From NCBI RefSeq assembly GCF_030867145.1, contig NC_134441.1:9222992-9286991 (forward strand): a DNA stretch of 64,000 nt, given 5' to 3'. How positions within the stretch are numbered: the first letter of the stretch is position 1; the number at the start of each line of letters is the position of its first letter. This stretch comes from Opisthocomus hoazin (lineage: Eukaryota; Chordata; Aves; Opisthocomiformes; Opisthocomidae). The translations under genes and the position numbers were made by a program. The notes beneath the pieces were generated by a model, which did no database searches, was not told the DNA's origin, and worked only from the letters and a program-made list of their open reading frames with translations. Shown here in pieces: positions 1 through 64,000 of this stretch.

Positions 1-3000
1 GTCAGCATTTTCCCTGAGTTAACCAGAACCACTCCCCCCCCGCCCCAAAAAAGTTCCTTCGCCACAACCATGAAGAAGAATTTAGTATACATGGGAAAAA
101 TGATGAAAATGTGTTGTATATTAAAGTATCACTTCTGTGCCATTTGGCTCTGCCTCATTTTTGGGGAAAAGCACACATGGCCAAAAATTACTAACATATT
201 TCCATCATTTGGGAGTTTACTTCAGAGCTGCAGATAAATAGTACTCGGATAGGTGATTAATTGTCTGCTGTCCCTTCTCATTTGACTGTGAGCAGTGCAG
301 CAGACAGCATGCAGAAGCCTCTCGCTCCAGCAGGACAACGGGTCCCCACAGCATCGCTCCTTGAAGTGTTGCTCTGCTGGAACTTGTAGCAACGAACACA
401 AGTTGCTTTCTGGACGGCAGCTCTGCTCACCATTCCAGACTCGAATGGCAGCAGGACAGCACGACAACAGCCCTGAGAAGGCAGCACAGTCTCCGTATCA
501 CACTCACACTCCCAGCCACTGTGCTGGCAACAGGAGCAATGGTATTTATCTGCCTGTGTGCCAAAAATGCCTGCTGCGTCTGCCAAGAGCCCTGTCATGT
601 TATACTGTTACTGTACAAGAAAGTAAGGCAGGGCTGGAAACCTAAGTGAAATTTTCATCCTATCTGTTTTCCAAATTCAGGATGGTTAAGGAGCTAAAGA
701 GATGCAAGCTTTAAGGAGCTAAAGATGCTGAACCAGATCAATTTGCAACAAATCTGGAAAACAGAGCAAGGAGTTTTCAGGCAGCTCTCAGATCCATCAC
801 ATTAAATGGGCAGCAGCATCCCTCAAGATGAACCTCAGTTTCTTTATCCGTTCTGACTTTGAACTTTTGCCCTAAGCACAGTGGTTGCCAGTGCAGGAGG
901 AATGGTATCAAACCACTAATAAGAGACTTACCAAAATGGCTTGTTTGCAAATTGCTTTGCTGTGATCGCTGCAAGTTTAGATCCTTGTTGCTAGAGCAAG
1001 AAAACAATCTGGCAGCTCATGGAGGTGCTGTTCTACTCCAAGTATTACAGTCTACAGAAGACAAAGAGGGTCTGGTAATCCTGTGCCGTGGGAGCTCACA
1101 GCTGCTCCCTTCCCTGCACTGCTGCAGTTATTCATTTGCAAGCCAGCCATGCAGGTCCAGGGAGCATGGGAGCTGCCTAGGTGAGCCATAAATCCAGATG
1201 TGAACTAAAAACTCACACAAACCTCACTCGTGCAAAGCAGCACACAGAGCCAAGATCAGATAACTGGCTGACCAGGGGTGCAAATAATTTGTGTAGGACT
1301 CTGCTATTCACAGCAACGATGCCCTTCTTGTCATCAGCAGAGGGAGTTTGCAGTGTTGCCCACGTACAATGCAGCCTGGCTCAAGGACTACCAAGTTTCA
1401 GCTGCCTTGCTGCGGACTAAGCAATCACATGAGCCAATAAAAAAAAAAGAGGCATAATCACTACTCAGTTTTCACCCTCCTGCCAGTGACCTGGCTCCCC
1501 AGTCCCCCCTAGCTCCCCTACCCGGGCCGCCTTCCTTTAGCTCAGACGTGCTTTCCAGGCATGAAAGGCATGCGGGCAGCTCCGGCATTTTCCACGCACA
1601 TCAGAAAAGTAGTGCCTCAGGGCACGTTCTTTCCCAGCTGCACAGCTGACTCCGAGAGCACAACACCACGCAGCTGGAGGCAGCCCCTCGCCTTGAGGCT
1701 TTCCCAAAACACAATGGATTTGGCAGGGGGGACCATCGTGCTTCGACTCGCCACTGCTGCAGCTCGCCTGGCATCCCCCTGGCCCCAGGAACACCTCTGC
1801 CCCGGCAGCCGGGGAAAGGCTCAAGCAGGACGGATTGAGTCTTGGCTCCAGGATCCAGCTGAGCTGCCAAAACAAACAGCTTCCTCCATGGGAGCCCTGG
1901 CCTTTCTGCTCCCCCCACGCCGCACCAAATCCATCTCAGTGCCAAGCAGGAGAAGAGCTGGAATTGCCTCCAAGATCCCGGGATGTGCTTGCTCACACAG
2001 ACTAAATCTTCAGCCACTGCTGCCAGGAGAGAGCTGACCCCAGGAGGGGACCTGGGGGATTATTCACAGCACACAGCGTGTGCAGTCTTCCCAGCCCAGC
2101 AGCCTGCCCGCACCATGGCCGTGGGACTGCCCTGGTATCAGTCTTGGCATCGACCCATGCCAGCCCCTGTGCTGCAGCAGCTCTGCATTGCTGCAGAGGC
2201 ACGCCAGCCACAAGCCTGTCTTCCCCTTCACTCTCACGTGATACACACACGTGCCAGCACAAACTCTTACCAAATGTGTGCTCCCTCACTAAATTGCAAT
2301 CACATCTCCTCACCTAACACACTCGACACCTTTCACTTCCACGCAAGCGCCTGTTAACCAAAGCATCAGCCACGTTCCCAAAGATGCTGGTGGACGTACT
2401 TGCACGGAAAGGCCCTCACTCCCTCCATCACGGGCACCTGCAGACAGATGGCAGCCTTGGGGCCTGCGGAGAGACCACGAGCTTCCCTGTGAAGGGAGCA
2501 CCAACAGGACCAGGAGCCAACTCCCGGCCACACCACGCTCTCCTGACGGCAGCGGAGCCCCGTTCTCTGCAGCACCGGTGGCCGGCTGCAGCCAGGACCA
2601 CACATAAAAGCAGGAAAGCCCTTTCCAGCCAGGCATTGTCTCAGCTCTCCTTGCAACATTGCCAGCACTGCCGGGACACAGTGCCGGATACGGTGCAGCA
2701 CGGTGCCAGGACTGCAACCCCTGGGTGCCGAGGCAGGAGGTGAGGTCCCCTCCGCTCCCCTCCGGCAGCATGCCCCGGGGCCGTGCAGCTGGTGCCACTC
2801 AGGGTAGAGGGGACTCCTGCACAGCACTGGAGAGGTTTTATGTCCATGCCATACGCGGTCCTAAAGCACCCTCCCCGTGAGCACTGCCAGCACATCTGCT
2901 CACGGGCGAGTCACGGCAGGAGACCTCCAGCACAAGCCAGCATCCGGCCGCCCACTTCAAAGGCTCTTCCCAAAAAACACAGAAGTGAAAGCATTAGTCA

Positions 3001-6000
3001 GGCTGGGAGGGAAAAACCGAAACACAATAAACGCAGATTTCAGGATTAAATTCAGGACTCAACAGCTCTCAGCCATGTTGTGATTAAAACAGCAGAAATC
3101 CTCCCAGGGCACTAAAGCCACACTTGCCCTTGCTCAGCCTGTGTCAAGAAGCCGATGTCTGCCCAGACACGAGCCACTCGCCAGCACTTAGCCGCAGCCA
3201 GGAGAGCCGGTGCCAAAAGCCCAGCACAGGCACTGATCCTCTCACCAGACCTTGCCCACTGCCACAGGGAGCTGCCAGCACAAGAATCAGATGCAGCTGC
3301 ACCACCCTTAACAGCGCAGAGACTCCTGCATGCACCAGCCTGCAGCTACAGCCAGCTTTCCCCCACCATCCCTGCTCCAGCGCAACACCACAGCACCAAC
3401 CAGCCCTTCCTTCTTCCAAGGCACCATGCAGCAGGACCACGTCACCAACGACCATCAGAGTCAGAGAGAAGGCCAGCATGGGCAGCCCCATCCCCTGGAA
3501 GGTCCTCCTCTGCTGCGACCCCAAGCTGCCTTGCGCTTCCCTCTGGATCGCTGCAACTCCAGGATGCCCGGGGGGGCATGCAAGAGGGACAGCAGGGGCT
3601 CTGGATGCGCAGCTGCCCCATCACCAGCCACATCTCCCATTAGCAGAGGGTCAGACCCTGGCCCAGGGTGATGCACCCCCATCAGACCAAGCCACAGATT
3701 TGGCCCCAACTACAAACTGCTCGTATCAGATGGTGGCATAGCTCTGCTGTCTCTAATGGAGAGAGAGTAGGGAGCACTAGAGACAAAAAAAAGGCTTTTT
3801 TGTATTTCTACTAATATGAAACGGGGTGTATGAAAGTGTGTGCTCAGTCAGAGTGAAATTACTCTTGGCAGCAGCAGCTCCAAGAGCAGCAAAGGCCCCG
3901 CAGAGCTGGTTGGGGTCCAGCCTGACAAAGCACAAATCATATTTCATCACTTGAAAATATTCTTATCGATGTCCCTACAGCTCCAGCTTTCCACTCCCAC
4001 CCCCAGTGTGGGGAAAGAGGAAACCCAGTCTCCCAGGCAAACTGGAAGCACTGCATCAGTGCCTCCCAAGAGCAAAGCACCCTCCTTCCCCGACCCCAGC
4101 ACCAGGGCTCGGACGCCGTCTCTGAGGACCGCACTGTACCAGGGGCTGCCACAGGCTGGGACGCGCAAGCTGTGCGCCCCGCTCACCATCCACCACCGCA
4201 CCATGCCCCACAGGCTCCTCCACCCCCTCTTTTTCAGCACACAGGAGCCTGGGACCAGACACCGTCTCTGCTGCTCTCCTGCCTGCACGGGCAGGGGCCC
4301 CACTCCAGCACCTCGGGGTCAGGGAAGGGAACGTGAGAGAAGGGAAAGCTCTGCTGTTCCTTCAGCCTCATCGCTCCTTCCTTTAGAAATCACTCAGAAG
4401 GAGGAAACCTGCCAGAAGACACATTAGGGCTGTAACAGGAGAAGGCTGCAGGCAAGGAGCTGTCAGTCATGGGGAAAAATAAACATCATGTATTGATTGT
4501 ACTGCAGTCTCCAGTGCAGCGAGAGCCCGTTCAGCAGGATCCCCTCAGACCCCAGAGAAAGGGCAGAAACAATAAATAAAATCACCAAGAGAAACAGAGA
4601 GAGGAATGAACTCCAGGGCCAGCCCAGCCTGCACAAGGAGTACGAAACGAACCCTGTCTGCAGCCCAGGGAGGCTGGGGGAGACAGATGCCAGGGCACAG
4701 GAGGGCAATCTCACGTTCTACCACGCATCCATCACTGCCGCCGGCACACCAGAGCTGCACCAAAATCTGGACTACAATTAGCCCATGCATACCTGGCTCA
4801 GCCCCTGGCGCTGGTCTGTGCCCCATGCTCGCCGACACCCTCTGTGCACTCACACACCTGCCCCAACCATGGGCGATGCTCCCAGCCTTGGCACCCAGAT
4901 GTGGAGCAGCACTCACACATAGCCAGAGGTGCAACAGGACCTTGTTGCATACCACAGGGACACGGGACTGCTGCTGTGGTGAGTAACCGAGCAGCAAACC
5001 AGCTGCAATGCTGGGAGCTGCACGCAGAGATGCTGAATCAAAAATGTTCCCCCTTTCCTGGAGGCAGTTTGCTGGTGCTTCCAAGGAGAAAGCTGGGGTG
5101 GAAGAGAGGAGGCAGCTCCCATGTGCTGCTGAAATAAAGAATGAGAAGTTAATCTCCAAGAGCCTGCAGCAGTGCCAACACAGGTCCCTCTGCCTACAGG
5201 CAGGATGGCCACAGTAGCAGGCAGGCAGTGCCAAAGCTTTCGCCGGGGGAGCACGCACATCGCTCCCACCGCACGGCTACTGCACAGCAAGCCCCAGCCA
5301 GAGCCATATGGACAGCAAGTCGTGCTGCCACCCCAGAGCTGTCCTGCTCTCCAAGGAGCTGCCCTGCTCTCCAAGGAGCTGCCAGGCTCTCTCAAACCAG
5401 CACCCAGTGGCCCACATTCACCGCAGCTCGAATGAATGCAGACCCAGAGTCCTGCTGGCCCACAAGGCTGGCAGCCTGCCGGCACCCCTCCAAGTCCCAG
5501 TGTCTCATCCAAGGTCCTCTCCTGGGCCAGCGAAGAAGGGTCCCTTTTCTTTATGGTCTTCCTGTGTTGATAACTGGATGCAGCTCTCTTCTTTCACTGT
5601 CCTCAATGGACATTGCTCCCAGGGCTGTCACACAGCCACCTCCTAGCCTGGCGTGGTTGCACATTGGTGGTAGGCAAAGCGCTCCGTGAGTCTTGTCCGT
5701 AAGGAGCCATGGGGGTGTAAGTGAAACCTGCAGTAACGCCTCTGCGGGAATCAGCGCAGGACCCACCAACAGCTGCCCCGTGCAGCACATGTTAGTTTAA
5801 ACATTTACTGTACATGTCTGGCTTTGATGAGGATCTGTAACCTGTCAGCTGCCAGTGTTTACCTTGGTGGATGTGCACGAGAAATCTCAGTCTGAAGGGC
5901 TGGGAGTTCATTTTAGTGCCAGATAAACAGCTCTCCTTGAGAAATAGCCCCATGACAGTACCCCCCCCCCCCAAGACTAAACAAAGATCCAAGGGCCACG

Positions 6001-9000
6001 CGCTGTGCTTTGAGGAAAACCTCCTGAAGTCGATGCCTTGTGGGCTGGCTCCGCAGCTGGGCCAGCCCCAGAGCACCCTGCACTGCCCTCCCTGACAGTG
6101 CCCAGGCAGGGCCCACATCGCATCTCCTCCCTCGTTCCAGCTCCCCAGCCAGCCTCAGACCAGGCACGTCTGGAGGCAGCACTGCCAACACCCTGGACCC
6201 TCGGAGATGGGGAGAAAAACAGTGACAGAAGGAAGAAAACACCAAATGCAGCTATGTGAAACCTACAGCACTGAAGGCCCACGCAGGTGAGCTTCCCACC
6301 GCAACCGAGCCAGGTGACAGGGAGGAGCAGGGGAACAAAAGTATATCCAAGACATGACCAGCTTTCCATTGGGAAGACCGAGCAATGGTTCACACGCAGC
6401 AGACACCAGCTGTGTAGTGCTCAGCTGCCTTTAGACTTCTCTATAGCAGGGAGGTCATCTCGTTTTCAAATGAAAAACCTTTTTCTGAGATGACAAGAGA
6501 AAGCAGGAGTGGGAAGGAGGAGGAATGGAAGCAACCTCAGCATTAGCAAGAGTTCTGACATGTTTAAAAAAAAAAAAATGAAGTTACATGTTGGAGTTCT
6601 GCTGATCCACAGAACAAAGAATGATCCCAAATTCCTTCCAATGCTCAGAAAAACCATCAGACTCTGCTTTGGCATAGAAAACAAATGACTTCACACAAAA
6701 CTGGAGAGACATGTTGATCTGGGTGAGTCAGGTGGGTGCGCCAACGCAGTCGTGATACCTGACATTACGACTAAAGCAATCCCAGGGGCTCACACAAGCC
6801 TTTCAAATCTAGCTGCATTTGTTTGTGTGAGCTGCTGTCACCTGGATGTGGGCATCGGGCGCTCAGTGACACCACCGAGCTCCCCCCACAACAGAGAGGG
6901 CCACCTTTGGCCCCTCAGGCAGAGTGGAGCTCCTCCCGGCGAGCTGAGCCTGCTGACCGGGCTCCCAGTGCTCTCCCTCCATGCTGGGACCCAGCATGGC
7001 TGGCCTAGGAACAGGGACCCACCCAGACCAGCCAAACCACAGCAGGAGGAAGGCTTCTGTATTGGGTTGACTGGGGGTAGGCACAGGCGCTGAGGTCTCC
7101 TCTACTTGCTGCTCTTGGTGCACATAACACTATATCCGGGCACACACCGCAGCCCTACCCAGGGAGCCGCCTGCCAAGAAATATTTCCATCCTCTGGACG
7201 CCATCACCACAAAATTCCCCAATAACCAACTTACTCTGTGTGCAAGTCAATGTCTCAAGCCACTCCAGCGAAGCCAGGAATATTTCTGGTTTGGCCTCTG
7301 CTCCCCGTTGTGTAACTGTCCCAGAGCATGGGGAGGATACTTAGTGGCAGAGGCTGATGACAAGCATGTGGTTAAACTTGTGTTTCCCTTCCCAGCACTT
7401 GTCCACCAGCGGGACACCCATTCGGCTTGCTCCTCGTGTGCCCCCGGCCCTGGAGGCACTGCTGCCACCCGGCCAGCACCCCCCGCCCCTCCTATGGGAG
7501 AGGTGTCCCCAAGCTGAGCTTCTGGACCAGGGCGATGCCTCTGTGTCACCGCAAACCTGGGCACACAGCCCCTGCCCGAGCCACGCGTGCTGGTCCCGGA
7601 GGCTGCTCGCTCCCTCTGGTCTCTCCCACGGATGCAGTGGGGCATGGGCAGCGCCAGTTCCTCTCCCACCTCATGCCTGTCTGGGGCAGAGCTCAGGGCA
7701 CACTGGCTCACCCACCGTGCAGCACCCACCCAACAGTCGGCTGAACAGCACTTCCCGCTCCCCAGCCAGGCTGCGGCACTGAATTCGTGCGTCCGTTATT
7801 CAGCCAAGCTAGAAGTACGCACATTCCTGGGAAACCATTACATGGGTGTTCCTGTTCATGCTTTTCCCTGTTAGAAAAAGTCTGCTCTGAACTTAGGACT
7901 TCTGGCATGCCAGATCTGCAGGAGAGTTGAGAATTCATTTCCAGCAGAAAGGGTAATAACACCAGCATGCAGAGCAGGTTTGGGTTTGCATAGCACGCTC
8001 TGGCACAGGGCACAATCAAGTGCTAATCCCCAAGGAATGCACACCTTGTTCAATATGCCTTTAATAACCTTCCGGGAAAGTTACATACACCAGCAAGGAT
8101 GTCAAAACCAGTTAATTCTGGGTTTGATCTGAGAAAGCTAATATTTTTCCCTGCAATACTTTTTTTCCAAATGAAGTTCTGTTTACCTATGACTGTCTGA
8201 CTGACTCACTCAGTCATAATATATTCAGGACACAGCTTTCAAGCAGCTCTGCATTTCTTAAGCTCACTGCTCGGCCCTAGCTAGATAAGGACTGGCTTTG
8301 GGTTTTTACACCTAAACATGACAAGAACAGCATAACTTTGCTAAAAAGAAACCCAGCCGTACAAGCAATCTGGGGGAAGGAAGAAGCTGGTTTGCTCCTT
8401 CAGCATTGCAAGCAGAATAAGGGTCTGTCCCTCCTACGCATCATTTCTGCAAGCACACAAGAGCATGGGAACACCAGAGTTAAGTTACAAACACCCCCCT
8501 CCCCGAGTTCACTAAAGAACAGGCACTGCCACTTCTGGCCCAGACTCCAGACCAACACCATCTGGTTCTCTGCTAGCAGCCGCGGGGCCTCGCAGCATCG
8601 CTGCTTCAGTGGGTGATCCCGCACGTGGGGGCCTCATCCCACACGGTGTTTCGTCAGCCGGGGCAGGAGACACTCAGCACCACTGCAGCACCGCGGCCAG
8701 GGCGATGCAGGAGCGCAGACACTGCCACCAGCACCCCGCTGTCCCGGGTCCGCTGTCCTGGTCCCCCATCCCGCTCAGCTGGAGGAGCCGGACATGTCCC
8801 GGACCCGTCCAGCGCCTATGCACGCCAACACTGACATCTAGAGGCATGCTCACCTCGGGGAAGGACCATGGCTGCCCGCAGGCGACGAGGCCACGGCGGC
8901 CACACTGCCAGCCACACCGCACTCGAGGTGGGCAGGGAAATGCAGTGGTTCCAGGATCCAGCCCACATAAGGTGCACGATGCCCTGTGTCCCTCAGGAAA

Positions 9001-9031
9001 GCCCCCCCGTGCCCCCAGCACTCCTCCTTAC
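1..9031 (-). other. SFRP1: SFRP1 intron 2 (incomplete, runs off the window)
   Basis: This stretch follows the exon 2 donor (GT at 9031-9030, minus strand) and contains no recognisable exon. I looked on the minus strand for the netrin-like (NTR) exon 3, which in the family begins with a basic MKIKEVKKENG-type segment, and found nothing, so exon 3 lies beyond position 1. Contents are low-complexity only: a C14-type run near 5959-5972, an A-run near 6565-6576, and a two-copy 20-bp tandem duplication at 5341-5380. The many open frames here are GC-rich chance frames with no family resemblance. Confidence 0.8.
5341..5380. repeat. Two-copy 20-bp tandem repeat in SFRP1 intron 2
   Basis: Two adjacent 20-bp units sharing CCTGCTCTCCAAGGAGCT with one mismatch outside that core. 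Confidence 0.8.
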
Positions 9032-12000
9032 CAAACTCGCTGGCACACAGGTGCTCCACAATGGCCTCCGACTTCATCTCGTTGTCACAAGGCGGACACA
9101 CAGTCGTCCCTGGCAAGAGGAGAGGAGGTGAGGAGTCAGCTCGAGAAGCACCACAGAGCCAGGCTGCCCTTGAGGGGGGCACGCGCCCAGGCACCCTGCC
9201 ACGGGGTCCCAGGTCCCAGCCCCGCGGGACAGCACGCTGCCGGGGTCAGGAGCCATGCCCCTGCTTGCAGGGCAGTGCTGGCCGCAGGCAGCCTCCCGCC
9301 AGCCCGGCTCCAGCGCTGCCGGCAGCCCCAGGGCTGGGCACGGGCAGGGGAGGCACTGCCAGGAGCGGGAGGACAGCGCTGGCAAGGAGAGGGGTTTCCA
9401 GGGCCAGGCACTCAGCTGAGGGCGGCCGCTCACCACGGGGCACGGCCTACAGCCCGCTGACGCTCCCCCTGCGGCTTGCCACCATGGGCATGCAGTGCCC
9501 AAATGCCGGCACAGTGGGAGGACAGTGCCCAGGGACAGCTCACGCCCTGCTCCAGCTCGGCGCTGGTTGGCAACGGACCCGCACAGCTCCCATGCGTGCC
9601 GGCCCCCCTTCCGAAGCCCCTCCGGCACGACCCCAAGAGCGGACATCTTCTCTTCTGTGACCCGCGGGGCAGCCTTGCAGCTCCAGCAAGGAGAGCCAGC
9701 TCTGCTTGCCAGCCGCAGCCAACATCCTTCTCTTGTGAAACACCAGCCCAGGACATTTCAGCAGGATCCATCCTGGGAAGAAAGCACTTCACCCAGAGAA
9801 TAAAAATGTGTTTCCGGGTTCCTGTCTCCAGCCGGAGCAGAGACCACCCAGCAGCACAGATGCAGATCTGTGCTACTGGCAGATGAATTTATTGAGCCAG
9901 GAGATGCTGCTTCTGTTCCTGGTCCAGCAGAACACAGGGCTCTTTCCCACACAAGGGAGTTAATCTTGGGGAGAGTGCTGCAGCAAAACATCTGCCAGTC
10001 CCTGCGTGCAGACAGAGCACTCACCCTCTTCCACCCTGCAGCCAGGCCAGCAAAACCCGCAGCGTTGCTAGACAGAAAGAACAGAGAGGTCTCCCAGCAA
10101 GAGGGGTGCAGAGCCCGAACGGCTGGTGAACGAGGCACAGCGATGACCCATGCCGACCGCAGAGTCGAGTCTCCTCAGTCACAGATACCCCACAGAGTTT
10201 CAGGCGAGACGTTTGTTTTCTGTGGCTTGTTCTTTCCTTCTCACCCCCCCCAGATCTGTTCAGACCAAATGCTAATTCCTAGGGTCATGCACCACGTCTT
10301 TATTGATTGCACATGCAGAGCAACTGGCCCTCCAGCTGCCCCAATGTGCAGTCACAAGGCAACCTGCGCAGCATCCAAGAGCTGACCCGCTCCCGGTACC
10401 CCCGTACCTGCGAGAGCCGCCCATCACCCTCCAAAACCCTAATGTGCAATCGCCACTATTACCGTCCTAACTTAGAGTGACAGAGACAGAAGCCAGCCTT
10501 TGGGGACATGATGACGTCCCCAGCACTTTATTTTTAAAATCAGCAGCCAGAATATTTCCATCCACGCTGCACACTTAATGAGCTCGTGCTGAGGGAAAAG
10601 GGATGCTTGTGGGAGGGCGGCAGCCCCAGCACTCTGTCTCTGCTGCAGTGCCAAGAGTTAGCTACAGTGCTGGGCACCACCCTCGGGAATGGGAGGGGGT
10701 ACCTGCCATGCATCAGCTCATCTCCACACAGCCCAGCACGCAACGCACTCTGCCGTGCCTCAGCAGCCAGCGTGCATGCTAGGAGACTGGGAAAGCCTAC
10801 ATGGGCCCAGCAAACAACGTGAAAGCCACCGCCGCGTCCACCCTACGAGCTTTCCAGGCAACCAAATTAAGAAAACCCAAAAATGGAAAATAAGACTCAT
10901 TGTTCCCTGACGAAAACACAGGCTTTGTTTCAGCTGTGCTGTGGCAGCCCCTGGGAACACGCCGGCACACCCAGGACGGCAGGGACCCCCTCCTCACTGC
11001 AGCGAGGGCCTAGTGCCAGCAGCCACCCCGCTCCTCTCCTACGGGACACACACCATGCCGAGGTCAGGACACAAATGCCAGGGGCCTGACCAGCTCCTGC
11101 ACAGCTCTGCTGGTCCAAGGAGCCACAGTTGCCCCAAAACTGCCTGCCCCCCCTGCTCCTGAGGCACCATGGTCAACGTCCCGCAGCCCACAGCGCTGCC
11201 CAGCACCTCGCCTTGCTCTTCCTACACAACCCCAGGCTGAAGCAGCCAACACACAGCCCAGCCAGGATGCATGTCCTCATCCCCACCGCCACAGTCCAGA
11301 GGCAGCCAAGCCAGCACAACGATGGGGGTCCTGTTCCCTGTCGCCGCAGCCCAGAGGCAGCCATGCCAGTACAGCTCACGGCACCGGGCACAGCCAACTG
11401 CCTCCTCGCCTGCCGCAGTTCAGCTGGGGCCCGTCTTCGGCCGCTGACAGCTCTACTCCAAGCACAACCTCAGCCTACTTCCAGCTCACTTTTTCCCTGC
11501 TGACCATTTTCTAACGCCTGGCTTTAGAGCCAGCTTACTCCAGGGGTAGGAGAAGGAATGTGTAATGCTATATTAATCTGCAACTCCCCTGACGCATCCT
11601 GCGGGCCTGCAGGCTTTGCTGCCTCGTGCTTAAGGAGAAAGGAATTCAGCAGGTCAGCTCTTTGAGAGGCAGAAACAAATTCCAGTTTCGAGGTGTTAAC
11701 AGGGAAAAGTACTGAAAAGGCCTGTTCTTATTACCGCACAGAGAAATGGGGGGACACTGCTGGGTGCTGACTCTTTGAATCACGAGGAAACACATCCCAG
11801 TGCCCGAGACCAAAGGGGCTCCAGGAGCCGTCACCCACGGCAAATGCACAGGAACTGGGGACAGGGTCTCCCACGGCAGAGCCCCGGCCAGAGGGAAGGA
11901 CCCGGCACGCACAGGGATGAGGGGTGAACCGTGACGGCACAAGTGCGGTCACCCGGAGGCACCGTTGCCTGCACGGGCGCATCGCCAAGGCCAGCCTTGC

Positions 12001-14969
12001 CATCACCGCCGGCCACGCGCAGACCTGCAGAGCGCAGGAGACCCGGCTGTGTGGGTTACAGCCGTGGTCGCAGTGAGCTTCAAGTTCCCTCTGTTCACTC
12101 TGAGCTGCTTGGGGCAAGTGTCCCAGCACACAGCATGTGCAGCACACAGAGCTTCGCCAACCAAAGGCTACTCATGGGAGAACACATGCCAAATCCCTCT
12201 GCTGCAAACAGAGTTAACACCGTGAAAGCTGGCACGCCAAAGGGCCGCAGGTCCAGCCCAGCAGGTTACCGAGGGCCCCAGCCTTCTCACCTTGAAGAAG
12301 CATCTTCTAGCAAGACGGCTTGTCCCTTCACAGAGAAGTGCCGCAGCCGGTGCGACAGGCACAGGGAGCTTGGCCTGACACCTCTGAGGCTGCTGGGGCT
12401 CAGCTACATGTGCAAGTGTTTCTCCTGAAATACTTTCCAGCAGCCAGGGGATGCGAAGATGGCTGCTCATGCTTTTCCACTGAATGCTGAAGAGAGTTCA
12501 CATTTGCATGGCAATCTTAAAGACTTACTTTCTGTAAACATCCTTGCGAACAAGTTGCTCATTTAGAAGTGCTTGGGACACAAGTTTTGCAGAGCCACTT
12601 AGCAGACAGTGGTTCATCTGAGTGGCTGCAATACTTCCTTGCAATATGCACCCAGCTCTGATTTACAGTTCACTCTAACACACCCTAAAGCTTGTGCAGA
12701 ATGAAGCCTCTCTGCACACCAAACAGGACCCAAAACAGATCCACAAAGGACTCAAACGTGAGCCAATGTAATTTCTTGTAATAAAGTCACTTCAGCAATG
12801 CCTGTGAACAACAGCATGGTGCCCAAATGCTGTGCTGATGGGCACATTAGCAGCACCAAAAGAAAGCACCAACGCTCTGTCAAGACAGGTCTGAAAGGCC
12901 ATCAGAAAGCTGTCGTTCCCAGGTCTTGGGTCACTAATGTCTCTACAATGAATGACCTGCAACAGCTCAAACTCCGTTTCAGACCTGGGAAGGGGCAGCT
13001 CTACAGCAAGCAGCTCAGACCCAGCTGCTGCAGGAGCATGCTTGACTGCAAGTCCCCGAGGAATAAAAGCAACCTTTGTACCTGTAACACAGGACACGAC
13101 TGCAGTCTTGACCAAGGGTCTAGGTTCACACAGGACGGATGATTTTAAAGCCTTCCTGGCAAATAAAAAGCTTCCTCCACCAACTGCATCAGTAAGCACA
13201 AGCCATGACAAAGAAGCCAGCGTGGCTGTGCTGCCATCGGCACCACACAGGGAGAGGCTACGTCCCCACGAGCAGCCAAACCTCACCCCCCTGCGTGGGT
13301 ACACACTTCACCCCTCACCCGCCTCTGGATGCCACTGCCAAGACATGACAGGGTTTCCCCATACAGCTCCAGCAGGCATCAAGCAAGGGCTCCAGCCGAG
13401 CGCGACGTAAAACCTTTGTCTGTGAAGGTAACGGCATGCAAGCGGCTGCTGTGAAGTGCAACCTTCCCTCCAGATGAGCTGCGCACACTGCGCAGAAGCC
13501 ACAGCGATCACACAGCCCCCGTCCCTCAGCTCCTCCCCAGTGCCTGCACTATCCCCTCGTGAAAGTGCCCATCCCTTTCAGCAAAGCCCCGGACGCAGGA
13601 AAGCACTGCACTCTTTTACAGCCCTCCGCAAACACCCCTCCTGCAAGCCTTTCAAAGCGCCCTAATGCAGAATGCCAAAGCGACAACAGGGTATTTATTT
13701 GTTTTAAAAGTTTTCAGGAACAAGCCAGACTCATTACAACTCACACAAACAAGCCAGTCGAGCACTAAGCAGACCTGCTGCACTTCACAGGAACGAACAA
13801 GAACCACCTCCACTTTCCCCAGTCATTCCTTGGTCAGTCTCTTGCGCCCTCGCCAGCACGCAGTCCACCTGAGACGACAGGGCTGGATCTCCACTGCACA
13901 GGCAGCCACCGGCCACCCAGCCTCCCCCCCAGCGCTGCCTGGGGAGCGGGGTGCCCTGCCACGACTGCTGTCACCATCTGCTCCGGTCAGGCAGCGCTTT
14001 CTGCCGTGGGGCACCACACGTCCCACTGCTGCCAAGAACAGCCCCGCAGAGCTGGGCTGCGAGAGGGACTGCTGCCAGGGCGCTGCAGCAGCGGCAGGAC
14101 AGAGGGTCAGAGCCCTGGTCCACCATGGGCTGGAGCCCAGCCCTGGTGCCTGTGCGGGCATCGGAGTGGCTGCTGCGGTCCCTCACCATCCGCTCCCGGG
14201 CTCAGCTCCGGGATAGGGGCGAGGAACTGGCAAGGTGTCCTGCCTTCCTCGGGACAGTAGCGCTGGCAGAGCACTCAGAGGCTGAAAGAGTGGTGCCAAG
14301 CAGCAGAGTTCAGGTGAGCCTCCTCCTGCCACATCTTCCCTTCAGCCCCACATGGCCCCTCCTGGGCTAATGCCTGCCCCCTCAGCCCACAGAAAAGCAC
14401 CAGGAGCAGAGCCACGGCACTGGTCATGCCTTACCTTTGGGCCGGGAGACCTCGGTGGCATTGGGAGTCGTCATGGCAATGCAGACGTCGTCCTGGGGAA
14501 ACTGGTCACACTTAAGCATCTCGGGCCAGAAGAATCCGAAGAACTGCATGACGGGCTCGCAGGAGTCACGCACGGCCTCGCAGAGCCAGCGGCACGGGTA
14601 GACAGGCCGGTCCAGGCAGACAGGGGCAAAGAGGGAGCAGAGGAAGACCTGGGTGCCCATGTGGCAGTTCTTGTTGAGCAGCGGCACCCAGCTGCTCGCC
14701 TGGTGCTTCACTTCGGCCATGGTCTCGTGGTCCAGCAGGTTGGGCAGCACCATCTTGTCGTAGCCCACGCTGTGGCAGAGCCGCAGGTCGGCGGGGATGG
14801 CCACGCACTGGTGGGGCTTGGCGTAGAAGCGCCCGCCCGGGTACGGGCCCAGGTCCGACTGGTAGCTGACGTAGTCGTACTCGCTGGCCCGGCCGCACGC
14901 CAGCAGCCCGGCGGCCACCGACACCAGCGCCCGCAACGCGGCCCCGGCGGGCCCCCGCGCGCTGCCCAT
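9032..14969 (-). CDS. SFRP1: SFRP1, secreted frizzled-related protein 1 (exons 1-2 only; partial)
   Basis: Secreted Wnt antagonist; the cysteine-rich frizzled domain binds Wnt or Frizzled outside the cell. Exon 1 coding is 14969-14435 (ATG at 14969-14967; donor GT at 14434-14433). Exon 2 is 9109-9032 (acceptor AG at 9111-9110). The phase-1 junction reads K-G-T-T-V-C, as in the family. The 204 encoded residues show a hydrophobic signal peptide (about 1-28) followed by SEYDYVSYQ, then ten frizzled-domain cysteines at 55, 65, 102, 111, 118, 126, 130, 137, 154 and 163, a possible N-glycosylation NAT at 170, and the first linker cysteines 183, 186 and 200. SEYDY, the VFLCSLFAPVCLDRP block and MQFFGFFWPEMLKC identify SFRP1 rather than SFRP5 or SFRP2. 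The frame stays open upstream to 16373 only because the CpG island lacks stops; I chose 14969 because it is followed by the signal peptide. The NTR exon is outside the window. Confidence 0.96.
9110..14434 (-). other. SFRP1: SFRP1 intron 1
   Basis: About 5.3 kb between a GTAAGG donor (14434) and a CCAG acceptor (9110), phase 1. It is GC-rich with no recognisable repeat or exon. Open frames on both strands at about 9.1-9.7 kb and 13.8-14.3 kb have no family resemblance and are treated as chance. Confidence 0.8.
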
Positions 14970-15650
14970 CGCCGCGCCCGCCCGCGGCGGCCCCGACGGC
15001 GCCGGGCGCCCGCTGCCGCCCCCGGGGGCCCTCCCCGCCGCCCCTCCGCCGCGGTCCGCCCGGGGCCCCCCCGCCAGTGCCCGGGGCACCGACCCGCCGC
15101 CGCCCGGTGCCCGCTGCCGGAGCTCAGCCGCCCGCTCCCGCCACCGCTGCCCCGGCCTCGGTCTGGCCCCGCCGCGCCGCGCCGAGGGTTTGTGAGCCCG
15201 CGGCAGCCAATCAGGGACACGCCACCCGCCGCGCGCTCGCCCGCCGGTGTCAATCAGCGGCCCCGGCAGCCAATCCCGGCCCGCCCCGGCCCGGGCCGCC
15301 CCGCCCCGCTCCGCCCGGGCGGGCCCCGACGGCGCCGCGCCCCCGCGGCCGACCGGGGTCTCGGCGCGCCGGGGACGGCCCGGGGCGGGCGCAGAGGGCC
15401 CCGAGGGCGCTGCGCAGCCGGGCTCGCCCCGGCGCCCGAGCGGGCGCGGCCCCGCGTCACCTGCAGCGCGGGCTGCGGGCGGGAGCGGCGCCGCGGAGCC
15501 CTGGCCCGACGGGGAGCCGGGAGGCGGCCCGGGGCGGCGGCGGGGACGCGGGGGGACCCCGGGCTCGGGTGCGTGAGCACGCCCCGTCGCCGCGCGCGGC
15601 TGTGTCCCCTGGGGCGGCCCGATCCCGGCGGGGCCGTGCGGGAGGCCCAG
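14750..15650 (-). promoter_or_regulatory. SFRP1: SFRP1 CpG island and promoter region
   Basis: Very high G+C with abundant CpG spans exon 1 and the 700 bp upstream on the minus strand. CCAAT boxes occur at 15207-15211 and 15270-15274, both inside a repeated GGCAGCCAATC word, with a weaker CAATCA at 15251. GC boxes (CCGCCC type) cluster at about 15270-15320. No TATA box is evident. The transcription start cannot be fixed from sequence. CpG-island control of SFRP1, often by methylation, is known in mammals; its use here is inferred. Confidence 0.7.
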
Positions 15651-18600
15651 GCACTGCCGAGCTGTGCTACCGAGGCTGCAGATGTGTCCGAGAGCCTGGG
15701 CCGGGCCGGCAGGCCTCACTTCCCCGTGGACAAATTCCAACAAAAACTGTGGTATTTGCGAGAAAAAAAAAGCAAAGTGCACCAGAGGGAGAAAGAGCGG
15801 GTCCGTGCCTGACAGAGGTGTTGCGCCGGGGAAGCCTGGCTCCGGCCCGGCCCGGGAAGCAGGGGCTGCGCCACAGCAGCATCCGCTGTTCCCCCCAGCA
15901 GTGCCAGCCCCCCAACCGCCCCCGCAAAGGGTGCAGGTAGGGCAGCGCTGCCTGCCACATGCTGCCACGCGCTCCATGGGGGAACCGCTCCCAGCACGTC
16001 TCGGAGTGGGAGCCAGGCCAAGGCAAGCCTGAGCGCTTGCAGCCGCAGCCGCGCATCCTGCTCGAGACAGGCAGGGGATGCTTGGCGCGGCACAGCTCTG
16101 CGGGGAGACAGGACAGGAGCACGTCGCAGCCCTGTTCCCCGCAGCAGGCAGGCACAGGGCCTGCAAAGACTTGCTGCCCTCCAAAGCCAGGAGCTGGACG
16201 CGCTGGGGACGGTGGCCGTGAGCCTGCCCGGGTGCCAGTGCAGCGCGCTGTGCCGCGGCCACTCTGTGGGCAGAGCAGCGTGCTCCTCCGCACGAGCCGG
16301 CCAGAAGGAGCTGTCTCAGTCCCCATGTGCACGAGCCCTTGCCACCGAGCAGCAGCGCCCACCGTGTGCCCACGCGCCCACGTCCCGGGAGCTCTCCTGA
16401 GCTCGCTCCTCCAGGCTCACACTAAGCTCCTGCTGCCTTTTGCTGAAACAGCTTGTGCTGTTTAATACAGGAACTACAGCTCATTGAAAGGGGAATGGAA
16501 GAGGCTCTGCACTCTGGAAGCGTGAAAGAGCCACGTTCACTTGAGGGCCCACAGAAGAGAGAAGCCAGTTAGCACTGCTAACGAACTGGAGAATTCAGCA
16601 GTAAACAAGAGAAATCTTTGCCATAAGGTGCCAGTAGTGCTGAATGAAAGAGGGAATGGGATGGAGCAGGCCTTCTCCTGCTGCTGGGGCTCAGGAAACC
16701 GCAGCAAAGCACTAAGCACTGTTTGCACCAAGAAACAGCTGCAAAATGGACTTCTCATCCCTTGGGAAATTCTGACACCCTAGAATTTGCTTTTACCGAA
16801 ATCATTTTAGACTGAAACACCTCGTTTTGAGAATGTAGAAAATACCACAGCGTCCCAGTAGCGTGTTGTAATGTGGCACCCGGAACACAGCACTGATCTT
16901 CTGTTGGGCTGAATTTCTCTCAAGAATCTTTATTTGCACCCAAGTGTTGCATCCTCAGGCACGTGTCTCTGGTCCCGAACATGACCTTTGCTTATGTGGG
17001 GCACATAATTTGGTTCATATTGTGCAAGTAACTCTCCATTTTCAATTGCAAGATCGTAAGAAAATCTCAGAGCCTCTGCATTTTCAGAATGGCAATGGGT
17101 GTGTTTTACTTGGCAGTGCTGTAATCTTTCTGTTCCAGGCTGAGCAGTGTGATAGAAACATCATAGCCAGCCAGCCAGGCAAGATGGGAACTTAGGAAAC
17201 TCTTGTTCGAAAGTTGGGGAGCTCTCCAAAGGCAACAGCAGTAACACCGCGATAAAACTACAGTCAGGATTCTGGTCGTCCCCTGCTCAGCAAACACCAC
17301 ACGGAGCAAGGTAAATGTCCTGCCATGGTCACCCCAGAGATGTGTGCCACCACGTACCTGGAGCATCCCACGCTGATTGCTGGGCTGGCTGCAACCCTCA
17401 CACGCTGTACAGCCGTCGCTGAGCTTGACGGGCTGCCCGCTACAGTTCAGCGCTCTTGATCCAAGCAGGAAAGCTGCAAGACAGCGTGCCTTGGCTGCTA
17501 AACCCATCCACACTCAAAGCATGGACAGTTCTTGAACTCAGCCCATGGAAGGTCTGTGCTGGCTCCCTTCTCTTCTGTATCTGATACCCACATTCACAGC
17601 AGCAGCGCCTGTATGGGAATCCAAGAGTGAATTGTAAACTGAAACAGAATTGCCCAGAAAACCATTTTTTTCTTTAAAAGAGAAAAAGGAGAAGGAAAAA
17701 AAAAAAGAAAAAAGGCATCAGCTCTGGTCTAGACCACTAAATCGCTCAATACACAGTATAAGGCCTCTTAAATAGCAGCTGCTCAAGAAGGGCTGCTCTT
17801 CCAACAAAGTCTTTCCAAACTGTGCATTAACTTTGCCGAGTGAAGCCTGTGCAGCCATTTCCATTCATAATTACGTAGCCCACTGCTCCTTAAATCTCTG
17901 CATAGTCTCTAATGTCATCATTTAACTTTGCTTTATAGCCATTTATTGCTGCCTCTCCCACAGGGGCTAACATATTCTCATAGAATAATGAGATGCTTTG
18001 CAACATGCACAATTTTGGCTATCCCCAGTCCTCTCCTACCCTTTGAAAAGCCCAGCCCAATTAACCGTGCTTATTTCTGGCTCCATTGTTCGTCCCCTCA
18101 GCCTGCGGGACCACGCGCTCTGCCCCCCACCGCAGCTGCCCCTGCTCGCCGTGGCTGCTCCCCTCCACATCCACCTGTGGTGGCACTCAGCGTCGAAGGG
18201 ACAGCTCGAGGCCGACGTGCCCTGCACCGCTGGCACCCACCTCGCTGCTCGCCGTAGTGCCCTCCCTCCTGCCCTTTCCAGCCGCACTGCCCGCCGGGCA
18301 CGCTCTGCCCTGGCCACCGGTGCTGGAATGCGCGCTTCCCTCCGCACCGCACCGGGAAACAGGCAGGCGTGGGATAATAGAATATATTAGCCCTGAGCCC
18401 ATTCAGCCCCAGGCTCTTTATGAACAATGCCTGCTAACTGAGCTGATTTTTGCCAAATGACTGGCTTCGTGCATGAGCAGCAAAGTGGAGCCCCCAAACA
18501 GTCCCACGCAACAATCTGGCAAGCGCTATTGCCCAGGGCCCATTGTTTCACTGCTGCGTTTGAGGGCATGGAGGAGTCATGGCCTTGCCTGCCCTGGCAT

Positions 18601-20589
18601 TTCTTCCCCAGTTTCCCACCACCGCACGAGCCCCATCCCAGCCCCAACAGAGGCAGCAGTGATGGGGGAGCTGAGACTGGAGGCCACAGGCATCTGCTGT
18701 CCCTGCCCCAAGCCAGGCGACATGAAAACCACCAGCAGCTGCCCCACGCCAGTGCTCGCACTGCCCTGGGGTGCCCGTGCCCCTGCCAAGGGGGGGACGG
18801 GAGGCACGGGGGGAGGCAGCCCACCAGCCCTGTCCCCGCACAGGAGCCCAGCGTGCAGCCCCCCATGCTCCCCTGCAGGGGCACGCCGCTCCTGCCCCAC
18901 CTCACGCAGCAGGACAGCTCCTGGACACCCCGGGAATGTTTGCTTCAGATTCGATGCCCCTCGGCAGCCAAGAGCCCGTCGTCCCTGCCGGGGCCAGCCT
19001 GCCAAGGAGGATGTTAGCTTTGCGGTGTTTGTTTTCTGGCTTTCTCAGCAGATATCTCCAAGGTTCCAATAACACTGACACAGCCAGGAACGCTCCCGCG
19101 CCAGGGGCATCTGCACTGGGAAGCTTTGCAGCCATGGCGACCCCTTCTGCCGCCCCAGCCCGGTGCCTGGCACTGCCCGGGCTGCAGAGGATGCTGACAC
19201 CAAGAGCCAGCCCACGGCAGGGCCAGGATTAAGGCACACAACAATTCCAGTCGATGACTCCAGTTAGTGTGAAATTAGCACCATTAAATGCTGTAACTAA
19301 ACACAGTCAACAAAGAGTTTACTAGCTGAGATAACATATAAAGAACTACAACAACTAATGCCTTCAGCACCACTGAAACTCTGACCGTCTGCCCCTAGTC
19401 CCAGGAGGGAACCGATGGCAAATATTTACAGGGGTTTATAAATATTTATCCTGTAATAACTTGCTGCATTACAGCACATTCTTCTCTATGAGGCTCAGCT
19501 TTGCCCTGGACCAGGTGCAGGCTGCTGAGAGGGTTTGTAGCATATATAAAGTTTGTCTGAATAACATACAGCGAGTGCTGGCGTTCAATAAAATAGCCAG
19601 CAGCTGAGCTGCTTGCGTGAAATGCTCTGCAAGTCATTTCTTACCCAACAAAAGAAAAATGTGGCTGGGGAGCACAGGTGTGCAGGCACCTCGGTGTGGG
19701 TGCAAACCCCTTCTGTGTTGCCAGAGTAACCTGGGGAAGTGCTGCAAGTCACCAGTGAGCTATAAATCCCACTGCCAGGCTGATGTGATGGAGGCCTCAG
19801 CCCAGGAGCAGCCCTGTGGTGGCTGAGCACGCAGGGACCCTTGGCTGTGCTGGGGGGTCCCCAAAGGAGGGAAGCTGGAGACCTGCCCACCACGAGGAAA
19901 CATCTGTCCCCTTGCTCCATGGCAATCCTCTCTCCTAGGAACCAGCCTACTGCACCCCAAAATCCCCAGAGATGACTGAGATCTGCCCTGCATGCAGCAG
20001 CTGGGCAGCAGCTCCCCACAGCACAGCACATGGAGGGGTCCTCTCCAGCGGCTCAAACCTGTGACATCCACAGAGGGACCAGCCCACGGCTCTTCCCGTG
20101 GTCCCGCAGGCCTGGCAGACCAAGCCTCGAGGGGACCACAGGCCCCTTAACAGGCACCCACATCAGTCACCGGGCAGTATGTGAATGATCTGGGGGTCTG
20201 AGAGCTCACTGGGTCTCTCGGCTTCGAAGGAAAGCCGGGCAGTTGGCTGCAGTTTCTGGGAGCTCTTCTTTGGACCCTCCATAAGAAAACCCAGAAAATA
20301 AATGGGTTTGTAATTTTACCCTGACTTTCCCCCAGTGAAAGCCCCCTCTCTGCTCCTTCCCAGCCCTGCTCTGTTCAACGTAACGCAGCACAGATGGCTC
20401 TGGTGCAGGTGTCCAGGTGCAAGCCTGGAGCGGGCAGCGCGGCAGCACTGCAGCAGTGCCGGGCGCTGCCGGACCTGCACCGCTCAACCAGCACCACCCG
20501 GCTCCCCTTCCCCTGCCCGCAGGGAGGATTTCCAGCCCTGCCGCGAGCCGCGCGCTCTCTTCATCTCTTGCCCGGTGCAAACTTTACTT

Positions 20590-21000
20590 GCTCCGCAGCA
20601 AAGAGAGCCTGGAACCAGCCTTTGTTGTGTTGTTGTTTCATTTGTTTGGAGACCAGATATTTTTCTTCCCTCTAATAATTTTTTGAGCCATCCGTCCACA
20701 TATTTATTTACCTTTCTCATGTTTAATGATTTGCAAGACCATAAGCAGCCTGTGGTTTGGAAACCATACGACAATCTCCGAGCAGCACTGGAGATAGAGT
20801 TCTGAACTACTTTCTAACATGAATAAATAAATAGCGTGGAAAGGCTCCATTGTGTATATTCTAGGTTGCTATTTTCTTAACCCTGTCTCATTAAGATGGA
20901 TGGAGTTTCTGCCTATTAGTAATTTGGCAAGTTCCTCTTTGTGTACACTCTACACTTCTCACTAATGATGCTTTGCTTCAGTGATTAACAAAAGAGACTT
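20590..21000. promoter_or_regulatory. AT-rich candidate conserved non-coding element
   Basis: A block of about 400 bp with markedly lower G+C than its flanks, containing TAATAATT, TTTAATG, GATTTGC and AATAAATAAATA words and no long open frame. The composition contrast in an otherwise GC-rich interval next to a developmental Wnt gene is the only evidence. Conservation was not tested. Confidence 0.25.
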
Positions 21001-24000
21001 CCAACATAGTCAGTGAAAACACAGCCACGCACTTGGGGCACTGGGACGGAAACCCAGTGTTCTGGAGATGCCGTTTGTGGAAGACAAGAAACGGCAGGGA
21101 ACCCAGAAAAGGAAACGCTGCCGGTCATAAAACCTTTTCTGACATTCAAATAATTTTGACCTAAGGACATTGGTTCTTTGATTTACACGCACAATTGCAG
21201 AGCTGACAGAGCCTATAACAAAGTGATTCAGAGCCCTTGCACTGCTGTTCCTAACACGCGTCCGATGGAGATGAAGCTGGCACTGCTACTGCCTGGATTT
21301 ACAGCTGGCTATTAAAGTATGTTTACAAGCCTTTAGTACAGTGTACACATCTGGTAAATCATTGATTGAACAAATAGCTCCTGGTGTCATGCTCCCTGAC
21401 AACTTTTTCCACTACTGTTACCCAGCACAGAATCATCTGCTCCAGACCCTGCCAGCCCGCAGGCAGCCATGTCGCTTGTGCCCAAGCAAGCAAGCAGCCA
21501 CCAGATCCCCAGATTTGCACACATAGCCCGGGTTGTCACTGCGATCTGGATGCTGTTGGACACACACCTACACACAAAACCCCACGCAGGTCTCTGGCAC
21601 ACCCAGCTGATCCATGCCTTACCCACAAGCAGCGAAAGTGGTATCACCTGCATGGGACAGAGTCCCAGGTAGCTACGCAGTGGGCAAGAACGAGAGGGAA
21701 GGCCATTTCTTCCTAGGGATGCACACCAGAGCAGAGCAGGCCATCAGGAGCGCCTTCACCAGCCTGTCGGCTGCCTTCCCGCAAGCTGGACCCACGGCAG
21801 GCGCTCACCGACACCCGCACGCAGGACGCGCTCAGCTCCTTGGCACTGCCCAGAGCCACAGCCAGCTGCCGGCATGGCTGGCTGGCATGGCACACCCAGC
21901 AAAGGGGGACGTGAAACCCATCCTGAGAGTAATCCTGCAACTGGACACACTGTGGGCAGACCAACACCCCGGAGACTCACCAGCAGGCAAGACAAAGCTC
22001 CTAATGAAGCGTGATGTAGGATGACAGCTCTTCTCTGCCTGCAGCCACACAAGAGCCAAGCAACACACCCAACCATCCCGTCAGAGCCAGGCTGCACCAG
22101 CGGCACAGGCGCCGTCCCTCCTGCCCCCGGCCGAGAGCTGCCGGAGCCGCTGTGGCACCAAGGGCTCACACCGAGGAGTGAGAGCCAGGGCTGGCAGGGC
22201 CCCGGGTTTGCTGTGTCGGCACAGGCGCAGTGGAGGAAAGGCAGGATGGAGACAGCGCAGCACCGCGAATGCGGGGGGAGCAGCACCCGTCACCCGGCAC
22301 TGGGGTGGCATTGCGCGCAGCCCTTGCACAGGACCCGCACTGAAGTCTCCCTTGCAGTGGGAGAAAAATGCTGTGTTTGGTGTTTTACCAAGTGTGTCAG
22401 CGCCCGGGGCTGGGGAGCCGGAGGAGCTGCAAGCCCCTGCCATGGCTCATTGTGCCTCCATGAGAGCATCTGGCCAGCTGTGCAGTGAGCCAAACCCTCA
22501 GTCCCCTGGCCACGGAGCTGGGCAAAGGCCAAAGGGTAAAGGGCAAACCACGGGAGCAGAAACAAAGCTAGATCCGCTCATTCATGCAAGCCTTTTCAAG
22601 AGCTTTTGGGCGACTGGACAGACAGACATGGGAGAGCAGGACTCACCATCCATGTGTGAATCGCCACAGGCTGACAGGTCCGTGCAGTCACTGTGCAGCA
22701 GCTGGAAGGAGGTGCAGGATCCTGCACTCACGGCAGGCTTTTAAGCAAAACAAGGGTGCAGGGACTGCTACCAGCTAGACACAGAGCTTAGAAAGGCAAG
22801 GGGAACAGTAGCAGCCTGGGTTTCTGCAGGGAAGGCACTGCATCCAGCACAGCTCCCGCAGCCTGGGCGAGGACAGCCCAGCCCTACCGCAGAACGGGTC
22901 CGAGTCCGCAGGGCATCTGCCAGGGCTCAGGCAGCTGCAAGCGCTGGAAATCACATCAGGGAAGGGGGAATTGCCAAAAAGGAGGGGAGGAGAGTCCACG
23001 GGGGAAGCCTGGAAAAGCCAGCCCAGACAGCAAGCAGGGGAGAGTTCCCTGCTGTCATCCCACTGTGAGCCGTGACCCAGGGGAACCCAGCCCGGAGAAG
23101 CATTTAGCCAGCTTCCAACCTGCCCGGATCACTCCTGCAGGCAAAATGCCCGCTGTGCATCGTAGTCCGTGCCCACAGACACCGGGCGACATGGGGACTG
23201 GGAAAAGCCAGCACAGAGAACCGAGGCAGATTCTCTCCTGGGCTTGTTGAAATTACATATTGGACAAGCACAGCTGCTACGAACGGTTTTAAAACAACAA
23301 CAAAAAAATGCAGTCAGATTTAATTGTTAGCAATAACCTCTTAAAATAGCAGCTCATTAGCCCGAGTGCAAACAGCTTAAAAGTGTCGGCACGATTTGTG
23401 GGATCCTGTGGGATCCTCTGGGATTTTTTGGGCTTCCCGTAAAACTAGAGTGAGGAAGAAACACAGTCCCTCAGTCCTGAAGAGGAAAAAAATGTATTTT
23501 GCTTCATATTAGCACAGGAAAAAGCATCTCTGATACATGGGAGGCTGCCATTTTGTTGCAAACCCAGGCTCTCAAGGGCTGCAGGGATAGCAGTGTGGAA
23601 ACACCGGGCAGCACGGAGCAGGGCAGAGCTTCAAGCAGTTCGCAGCCAGTAAGGAGGATCCTGCGGCAGGCATGGGCAGTGGAGGAGGGCAAGACGCTTC
23701 CAGCTGCTCGCTGCAGCCCAGCGGGAGCACAAGGACAAAGGGCCCCCGGCTCACCCCACTGCACCCTGTCCTTCCCCCACGCCGCTGACCCCATTTCCCC
23801 AGGGCAGAGCCACGTTTCCTGCCCCGCTGCCCACCGCGGCCCCGCTCAGATGCCTGGGTGCAAGGCCCACCAGTGCCTCAACCCTACCACGCCAGGGAGC
23901 TTCAGAGCATCCTCGCAGTTAAGGTCTTGCTTAAGTGCTTTCCTGGATAAAAACTTCTTAATTCACCAGGTAAGTGCCTGCAGGGCAGGAACAGCCCTGC

Positions 24001-24479
24001 TTCCCTGTCCTCTCTTTAAGGGGTGGGAAAATGCCGTGGCTTTGCCTGGAGGCAGCTGTGCCTTGGGCTGGGAAGGGAAGAGGCTGGGCTCTCCCCCTCC
24101 ATCCCTACTGCACCCAGCTGGTGCCGGTGCTGGCTCCGAGATGGGAGGCACTGGCTTGCGGTTGATTTCCAGGGGCACAACAACCCATGTGAATTTCAGG
24201 TTTTTAATGGGCTGGCAGGGCATCTGGGAGGGAGGAGAGGGAAATAGAATTTTCCTTCCCCCATAAATAATTTTATGGAAGATTTTAAGAGAGATTTAAA
24301 GAAGAACCTCTTCCCTCCCTCCCCCCCTACTCAATGGTACTGTGCATTTTAAACAGTTTGCGGAACGGAATTAATTAATGCAGGCAGCAGAACCCGAAGC
24401 TCTGCAGCAGCCTGTCCTCTGCACAATGGAGATCCTACTTTTTCTGCCCTGCCTGAGAAACACATGCCCAAAATCCAAG

Positions 24480-24780
24480 TACATAAATTTCTTCTAACCT
24501 AATTCATTTTGTAGATTGATGGAGAAAATCCATAACAAATATTTATGACTTTGCCATAAATAACCCTCACAGAAGTTACAAAGAGCTCTGGCGAGTCTCA
24601 AGGTAACTTTCAGCGAGTTCCAGGGGTCAGGGCAGATCGGGATACTGAGTCTATAGTGTTCGAGCCTTTGGCTCATCTGTTTTGAATTATTGGTATTACT
24701 CAGTCGAGCAGCACTCTCAATGGAGTAGCTGTGCTGTGATTCCACACCATATTTTATTTCTATGGTAGGAGAGAGGCTTC
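24480..24780. promoter_or_regulatory. AT-rich candidate conserved non-coding element
   Basis: AT-rich block with forkhead-like ACAAATATTTATG at about 24534-24546, a CCATAAATAA word (HOX or MEF2-like) shortly after, and GAATTATTGGTATTAC near 24684. No coding potential is visible. Enhancer function is inferred from composition and motif density only. Confidence 0.22.
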
Positions 24781-25552
24781 AATAACTATTAGTTGTACTC
24801 TGTCGCAGCCAGCAAAAAACCAGGCCCCAGCAAGCACGGGTGAGTCCTGCCGGTGTCTGCAGGCTGAGCTGTGCGGGCTGCGGGACGAAGGTGTCCGTGC
24901 CCGAGCGAGACCTGCCCGGACTCAGGGCTGGGCACTGTGCATTCTGCCGCCAGTTCGAAACCCCGACCTGCCGAGATGCTCGCAGGCTGTCTGGCATGGA
25001 CGGGTCTGGCACTGACCAGAAGGTGCCTGTGTGGCCCCAGGGTTTGCAGAGGCAGTGGCCGATGCTGCCGGCCAGGCTGGCACCAGGCAGAGCTCGGGGC
25101 GCCCGGGGCAGATCTGCCCTGCACAGACCCAGGGAGCTGGCAGTCCCCTTCAAAGGGACGTTAGCGGTGTTTCAGCCGCAGCCTTTGCTGACTACGGTGA
25201 TGTCTGCCTCGGGAGCTGCCGCGCCTCACGACGCTCAAACCACTGGTCCCAGGCGCAGGGCTGAGGTGCAGCGGTGAGACCGCACAGCCGAGGGCCGTGT
25301 TCCTCAGCCTGCTTCAGCCGTTTACCCTCTGCTTTCTGTTTGCCCGCGGGAACCTCATCTTTCCACCCGTGCTGAGCCCAAAGCATGCCCAGCGCTGTGC
25401 CAGGGGCCACTGCCGTCTGCGCCGCAGTCGGGTGGAGCCGTCGCCAGGACTGTGCCGCCACGGCCATGCACACTCGGGCAGCAGCAGCCGCCGGCCCTGC
25501 CCGACGCAGCCGGGCGATGCGTGCACCGGGCACCGCTGGAGCAGGCGAGGGG

Positions 25553-25680
25553 CAGTGGGCGCCACGGGGCAGCTCGCCGTCGCAGCACCGCATGCCGGTG
25601 CACAGCACTGGGCTGCCACTGGGCGCCATGGGAGAGCTCACCGTCATGGCACCGCGTGCCGACACGTGGCACCAAGCTGC
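25553..25680. repeat. Two-copy 64-bp tandem repeat
   Basis: Bases 25553-25616 and 25617-25680 align over 64 positions without gaps, at roughly three-quarters identity, each ending in AGCTGC or GGCTGC. It sits inside a GC-rich segment (about 24.83-25.75 kb) with no gene. Confidence 0.7.
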
Positions 25681-25879
25681 CACTGAACCCCAGCACCCGC
25701 TTCCTGGGAGCCAGGACCGGGGCAAGCAGGGAGTGAGCCCATCCCTGCTCCATCTTCCTTAGCTCTTAATCATGACAACGGAAAGAGAAACTGCCAGCAG
25801 CGTCACGCTGCTCTCCGGGGTGCAGGCTCCTTTCAGGGCTTTCAGAAAACAGGGTCAGACATGTCTTCTGACCTGTGAC

Positions 25880-26330
25880 CTGTTGCTTCCCTCCGCGCCA
25901 TAATTATCTAATACAGCGCTCTCCCTGCCAAGTACAATGAAACAATTTGTCACTTCAATTGTCTGTCAGTCAACACTGGGGCCTTTTCAACAGGCCAACA
26001 CATGTTTTTTGAGAGCTTGTCAGCAAGGGCTGTCTGGCCAGGCACATAACCATGGAAAATGGAACCTTTGTTAATTCTGGTTCTTAGAAAAGTAAATCCA
26101 TTCACTTGCTTTTTTCAGGCCTTCAGTTTGGAATTTGCACAAGAAGCTGAATTGCCCCTGATCCCTAAATGATTGGTCAGAGGATTTGCATGAGGAAGCA
26201 GAAATTAATTATTCTTTTCTTTTCTTTTTATTTTCTGTAATTGTGTGTTTAGAAATGAGATTACATTCTACAGCAGCACGAGGGGCGGGGGGGGGGGAAT
26301 TGCTTTGCATTTGTTTAGCTCCTTAGAGTT
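25880..26330. promoter_or_regulatory. Candidate enhancer with octamer, TCF and homeodomain words
   Basis: AT-rich block with TAATTA at 25901-25906, a TCF/LEF-type CTTTGTT at 26066-26072, a perfect POU octamer ATTTGCAT at 26184-26191, an AATTAATTATT word near 26205, and, after the G-run, CTTTGCATTTGTTTA (octamer- and forkhead-like) near 26303-26317. The density of developmental motifs in a gene-free interval suggests a cis-regulatory element. SFRP1 is the likeliest target by proximity, but that is inference. Confidence 0.3.
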
Positions 26331-27995
26331 AAGATCACCTAATCGTTTCAAGCATTTCCTAAGATTCCCTCTCTCTTTTTCTGCTTTAATGACCAAACAA
26401 AGATTGTGCTAATTCCCGGGGAACTTTTCTGGCAGCTGAGCTCAGCAGTGGGAGCCAGGGGCTTATCCCTCTGTTCAAATGGTCTTCTTGCTGCTTTCGG
26501 CTCGCAGGGCACAAAGCGCACCCCAGAGCTCACGGCTGGGGAGCCACGGTGGCCCCTTGCGCTGGAGAAGGGGCAAAACAGATTCCTGCCAGCTCAGGAG
26601 GAAGACGCTGGTCGCTCGAGTCGCGCAGCCAAGCAGCACGAGACGGAGCGCGAGGTGGTCCTGGCCCGGGGACGAGCGCTGGAAGCATCTCAGGATGCTG
26701 AGATGACGCTGCCAGGCCCCAGACCCACCGTCCACAAGCCCTGCGGCCAAGCCCCTCTTCAGACCACCTCAAAACACCGTGGCCTAGGCGATGCTCCAGG
26801 GCTGTCCTTCCTCACAGGGAACAGTGCCATGGCTCCGGGGACTTGGGCGAGATGGCGGAAACCAAACCCCCGCGAGCCAGCACCAGGCCTGCGTGTAGCT
26901 CACGCCGAGGCGTCGGGGCAGCAGGCACCGCAGGACGGCGCGGGATGGGGACCCACGGCTGCGTGGGCAGGGCAGCTGCCCCGTTCCCGAGAGCCGTGAA
27001 GCACCAGAACTATGACTGCAGCAGGGCTGGGAGAGTCACCCCGCCGTGAGAGGAGCATAAGGGAGGAGGGCCGAAACTGAAAAGCTTGTGGTGCGTTGCT
27101 CTGCCACACAGTGTTTTCGCTGTAGGAACTGGCAGAGGCTCTGGTTCTCAGGCGGTTGCACAGAGACAGGAGCAGCCGGAGCATAGTCCCTCGGAAACCT
27201 CAGAATAAAGCGGCTGCGCCCTTTGCGGGGCCTAGGGGAGCACCTTCCCCACTGGACCCTGCAGCCTGCCCGACAAAGCATTGTCCCTGCTGAGGCTTCA
27301 CACAGCAGCTCCCTGCAACTTTTATGTTTTGCACAGTCATAGACAATAAAGCTATTAACTTTGTTAGTAGCACAGACACCAGCTGGTAGAGAAAAATATT
27401 TCATTTTTTGGTGCTACTTAGAGCTTCCTTCCTTTTTTTTTTTTTTCTTTTTAAAGCAGCACCCTTTGCAATTCCCACTTTCTCTGTTGATACATGTGTG
27501 GAATCTTATTCCTAAATATTTCATACAAGATAGATACCTCCATGTTCAGGTATTTGTAATATTCTTAACCATGCGGAAGCTTTGTTTTTGGGCAGACATG
27601 GAATATTTTATTTGAAAGCACTGCAGAAATGCTAGATGGCCCCTACTCAATTACAAACGCCCCGAGTAAAAATCACTCCAGATCTAGCTTTCCATAATAC
27701 CGCTACCCAAACCTAATTCAAACCATACAGGGACCCCTGACTTAGAATCTTTCAAGCCTATAAAATGAAACAAATTGGCTTTGCACGCGTATCTCCCAGT
27801 CTAAGCTATGCCTGTAAATTCGATTTGTCCTCTTGGATCTATACTGCATTAGGTGGCCTGAAAGACTCTTTGTTTCAAAGTCCTTGTGTCTCCTCCACGA
27901 GCCCCAAGTCTCGGTCATGTCAGGCTGGAGAACCCTGTGCTCGTTAACAGCGAGGGCTCGCTGGCCCTCCGGCATCTCAGCCCTCCTGCAGGTCT

Positions 27996-29027
27996 CACAG
28001 AATCACAGAATCAGAATCACAGAATAGTAGGGGTTGGAAGGGACCTCTGTGGGCCATCTAGTCCAACCCTCCTGCCGAAGCAGGGTCACCTACAGCAGGC
28101 TGCACAGGACCTTGTCCAGGGAGGTCTTGAATATCTCTAGAGAAGGAGACTCCACAACCTCCCTGGGCAGCCTGTTCCAGTGCTCCGTCACCCTCAGAGG
28201 GAAGAAGTTCTTCCTCATGTTCAGACGGAACTTCCTGTGGCTCAGTTTGTGCCCATTGCCCCTTGTCCTGTCACTGGGCACCACTGAAAAGAGCTTGGCC
28301 CCATCCTCCTGACACCCACCCTGCAGATATTTATACGCATTTATTAGGTCCCCTCGCAGCCTTCTCTTCTCCAGGCTGAACAAGCCCAGCTCCCTCAGCC
28401 TCTCCTCGTAGGGGAGATGTTCCAGTCCCCTCATCATCCTTGTAGCCCTTCGCTGGACTCTCTCCAGTAGCTCTTCATCTTTCTTGAACTGGGGAGCCCA
28501 GAACTGGACACAGTACTCCAGATGAGGCCTCACCAGGGCAGTGTAGAGGGGAAGAAGAACCTCCCTCGTCCTGCTGGCCACACTCTTCTTGATGCACCCC
28601 AGGATTCCATTGGCTTTCTTGGCAGCCAGGGCACACTGCTGGCTCATGGTTAACCTGTCGTCCACCAGGACACCCAGGTCCCTCTCCACAGAGCTGCTCT
28701 CCAGCAGGCCCACCCCAAACCTGTACTGGTGCATGAGGTTGTTCCTCCCCAGGTGCAGGACCCTGCATTTGCCTTTGTTGAACCTCATCAGGTTCCTCTC
28801 TGCCCAGCTTTCCAGCCTATCCAGGTCACGCTGAATGGCAGCACAGCCTTCCGGTGTGTCTACCACACCTCCCAGTTTGGTGTCATCAGCAAACTTGCTG
28901 AGGGTACCTTCTAACTCTTCATCCAGGTCGTTGATGAAGAAGTTAAACAAGACTGGGCCCAGTACTGACCCCTGGGGGACACCACTTGTTACCAGCCTCC
29001 AACTAGACTCAGCGCCGCTGATGACAA
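27996..29027 (-). mobile_element. CR1 LINE, 5'-truncated, with open reverse-transcriptase frame
   Basis: A chicken-repeat-1 type non-LTR retrotransposon on the minus strand. Its 3' end is the CACAGAAT-repeat tail at 27996-28026 (plus-strand view), followed by a 3' UTR with the typical GGTTGGAAGGGACCTC word. ORF2 is open from the truncation point near 29027 to a stop at 28090-28092, about 310 codons without a stop. Visible reverse-transcriptase features are [11 protein letters not shown] and the catalytic FADD (28882-28893), then the conserved C-terminal WAPQFKKD and [21 protein letters not shown] segments. Residues encoded upstream of 29027 do not look like CR1. The endonuclease and N-terminal RT are missing, so this copy cannot move on its own. 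The uninterrupted frame suggests a fairly recent insertion. Confidence 0.93.
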
Positions 29028-30003
29028 CTCTCGGCAGGAGGAGCGGGACTGTGCAGCCTGGCAGCACGCAGGACCTTTGCCACCAGCACCCCACGCTCAG
29101 AGCGGCTGCAGAGACTGCCCAGCCCGTGGTGACACAAGGAGAAGAGTGTCTGCAGGCAGCAGTGACATTTGGTGCTTCCCAGAGGCAGGACCTGCAGCCC
29201 TCAGATCAACACTGGTCTGACTCACAAATAACAAATACAATCCTGTTCTTGGCACTTGTCTTTTCTCTGTAAACACTGAGCGAGATACCCACCAGTACCA
29301 GTTCAAATCACCTTCACTGGGCAGCAGCGTCGCTGCCTGCATGGCCGGTCCCACAGGAAGCGTCCCGGTGTGGAGCCAGGGGCTCCTGCCAGCGGGGCTG
29401 GGGTCGCGCCCGGGGCTCTGGGGACATGCAAAGGTGCTGGGGGCTGTGAGGGTTTGCTCTGCTGACCTCCGTGCAGTGTCCCAGGCACTTGGCCTCTGCC
29501 AGCTCCCTGACCTCTCCCCAGCGCCGGGAACGAGCTGCTGCCCTGTGTCAATGGCATTGAAGCAATCACCGTGGCACTGGGGGCTGGGGGGGGCAGTCCC
29601 TGAAAAACAGCACCCCAGGACAGAGGCATGGGCAGGCAAGCTGTCCAGACCCCCTGGCTTTATGCATCCCTGTTTTCCTTGGAGGTGTGTGAGCTTCCAC
29701 ACAACGCTGTAACTGCGTGCAGCTAACACAACTGTTTTAAGCTTCCCAACTTGCAAACACGCTGCTGCGTGACCTTCACGGGGTGTCCAGGCGGAAAGGC
29801 CTGGGTTCGGTACCAGCACAGGACAGGGCTTCCTGTCCCAGTCTGCAGCAGCGGTGCGGGCAAGGACGGGTTCCTGAAGGCGCAGCCCTCAACAGCACCG
29901 TGGTCTGTTGGAAGGGGCTGAGTCGCTTCGGGTCGGCTGACGGTGTGCCGCTTGTAGACAGAGCCTGGTTCTCTCTCTTTAACCAAGTAATTTACTACCT
30001 TTC

Positions 30004-30118
30004 TTTATGATTCCATCCACACTTGCTATATAATTTTAACAGGCTTATTCTAATTCACCATCTTTGAACAGGAATAAGCCTGTTAAAATTATGAACTACT
30101 TACGCATGGAATCATAAA
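30004..30118. repeat. 115-bp imperfect palindrome (long hairpin)
   Basis: Two arms of 47 nt are symmetric about 30061. The outer 12 nt (30004-30015 and 30107-30118) are exact reverse complements, as are the inner 21 nt (30030-30050 and 30072-30092). The intervening 14-nt segments (30016-30029 and 30093-30106) have equal length but have diverged, many differences being transitions. The loop is 21 nt (30051-30071). The arms are AT-rich and no protein is encoded. It could be a MITE-like hairpin element, a structured RNA or microRNA-like precursor, or a foldable regulatory element; sequence alone does not decide. Confidence 0.85.
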
Positions 30119-31546
30119 ATCCTGTAATGCAATACGTGGATCTTTCAGAAACGGACAGATTACACGATCAACATTTCCATGCTTAGCCTTCATGGTCACA
30201 CAGCAAACCTAAAAGATTCCCAGAGATTATAGTGTTTGCCATCTTTTCCATTCCAAAAGCACAACAGTAGATGTCTTTACACAAATGTCCATTAAATTCC
30301 ATTTATCTCCTTTCTTGATTCAGGTTTTTAGTTAAGCCAGGGAAGAAATATATTCTCACTTAACATCTCCGGAAGCCTGCCTACAAGAGGCTGCAGTCGC
30401 CATGCAGGATAAGGGAGATCTGTTCGTACACTCGCTGGAAGATAAGCTAAGCAACTTAGTCCAGTGAAGAGCTGCCCTGAGCTCTGAAGTTGTATTTTTA
30501 GTACCTGATTAAAAAACCTTCATGTCTAAAGAAGCCAAGCCTTTAGCCCCCGACAGAAAGCAAAAGAAGGTTTTGGTGCAGAGATGGAACATATTTATTC
30601 TTAGCTGTCCCCATTTTAACCATTTTCAGAAGTGACCAGATACAGGACTGAAGAATTAGCACACTTGCCTAATCATAAAAATCCCGGAGACATCTCCCAT
30701 GTAGTAGCAACTGTATTCCACTGCAAGGGCTTCAGAGTTTACTACGCAGGACAGCACCATCTCAGGCACCCTGAAAACATATTTTTTATGTTTTTATAAA
30801 CTCTAGTAAAATTGTAATTGGATAAAACCTTGCATTCAAAAGCACATTCTTTAAGAATATTTTATATGCACATAAAACATCTGAGAAAATGTTAACATTA
30901 CAATCTTAACTGTTTGCACATTGGAACCAGCTAAAGGTTAGGAAAACGTGGCCCATCTGGTACAGTATTTTAAGCTGAATATTTATGAGCGTATTTCCTT
31001 CAGAGCCTGGGCTCTTACTACTTTACAAACCCAGCTACAAAAGACTGCGGACGTATTACAATGCACAAGCCAGATGCTGATCACAGCATTCACAGGAAGA
31101 ACAAGCCTGATTTGTTTTCACCACACTGATGACCTGGGTCTCCAAAGAAGGGACAACACCGGACAGCATCACTGGGTTTCTGCAGCTTGCACTCCGCCAT
31201 GCTTGCTGCAACACGCAGAGCGGGGAGAGGTCTGCACAGCGCAGGACCCTGCTCATGCTCGGAGCAGAAGCCCCGCCGAAAGCCCAGCGCCCCGCCAGCC
31301 AAGCTGCATGGCTTCTGGCGAAGAGGGACCAAGGGGACCGAGCCCCGCGTTGGGCGATGGGAGTGGGCAGGGAAGGACAAGGGTTGGAAGGAGCTGCAGC
31401 ACTGGGGCACAAGCAGAGAAACCCTGCCTGGGAAGGCGGCGAGAGGAGCAGCGCAGGGCTGCTGGCACTCCCGGCTGAGAGCCTGGGCGGCCCGAAGCCC
31501 GTTCGGAGCAGGGTCCCCAGCTGCAAGCAGCCAGGCACAGCGGGAC

Positions 31547-31591
31547 CGGGCTGGGGGACCTCGGGCTGGGGGATCTCAGGCTGGGGGAGCA
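31547..31591. repeat. Three-copy 15-bp G-rich tandem repeat
   Basis: Units at 31547-31561, 31562-31576 and 31577-31591 share the core GGCTGGGGGA. The alternating G3/G5 runs could form a G-quadruplex. Confidence 0.7.
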
Positions 31592-33779
31592 GGAGGGGAG
31601 CAGGAGAGGGGAGCCAGGGCAGCTCCAACCCTGTGCTCCCTGGTCTTCAACCACACCACGGGACTGAGGGTTTCCTAGGGCCTGTGCAGAGGTTGTTTGT
31701 TCAAGCAAACCCATTAGGTGTTTATTAGCCTTCATTATGGAGTGCTAGAGGGTTAATTAGTTCAGGCTGTCCTGTGGAAGGGGGTGGGGGGCAGGACGGT
31801 GAGGCAAGATCAGCAGCAATGGAATATCCGGGTTCCTAGGGCAGCCCACCACTCAGTCTGGTTTCTTTCTTTTCTTTTTTTTCCCCTTTATCTCTTCCCT
31901 AAGCAAATTAGGAGTCTCATTATCACATCTGCAAACTGCTTAGCACAGAAAGAGTGCCTGGGCAAGAGGAGGCTGGAGTGCCCAGCTCCTCTGCCAAGCC
32001 CGGGGCAGGGGATGGGGAAGCAGCCTGGCTCCGTGCCCCACGGGAGTGGTCCGGAGGCAGCGCGCAGTGAGGGCAGCGAGGGTCTGTACCCAGGCTATGT
32101 GCCTGAGCTTGGCTCCGGCTGCCAGAAGCCTTGTAGGGCCCAGCCGCCATGGCCATGTCCAGCTGACTTCTGACAACCTTTGAGAATTGTGAGCAATTCT
32201 CCCAGAGGTGATGCCTGAGCAACCAGAGCATCCTTCCCAGGTGTCCCTTCCCCGGCTCGCGGCAAAGCCCAGCCTCCGCCAGCCTGGCCACAGGCTCAGG
32301 AGACCTTCCAGGGAGCCAGCCGGCACAGATGTGTCCCAGAGTATGTGTCTGGGGACAGTGACAGCACTGTTTATCATATTAGATTGTTGCAAAATTGCTG
32401 CTTTTGTCCAGAGCATGACATTGAGACTGCTTATTATATTCTGTAAAAACTAAACTAAATAAATCATTCTTGTGTTTATTTCTTCCTTGTTGAATTGTGG
32501 TGTGGTTGGCAGGGGACAAAAAAGGATTCCTCAATCTCAGCACCAGGTGGGACGTAAGGATGTTGAACCCTTGCAGATCCAAGAGCCCACACAGGGCTCC
32601 TGCACCAGCCCACTACTCACAGCCTCTCGGCCTGGAAATGGGGAGATGAGGGGTGATGGAGGGTGCTTGCCGGCCACCGGCAAGCTGTTTTGACAGTTAA
32701 TGACCCTTCCACTAAAGCCTGAGTTCATCTAGCTTCTGCTTCCAGCTGACCTCAGTACATACACATTTTTGTCTGCTTTCATCAGAAACCTGCTCCCTCT
32801 GTAAACACTCACAGACTGTGGGAGAGGGGTAACTTGCAGCCTCACAAATCCCAATCAGCCATGCTGTCCTGACTTCTGCAAGCCCTTGTGCCAACTCTTA
32901 GTCAGGCATAACAGAATCCATCCCTCCTTCTTGGGAAAGGCTTAAATTGACTTGCAACAGCGCAGAGAAATCCAAACCCAGAACTGCTTTTCTAGAAAGA
33001 CAAGCCTGGGTTCTCTTCCCTTGCTTACAGCAGCAGGTAGTCCATCACCAGCTGCGCTTTGCATCTCTCTGCGTCCAGCTGGGGCTGGACACTGGCAGGG
33101 CAGCAGATCTTAAGAAGGTGTCCTGCGCTGGGACCAGGCAGTGTGGGCTGTCCTAGCCCGCACATGTGGACAGCCAAGGGGAAGCTGCAGATCCCTCCCT
33201 GCAACGGAGAGTCCTGCCACCCCAACCTGGGTCCTCTTACTGCTCGGCAGCCCCCCAAGCCGAGGATTAAGGGTTAACGTTTCCCGCTGTTCCACTGGCA
33301 TTGAATTCATCTTGGCTATCAAAAGTCATCTCGCAGAGGAAGGACAATGCTGCACCAGACTCTGGTGGGATGTGAATGAAACAGCCTGGCTGGGCCAATG
33401 CGCAAAGGGAAATTGCAAATGCTAAAAACGTGGAAGTCTTAGCAACTCCCAGGCTGGGCCCCCCAGCTCTCTCAAGCCGTGCTCAGCATGACCAGAGAGG
33501 GATGGCGATATCCACCCTTGCTGGATGCGTCCCCTCCCAGCAGCCTTCCCAGCCTCCCACACACATTAGCGCAGTTTCCACTTCAAGAACAAAAAGACAA
33601 AGGTTAAATGCAAACAGAAAAATGTACCTTGAAAATGGTGTTGTGCTGCTTCCTTTCCGCCCACAGGCCCAGTCTGCCACTCCTCTGTATATTCTCTGTT
33701 TAGCCTAGCAGCCCCTCCTGGGATTTATTTGCCCACAAACTCCACAGACCAACTTTGGGTGCAAGAGCGGCTCCTCTGA

Positions 33780-33990
33780 AAACAGATTTCTACATCCCTT
33801 GTGATGGGAGGAGCAAATATTATCAGCTTTTTAGCAAAAGAAAATGAAAAACTAGCAGAAGAGTACAATGAAATAATCCCTGCCAGACTGAACACTGGCA
33901 ATCAGGTACAAGATAACAATGGCTGTGGCCTTGCTTAATTATTTCTGCTCCAGCTAATTGTGAAAAAACAGTCATTCCCACTTGAAAGAC
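33780..33990. promoter_or_regulatory. Candidate enhancer with SOX and homeodomain words
   Basis: AT-rich block with a SOX-type AACAATGG at 33915-33922, TAATTA at 33936-33941 and TAATTG at 33955-33960 within about 45 bp, preceded by AGCAAATATTATC near 33810. No coding frame. Function is inferred from motif clustering only. Confidence 0.28.
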
Positions 33991-36279
33991 ACCTCAGGAG
34001 GGTGGTTCCCCTGTGGAGCTGCAGCTTCCCCAGAGGAGCCATGGCCACAGCCCCACAAGGGCTTTGAAGAGGGATTCCCTGGAGGGTGGGCATTAGGCAT
34101 TAGCATTTTCTAATTATTGTGAGAAGTCTGGCTCAGTAGGAACTCCCCTGCAACCCAACACTGCTGTCCTGTACCGGAGAGCTGGAGACCCACTGCAACG
34201 GGACCGCACACCACCGGGCCTAGGCTCCATATGTCCCGCTCACAGTGCCTGGCGCGAGGTCTTGGGGTCCCAGGACCTCTCAGAAAAGCTCCCAGGGGCT
34301 CAGGACGGCTGCTCCGGACCTTGCTAATTGTACAGCTATTCTGCAGCCAATCTGCAAGCACTCAGGCATCCCGTTCCCCTGATACTTCCAGCACGAAGTT
34401 TAGAAACAGCACCTGCATTTTGGGGAGTTTAAAGGAAATGAAGCTCCCAAGGGGATGTCCACAGAAAGTCTGAAATGTCCTCTCTTCTCTGCAAACCCAG
34501 CTCCCAGAGCACGGCCAAAGTGCCATCCCCTCCCGCCCGCTCCTGCCCTGGCAAGGGCCGTGCGGAGGTTTATCCTCCTGCAAGGGACGAGGACGACAGC
34601 TCACAGCCATTTACAGCACTGCCTCCTGATGAGCGTACATAAGCCCCAGCACATACTCACCTCGTGTTGCAACACACTTTCTGCCACTGCTGTGCTGCAT
34701 TTTTAAACCACGAATACAAGCTGAGCTGCCATGGTCCTGCAGACAAAAGCTGAACTCACGTAACCTGGGATTTACCATTGCTACGTGTCCAAATTTGTAA
34801 CCAGGTTTGAAAAACCAGAAGATGTCCAGGGAAGCTGTCAGTGTCCTGTACATCAGGGAACGGCCGCAGTCTCTGTTCAGGGGGACAAAAACCATCTGTG
34901 TTGACAGGAAGCGGGACAGTTTTCAGGTAATGCCTGCCGAGGCAGCAAGGGAGTTTGTCTCCGTGGAGGGGCGGACAAACAGCAGCAGAGCGGTGTCTGA
35001 GCAGCCCAACAGGGATGCTCCACAGCCGGGCTCGGCCCCACAGCCCCGGTCCTGCAGCCAGCACAGGTCCCACGCAGCCGTGGCACGGGGCCTGGCAGCG
35101 CTTCCTCCCTCCCTGTGTCCTGCTGAGGTCTGGGCACCCCTCCCTGCTCGGCACAGCAGCCCCAGGTTCCCGGGTTCATGGGAAGCAGGTCAGGCCCTCC
35201 AGTCTGCTCTGACGCTGACCCCGCAGAGGTGGAGCGTTGCCCAACCCAGTGTGTCTGCACTGGAGTTCATTCCTCCTTGGGATGCCTGGGAACTCTTCGC
35301 CTGGATATCATCTGCAGTGGAAGCTTTAGCAGACTGAGAAGGAGCAGCTGCCATAAGCAAATAATAAAACCGAACATCCCAAATGCTTTGCTTCCCTTCA
35401 CTTTTCATTCACGAAGTGATGGTTTCCAGTAATTGTTTAAATAAACATGTCACTGATTAGCTAACTTCTGAACCTTGGAACAGTGTCTTCTGATCTTCTA
35501 TGATTTCACAACTTGCAGATGAGAAAAAGACTCTCAGGAATGTTGAAGGCGAGAGGATCATAAGGGAGGGCCCAACCAAGACATGTCTCCTAACTCTGGC
35601 TGGTAGTGTGTCTGTAAGACCTTGCTGCCACTGGACCCCAATCTCCTGCCGTACTTCTGTGACAGACCTCGTTAATTAATGCAGACATACACTGCACAAC
35701 TCACTGACGGCTTTTCCAGAAAGGCTCGCTCCTAGCACGTCTCCTGTGTGACCGTGGAAAATACTCGCTGAGGACTGTGCTGCAGCCCAGGCTCAGTAAT
35801 TGGGCCGTAATTAGTGTCTGCTTTTTTTTTAATCCTGTGGGCACAGCTTCCCACAGAGACCTCGGAAATCCTTGATTAGTTGTATCACTCTCCAGTTCCT
35901 CTGGTTTCTGGATTAGCTGGAAGGGTGCTGTCATTTTCCAGGGGTTTTGTGGAGGCCACAGCACTTGTTAAGCTAAAGTATCCCACCTCCGGGGCAGGCC
36001 CACCTCCACCCTGTGTTCTGGTTCATTTATCACATCGTTTGTAAACAGTCATCAGACCCAGAGCCCGCTCTGCTGCAGCGCGTGGCTTTGCTCACTGAGG
36101 TGTCCCACTCCCCTGCCCTCAGACGGGGGCACAGGGAGGGCACAGGAGTTGGTCTGAGGTCACCCCTCACATCCCTCTGCTCACCTGCTTTTGGGGAGAG
36201 TTTTAATGTTCTCCTTAAACTAAATGACCTTTCACCTTGCAGAAGCAGGACTCCCGAGGTCAAAGGTTAACGGGCCTGG

Positions 36280-37330
36280 CAACGATCGCACGTCTATCAG
36301 ACACCTCAGCTGGGCGCAAGCCTGGCGCGAGTGCCGCTCCGATCCCGCCAGCTCCAGTTCCCGGGAAGACACCGGGGCAGCCAAGGCCGAGGGCGCGAGC
36401 GCTTGCGCAGGCAGCCCCAGTTCCAACCGCACCGCCGAGGCCTGCCCGAGGCCCTCCGGAGCCGCCCGGCCCGCCTGCGCTGTGCGGGGACACCGCGGGG
36501 AGGCAGCGCCGCCCGGGACCGACCGCGAGGCGGGGCACGTCGGGGGTAAGGGGGGTGGGGTGGGGCAGGGAGGGGCAGGGCTGTACCATGTACCGGGGGG
36601 GGAGCGTCACGCGGGCTATACCACGCGGTGTGCACGTGGGGTAACCATGCCCGTGATGGGAGGAGGAGTCGCCACGCAGCCAATGGGAGGCAGGCGGTGC
36701 GCACACATGCGCAGGCTCCGCCACTCAGCTCCTGTTCCCGCCCGGCGGAGCTGCGCCTGCGCGCTGCCGCTCCTCGAGGTTCGGTGAGGCGGTGGCGCGT
36801 GCGCCAAGCGGCACTTCCGCCCTTTCCGCAGCCCGGAGTCGTCCCGACGGTTTTGCGACAGCCGTAAGCGAGCGGCGGCGCCTGGCGGAGCGGAGCGGGC
36901 GGCGGCGGCGGGATGAGGCCGCAGCAGGCGCCCGTCTCGGGCAAGGTGTTCATCCAGCGCGACTACAGCGGCGGGACGCGCTGCCAGTTCCAGAGCAAGT
37001 TCCCGGCCGAGTTGGAGAACAGGGTGAGGCGGGGCGGGCCCGCTCCGGGCCGCCGGGGCTGGCGGCGGGAGCGGCGCTTCCGGGGCCGCTCGGTGTCAGC
37101 GCGCTCCGGCGCGGGGCGGCGTTCCCGGGGCTGCGGGAGGAAGCGCCGCGGTGAAAACCCGCGCGGGCGGTGCCGCCGCGCGCCTCTCCCCAGGGCCGGG
37201 GCCGGGCCGGTGTCCGCGCTGCCGAGGCGGGCATCGGCGGGGCCGGGCGGGCCGGCCGCGCCAGGGGACGAGGCCCGCATTGCTGTGCTGCCGTGCCCGC
37301 GCTCGGGAGCCGCCTCGGCGGGCTCTGGCC
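36280..37330 (+). promoter_or_regulatory. GOLGA7: GOLGA7 CpG island and promoter
   Basis: A GC- and CpG-rich island spans the first exon. Upstream of the ATG are a G-quadruplex-prone run at 36542-36580, several NRF1-like TGCGC words (about 36699-36716, 36750-36765, 36796-36804) and an ETS-like ACTTCCG at 36813-36819. There is no TATA box. This is the usual architecture of a housekeeping promoter; the transcription start is probably within about 100 bp of 36850. Confidence 0.65.
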
Positions 37331-39696
37331 CAAGTCCTCTCGCTTTGACGCGGTGGGGTGTGAGATCTCCGAGCGACAGCAAAACAAGCCTCTTTGGTAA
37401 CCGCGTTGCTTTTTCTAGCTGCGCTGCTCTTATCTTCCTCGTTTCTTCTGCTTGTTGTTTCACTGAGAGCACGTTTGACCAGCGCGGCAGCAGCGGCAAA
37501 GCATTGTTGATGTTAAGAGTTGGCTCTGTCAATCCACTCCCTAACTGCTCTTTCTAATCTAGCAGGCCTCTTCGCATGTGACTTGAGCTTTCTTTTTTTT
37601 TTTTTCCCCAGTGAAATTGCACATTGGTTTAGTTATGTTACCCGTGCTTGTTTTCTGTTCACATTGTGCTGGAACTCGGCCTTGGTCCAATCACTTGGCA
37701 GGTGTTTGACAAAGAACTACAGGTCTGTAACTCACAGCGTCCTTCAGACTTTGGCTCTAAACACAGTGGCTGCAGGGTGTGGGAGTGCAAATAAGTAATA
37801 AATGAAGGTAGATATCCAAAGATATCAGCGAGTTCTGAAGTGTGCAGGGCATGACAGCTCATGACAGCTAAATGTGACTTCTCTTGCAGATTGACAGGCA
37901 GCAGTTTGAAGAGACTGTCCGAACACTGAATAACCTCTATGCAGAAGCTGAAAAACTTGGGGGCCAATCCTACCTTGAAGGGTGTCTTGCCTGTCTGACT
38001 GCCTATACCATCTTCTTGTGCATGGAAACGCATTACGAAAAGGTGCGCTGCTTTTGTTTACCTTGTTGTCTGGAAGGCTGTGTGTCTCATAGACTCCAGT
38101 CAAAGACATTTCTTGGTAGGATTTCTGTGTACTGTTATCATACAAATTCCATATAGACTCTGGATCTTGCTGCAGAGTGGTTTCATGTATGCATCAGACA
38201 GACTTGTCTGTATTAGTCAATGTGAGTAATGTAACGATTGCATGTAATTCAGAGGAATCGCACAAGTTCTGTCTCTAGTGGTGTACTAGGCTCTTGTGAC
38301 ATTGCTGTATCTGTGGTGCTGGTGGGGCTCTGACTGATGTAGAGAAACCTGATTAAGGAACTGTGACTTCTGTGCTGTTCTGTTACCAGGTTCTAAAGAA
38401 AATTGCCAAGTTCATTCAGGAACAGAATGAGAAGATCTATGCTCCTCAGGGCCTCCTGCTGACAGACCCCATTGAAAGAGGACTAAGAGTTGTATCCTTC
38501 CGTAGCTTCTTAGATTGTCTGCTGGTTTGTCCATCTGTGATGTGCTACCTGTTTATCTCAGTATGGCACCCTCTGGTCATGCGTACGGCAGAATATGTGA
38601 TTAGTCTTGTTACTCTCCATTATGGACTGTTCTCTAGTAAAATTTCAGCACATTAAGATTTGTTGCATCAAAAGGCGATGAATGTGTAGTATTGGAATCC
38701 ATCCTCTGACAATTCCTTGAAAATGCAGTGTGTATAAACAGAATACTTCCAACACTTTAGCTGCTTCCTGTAAATCAATGACCACTAAAAATGCAGTTGG
38801 TCTGATTGGAAAAAAGTGACCAACTTGGTAGATAGAAATTGAAAACGTGAAAGCGACATATGACTGTTGTTTAGTTTGCAACCCTCAGCTTAGGTTCTGG
38901 TGAGGATTTCGCCATATGACATCACTGTAAGTTGATGCCAGCCTAGCACTTGCTCTTGGTTCTGGCATGGCTTATTTTAACATTTTTTTTTTTCTTCAAC
39001 TCTTGAACCACACTGCAGGCATTTTATGTAGTTATTACTTTAGTTGTAAAGGCCTCACATAGCAAATCTAGGTGTAGAATGAGCAACACGTATCATTTTT
39101 TGAGAACGTTGAAACAGAATCAACTTGAAACACAATGTCAATTAAGTGCATGCTAAGGCTAATTCCTTGCAGTTGGGCTATCTGTGTATTTGTCTGGATA
39201 GCTTATAGCTGTCACCTACCTGACTTCATTATTCTCAATGTTTTCCACATTTTTCTATGTATAGAACTCCTGAAACACACAGCTTGAGTAAAAGCATTTT
39301 CAGTTTGGGTAGTGACTTAGCTGAACTGTAGAAGTGTTAACTTTTGTCTAGTGCATAGCCTTTCCTGAAATTTAGCAGGAGGTGGCAAGGCTCACAACCC
39401 TCCATGCACAGCATTTCCTGTTTGTGTTGTCAGGGCAGTCCTGGGCTGGATAGACCACTGATCTGAGCTGACAGGGCATCTCTTATGTGGACTGTTCCTT
39501 TTGCTTTGTAGCTCTGAAACTAGCCTTGAAACAGCAGGCGTGAAGCAGAAAGATCAAAGGTTCTAATATCAAAACGTTTTTCCTTTTTTTGTTTGTTTGT
39601 TTTCATCATCTTTTTAGAGTATGTTTCCCTCACAGCTTTTCTGTGCAGATTGAAATTACCATTTATGAGGACAGAGGCATGACCAGTGGAAGATAA
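36913..39696 (+). CDS. GOLGA7: GOLGA7 (GCP16), palmitoyltransferase accessory protein
   Basis: Golgi-associated Erf4-family protein, the stabilising partner of the palmitoyltransferase ZDHHC9 for Ras palmitoylation, also linked to Golgi transport. Coding exons are 36913-37023, 37890-38042, 38390-38491 and 39649-39696 (111+153+102+48 nt), giving 137 residues, the family length. The protein starts [21 protein letters not shown] and ends in EDRGMTSGR. Cysteines 69 and 72 in GCLACLTAY match the palmitoylated pair known for this protein. Introns 1 and 2 have ordinary GTGAGG and GTGCGC donors. Intron 3 begins GTATCCTTCC and looks U12-type. All introns are phase 0. The gene lies head-to-tail with GINS4. 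Confidence 0.97.
38492..39648 (+). other. GOLGA7: GOLGA7 intron 3, probable U12-type intron
   Basis: The donor at 38492 reads GTATCCTTCC, matching the U12 5' consensus RTATCCTTT over its first eight bases and poor for U2. Before the acceptor AG (39647-39648) lies TTCCCTCAC, a 7-of-9 match to the U12 branch site TTCCTTAAC, with its A about 16 nt from the splice junction, within the usual U12 range. The intron joins GGACTAAGAGTT to ATTGAAATT in phase 0. Confidence 0.75.
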
Positions 39697-42600
39697 AACT
39701 GGGGAGTCTCGGGTATGTGTTAATCTTACACTAGATCAATCTCAAACTGTTTTCTGTACTCAGAGGGGTAGATTCTGTGATACTGAGAGAGAATATTTAT
39801 CCCACTACTGTATGTAATCAAAGGCTGTTCATATATATCTTGTATGGACTGGGTTTTCTGAAGAAGTAGAAATATTGATACTTGGCATTATGCTACTGAA
39901 TGTAGATCAGATGATACCACATTTACCCTTAGAGAAATCCAGGTCTGGATTATATAAATATGCATAAACCTGTATTATGCTGTATTACGTCCAAAATTGT
40001 TCTCTCTTCTGTAGATAAAAATCTTTTTTTATTCTCTTGAAGTTTTTCTGTCATAAGGTTCTGAGCAGACAAACATAAAGACTAACCCTTAAATCTGGAC
40101 TTTAAAATAGGTCACTATTTAAATGCTTATTTTAGATCTCTAGTTTTCAGACTAATAGCATAAGAGAGAAATAATCAAGAAGAATCGTTGATGGTGCTAG
40201 CACCTGCTCTTCCTATACTGCTGTGAAAGACACAGCTTTTCCTTTTCAGTGTTTTCCATGGTACCTCAGACCAGGGTCTATTTTAAAAGCTTCCATGTTT
40301 CGAGCATTTGTGAAATCAAGGTCATAACCACAGCATGTTAAGGATCCCCTTGTATTTTGCCTAGAAATCAGTATTATTAGCCCCAGAATCCTGAACAAAT
40401 CAATGTGAGTAATTCCATTTTACCTTCTTGATTCTAAGTATATAGAAGATTCACCTCTGTGTGCTGTTGAATGGCAGCTTTTTTGTTCTAGAAGGGACTG
40501 AACAGAGAACTACTGTTGCCTGAGGTGACACTTGGTTTCATGTGCCAAGTGGTGGGATTCTTGCAAACCTCTTCTGCTCAGAAACGTCTGATAAGATGCT
40601 GTATTTATACAGTATATCTTATCTGCTGTCCTGGATCTTGGAATATTGCATTTTCTAAGAGTCAAATCTTACACGGCCTAAAGGGAAAAAGCAAGTAACT
40701 TGCTTGGTAGCATTACTAGATTCTTTCAGTGCTTTTTCTAAACTGCCTGTGGTACACATCTCTAGGATTTGTCTTTTGGTAGTCTGATTATGATTGACGC
40801 ATATTTACAGTGCATATAAACCAGATTAATCTACTGCAAGCTGGAGCAAACCACGATAAGAAAGAAGTTCTGGTAAAGCAAAACGGTGAAGATTCTTGCG
40901 ATGCATACCTGTTTCTAAACAACTCCGGCTTGTCAACTTGGCATCGCTTGTAGATGCCAATTCTATCTCAAAATATCCTTCTTTATCTGGTTATTAGCAC
41001 TTGGGAATCTGTTTTATTGCGTGGCACTTGTGTTCTGCTGTCAAAATAAGTTTGTGTTTTACCAACTGCATCTGCGTATATTTGGCACAAGCCATTTCTC
41101 ATGACTCATTTCACAGCAATTACTGCAGAATGTTTTTGTAGGTGATGTGGGTTTTGAGCAATTACATAAAAGCTAGTTCTGTCAGTGTTCAAACAACTGA
41201 GACTTCTAAAATGAAGAAAGACTAGTATCATGAAGCTGTGGATAGTTGATGATTTGCAAATAGTTGTGGACAGTAAACAACTGGCTTTAAAGGAGTATGA
41301 ATACCCAAGTCAGCCTGATCTGGAACTGGAGCTTTATTAGGTAGTCATCTCCCCAACTGTAACCTGGTCATTTGGAGCCTGCACACTATCTGGGATGATC
41401 TGTTCATGAATGCAGCCTGTGTGGGCTCTGCAAAATGTGGACTGTCTTTCTATCCTGTATAGCAGTAGAGGGTATGACTGGCTAGGAGTAGGTGGCGTAT
41501 CGTAGGACTTCTAATGGTCTCTGTGTAAATTCAGAGGAACTCTGAGTTCTGCTACTGGATTTGAGATCTTATCCTACCAAATAGTTTTAACTGGAAAAAT
41601 CTTCGCGTGACTCTGTCCCTGAGTGTATTCTAGCATACAAAAACTTTTTATTGCAGTTTTTCAGCTGGATGCTGTTCCAGTTCTCACTTCGGTATCTTTA
41701 CTCGTGATGCTCTCAGTTAAGAGTGGGCAGCAACCTCTAGCCTTGGTAGCTTTAACTGGGAAAAAGTTGCTGAAAGGCACTTAGCTTTCATGGTACTGTG
41801 TGGCAGAGTCACAAAGTGCAAAGAGTGCTCAGAGTACTTGAAAGAGAGGCTAAAATAAAGGATCATGCTAATTGTGTGCAGTATAGAACTGCAAAATTAC
41901 TATCCCTGGGTTTACAGAATACCTATTGAACTTTCATTAAGCTTTGCTTTCGAAAAGCTCCAATTGAACTGGCTCCCTTGTCTTAGGTACTCTGCAGGTC
42001 CTGGGATGGTATTCTAAGTCTAGGTTGTTGGCAATGTCTGCAGAAAAGAGACTGGAAATATTTATGCATGTTATGCAGAAAGAAACAAAGAAATAAAGGT
42101 CTTTATTTCCTGTTAGACAAATGAAATCTATAGTGTTGTCTTCTGTTCCTGCTGCTTTCACCACAGCATCTAGTAACCCTACCTTTCCTGCTACATACCT
42201 CCTAAGATAACAAAATATAGCTATGTAGAGGTTTGCGTAGGGTCTTGTTGGTTTTATTCAGTAACAGTTTCTAATAATATGAAACTTCTTTTCTAGCAGA
42301 TAGCTCAACAGTGGACTTGATGTATCAAAGTTCCCCTACCTCTTACTTAAGAGCATCATTCCTTTCTCTGCTGCCAGATCCACGGTGCCATCTACTACAA
42401 GGACTAACTTCCTAAAACTGCTCCGCATGGGGTGACCTAGCTGATCAGCATCCATTTTGTGGCAAACTTTTAAGCAATGAGATCACTTTTCAGTTTGTTT
42501 TCCTTCCCCCCCCCAAGAAAAAGCAGAAGTGGTAAAGCTATGTACTCTTCTGAAAGAAATGGGGCACTAAGCCCAATGGAAGTCTAGTTTTAATCACGTA

Positions 42601-43000
42601 AGTGCAGTGCTGTTCCTCCCTGGTTCTTAAATGCTTCTGTACATCAGTCATGCTTTGGAAAGCTACAAGTCAGAGTTGGGAATTTTCCAGAAATGAGGTC
42701 GGTATTGGAGTGGGGGGGTGCACACTGCTGCTGCCTGGCAAGTAGTGACTCAAGGCAACAAGCATTTTTCATGTCCTGTGCTGATTCTCATGGAAAACCA
42801 GAAGGCAAAGTGTTACTTGTTTCCATGTTTTGGTTGCTCCTAGAATGGGGAGGAATAGCTGGACTTTAATATTGGTGGTTTTTCTACTACTGTATCTGTG
42901 CTGTTATTGCATCTGTCAGTGCGCACCAGAAGAGCGGGGTCTACTCACTTATGAAACAGTAAGTACAATAAAATGGATGCTGAACCAATAAACATAAGAA
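39697..43000 (+). other. GOLGA7: GOLGA7 3' untranslated region and downstream, end uncertain
   Basis: An AT-rich stretch without coding features after the GOLGA7 stop. The first canonical AATAAA signals on the plus strand are at 41854-41859, 42092-42097, 42967-42972 and 42987-42992, so the 3' UTR may be 2.2-3.3 kb, or may end earlier at a variant signal that I cannot recognise. Confidence 0.4.
42967..42992 (+). terminator. GOLGA7: Paired AATAAA polyadenylation signals, possible GOLGA7 distal end
   Basis: Two canonical hexamers lie 20 bp apart (42967-42972, 42987-42992). Assignment to GOLGA7 is by position only. Confidence 0.3.
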
Positions 43001-43970
43001 TTCCTACCCTACTCTGATTAATATGTGAAGTGTAAAACTGGTTCTTTATGGATTTATTATATCTAATTTATAGGAAAATATTCATTTGACGAACTGTTAG
43101 ATGTTGCATAAGGCGGTTTCTTAATTCTGTCTGCTGGGCCACTATTGAAAAGTAGAACTGTACATTATTTAGTGTCCCCCACGCATTGACATTCCTCAGC
43201 AATACCTGCAAAAGTAAAGTTCCTACAAACAAAGCTGACTTAATATTTTTCTCTTATATCATTTTCCCTTATCAAAGCAAGGATGTCCTGGTTAAGGTTC
43301 TGAGCATCACTGTCCAATGGGCAGGCATTTAGAAAAGGAGGGGACTTCTGCAGAACAGATCGAGTGTTTTGGACTTTGGTGGTACTGCAGGTGCTAATAC
43401 TGGATCTAAAATTCCAGGCTTATTACTCAGCCACTGATTTTTTTTTTTTCTGATATTTGTTTAATATTTTAACTGTGTACAACTTGTTTTTTCTAAACTG
43501 TAACAGTGTTTGCCTTTCACATCTGTTGCAATATTGGCAGAAGTACTAATGGATTAGTAAATTTTTTCTTAAACTGCGTCTGTGTCGTATTTGATAGCAC
43601 TGCTTTGCATGAGGTAGCACTATGGGTGAGATCCTTATTCCAACAGTGGCAGGGTCTTGCTGGTGAATGACCACAGCTAGTGTAATTTCAAGATCAGTTC
43701 ATCTGACAAGACTGACTTTGGCTGAAGCTAGTGTTTGTCCTTGTACTTAGAAACACGGTGGACTTGGGAGCATCTGACCTGAGAACATAAAAAGCACAGC
43801 TGTAGTCCTGGTGGGTTTGTAACCCAGATGCTTGTTCTCCTGCCGCCCCCTTCCCCTAAGCACGTTTCCATCTCAGCCACTCGCAACCAAAGATGACTTG
43901 AGCTCTGTGAAGGGGCTTCCCTGGGCAAGTCAGTGAGCAGGGCCATTAGCAGGGCTCTGGAGGTGGGGCT
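43000..43970. other. Interval between GOLGA7 and GINS4 promoter
   Basis: AT-rich with a T-run near 43440; I see no gene or repeat. Confidence 0.5.
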
Positions 43971-44480
43971 CGGCTCTCCGCGCAGCACGGCGCCCGGCCT
44001 TTCCCCTCCGTCACGTCACTGCGTGGGCTAAGAGGGAAGTGTTCTCTAAGCCGCAGTCGTTTTGTCCACCTTGAATCCAGCTTTGCTGTTCAACAGCCTC
44101 CCACGGCTACACAACGCACAGACCGTCCTCCACGCTGCCGCCATTTTCTCGGGGCTGCAGCGCCTGCGCAGTGGGGCTCGCCTGGGCCGCGCGGTGCGGC
44201 GCCGGGCGCCTGCGCAGTGGGGCGGGCCGAGCAGGCGCGGCGGGCGGCCGTGGCGGGATGGCGGCGGAGGGCGGTGAGCGGCCGGAGGAGGACTCGGATG
44301 GCGGCAGCGAGGAAGTAGTGCTCACCCCGGCGCAGCTCATCCGCAGCCTGGAGCAGGTAGTGCGGGCTGGGGAGAGCGGCGGAGGGCCGGCCCCTGGGGA
44401 GATCTGGGGGCGGTGGCTGGGAGCCGGGCCTTGGGCTGTCTAGGGCAGACGCGGGGCAGCTGGGGGCCGAGCCCCTGGGC
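43970..44480 (+). promoter_or_regulatory. GINS4: GINS4 CpG island and promoter
   Basis: GC-rich island around the first exon. It holds a CRE-like TCACGTCA (44011-44018), a YY1-type GCCGCCATTTT (44137-44147), and an exact 18-bp direct repeat GCGCCTGCGCAGTGGGGC at 44160-44177 and 44206-44223, an NRF1-like word, the second running into a GC box. NRF1 and YY1 sites are common in promoters of replication and housekeeping genes; no TATA is seen. Confidence 0.65.
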
Positions 44481-46699
44481 TCGCCGGAGGAGGTGGGGAG
44501 GGCTGAGTTCCCGGGCTCTCCGCGGGCTGGGGCCTTTAGCCGGTGCATCCCTCGCTTCTGCTCACAGTGTGCCTTCTTTCAGGCCTGGCTGAATGAGAAG
44601 TTTGCTCCAGAGCTGCTGGAGAGCAAACCTGAGATCGTTGAGTGTGTTGTGGAGCAGCTGGACCACATGGTAGGTTCTGCTGGGCTAAAGCGGTGGTACG
44701 GGCAGGCCCTGGTTGCATGGCCTGGCAGATACTTGCTTGGGTCCCTCCTGCGGTTGCCAGGATTGTCTGCTCCTCTCTCCCTGAGATGTGGCTGTTCTGA
44801 GTACCTTTTCTGAGCTTGTTTTGGAGAGGGGACTGGGGGATACAAGGAAATAGTGTGCTTTGTGTCACCAAAAGCAGCTGCAGTCTGGTTTTGTGGGCCC
44901 TATGTACAAAATCCATCTTCCTCTCTGTTTCTCATTTGACATTTCAACCATTTAATTTCTCTTTTCCTTTCCTTGGAGGAGGCAAATCTGAAACGGGCAA
45001 AGAGAGGAGACTTGAAGGTCAGCGTTCACCGCATGGAGATTGAAAGGATCCGTTACGTGCTCATCAGCTACTTGCGATGTAGACTTGTGAAGGTAGTACT
45101 TGCTTGTGCTGCCTAGGGGATGAAGAAGGGTGACTTCAGGAGTGATTTTCGCCCATACAATGCCTCCTGCTTCAGGAAGGCAGTTGTAGTTAAAGCGCAC
45201 TCTCTGTGTCCTCCGAAGTGCAATCTGAAGGAATTAATTGCTTGGACACGCTTTTCTGTTGTGGTGGAGGATCACAGCACTGCTGTGAGTGTTTTCTTAC
45301 CTCGTCTAAGCACAGGATTGCACAATTGAATCCTAGCATTTTCTGCATGGGTCCTGCTACGTACACACGTGGTTGTGCAGCTTGGAGACCCCAGCTGACC
45401 GTATTGCTGTTAATTCGGGAGCAGATATTTGGCAGGCTGGTGGCTGCTGCACACACCTGTACAGCAGTGGACCGCTGCTGGCAGGGGAAGACTCTGGGGA
45501 GTGAGGGCTGTAGGCGCTGAACTGCTGGGAGAGATCTGTTTCAGTCTTTGGGATTTTGTTCCAATATCAGATAGAGAAGTTTTTCCCCCATGTACTGGAG
45601 AAGGAGAAGTCTCGAGCTGAAGGGGAGCCTTCCATTCTGTCACCAGAGGAGTTTGCTTTTGCTGAAGAGTGAGTATGCTTTGGATACATCTCCCTGCCTT
45701 TTTGTAGGTTATAGGACTCACCTGTGTGTTATACTGAACAATTCTTGAGACTGTTAGCCTTAGACAGGTTTGCAGTAAGAATCACAGGTTTCATCAGGAG
45801 GTTTCCTTTTGGACAAGGAAAGAGCTGAAATAAAATAACTCTGGTAACTCTGAGCCAGTTACCAGGGCAGACCATTAGGCTTGTCTCTGGCCATGCTGTG
45901 GGATCGGGAGATGTTGCTTGCTGGCGTTTTGAGTCAGTACTCTCCCTGGAAATTTGTATTTGATTGAACCAGTAAATGCTCCAATGATTTGTTTCAGGTA
46001 CATGGCAAACACAGAGACTTACCTGAAAAACGTGGCCCTAAAACACATGCCACCCAACCTGCAGAAAGTGTCTCTCCTGAAGTCTGGTGAGTACATCCAG
46101 ACTCCACGGTCATCAGACAGTTAGAGCAGCAGGGGTGTGGGGAAGCCTCTGGAAAGCACGAAATGCAAAGCCAGCGCCCTGTAGAAGCAAAGGTGACATC
46201 ATGACTGTGTTGAAATGCTGCCCTCCTGTGGGGTTCGTGGCTTGATGCCGCTGTCTGAGGACCATGCTGGCCCCTGCCATTGAGTCTTGTGTTGAGGCTG
46301 TGCACACTGCATCTGATCAGAAGTGTCTGGCCATGAGTTTGCTGTCCCTTGAGCCCCCCTGTTAGCTCGTTGTCTGCAGAGGGATGTACATGAGTGCTGA
46401 GTTTGTGCTCTGATTCCCTTATCTGCAGTTCCGAAGCCCAACCTGGACTCCTTTGTGTTCCTGAGGGTGTTGGAGCGTCAGGAGAACATCCTGGTCGAGC
46501 CAGAGATGGACGAGCAGAGGTAAGGGCGTAAGTAAGCTCATTGCACGAAAGCAGCGCAGGTTGCAGCAGCAGCAGCGGCAGCTTAGCTCCCGTCTCTGGC
46601 AGGGAGTACACCATCGACCTGGAGGAGGGCTCGCAGCATCTCATCCGCTACAAGACCGTCGCCCCACTGGTGGCCTCGGGAGCGGTGCAGCTCATCTGA
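44258..46699 (+). CDS. GINS4: GINS4 (SLD5), GINS complex subunit
   Basis: Subunit of the GINS tetramer, part of the CDC45-MCM-GINS replicative helicase. Seven coding exons: 44258-44356, 44583-44669, 44979-45092, 45571-45668, 45998-46086, 46429-46519 and 46603-46699; total 675 nt, 224 residues (human 223). Recognisable blocks are DSDGGSEEVVLTPAQLI, ESKPEIVECVVEQLDHM, an RIRYVL..YLRCRL helix, KNVALKHMPPNLQKV, and the C-terminal B domain ending SGAVQLI. All donors are GT and phases join without gaps. An in-frame ATG at 44171 would add 29 residues, but it falls inside the NRF1-like promoter repeat, so 44258 (11 residues before DSDGG, compared with 10 in human) is preferred. Confidence 0.97.
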
Positions 46700-46843
46700 G
46701 CGCCAGCGGTACGCACAGGGCGGCGCGGCGGGTCACGCGTGGGGCTGGGCAGGCCATGGGTCTGTGGGGCCGTATCCCCTTTGGACACAGGGTGGCTGGG
46801 CAGGGAGCAGGGCTGTTGGCAGGGGTACCCCTGAAAGTGTGCC

Positions 46844-46849
46844 AATAAA
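46844..46849 (+). terminator. GINS4: GINS4 polyadenylation signal AATAAA
   Basis: Canonical hexamer 145 bp after the GINS4 stop, giving a short 3' UTR of roughly 165 nt. Confidence 0.75.
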
Positions 46850-46869
46850 CCATCAGGACATCTTTCCCT

Positions 46870-49800
46870 CTGCTGATGCAGAGGGGCTTGTTGCCCCCAC
46901 AGCTCATCAAACTCCTAATTGCTTATGACATGCCTGGAATACAGCCAGCCTCCCATCTCTGGTGCTTCTGAGCGAGGGCGGCCTGTGTCACAGCACTGCC
47001 TCCAATAAGGCTTTGCAGCAGCCTTGCCACAGTCCACTTGGAGTCCCGAGGGACAGACGAGTGTCGCTGCTGCCTTGACAGGTCACAGGCTGATCTGACA
47101 GCAGACGTGGACAGAGTGAATCTATCTGCAAAGGCAAATACAGCCTTTGTAAATAGCAGGATGCTCTATTTTTAAACCTGCAGCTGGGCGTTTATTCCTG
47201 TACCAGTTTGGCACTGTTCTTTCAAGTAGGCTATCAGGTGGAAGCTGACTGACTGAATGGTGTGGCAACCAGCGATGTAAACTCCACCTTCCCCCATCAG
47301 CTTTGATCTTGTGCCAGGGTCTGTGCAACCCTGCATGTTGTGCAAGTGGCCAATTGCGCTGAGGTGAACTGGGGGAATACCTCTGCACCGTCTTTGCCAC
47401 ATGATCCACTGAGCAAAAAATCACCACACATAAAGATATTTGCTGGCAGAGCAAATCTTTGTTCTTGTAGAAGGAGCAGAAAGGATTTGGAACACATTAA
47501 GGATGGAAACTGCAGCTCAGAGCAAAGGGAGTGTCATGGGTGAGCAGGGAAGAGCCATAAGGTTGCGTGGGATGCTTAGCACCAGCTTGTTACCTTGCAG
47601 TGTGAGGGGTGAAGAGAGTGAAGAGTTCAACAAGCTTGTTCCCTTTGTCTTTCTGCCAATACCAGCTGGGAGGTGGCCCTGAGCTTAGGAATTCAGGGTT
47701 GCTTCTTGCCTCAGGTTTCTCTCTTGAAGCATTGTTATGTGGGAAACAGCAAGTCTATCCTTCCTTGGAAAGTTGCTGCCTTTGGGGAATGCAGGCTGCG
47801 CAGGCTTCGTTCCGCCCTGCAGCCTGTGTACCAGTGTGGATACAGTTGCGTCTGAACAGCCTCTTCTGATATGGCCAGAGAGGAGTTAATGCTGCATTTT
47901 CCTGACATTTTGGCAATAATAGCACCATCCTTGTAAAATATTTACCCTTGCCATCACAGGTGTCTGGGATTTGCCGGCAGAGTACGCCTCGATTTGGAAT
48001 TGCTGCCTGGACCTTGTACTGGTAATGGCATTTCTTGCCTTGGGCCAAGGAGCCAGGGCAGCTGCGTTTTCTCTGATCAGATTGCAAATGGTGCAGTCAC
48101 AATCAAAGCTTTGGAAATGCCAGACAGCATTTGCAGGTTTGTCACAAACCTCTTAACGAGAGCAACTGTCTCACATTCAGGGTGTTTGTGCCAGAGCCAT
48201 CGGGTCTTTATACTGCCCATGTAAAATTTGTGTTTCAGTCTGCCGTTCTGGTACGTGCACAGGCTTTGCATAAAGCCAATGCCAGAGCAGATCCTGCACG
48301 GAGGGTTTGAAGTGCTGCTATTTCACCTCTTGAAGTTCTGCACGTAGATCAAGTCTAGTGAGCAGGGTAAGAGACCTTGCTGCTTTTCCAGCTTTTTCCA
48401 GCCTGCTTCTTTGGACTGGCTGACTTCAGGGGAATTGCACCGCTGTTACAGCTAATCCTCCAGCTCAAGGCTGCCTTGGTCAGTGAACTCCAGAGCAAGC
48501 AGGGCCCTTGTACAGGATAGTCTGCGTGACAAGCACTGTGGAAGAACTCTGAGGGATTTTGTAAGCTTGTGGTGCCTTCATGTTGTTTAGAAATATGTTG
48601 GAGCATGAGGCTGGCAGAGCTTTCCCAGAACTGTCTCTTGCTGCAGGATGAGAACAGGAGTCTTGTTTTTGCCTTAACTTCTATGCTTTCTGTGTTACTC
48701 GTGTTGATTTCTATCAGGCCAGCACTCTGTATTTGATTTCTGCGTGCAGCTCTGTGTGTAGGGAGACTTGGATCAGTAGAACAAGCACTAAGTGACGAGT
48801 CAGAGGACGTCTTCTGGAAAGCTTCAGTGTGTAGCTGCTGGGATGCCTTATTTATGACCAGTGGCAGCCAGTTTCGCTAAAACGGAACAACTGTAATCAT
48901 GGGCTCAGGAGCAAGCGTCTTTCTGCTATGTGTGATCTAAAGACCCCCCCACAGAGTGAAGGGTTCTGGTACAGTTTGCGATTGTGGTTGTGAGGGTAGA
49001 AACAGTCAAACTCCCTTCTGCTGAAACAACTGCTGGGGGACAAGCAATTCCTTTGTGCTGGTCGCGCAGAGGAAAAGCTTCTCCAGCCCTGTGGACCCGT
49101 GTGCGCCTCCTCTACTTGGAGAAGCAGCCAGGGTGTCCCTGGCTGCCACAGCTGGGTGCCGGTCAGGTGCGTGGACAGACAGTGCCCGTGTTGCTGCGGG
49201 GCAGGGTCTTCCCTGCATGGTGCTCTGTGAGGAACAGCTAGGTGCTCCTCTGACGCTCCCCTTCCTCTGCCAGGGGTTGACACAGTGCATTTAGTAGTGT
49301 GAGTGGCTTTGTGTGTGGTTTATAGGGTTCCTAGTCAATCCATTTAGGTAAAGAAGATTCTTTTAAGTATAGACGTTAAGAGGAGGCTGGGTTTAATCCT
49401 TAGGAATCAGTAGCGCATACCTCTGCCAGCCCCGCTGTGGATTGTGCCCTGCCTGTGTCTACAGCCCAGGCAGCTTCACAGAGGTGACTGAAGCTCCCAG
49501 CCAAAGTCATTGTTAATCCGCTACTGCAGAAGCGTGCTGTAGAAGAGCTGCTTGGAGAATGTCTAGGTGACACGTCTGGCAGACTTTCTCCTTGGCCCTA
49601 TTAAGTTTGACTGAACGATTGTCCAGACAGCTAGTACTTGCCTCACCTCTGCATCTCACGTGGCTGCAGCAATGTGAGCATACGGGGCGCCTGTCCTTGT
49701 CTACCAGCTGAATCTTAACTGGATCTGATTGTTTCCAGGGTGCCATCAGTACAGCTCCTCTCTGGAGTCTGACAACTGGCACATGGCAACATCATCACAG

Positions 49801-51930
49801 GCCGTGCAGGATAATTGAAGGTGGCTGGTAGGCTGAAATCGGTCAGGCTTATAGTGAGATTCAGTTTTGCCATGCCTGAAAATGCTGCTTTCTGCTTTTT
49901 ATGTCCTTCCGTGACTAAATACCAGGACCCTTCTGGGACTGGATACTGCCTCACTGCTTCTGTTCTCTTTGTGTTGGGGTAAGGGGAAGCGTCTGCAACT
50001 TTGTGGAGGAAGTGATGCTTTTGGCTTGTACTTTTAGATGGAGGTGAAGACGCAGCAGTCCGTCCACCTTAATCTGTGCCTCTGGAAGAGAATGTGCAGA
50101 GTGAGAGCAGCTTTTCCATCTTCCATGGGGTCTGCTGTAAGCTTGAGCTCAAATACATCCCCTGTTCTCTGCTCCCTCCAAGGTGGAGATAGCTTGGGTT
50201 TACTGAGAGATTAGCTCTAAAAGCAAAGTAGGTGGATGGTGAAAGAGGTCACGAGGAGGGCACTGATGGTGAGCTGTGATTTCCCAGCCTGAGCCTGCTC
50301 TGCTCTCCCGAGTGCAGGAGAAAGGTGGGACAAGCGGTTTCATTGCTAGGAAAGCCTCTTTCGTGTCTGTGTCGACTCCTCCAACTCCCCAGAGTGGGGG
50401 GAATCGCACTGTCAGCCTGAGAGGATGTGGTGTAAGGATGGCTCCCTGAAAGCAACTGCTGAAAACTGACTGATCGCCCACTTCGGGTGTGCTGGAGGGC
50501 ATCTGTGCTTGTAAGCGTGTGGCGTCACCTAGTATGTAACCCGTCGCAGCAGTGCACAGGGGGACTGCCTTCCCTTGGGCCCCGGTCATATGTGCCATGT
50601 GGAGCGTGGAAAGCCTGTCCCTCATATTTTTCTGCGGGCTTTCTCTTCCACTGCCCTGGCTAACCCTGGCTGTAGGCTGCTGTGCTTCTGGGTGACGGCA
50701 GGTTTCCCAGAATTGAGAAATATCTGCGTTAGAGCTGGTATCAAGGGAGTTGTTCATGTGAAAGTCCTGTCTAGGAAAAGTAATCCAAAGCTGGTTCTAT
50801 TTCTTTTTTTCCTGGATATCCACAGAAAATTGATTGCAAATAAATAACATGTGTTTCAGTGAGCATCATTATTCCTTAGTAGGGATAACTACACAAACTT
50901 TCCTGCAGCATGGGGAAACAACTGGAAATTCTGCAGGAAAAAGTTTCAAGTATTCAGAGGTTCAAAAGCAGACAATTTGCAAGACCATGAGCAAGAGCCC
51001 TTAGTTCGGAGAAAATTAGGGGCAGTTTGCCGTCACAACTTTGTGAGATGTCGCTGGGGTTTGTCACTTGGGCAGCTGCAGCCATGGTTAAACCTTGTAG
51101 AGGTGAGTACGCCGTGGCTGATCCTCCAGCCGGCCTCTGCAGAGGGATGTGGTGCTGCCCGTCTCTGGGGCTGGCCGGAGAAACCGGCAGTGCTGCTTCC
51201 AGCTTGGGCCCGATCGTGGCCACCAGCCAGGGCTCCAGTGCGAGCAGCTTGTGGGCCCCGCAGGCCCGCCTGGTGCTGGGGCCATGCCCTGGAGCGCTGG
51301 GCGGCAGCGGGCATCTCCAGCTTCTGCAGGCCCAGCCTGTCGGGCGCTCCTGGTTCCAGGTCACCACTGACTGCTGCCCTGCTCCTCCCCGGGCCACGGC
51401 GCGGCTGCCACACGGCGGCTAGGGGACGGTGCCCCTTTGACTCTCTTGCTGCTGCTGTTCCTGCTGGCTGAGGCCAGGGCTGAACTGCAGATTTTTGCCA
51501 GCCAACTCTGGTTTGAGCTCACTCCCGGGCATCCCACAGGTGGTGTGTTGCACTGTGCTGGAGGTGGCGATGGAAAGCCAAGTACGGGTGATAGGTGGGT
51601 TGCATCATGAGCTGATGAAAATCTGTGCTGTCAGCAGGAATAATCAGGGCTGCTTAGTGTCAATGGCTGGGCGGCTCAGGGAGATTATCAGGCCATACGG
51701 GGCAGGGGTGAGCCGGTCTGGGTGACAGTCCTTTCTGTCAGGGAGTCACACGAGCTAAGCGGTGAGGGTGAGTGTGGATGTCGGAGACGCCACTGTGTCT
51801 CCTAACTGCGCAGGCGTGAGTGAGTTTCTTTTTCGGGGCAAGGAGCCAGGGTAGGAAACTTTTCAGTTAGATTTGCTGTTGGTAGGGGATGAGCCTGGAG
51901 TCTGGGGGTTTGCCTGTGCCCAGGCGCCCT
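46870..51930. other. Interval between GINS4 and the PPP1R3C-like gene
   Basis: About 5 kb without a recognisable exon, RNA gene or transposon. An upstream non-coding exon of the PPP1R3C-like gene could be here but cannot be identified from splice signals alone. Open frames at 50.9-51.5 kb on both strands are GC-driven. Confidence 0.5.
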
Positions 51931-52600
51931 GGGAGCAGCTGCGGACACGCACCCGAGAAGGGGTGTGCGAGCGCGGTTCGGACCTCGCACCCCTGCGGGC
52001 CGTGCCAGGGGAACGCGCTCCGCTGCTGCCTGGAGCTTCCTCCGGGCCCCGGTGCTGCAGGAAACGCCATCTCCTGAAAGCGCTTACGTTCTGGCGTTAG
52101 GTGCGGGGGGGGGGGGGGCGGTGCGGGACCCCCGGTGCCCGAGGGGGTGCGGGGCCCGCGGGCAGAGCCCGGGCGCGGGCGGAGCGCCGGGGGCACCCGC
52201 TCGGCGGGGCGGGGCAGCCACCAGCCCCCATTGGCCGCTCGGGTAGCGTCGCCGGCGCTGATTGGCTGCCGCCGCGGCCGCGGGGTGTCCCGGCCGCCGG
52301 CGCCGCCGGGGCTGCACTGGCGCGCGGCGCGGGGCGGGGTCCAGCCGCCGAGCGCGCGCCGCTGGACCCCTCCGGGCCCTTGGAGTGCGGCCGGCCACGC
52401 CATGGCCGTGGACCTGGCCGTGGACCTGGCCGTGCGGCTCTGCCTGAGCCGCTCGCCCCCCGTCCGCAAGCTGCTGAGCTCCTGCGAGGAGCTGCGGGGC
52501 GGCCGGGCGCGCAAACCCCTCCGGCCCTGCCTGAGCCAGCAGCCGAGCGCAGAGCCCGAGCGGCGGGACGGCACCAGGACCTCCAAGGGCCAGAAGAAGA
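51930..52600 (+). promoter_or_regulatory. PPP1R3C-like CpG island with twin CCAAT boxes
   Basis: GC- and CpG-rich island around the start codon. Inverted CCAAT boxes (ATTGG) lie at 52230-52234 and 52261-52265, 31 bp apart, in the same orientation, as in NF-Y-driven promoters. A GC box (GGGGCGGGG) precedes them at about 52205-52214. A run of 14 G is at 52105-52118. The transcription start is probably between 52280 and 52390. Confidence 0.55.
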
Positions 52601-53274
52601 AGAGAGTGGTGTTTGCTGACATGAAGGGGCTCTCGCTGACAGCTGTCCGCTTCTTCTCAAAGATCGAGGAGGACCTCTGCGATTTGCAGCACGCCCTGTC
52701 TGACCTCGCCTGCTTCCGCCCTCGGCTGCGGGACTCACGCCCAGAAGCGTGCAGGTACGTGCTGGACTTCCCACAGCCCGCCGCAGACTACAGGGCTTTC
52801 CGCAGCCGCCTACACGGCAGCCACGTCTGCCTGGAAAGCTGCCTGATCCAGGACCGAGCCCTGTCAGGGACCGTGAAGGTCAGAAACATTGCGTATGAGA
52901 AGAAAGTGATGGTCCGCATCACCTTCGATGGCTGGAAGAGCTTCCGGGACATCTCCTGCCAGTACATGCATAGCACGTACGGCTCAGCTGACACAGATAC
53001 CTTCTCGTTTGAGATTGCCCTGCCCAAGCCATCTGTCTCCCGCAGGGCCACAGAGTTCTGCATCTCCTTCCAGTGTGGACAGAAGACGCACTGGGACAAC
53101 AACTATGGGACGAACTACAAGATCTGCCACGTGGGCATGGTCCGCCCTCCATCCCATGCCGTGAAGAGTGCCAGCGGGGCTTGGGAGCATCTTGGCACCT
53201 CCCGGGCCGCCACCCTGGTCCTGTCCCACCTGCAGACCTGGCGGCAGTCAGAGACCCCAGCTCCCTATTGGTAG
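52402..53274 (+). CDS. PPP1R3C-like glycogen-targeting subunit of protein phosphatase 1
   Basis: Targets PP1 to glycogen, favouring active glycogen synthase. A single open exon encodes 290 residues. Visible features are an N-terminal VRLCLSRSPPV block that matches the PPP1R3C N-terminus (VAMRLCLAHSPPV) and not PPP1R3B; the PP1-docking RVVF motif at 68-71 within KKKRVVFAD; and a CBM21 carbohydrate-binding domain at about 130-242 with LDFPQP..DYRAFR before it, TFDGWKSF, DTFSFEIALP and the glycogen-contact WDNNYGTNY at 231-239. The frame is open upstream to 52135, but that stretch contains the CCAAT boxes; 52402 has a good context (GCCATGG) and aligns with the family start. Human PPP1R3C has 317 residues, and this copy has a shortened linker and C-terminus. 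The true human PPP1R3C lies elsewhere (10q23), so this is a paralog, not the ortholog. The exact symbol is left open. Confidence 0.93.
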   Translation: MAVDLAVDLAVRLCLSRSPPVRKLLSSCEELRGGRARKPLRPCLSQQPSAEPERRDGTRTSKGQKKKRVVFADMKGLSLTAVRFFSKIEEDLCDLQHALSDLACFRPRLRDSRPEACRYVLDFPQPAADYRAFRSRLHGSHVCLESCLIQDRALSGTVKVRNIAYEKKVMVRITFDGWKSFRDISCQYMHSTYGSADTDTFSFEIALPKPSVSRRATEFCISFQCGQKTHWDNNYGTNYKICHVGMVRPPSHAVKSASGAWEHLGTSRAATLVLSHLQTWRQSETPAPYW

Positions 53275-53814
53275 GAAGGCCGCGCATGGAGAGGCGCAGG
53301 TCCCTTCCGTGTCCTGACTGTGGTGCAGGGCTCTTTGGGGAGGCATCACCCACAGAAGACGCTGCTCACAGTTTTGTTAGCTCCTCGCTGCGTCTGGCCT
53401 GCTGCTTCACAGGTAGCTGCAGGCTCTGCAGACCGCTGGCTCCTGCCGCGGGGCTGGCAGCTGCTGCTCGGTGTAACTCCTGCCCGGTTCTGGAGGCAAC
53501 GCTGTCGCGAGGGTAGGGGAGCAACAAAGGAACGGCTGCAGGCTGTGGACTGCGTCCGTCTGTCAGCCGCTGCCGGCGGGAGCCCACGCGTGTGGGCTGC
53601 GGGGGTCCTGCTGCTGCCCAAGTGCCTTGTGCGGTGCCACCGGGGAGGGGGCATGCGGTGCTGGGGCCTCAGCACCGCTCCCGGGCTGCGGCAGCAGTGC
53701 GACAGCAGCCGCCCCGCCGGCCTCCTGCTGCGGACGCACACTGGGGCTGCGGGGCCACGGGCCGGCCGAGCGTTGCGGGGCTGCCGCCGGTCGCTGCTGC
53801 TGTAACGGGGAGTT

Positions 53815-53820
53815 AATAAA
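53815..53820 (+). terminator. Polyadenylation signal of the PPP1R3C-like gene
   Basis: AATAAA 541 bp after the stop codon, followed by GTGACGG and then TGTGCGTGCCTGTCC (GU-rich in RNA). The gene ends here, directly before the pyrimidine tract and the GPAT4 promoter. Confidence 0.7.
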
Positions 53821-53851
53821 GTGACGGCGCTTCACGAGTGCTGCCTGTGCG

Positions 53852-54074
53852 TGCCTGTCCCTGTCCCCCTTGTCCCTGTCCCTCTGCCTCTCCCTGTGCC
53901 CCTGCCCGTGCCTCCCCCTCTCCCTCTGCCCCCTCTCCCTCTGTCCCTCTTGTCCCCCTCTCACTGTGTCCCCCTCTCCCCGTGCCGCTGCCTGTCTCTC
54001 TCCCTCTGTCCCCCTCTCCCTCTGTCCCCCTTGTCCCCCCTCCCCGTCCCCCTCTCCCCGTCCCCCTCTCCCCG
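53852..54074. repeat. Polypyrimidine low-complexity tract
   Basis: About 220 bp of almost pure C and T on the plus strand, built from irregular CTGTCCC and CCCTCTCC units. The minus strand is G/A-rich with many GGGG runs, so triplex or quadruplex formation is possible. It separates the PPP1R3C-like 3' end from the GPAT4 promoter. Confidence 0.85.
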
Positions 54075-54201
54075 AGCCGCTGCCCCGGGACGGGCGCCCT
54101 CTGTCGGGCGGCCCGAGGCAGCGGTGGGCTCCTGCGGGCGCGGCCCCGCGGGCGACGCGCTGACGTCAGCGCACGCGGGGCGGGGGCGCGCACGGCACGT
54201 G

Positions 54202-54239
54202 GCTGGGGCGGAGCCGGGGCCCGGCGGCGGTGGCGGCAG
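54202..54239 (+). other. GPAT4: Likely 3' end of the non-coding GPAT4 exon 1
   Basis: The donor at 54240 (GGCGGCAG/GTGAGTGTG) is a near-consensus U2 donor in the CpG island. It would splice to the acceptor at 56444-56445 that begins the ATG exon, giving one non-coding plus twelve coding exons, as I recall for human GPAT4. The 5' end of the exon is unknown; the start given here is just after the E-box. Confidence 0.5.
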
Positions 54240-54251
54240 GTGAGTGTGTGA

Positions 54252-54310
54252 CCGGCCCGGCCCGGCCCGGCCCGGCCCGGCGCCCCCCCCGCCCCCCCCC
54301 CCCCCACCCC
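54252..54310. repeat. (CCGGC)6 followed by C-runs
   Basis: Six exact CCGGC units at 54252-54281, then C8, G, C14, A, C4 to 54310. It starts 12 bp after the putative GPAT4 exon 1 donor. The minus strand is quadruplex-prone. Confidence 0.9.
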
Positions 54311-56445
54311 AGCTAACCCGCCTCCCCGCGCGGGTCCCGGGCCGCTGCTCCCGCCGGGGCCCAGGTGGCCGGGCAGGGCTCGGCCCGGCCGCGGACCGTT
54401 AGCCGGGCGCCCGCCTCGGGGAGCGCGGCCCCCCCTCCTCCCCCCCGCGCCGGGCGTGGCGGACCTGCGGCCACCGCCGCCAGCCCCGGGGCGGAGGAGC
54501 GGAGCCCCTGGCGCTGCCCGGCGCGGCGCCGGCCGGAGCTCCGCCCGCGCTCCCCGCGCGGACGCCGCGGCCGAAGGTCGCCGGGCCGAGCCCCGGCCCT
54601 GCCGCCATTCGCCGCGCGCGTGGGCCGTCCCCCGGCGCACGAGGCCGCTGGGCCCACCCCCCGCCCGGGGCGTCGGCGGCATCGGGCCGGCGCGAGCCGC
54701 GGGCAGCGGGCGGGGCGGCGCGGCGCGCGCTGGCCCGGGGCCCCTCACGGCGGCTGCTGGCCGCGCGTGCTGCCTGTCGCGAGGCCTGCCCGCGACCGCG
54801 CGACGGCGGAGGGTGCGGTGCCAGGGCCGCCCCTTCGTGCTGCCGGGGCCCGTCCCGCTCCCGCCGCTCTGCCTGCGCCGGCGGCAGCTCCCGGGACTGG
54901 GCGCGCGCGGACTGCGTGGCCCCCGCAGCGCCGGTGGGAGCCCGGGCCCCGCTGGTCAGCGGCGCTGAGCCGGGGAGCGAGGGGCTCCCGCCGGCCTCTC
55001 CTCGGTGCCGGTGACCTCCCGTCCTCGGGCTGACAGTCCGCGGGCGGTGACGGCGCTGTCCGGGGGGAAGCCTCCCCAGCAACCTCGGCTCCCTTCGCCG
55101 GCCCCAGCCGGTGCTGCGGAGGCCGTCCTCCCCCGGCAGGCTGCCAGGACTGCGGTTCGACCTTTGACTGGTCCCCGTGCTCCAGCGAGTTCCTCTGTGG
55201 CTCGTCATCAGCAGTAATTCTCCCCTTGGGCGAGCGTCCTGCCCCGCCGAGCTGCCCGGTGTGACTGCGGGGCGAGATGTGTGCAGGCAGAGGAAGTGAT
55301 TCCTCCCCAGGAACGCGGGCACCGGGCTGGCTCAGTGCTCTCGGATGCCTCTGAAATGAGAGAGGCTACAAGGTCTTTGTCATGAGGAGGGTTTTTCTGT
55401 CACTCCATTGGCTCCTTTCCTGTACTTGGGATGTGATTGCAGCATCCCGTGCTCTAGGCGTGGTTCTTGACAAGTCTGCTCAGTTGGAGGTGTGAATGGT
55501 ATGAAAATACAGGATGAGTGGCAGCAGGGCTGATAAGTCTGTGACAGCGCCAGGCTGTAGCTGGAGTGCCAGCCTGGGTCTGCTGTGTCTCGGGAGCTGC
55601 TCTGAGCGATGTGACCTCAGCCCAGGCACTGCCTTCCAGGTTTCAGAGCCCACTGTCCCTGGCCTCCTGCCACCCTCGCCGAGCTGACATCTCTCTGAGC
55701 TGCATGGCTTGCCTGACTTCGGTTTCTCTTCCTTCCACTAGTGCTGGTGGCATGCGAGTGCCTCGTCTGCCAGCAAGCCAACTCGCTGTTTGAAGAGCTT
55801 TCCAGGGACACCGGCTTCATTCGTCTCTGTAACGACCCTTCAGCGTGAGTGGATGCCAGGGATCTCCAGAATTAAATTTGTTCCAGGCGTCATGCAAAGG
55901 TCTGCACCAGTGCCTGTGTCCTCACGGAAAGAACAGTCATAGCTCCGCATACAGTAGGCTCCTGCAAGTGCCAGCTCCCTCGATCTCCTCCAATGCAGGC
56001 TCAGGGATGGACTCCACCTTGTCCCCGTGAAGAGCCCTTGCATGCTCTCAGCAGCCAGAAGGGGATTCTGCTGCCAGCTTCTTCACAAGCTGCCCCACAG
56101 CAGGACTTGCTCAGCAGCGCCTTGGGAGGATATCCATTCACGCGGCTGTGTCACTGCGGTGCCCGCTGCGCACCCATGGAAGAACCCATGTGTGTGTTCT
56201 GTCGTCTTTGAGCTCCTCAGCCCACACTGTCTGAACTCACCTGGGCTCCTGGCAGACTGTTTGCTTGTTTTCCCAACTGCTCTCCCTGATCCTGTTGCGT
56301 TCCCTCTCTCGCAGAGCCCAAAAAGGTTGTGAACTTTGGAATGGGGTCTGTGAGCAGGCTGTGGACTCAGTGCGTGCGTGGGACTGTTGCTGAATAACAG
56401 GAGGACTGGTTAATCGCTACGGGCAGCCTTTCTGTCTGGCTGCAG
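54311..56445 (+). other. GPAT4: GPAT4 intron 1 (5' UTR intron)
   Basis: The first 850 bp continue the CpG island, and its long open frames on both strands reflect base composition. The remainder is ordinary intron sequence. A possible alternative exon is at 55742-55844. Confidence 0.55.
55742..55844 (+). other. GPAT4: Possible alternative GPAT4 5' exon
   Basis: A 103-nt segment has a good acceptor (pyrimidine-rich TCTCTTCCTTCCACTAG) and a strong donor (CAGC/GTGAGT). In one frame it is open throughout, and spliced to the acceptor at 56445 that frame continues without a stop into the GPAT4 ATG. There is no transcript evidence; a short upstream ORF (ATG at 55752) is also present in another frame. 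Confidence 0.25.
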
Positions 56446-56473
56446 GGCGCCAGCCTTGCCTGAGCCCTGCACC

Positions 56474-59400
56474 ATGTTCCTCCTGCTCCCCTTTGACAGC
56501 CTGGTTGTTAATCTCTTGGGAATTTCCATAACTGTCCTCTTCACTCTGCTTCTGGTTTTCATCATTGTGCCAGCAATTTTTGGAGTCTCTTTTGGCATCC
56601 GCAAGGTTTACATGAAAACATTATTAAAGATTTTTCAGGTAAGTCACGTTTTCAGGATTTCCTGCATGTTTACAGGGGTCGTATCAAGCGTGGTCGTGCT
56701 AGGAAGAGGCTTCTGCTCCTCAGCAGAGCACTGCAGCTGACTCGGGTGGGAGGTTGGTTTGCTGGTGACATGTGCTGGTGCCACATGACCCATTTGGGTC
56801 ATCTCAGCCTAATGCAGTTTACTAGACCTCTGTTCAGGGGTTGTTTTTGCCCTGTGATTAATCCAGTAGGTCTTCAAGTAAAGTAGTAGGATAGTGTGGC
56901 CCGTGGGTATGCAGTAGTACAGTAGGATCTGTCGACATGCTGAGAGAGGGTGTGTGCTCGGATGGGTTAATGTCCCAGGCAAGGCAGAGTGCTGTTACAG
57001 TTCGATGTGGAAAGAAGCCAAAAGGGGTGTAGGGTGTGGTGGGGAGGGACAAGACTGCAGTCAGCTGGCTGCTCTTCCCCAGCGCACGTTTGGATGAAGC
57101 AAAAGTGGGGGTAAGGCAAGCCCCGAGTGGTCTGTGGCCAGAACCCTCAGCACCCCTCGTCCCGGAGTGCCGCCTGCGTATCTGCTGAGCCCAGCAGCCA
57201 TGGCTGGGCCTGCAGCCTCCGAGGATGGTCAGCAGCCCTTGCTGACCCTCTTGGCAGAGGGAGGCCAAGTGGAATTTTCCAACCTGGGGTCATGCGGTTC
57301 CCTTGCCTGCCTTTGGCAGACTAATTTTGTGGGCTTTCTCACAGCCAACACCTCTTCTTGGAGCAAGTCCCTGGTAAGAGCAGAATTTTTGCCAAACTCA
57401 TAGAAGATAAAGCCTACACCACCCTACACTGGCAGCCCAAGGAAAAGGGGCCCTGTGCTTGATAGGGAGGTTTTAGGCTCTGAAACATGGAGTTCAAGCT
57501 GCTGAAGGGACAGCAACTGCCGTTAGAAGAGGACTGGTCTTCCCCAGGAGTACCTCTGTACTGGCTGGCTTGGGAAGGCAGCCCTGGAGCTTGCAGCGTT
57601 CAGCTCTTTCAGCTCTTGAGTCCTCCCAAAAGCCTCGGGCGGGAGTGGGAAGACCCTGGGGTTTGTGCGCTGCTTTGTTAACACAGATGTCTGAAGACCT
57701 GACTTCAAATTTAGTGACTGAACAGGGGGAAAAAAATTAAGAAAAAGTTTGGTTTGTCTGAAATCGACCTTTTCACCTTGGTGGTTTTTGTTTTTTCTTT
57801 CTTTGATTCGGGAACGTTTAATGTCAACACCTATTTTGGCGTTTAATTTTGAAACTATTTTTCTGAAAGGACTTTGAAGTCTGTCTCACCTATTATCACA
57901 GAATCTTTGTGGTGGGAGAGAGGACCAGTCTGGCAGATTTGGTGGAAAATTTACTCACTAGGTCTGGTCATCAGAATTGCGTTTCTGGGGAGCGTTATTC
58001 ACCCCAAAGATTTTCCCAGCTCTGGAGGGCAGTGTTGTGAACCTAGCCCAGACAGGCAGCACTCACGTCAGGCAGCTTGCTGGACAGAGCCAGAGCTGCG
58101 GGGCTGGGATGGGAGCTGCATATCTCTGATGAGGGGGGAGACCTGCCTGGTGCTTCCCGGGTGGGAGTCTGGGATTTCTGCTGCCGCAGTCAGGACAGTG
58201 ACGTGTGCTGGGCTTGCGAGGAGCACCTTCTCCATGGGCTGCCCAGCTCCTGCTGGTTGGAGCTCCTCGCCCAACTTCTCCTGGGATGGCAGTGTCTGGA
58301 CAATCTTCTACAGTCCTGCAGTTCCTCCTGCTGGCAGAGGAGGCTGCTGGATGAACCGGACACTCTGTATGCAGTTAGCATGCCCACATTGCTGCCTCCT
58401 GATCTGATGCTGGGATGGGCTGGGACTGGGATGCCAGGAGTTCCCAGCGGCTTCCCGTTCTTCACAGATCCCTGATGGAGCAGCTAGCCTGGAGCAATAA
58501 GCATACTGTACACAGGTCCTCCTTTAGCAGGGTGTTCACCCAGGCCTGTGTAATGCAGTAGAGTGTGAGCCTGAGAGGGTTACTTGGAGCAGGCAGGAAG
58601 ACTGGCCAGAAATCCAGCCTGCAGTTTTTGCTTTGAGAATTAGCTGGGAGAGCTTTCTGTGGATAACAGGTAGTCTGGGCACAGGATTTGGCAGCCAGCT
58701 GCTGGAGAGCTGTCTGAGGGTGGTTGCTGCTGCTGGTTTGGAGTGACTGGTGAGCTGTGAACAGCAGCAGCTGTTAGCTGAATCAGGGAAAGAAGGATCC
58801 CATCCTGATATCAGCCTGGTGTTTTTAGCAGCAGCAGCCTGAAAACACAGTCTCTGCTTTGAGCTTGGAAGAAATGACGGTTGAAAACTAAGCACTGGTT
58901 CCATGCTGGGCTTCCTGCGCTGTGATGCGGACCACCCCAGCAGAGGCACGGTCCACCCAGTTGTGCCGTGGCAGACCAGGGGCCGCAGAGCCCATGGGAC
59001 ACAGAGGCTGCAGAGAAGCTTGCTGTGCCATCTCACCACTGAGCACCCTTTTTCCCTCTGGCACTCCGTGCTTCCTGCTGGGGCTCTGCTGTGCACATCA
59101 TGGCTGTCCTGTGCCAGTGCTAGTCACCTCCCTGTCAGTCCTCTCGTCCCACTGCAGACAGATCTCTGCGGTAAAAGTGTTCCTCCCAGGCCAGTCTCTG
59201 CTTCCACCTCGGTTCATTTGTGTTCATCACTCACTCTTTCAGTTCTGTACGGAAGCTTCCTGCTTTAGCCCCGTCTTCTCCCCTTAACCATGGTCTTTCC
59301 TGGAAGTCGACTGTAAAACATGGGTAGTACGAAGCAGAGCTACAGACCTTGCGAATGTTGCTTGTCATGTGTGTCTCTTGCAGTGGGCAACACTGAGAAT

Positions 59401-62400
59401 AGAGCGTGGGGCCAAGGAGAAGAACCATCCATTATACAAGCCCTATGTCAATGGTAAGATCCTGCTGTGCATGGGTGCATACAAAGTTCAAAGTTCTTTA
59501 CGGGAGATGGGGTAAATGTGCTCTCTGAGCAGCCGAGGTACGCTGGGAAGCCTTTTCTGTGTAGGTCAATTGGAGGGAGATACTGAGAGGTCCATTTGCG
59601 AGGAAGGGGAGGGAAGCTCCCAGGGAGTGCTTCGTTTCTATATGGTTGGGAGGACTGGTTTGTGCCCATCCGGACTGGAGAAAGGAAGGGGGCCCTGTGG
59701 AGGACAGGTGAGTAAGGGCCTTGATTCTGAGCTCTCTGAGTGGGCAAGTCGCACTTTGCTCAGAGCTGCCTGCTGCGTGTTGCAGGTATCATTGCAAAGG
59801 AGCCAACATCACTGGAAGAGGAGATCAAGGAGATCCGCCGGAGTGGCAGTGGCAAAGCCCTGGACACCCCTGAGTTTGAGCTCTCAGATATCTTCTATTT
59901 CTGCCGCAAAGGCATTGAGACCATCATGGACGATGAAGTGACCAAGAGGTTCTCAGCTGAAGAGCTGGAGTCCTGGAACCTGCTCAGCAGGACCAACTAC
60001 AACTTCCAGTACATCAGCCTGCGCCTCACTGTACTCTGGGGACTGGGTGTGCTCATCCGCTACTGCTTCCTCCTGCCCCTCCGGTGAGTGCTGCTGCGGG
60101 AACCCGCCTGCTGGGACGGTGCGGGTGGCCCGTTCCCACTGCCGCAAGTGCAGACCCTGCTCAGGATGATCTGGAGGGACAGGCTGCGTGATGAGTAGGG
60201 CCTGTGGCCTGGCTTTGCTAGCATGTAGCTTCCCTCTTTCTGCAGGATAGCCCTGGCGTTTACTGGCATCAGCTTGTTGGTGACTGGTACTACAGTGGTG
60301 GGGTATTTGCCAAATGGAAGGTGAGTTTGTTTTTGAGGGAGGAGGGCATGGGGAGCCCCCAGTGCAGTTTGAGACCTGGTAATCCTGGAGTTTTCCTGCG
60401 AGGCCTGTCTGTTCTGCCTACTGCTGACACGGCAGGCGGTCCTGGCATCTGTAGCCTCTCAGGAACAGACACCCTGTAATTTTAAACAAAGGGCCTAGAT
60501 GTGAGCACTAAGCCCGTGGCAGAACGCTCAGGCCTGGGCTCTGACAGGAGTAAGAACAGAAAAGAGCAAAGGCCAAAGTTTGTCTGTGACGAGTAAGAAT
60601 CAGTTGTCATAAGCTGACGGCAAAACCCAGGACAAGGTGTGTTTCTGTGGGAGAGATGTGAAGTCTCGGTTGGACCTCGTGGCATGGGGCAGCTGGGCTG
60701 AGTGGCACCGTTACAGGGGAGACTGTAGAACTGGGAGGTAGTGATTCTCTCTCCTGGGCTGCAGGTGTAAGGAGTTCCTGAGCAAGCATGTCCACCTGAT
60801 GTGTTACCGGATCTGTGTGCGTGCTCTCACAGCCATCATCACCTACCACGACCGGTAAGGAGGCACTGTCTGCGTCAGGGTGTCCGTTCCCACGGGCTGC
60901 TCCATGCCGTGCCTCGTGCAGGCCTCACGCTTCGTTCCTCTGTCCTCATCTGTGCCTTTGTTTTGCATTTAGAGAAAACAGACCCCGAAATGGAGGCATC
61001 TGCGTGGCAAATCACACGTCTCCTATTGATGTGATCATCTTGGCCAGTGATGGCTACTACGCGATGGTAAGGTCTGCACTCCGGTTCCCAGGGCCTGGCC
61101 ACATGCGTGGTGGGAGCAGCAAGCACATTCATGGAATGGTTTGGGTTGGAAGAGACCTTTAAAGGCCATCTAGTCCAATCCACCTGCCGTGAGCAGGGAC
61201 ATCTACCACTGGACAGGTTGCGCAGAGCCCCATCCAACCTGGCCTTGAATGTTTCCAGGGATGGGGCATCTCCCATCTCTCTGGGCAACCTGTGCTAGGG
61301 TTTCACCACCCTCACTGTAAAAAATTTCTTCCTTATATCCAGTCTAAAACTCCCCTCTTTTAGTTTAAAGCCGTTACCCCTTGTCCTATCGCAATAGGCC
61401 CTGCTAAAAAGTTTGTCGCCATCTTCCTTATAGGCCCCTTTTAGGTACCGAAAGGCCACAGTAAGGTCTCCACGGGGCCTTCTCTTCCCCAGGCTGAACA
61501 AAATTGCATGGGACAAGGAGTGGGCAGCAAGAGGCTTTTGAGCATGCAGAACTACTTTTCCCTGCATGACACCACAGAGCACTCTCGGACGCTGTGCACA
61601 GATACTCTCTGGTGCATGGCTTTCCAGCCAGCTTGGCCTGGGACTCAGAGCACCAGGGTCTCTGGGCACTGCTTTGCAAGTAGAGCTCTGGGCTTTGCTA
61701 TCCATGGCAGAGCAAAGCGCTTCCCTGGCTGGACCTCCTGCAGTGTGGAAAGCTCTTGGGCCTTGCTACATCTGTCCTTCCAGTCAGACCCGGGACTTTT
61801 CCTCTCAGCCTTTCCAGGGCAGGGGTAGAAAGATGAACCTCAGCTTGGCAGCGAAGCTAGGAGCGGCCTTGGCCTCCACGTGTCCCCAGGTCTTGTAACT
61901 TGTGTCTTCTTGCCCTGTTCAGGTGGGTCAGATCCACGGAGGACTCATGGGTGTGATACAGAGAGCCATGGTGAAAGCTTGCCCCCACGTGTGGTTTGAA
62001 CGCTCTGAGGTCAAAGATCGTCACCTCGTTGCCAAAAGGTGTGACAGTTGCTGGCTGCAGGCTGCAGGGGAGGGCCGGAGGCTGGGAGAGGGCAGGGGCT
62101 GCTCAGTTCCCATGGGTGAGGATGCTGCCTTGCCTCGTGGGTGCTGGGAGACTGTGCCAGTGTTGCTGGCACCCAGATGGTCCCCAGTGACTGCGGAATA
62201 AGGACTGTATGCTGTGAGGGTTGCCAGCGGTAGTTCCTGTGCCCTGTGCTGATTGGTGACACTCTTCCTTTTAGGCTCACAGAGCATGTCCAGGACAAGA
62301 GCAAACTGCCCATCCTTATCTTTCCAGAAGGTGAGTTGCGGAGCAAGGCCAGACAAGCACCTGATGGAGAGGGCACATTGGGACAGCACCGCATCTCTGT

Positions 62401-63999
62401 TCCTTCCCTTCTTATGCAGCCAAGGGCCTTGAGACCCTTCACTGAGACAAAGGGGACATTGCATCTTTAGAGCTGACTGCACCCAGAATGTGGAAGTCAG
62501 CTATGTCCCAGTGCCACACCCTGTGCACACAGAGAACAGGGTTTGGAGTGAGGGTAAGGGGGCGGTTGCTGGGTGCCTGTGGCCTAGCCATTAGGTGCAT
62601 AGCTTAGACTTCTGAGCTGGCTTTGCTACGGGAACTTGAGAAGATTGTGCTTGCATCTTGCAGGAACCTGCATCAACAACACATCTGTGATGATGTTCAA
62701 AAAGGGGAGCTTTGAAATTGGAGCCACAGTTTATCCTGTAGCCATCAAGGTATGAGAAGGCAGCCACTCTTACAGCACAAGTAGCTCTCTGCGTGAGAAC
62801 TGTCTTGGCAGCCCAGTCTTGGCACTGCTGGGTCAACAGCCTGGTCTGAGGGCGTGGAGAAGCTGAGATCACTCTGTAGTGCTCTGGGAGGGCTGGCCTG
62901 TAGCTGGGCTTGGGGTGGAACTTGGAGCCTTGGGGAGGATGCAGCCACTGCCTGACTTCCATGAGCTCTTCTGCCTCTGTAGTATGACCCACAGTTTGGA
63001 GATGCCTTTTGGAACAGCAGCAAGTACGGCATGGTAACCTACCTCCTTAGGATGATGACCAGCTGGGCCATTGTCTGCAGTGTCTGGTACTTGCCCCCAA
63101 TGACCAGGCAGGTAAGTAAGGTGAATGTGGCCTATCTGATCTGCTGCCTGGTTGGCCCTTTGCTCCTGCTGAACAGTGTCATTTTGCCGCAGCCCGAAGA
63201 GGACGCTGTCCAGTTTGCCAATCGAGTGAAGTCAGCCATTGCCAGGCAGGGGGGCCTTGTGGATCTGCTCTGGTGAGTCCAGGCAGGCTGCTGTCTTCCT
63301 GGTGCCAGGGTTCCTGGGTCCTGGTGTGTGCTTGTGGGCTGTAGAGCTAAGTTTGTGTCGTGTTGGGCAGAGTAGGCCTATGGAGAAGTGGAGATACGTC
63401 TTGCCTGTGACCTCCAAAACTGGTCTTCTGTAGCAGGGACCAAAGTCTTTGCTTCTCCTGTGTGTTTTGGGCACCAGGGCTTCATTCTGTGATTCCAGCT
63501 TGCGCTGAGATGCCCTGGTTCTGACTTGATGCTGCTCAGCAAAGTGGGTTGAGCTTGGGAACTCTGTTTTTCAGGCACTGAGATCTTCAGAGCCTGGGAG
63601 GGAGAGGGTCTCTACGGGCAGTCTGCTGTAGTGGTATCAGAGCAGCTCACGCTTCTGACAGAGCTGTCCTGTTGAGCACAGTGCAGGGTCATGGGTGCAG
63701 CTCCTGGCAGAGCAAGGGGTGAAAGTAACTCCCCTTGGGGGCAGTTGGTCTGCACTGTGCCCTGGCAACATCAGGTTCAGGTGTAGCTGTCTGGCTGTTG
63801 CAGGAGCTCTGACCTGCTCCGAGCAGCCTCAGATGAGGTTTCAGACAGTGCACGCCTGCAGCTTCTCTGATGATACGACTCTCTCCCTAGGGATGGAGGA
63901 CTGAAGAGGGAGAAGGTGAAAGATACATTCAAGGAGGAGCAACAGAAACTCTACAGCAAAATGATTGTAGGCAACCATGAAGACCGGAGCCGCTCTTGA
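56474..63999 (+). CDS. GPAT4: GPAT4 (AGPAT6), ER glycerol-3-phosphate acyltransferase 4
   Basis: Acylates glycerol-3-phosphate to lysophosphatidate at the ER and lipid droplets, the first step of glycerolipid synthesis. Twelve coding exons: 56474-56638, 59384-59453, 59786-60083, 60246-60320, 60765-60854, 60973-61066, 61923-62038, 62275-62330, 62664-62749, 62983-63111, 63193-63272, 63891-63999; total 1368 nt, 455 residues (human 456; one residue fewer in the [10 protein letters not shown] segment). The N-terminus [17 protein letters not shown] is a hydrophobic ER-targeting segment; further membrane helices lie at about 155-200. Acyltransferase motif I is HTSPID (H247, D252), FPEG is at 319-322 (motif III), and VYPVAIKYDP follows. 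The acidic-linker [20 protein letters not shown] is typical of GPAT4. All introns are GT-AG and phases join exactly. The ATG exon probably starts at 56446 with 28 nt of 5' UTR. The 3' UTR is outside the window. Confidence 0.98.
56639..59383 (+). other. GPAT4: GPAT4 intron 2 (first intron within the coding region)
   Basis: About 2.7 kb with GTAAGT donor and TTGCAG acceptor, phase 0. No repeat or embedded gene recognised; a T-rich patch lies near 57780-57860. Confidence 0.8.
61125..61506 (-). mobile_element. Old CR1 LINE 3' fragment in GPAT4 intron 6
   Basis: On the minus strand, a CR1 3' end with the GGTTTGGGTTGGAAGAGACC word (plus view, 61137 onward) and no CACAGAAT repeat tail. Degraded ORF2 C-terminus is visible in two frames: [30 protein letters not shown] in one, then [18 protein letters not shown] in another, so a stop and a frameshift separate them. 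It differs in sequence from the copy at 28 kb and belongs to another, older CR1 subfamily. It lies wholly within the intron 61067-61922, antisense to GPAT4. Confidence 0.88.
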
Positions 64000-64000
64000 G

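Follow-up and report, generated by a model that had tools for sequence, protein, structure and literature searches.

A Predicted PP1 Glycogen-Targeting Subunit of the PPP1R3B/PPP1R3C Type Encoded between GINS4 and GPAT4 in Opisthocomus hoazin

PP1-targeting subunits are the products of "at least seven genes", as stated in the consulted part of PMC4762924, which reviews glycogen metabolism in humans. The 64,000-nucleotide stretch of the Opisthocomus hoazin genome analyzed here, referred to as the window, raises the question of whether a bird carries a gene of this kind in addition to those of humans, and of how such a gene would be related to PPP1R3C (PTG) and PPP1R3B (GL). An earlier note, made from the DNA letters, had described a complete 290-residue glycogen-targeting subunit with an RVVF motif, a CBM21 domain and a PPP1R3C-type N-terminus, had placed it between GINS4 and GPAT4, and had called it a PPP1R3C paralog.

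The coding frame and its surroundings

A frame of 290 codons without internal stops occupies positions 52402-53274 of the forward strand, from the ATG at 52402 to the stop codon at 53272-53274. Pfam identified a CBM_21 domain at residues 137-241 of the encoded protein (E 3.3e-32), overlapped by a weaker CBM53 match (E 2.8e-09). The top match among all PDB sequences was human PPP1R3C/PTG (7qm2_B, E 1.2e-57, 198.9 bits, residues 58-245), followed by human PPP1R3B (2eef_A, E 4.8e-46, 160.8 bits, residues 114-245). The intact frame and these matches bear out the earlier description of a complete PP1 glycogen-targeting subunit, here encoded by a single exon and of the PPP1R3B/C type. Counted from the preceding stop at 52075, the frame spans about 398 codons from stop to stop. 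When positions 52101-53900 were shuffled 2000 times by mononucleotide, a forward-strand frame of at least 400 codons arose in 6 of the shuffles, so that frame length is weak evidence for a gene in this GC-rich region; gene status rests on homology, and the length of the frame proves little. At the start of the coding region a 12-bp unit is repeated exactly in tandem (2.7 copies, 52403-52434, forward strand) and encodes an N-terminal AVDL-AVDL-AV repeat; this perfect repeat is a candidate length polymorphism. The sole NCBIfam match, to rubisco at E 0.1, was due to chance. A search for relatives of the protein in viral contigs found none, and structure prediction of the protein alone gave a mean pLDDT of 39.7.

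The start codon has the context GCCATGG. No in-frame ATG occurs between the stop at 52075 and position 52402, nor any ATG, in whatever frame, within 52150-52401. A CpG-rich stretch covers the start codon (51900-52699, forward strand); its two 400-base blocks have CpG observed/expected ratios of 0.87 and 0.85 and GC contents of 0.78 and 0.73. It contains GGGCGG boxes at 52116, 52177, 52207 and 52332 and ATTGG boxes at 52230 and 52261, TATA[A/T]A being absent from it, and we read it as a putative promoter. Downstream, the AATAAA at 53815-53820 of the forward strand is the sole A[A/T]TAAA between about 53200 and 54400 and is likely the polyadenylation signal. It precedes by about 420 bases a GTGAGT near 54240, which may mark the end of a putative noncoding first exon, on the 5' side, of GPAT4. 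With promoter, polyadenylation signal and GPAT4 exon as predicted here, the locus would read as a compact single-exon gene. C-rich simple repeats occupy 53850-54075, between the AATAAA and the GPAT4 start region. A scan of the window for bacterial promoters and terminators, which is irrelevant to this type of genome, returned nothing.

Neighboring genes were located by tblastn, using as probes provisional sequences of the human SFRP1, GOLGA7, GINS4 and GPAT4 proteins. The order found was SFRP1 on the reverse strand (9030-14969, two coding pieces, probe residues 1-208), followed on the forward strand by GOLGA7 (36913-39693, four pieces), GINS4 (44288-46696, seven pieces), the PPP1R3-type gene and GPAT4 (56474-63996, ten pieces). 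Nineteen of the 23 exon pieces are 76-100% identical to these human probes; the other four, whose alignments extend into intron sequence, are 60-69% identical. When ten pieces were searched with Pfam, the expected family was found in eight, five times above the curated cut-off (Fz in SFRP1, Erf4 in GOLGA7, SLD5_C twice in GINS4 and Acyltransferase in GPAT4) and three times below it. The remaining two, of 27 residues in SFRP1 and 100 residues in GPAT4, had weak unrelated matches only. Gene order and Pfam families thus confirm the placement between GINS4 and GPAT4, which are the nearest genes detected on either side with these four probes; human PPP1R3C presumably adjoins TNKS2, and genes can move. 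SFRP1 probe residues after 208 had no tblastn match in positions 1-9030, and the rest of this gene probably sits outside the window, behind a long intron.

Two further features lie farther upstream in the window. One is a short CR1-like 3' end at 27990-28100 (near 28.0 kb), the only place where the tail pattern matched; it is of a type found in bird genomes and fits a bird. The other is a tRNA-His(GTG) reported by ARAGORN at 32546-32625 on the reverse strand. Since no RNA family reached the Rfam gathering score anywhere in the window, the latter is unlikely to be a standard tRNA gene.

Predicted docking, carbohydrate-binding and regulatory residues

The residues of PTG that contact PP1, bind carbohydrate or are ubiquitinated are named in the consulted part of PMC9582199, and we aligned the bird protein with them. 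Two features by which PPP1R3 proteins are recognized were found, namely an RVxF motif with flanking groove residues and a CBM21 domain with the residues of carbohydrate site II. The docking motif, RVVF (residues 68-71; 52603-52614, forward strand), lies inside a PTG-like groove segment (residues 67-85), and 13 of the 16 PP1-contacting residues of PTG are identical (K83, R84, V85, V86, F87, A88, D89, K91, L93, L95, T96, A97 and F101); I98 is replaced by Val, H99 by Arg and V100 by Phe. The glycogen-binding domain, delimited by Pfam, PDB matches and alignment, covers residues 119-245 in the PTG alignment (52756-53136, forward strand). Its site II has five of six residues identical (N177, E181, K182, Y203 and D214, with F180 changed to Tyr) and its site I six of seven (R187, W193, C235, W246, N248 and N253, with Y196 changed to Phe).

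Judged by its sequence, the protein most likely recruits PP1 to glycogen. PP1 held there would dephosphorylate glycogen synthase, which would be activated, and phosphorylase, which would be inactivated, and glycogen would accumulate.

Its control may differ from that of the human proteins. The X of RVxF is a phosphorylated serine in GM and GL and a valine in PTG (PMC9582199, consulted part); it is Val in the bird protein, which, like PTG, should therefore not release PP1 through that phosphorylation. Among the three ubiquitinated lysines of PTG named in the same source, K174 alone is kept, with C and R at the positions of K132 and K176, and PRLR stands opposite SALK of PTG in the alignment. 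The last 28 residues (53188-53271, forward strand) match PTG at 8 of 28 positions and GL at 5 of 28, as compared with 15 of 28 between PTG and GL (with provisional human tail sequences); a C-terminal block common to the two human proteins has diverged here. Because the C-terminal region binds phosphorylase, synthase and phosphorylase kinase, according to the consulted part of PMC4762924, substrate coupling may differ. Since it keeps one of the three lysines and has a diverged tail, the protein should not be turned over, or choose its substrates, in the way PTG does. The RVxF valine, the lysines and the tail together suggest a regulation of its own; the two missing lysines, the change of SALK to PRLR and the tail could also reflect relaxed constraint.

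Place among PPP1R3 proteins and possible origin

We compared the bird protein with its human relatives. The human PPP1R3 sequences match the PDB letters exactly for PTG 74-260 and for GL 32-93 and 105-236; the sequences of PPP1R3A, D, E and G, and of B and C beyond the stretches covered by the PDB, are provisional. The unrooted tree comprised the bird protein and human relatives and was built from the core alone (residues 66-245, 180 columns). It separated the bird protein, B and C from A, D, E and G (support 98.7/98; FastTree 0.988; provisional letters of A, D, E and G), and core identity of the bird protein to the latter four is 0.30-0.33. Membership in the PPP1R3B/C subfamily is, on these sequences, firm.

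Within the trio, the three possible orders differ by 0.07 lnL. The best order, bird protein with C, has support of 7.1/51 (FastTree 0.625). For the pairings of bird protein with C, bird protein with B, and B with C, p-AU was 0.61, 0.41 and 0.41, and bp-RELL 0.34, 0.30 and 0.36, the last marginally ahead; both come from 2000 resamplings, which the program warns are few. Any two members of the trio are 0.93-1.11 apart by ML distance. Core identity is 92/178 (52%) to PTG and 84/177 (47%) to GL, and that between PTG and GL is 89/177 (50%). At 24 of the 177 shared core sites the bird protein has the residue of PTG but not of GL, at 16 that of GL but not of PTG, and at 21 it departs from a residue common to both. 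CBM21 (119-245) is 65/127 identical to either, and PTG and GL also score alike over this domain (157 bits for 7qf7_A, residues 119-245, and 160.8 bits for 2eef_A). Other segments are closer to PTG than to GL: the N-terminus (21/60 vs 16/50), the PP1 segment (17/21 vs 14/21), the linker (10/30 vs 5/29) and the C-terminus (11/45 vs 5/45). The N- and C-terminal regions, which lie outside the tree, thus lean to PPP1R3C.

These results modify the earlier view of the gene as a PPP1R3C paralog. With a core identity of 92/178, against 76-100% in 19 of 23 neighboring exon pieces, the gene is no close copy of PPP1R3C, in agreement with the earlier note; the three trio orders and the equal CBM21 identities do not establish it as a duplicate of PPP1R3C specifically. 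A grouping with PPP1R3B, one of the outcomes named in the earlier note as refuting its view, is nearly equal in likelihood to the pairing with C in the tree with human relatives.

Could the gene simply be the PPP1R3C ortholog of this genome, evolving fast and situated beside GPAT4, instead of an extra copy? PTG is its best PDB match, RVVF and the N-terminal RLCLxxSPPV are common to it and the provisional PTG sequence, and the flanks lean to C. However, a core identity to PTG about equal to that between PTG and GL is low for a plain ortholog, given how well the neighbors are conserved, and MAVD and KPLRPC are GL-like features. Chicken literature, as far as consulted, names PPP1R3C, which does not settle the locus meant. 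We consider such an ortholog unlikely. A fast-evolving copy of PPP1R3B or PPP1R3C, duplicated or retroposed in sauropsids or birds only, would agree with the uninterrupted coding frame and with the near-equality of the trio orders, but the distance to human B and C is about that between B and C, and the SFRP1-GOLGA7 neighborhood fits duplicated 8p/10q blocks. The coding region of other PPP1R3 genes, too, is essentially a single exon, which makes a retrocopy unnecessary as an explanation; repeats of at least 25 bases in 46697-56473 were C-rich repeats only. This origin, too, seems improbable to us. The intact frame might also belong to a decaying gene no longer under selection, which would be in keeping with the long frames among the shuffles of this GC-rich sequence, the diverged C-terminal tail and the perfect 12-bp repeat in the N-terminus. 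Against it stand the PP1-docking and glycogen-site residues, almost wholly kept, the orderly start and polyadenylation context, and GC contents of 0.58, 0.50 and 0.83 at codon positions 1, 2 and 3, and we regard decay as very unlikely.

The explanation that we favor, and hold to be probable, is a working PP1 subunit of the PPP1R3B/PPP1R3C (GL/PTG) subfamily that forms an old third branch, derived most likely from the two vertebrate genome duplications. The gene would appear to be an old third sister of PPP1R3B and PPP1R3C, an extra copy that humans seem to lack. Human SFRP1, GOLGA7, GINS4 and GPAT4 lie on 8p11, and no PPP1R3 gene is known among them; SFRP5, GOLGA7B and PPP1R3C are presumably on 10q23-q24, with PPP1R3C adjoining TNKS2, and PPP1R3B presumably adjoins TNKS on 8p23. 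If these positions are right, PPP1R3B/TNKS and PPP1R3C/TNKS2 would be one duplicated pair and the bird gene a third copy. The argument from paired blocks (SFRP1/GOLGA7 versus SFRP5/GOLGA7B) stands on the same human map positions. A third genome-duplication copy fits the near-trichotomy and the SFRP1-GOLGA7 neighborhood, and such an origin is likely.

A wider reading is tentative and, in our view, rather doubtful as a whole: birds, and perhaps reptiles and fish, may have retained in the SFRP1-GOLGA7-GPAT4 block a third ohnolog of the GL/PTG type, which would lack the GL/GM phosphorylation switch, would largely escape the ubiquitin control exerted on PTG, would alter substrate coupling through its tail, and would have been lost in mammals. 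If true, a glycogen activator lost in mammals would bear on how birds handle glucose and glycogen, which is unusual. Malin is the ligase in the ubiquitin control of PTG. Should orthologs in birds and other vertebrates be confirmed, models of PTG regulation derived from mammals, among them that of the ubiquitin control linked to Lafora disease, would not be directly transferable to birds, and glycogen control outside mammals would have one more PP1-targeting subunit than the number given in PMC4762924.

Comparison with known systems

The gene is expected to be annotated already in bird genomes as PPP1R3C-like. Among the literature matches listed, no title or abstract start described the GINS4-GPAT4 locus of birds or its loss in mammals, and PPP1R3, GPAT4 and GINS4 are absent from the main text of two word-searched gene-loss papers. 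Chicken papers, in the parts consulted, name PPP1R3C, and in one instance each PPP1R3B and PPP1R3A, giving no locus. Among vertebrates, zebrafish has a gene whose name denotes a second type of PPP1R3C: the consulted part of PMC12819173 lists ppp1r3c2a, glossed as "regulatory subunit 3C", as decreased in hypoxia. It may be the ortholog of the bird gene or a renamed fish-specific duplicate of PPP1R3C; fish papers, as far as consulted, also employ the names ppp1r3ca and ppp1r3cb.

The bird protein shares with human PPP1R3C/PTG (PDB 7qm2, 7qf7) the RVVF motif with its Val, most PP1 contacts, nearly whole sites I and II and the RLCLxxSPPV motif, in a core identical at 92 of 178 positions. It differs from PTG by H99R and V100F, by the loss of K132 and K176, by PRLR opposite SALK and by its diverged tail. 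The human PPP1R3C gene presumably lies elsewhere. With human PPP1R3B/GL (PDB 2eef, 5zt0) it has in common a CBM21 identity equal to that with PTG, the MAVD start, KPLRPC and a basic residue at the H99 position. It differs from GL, which has Ser in RVxF, by its Val there and by a tail identical at 5 of 28 positions; at two site I positions where GL has Ala and Ser, the bird protein has Cys and Asn, as does PTG.
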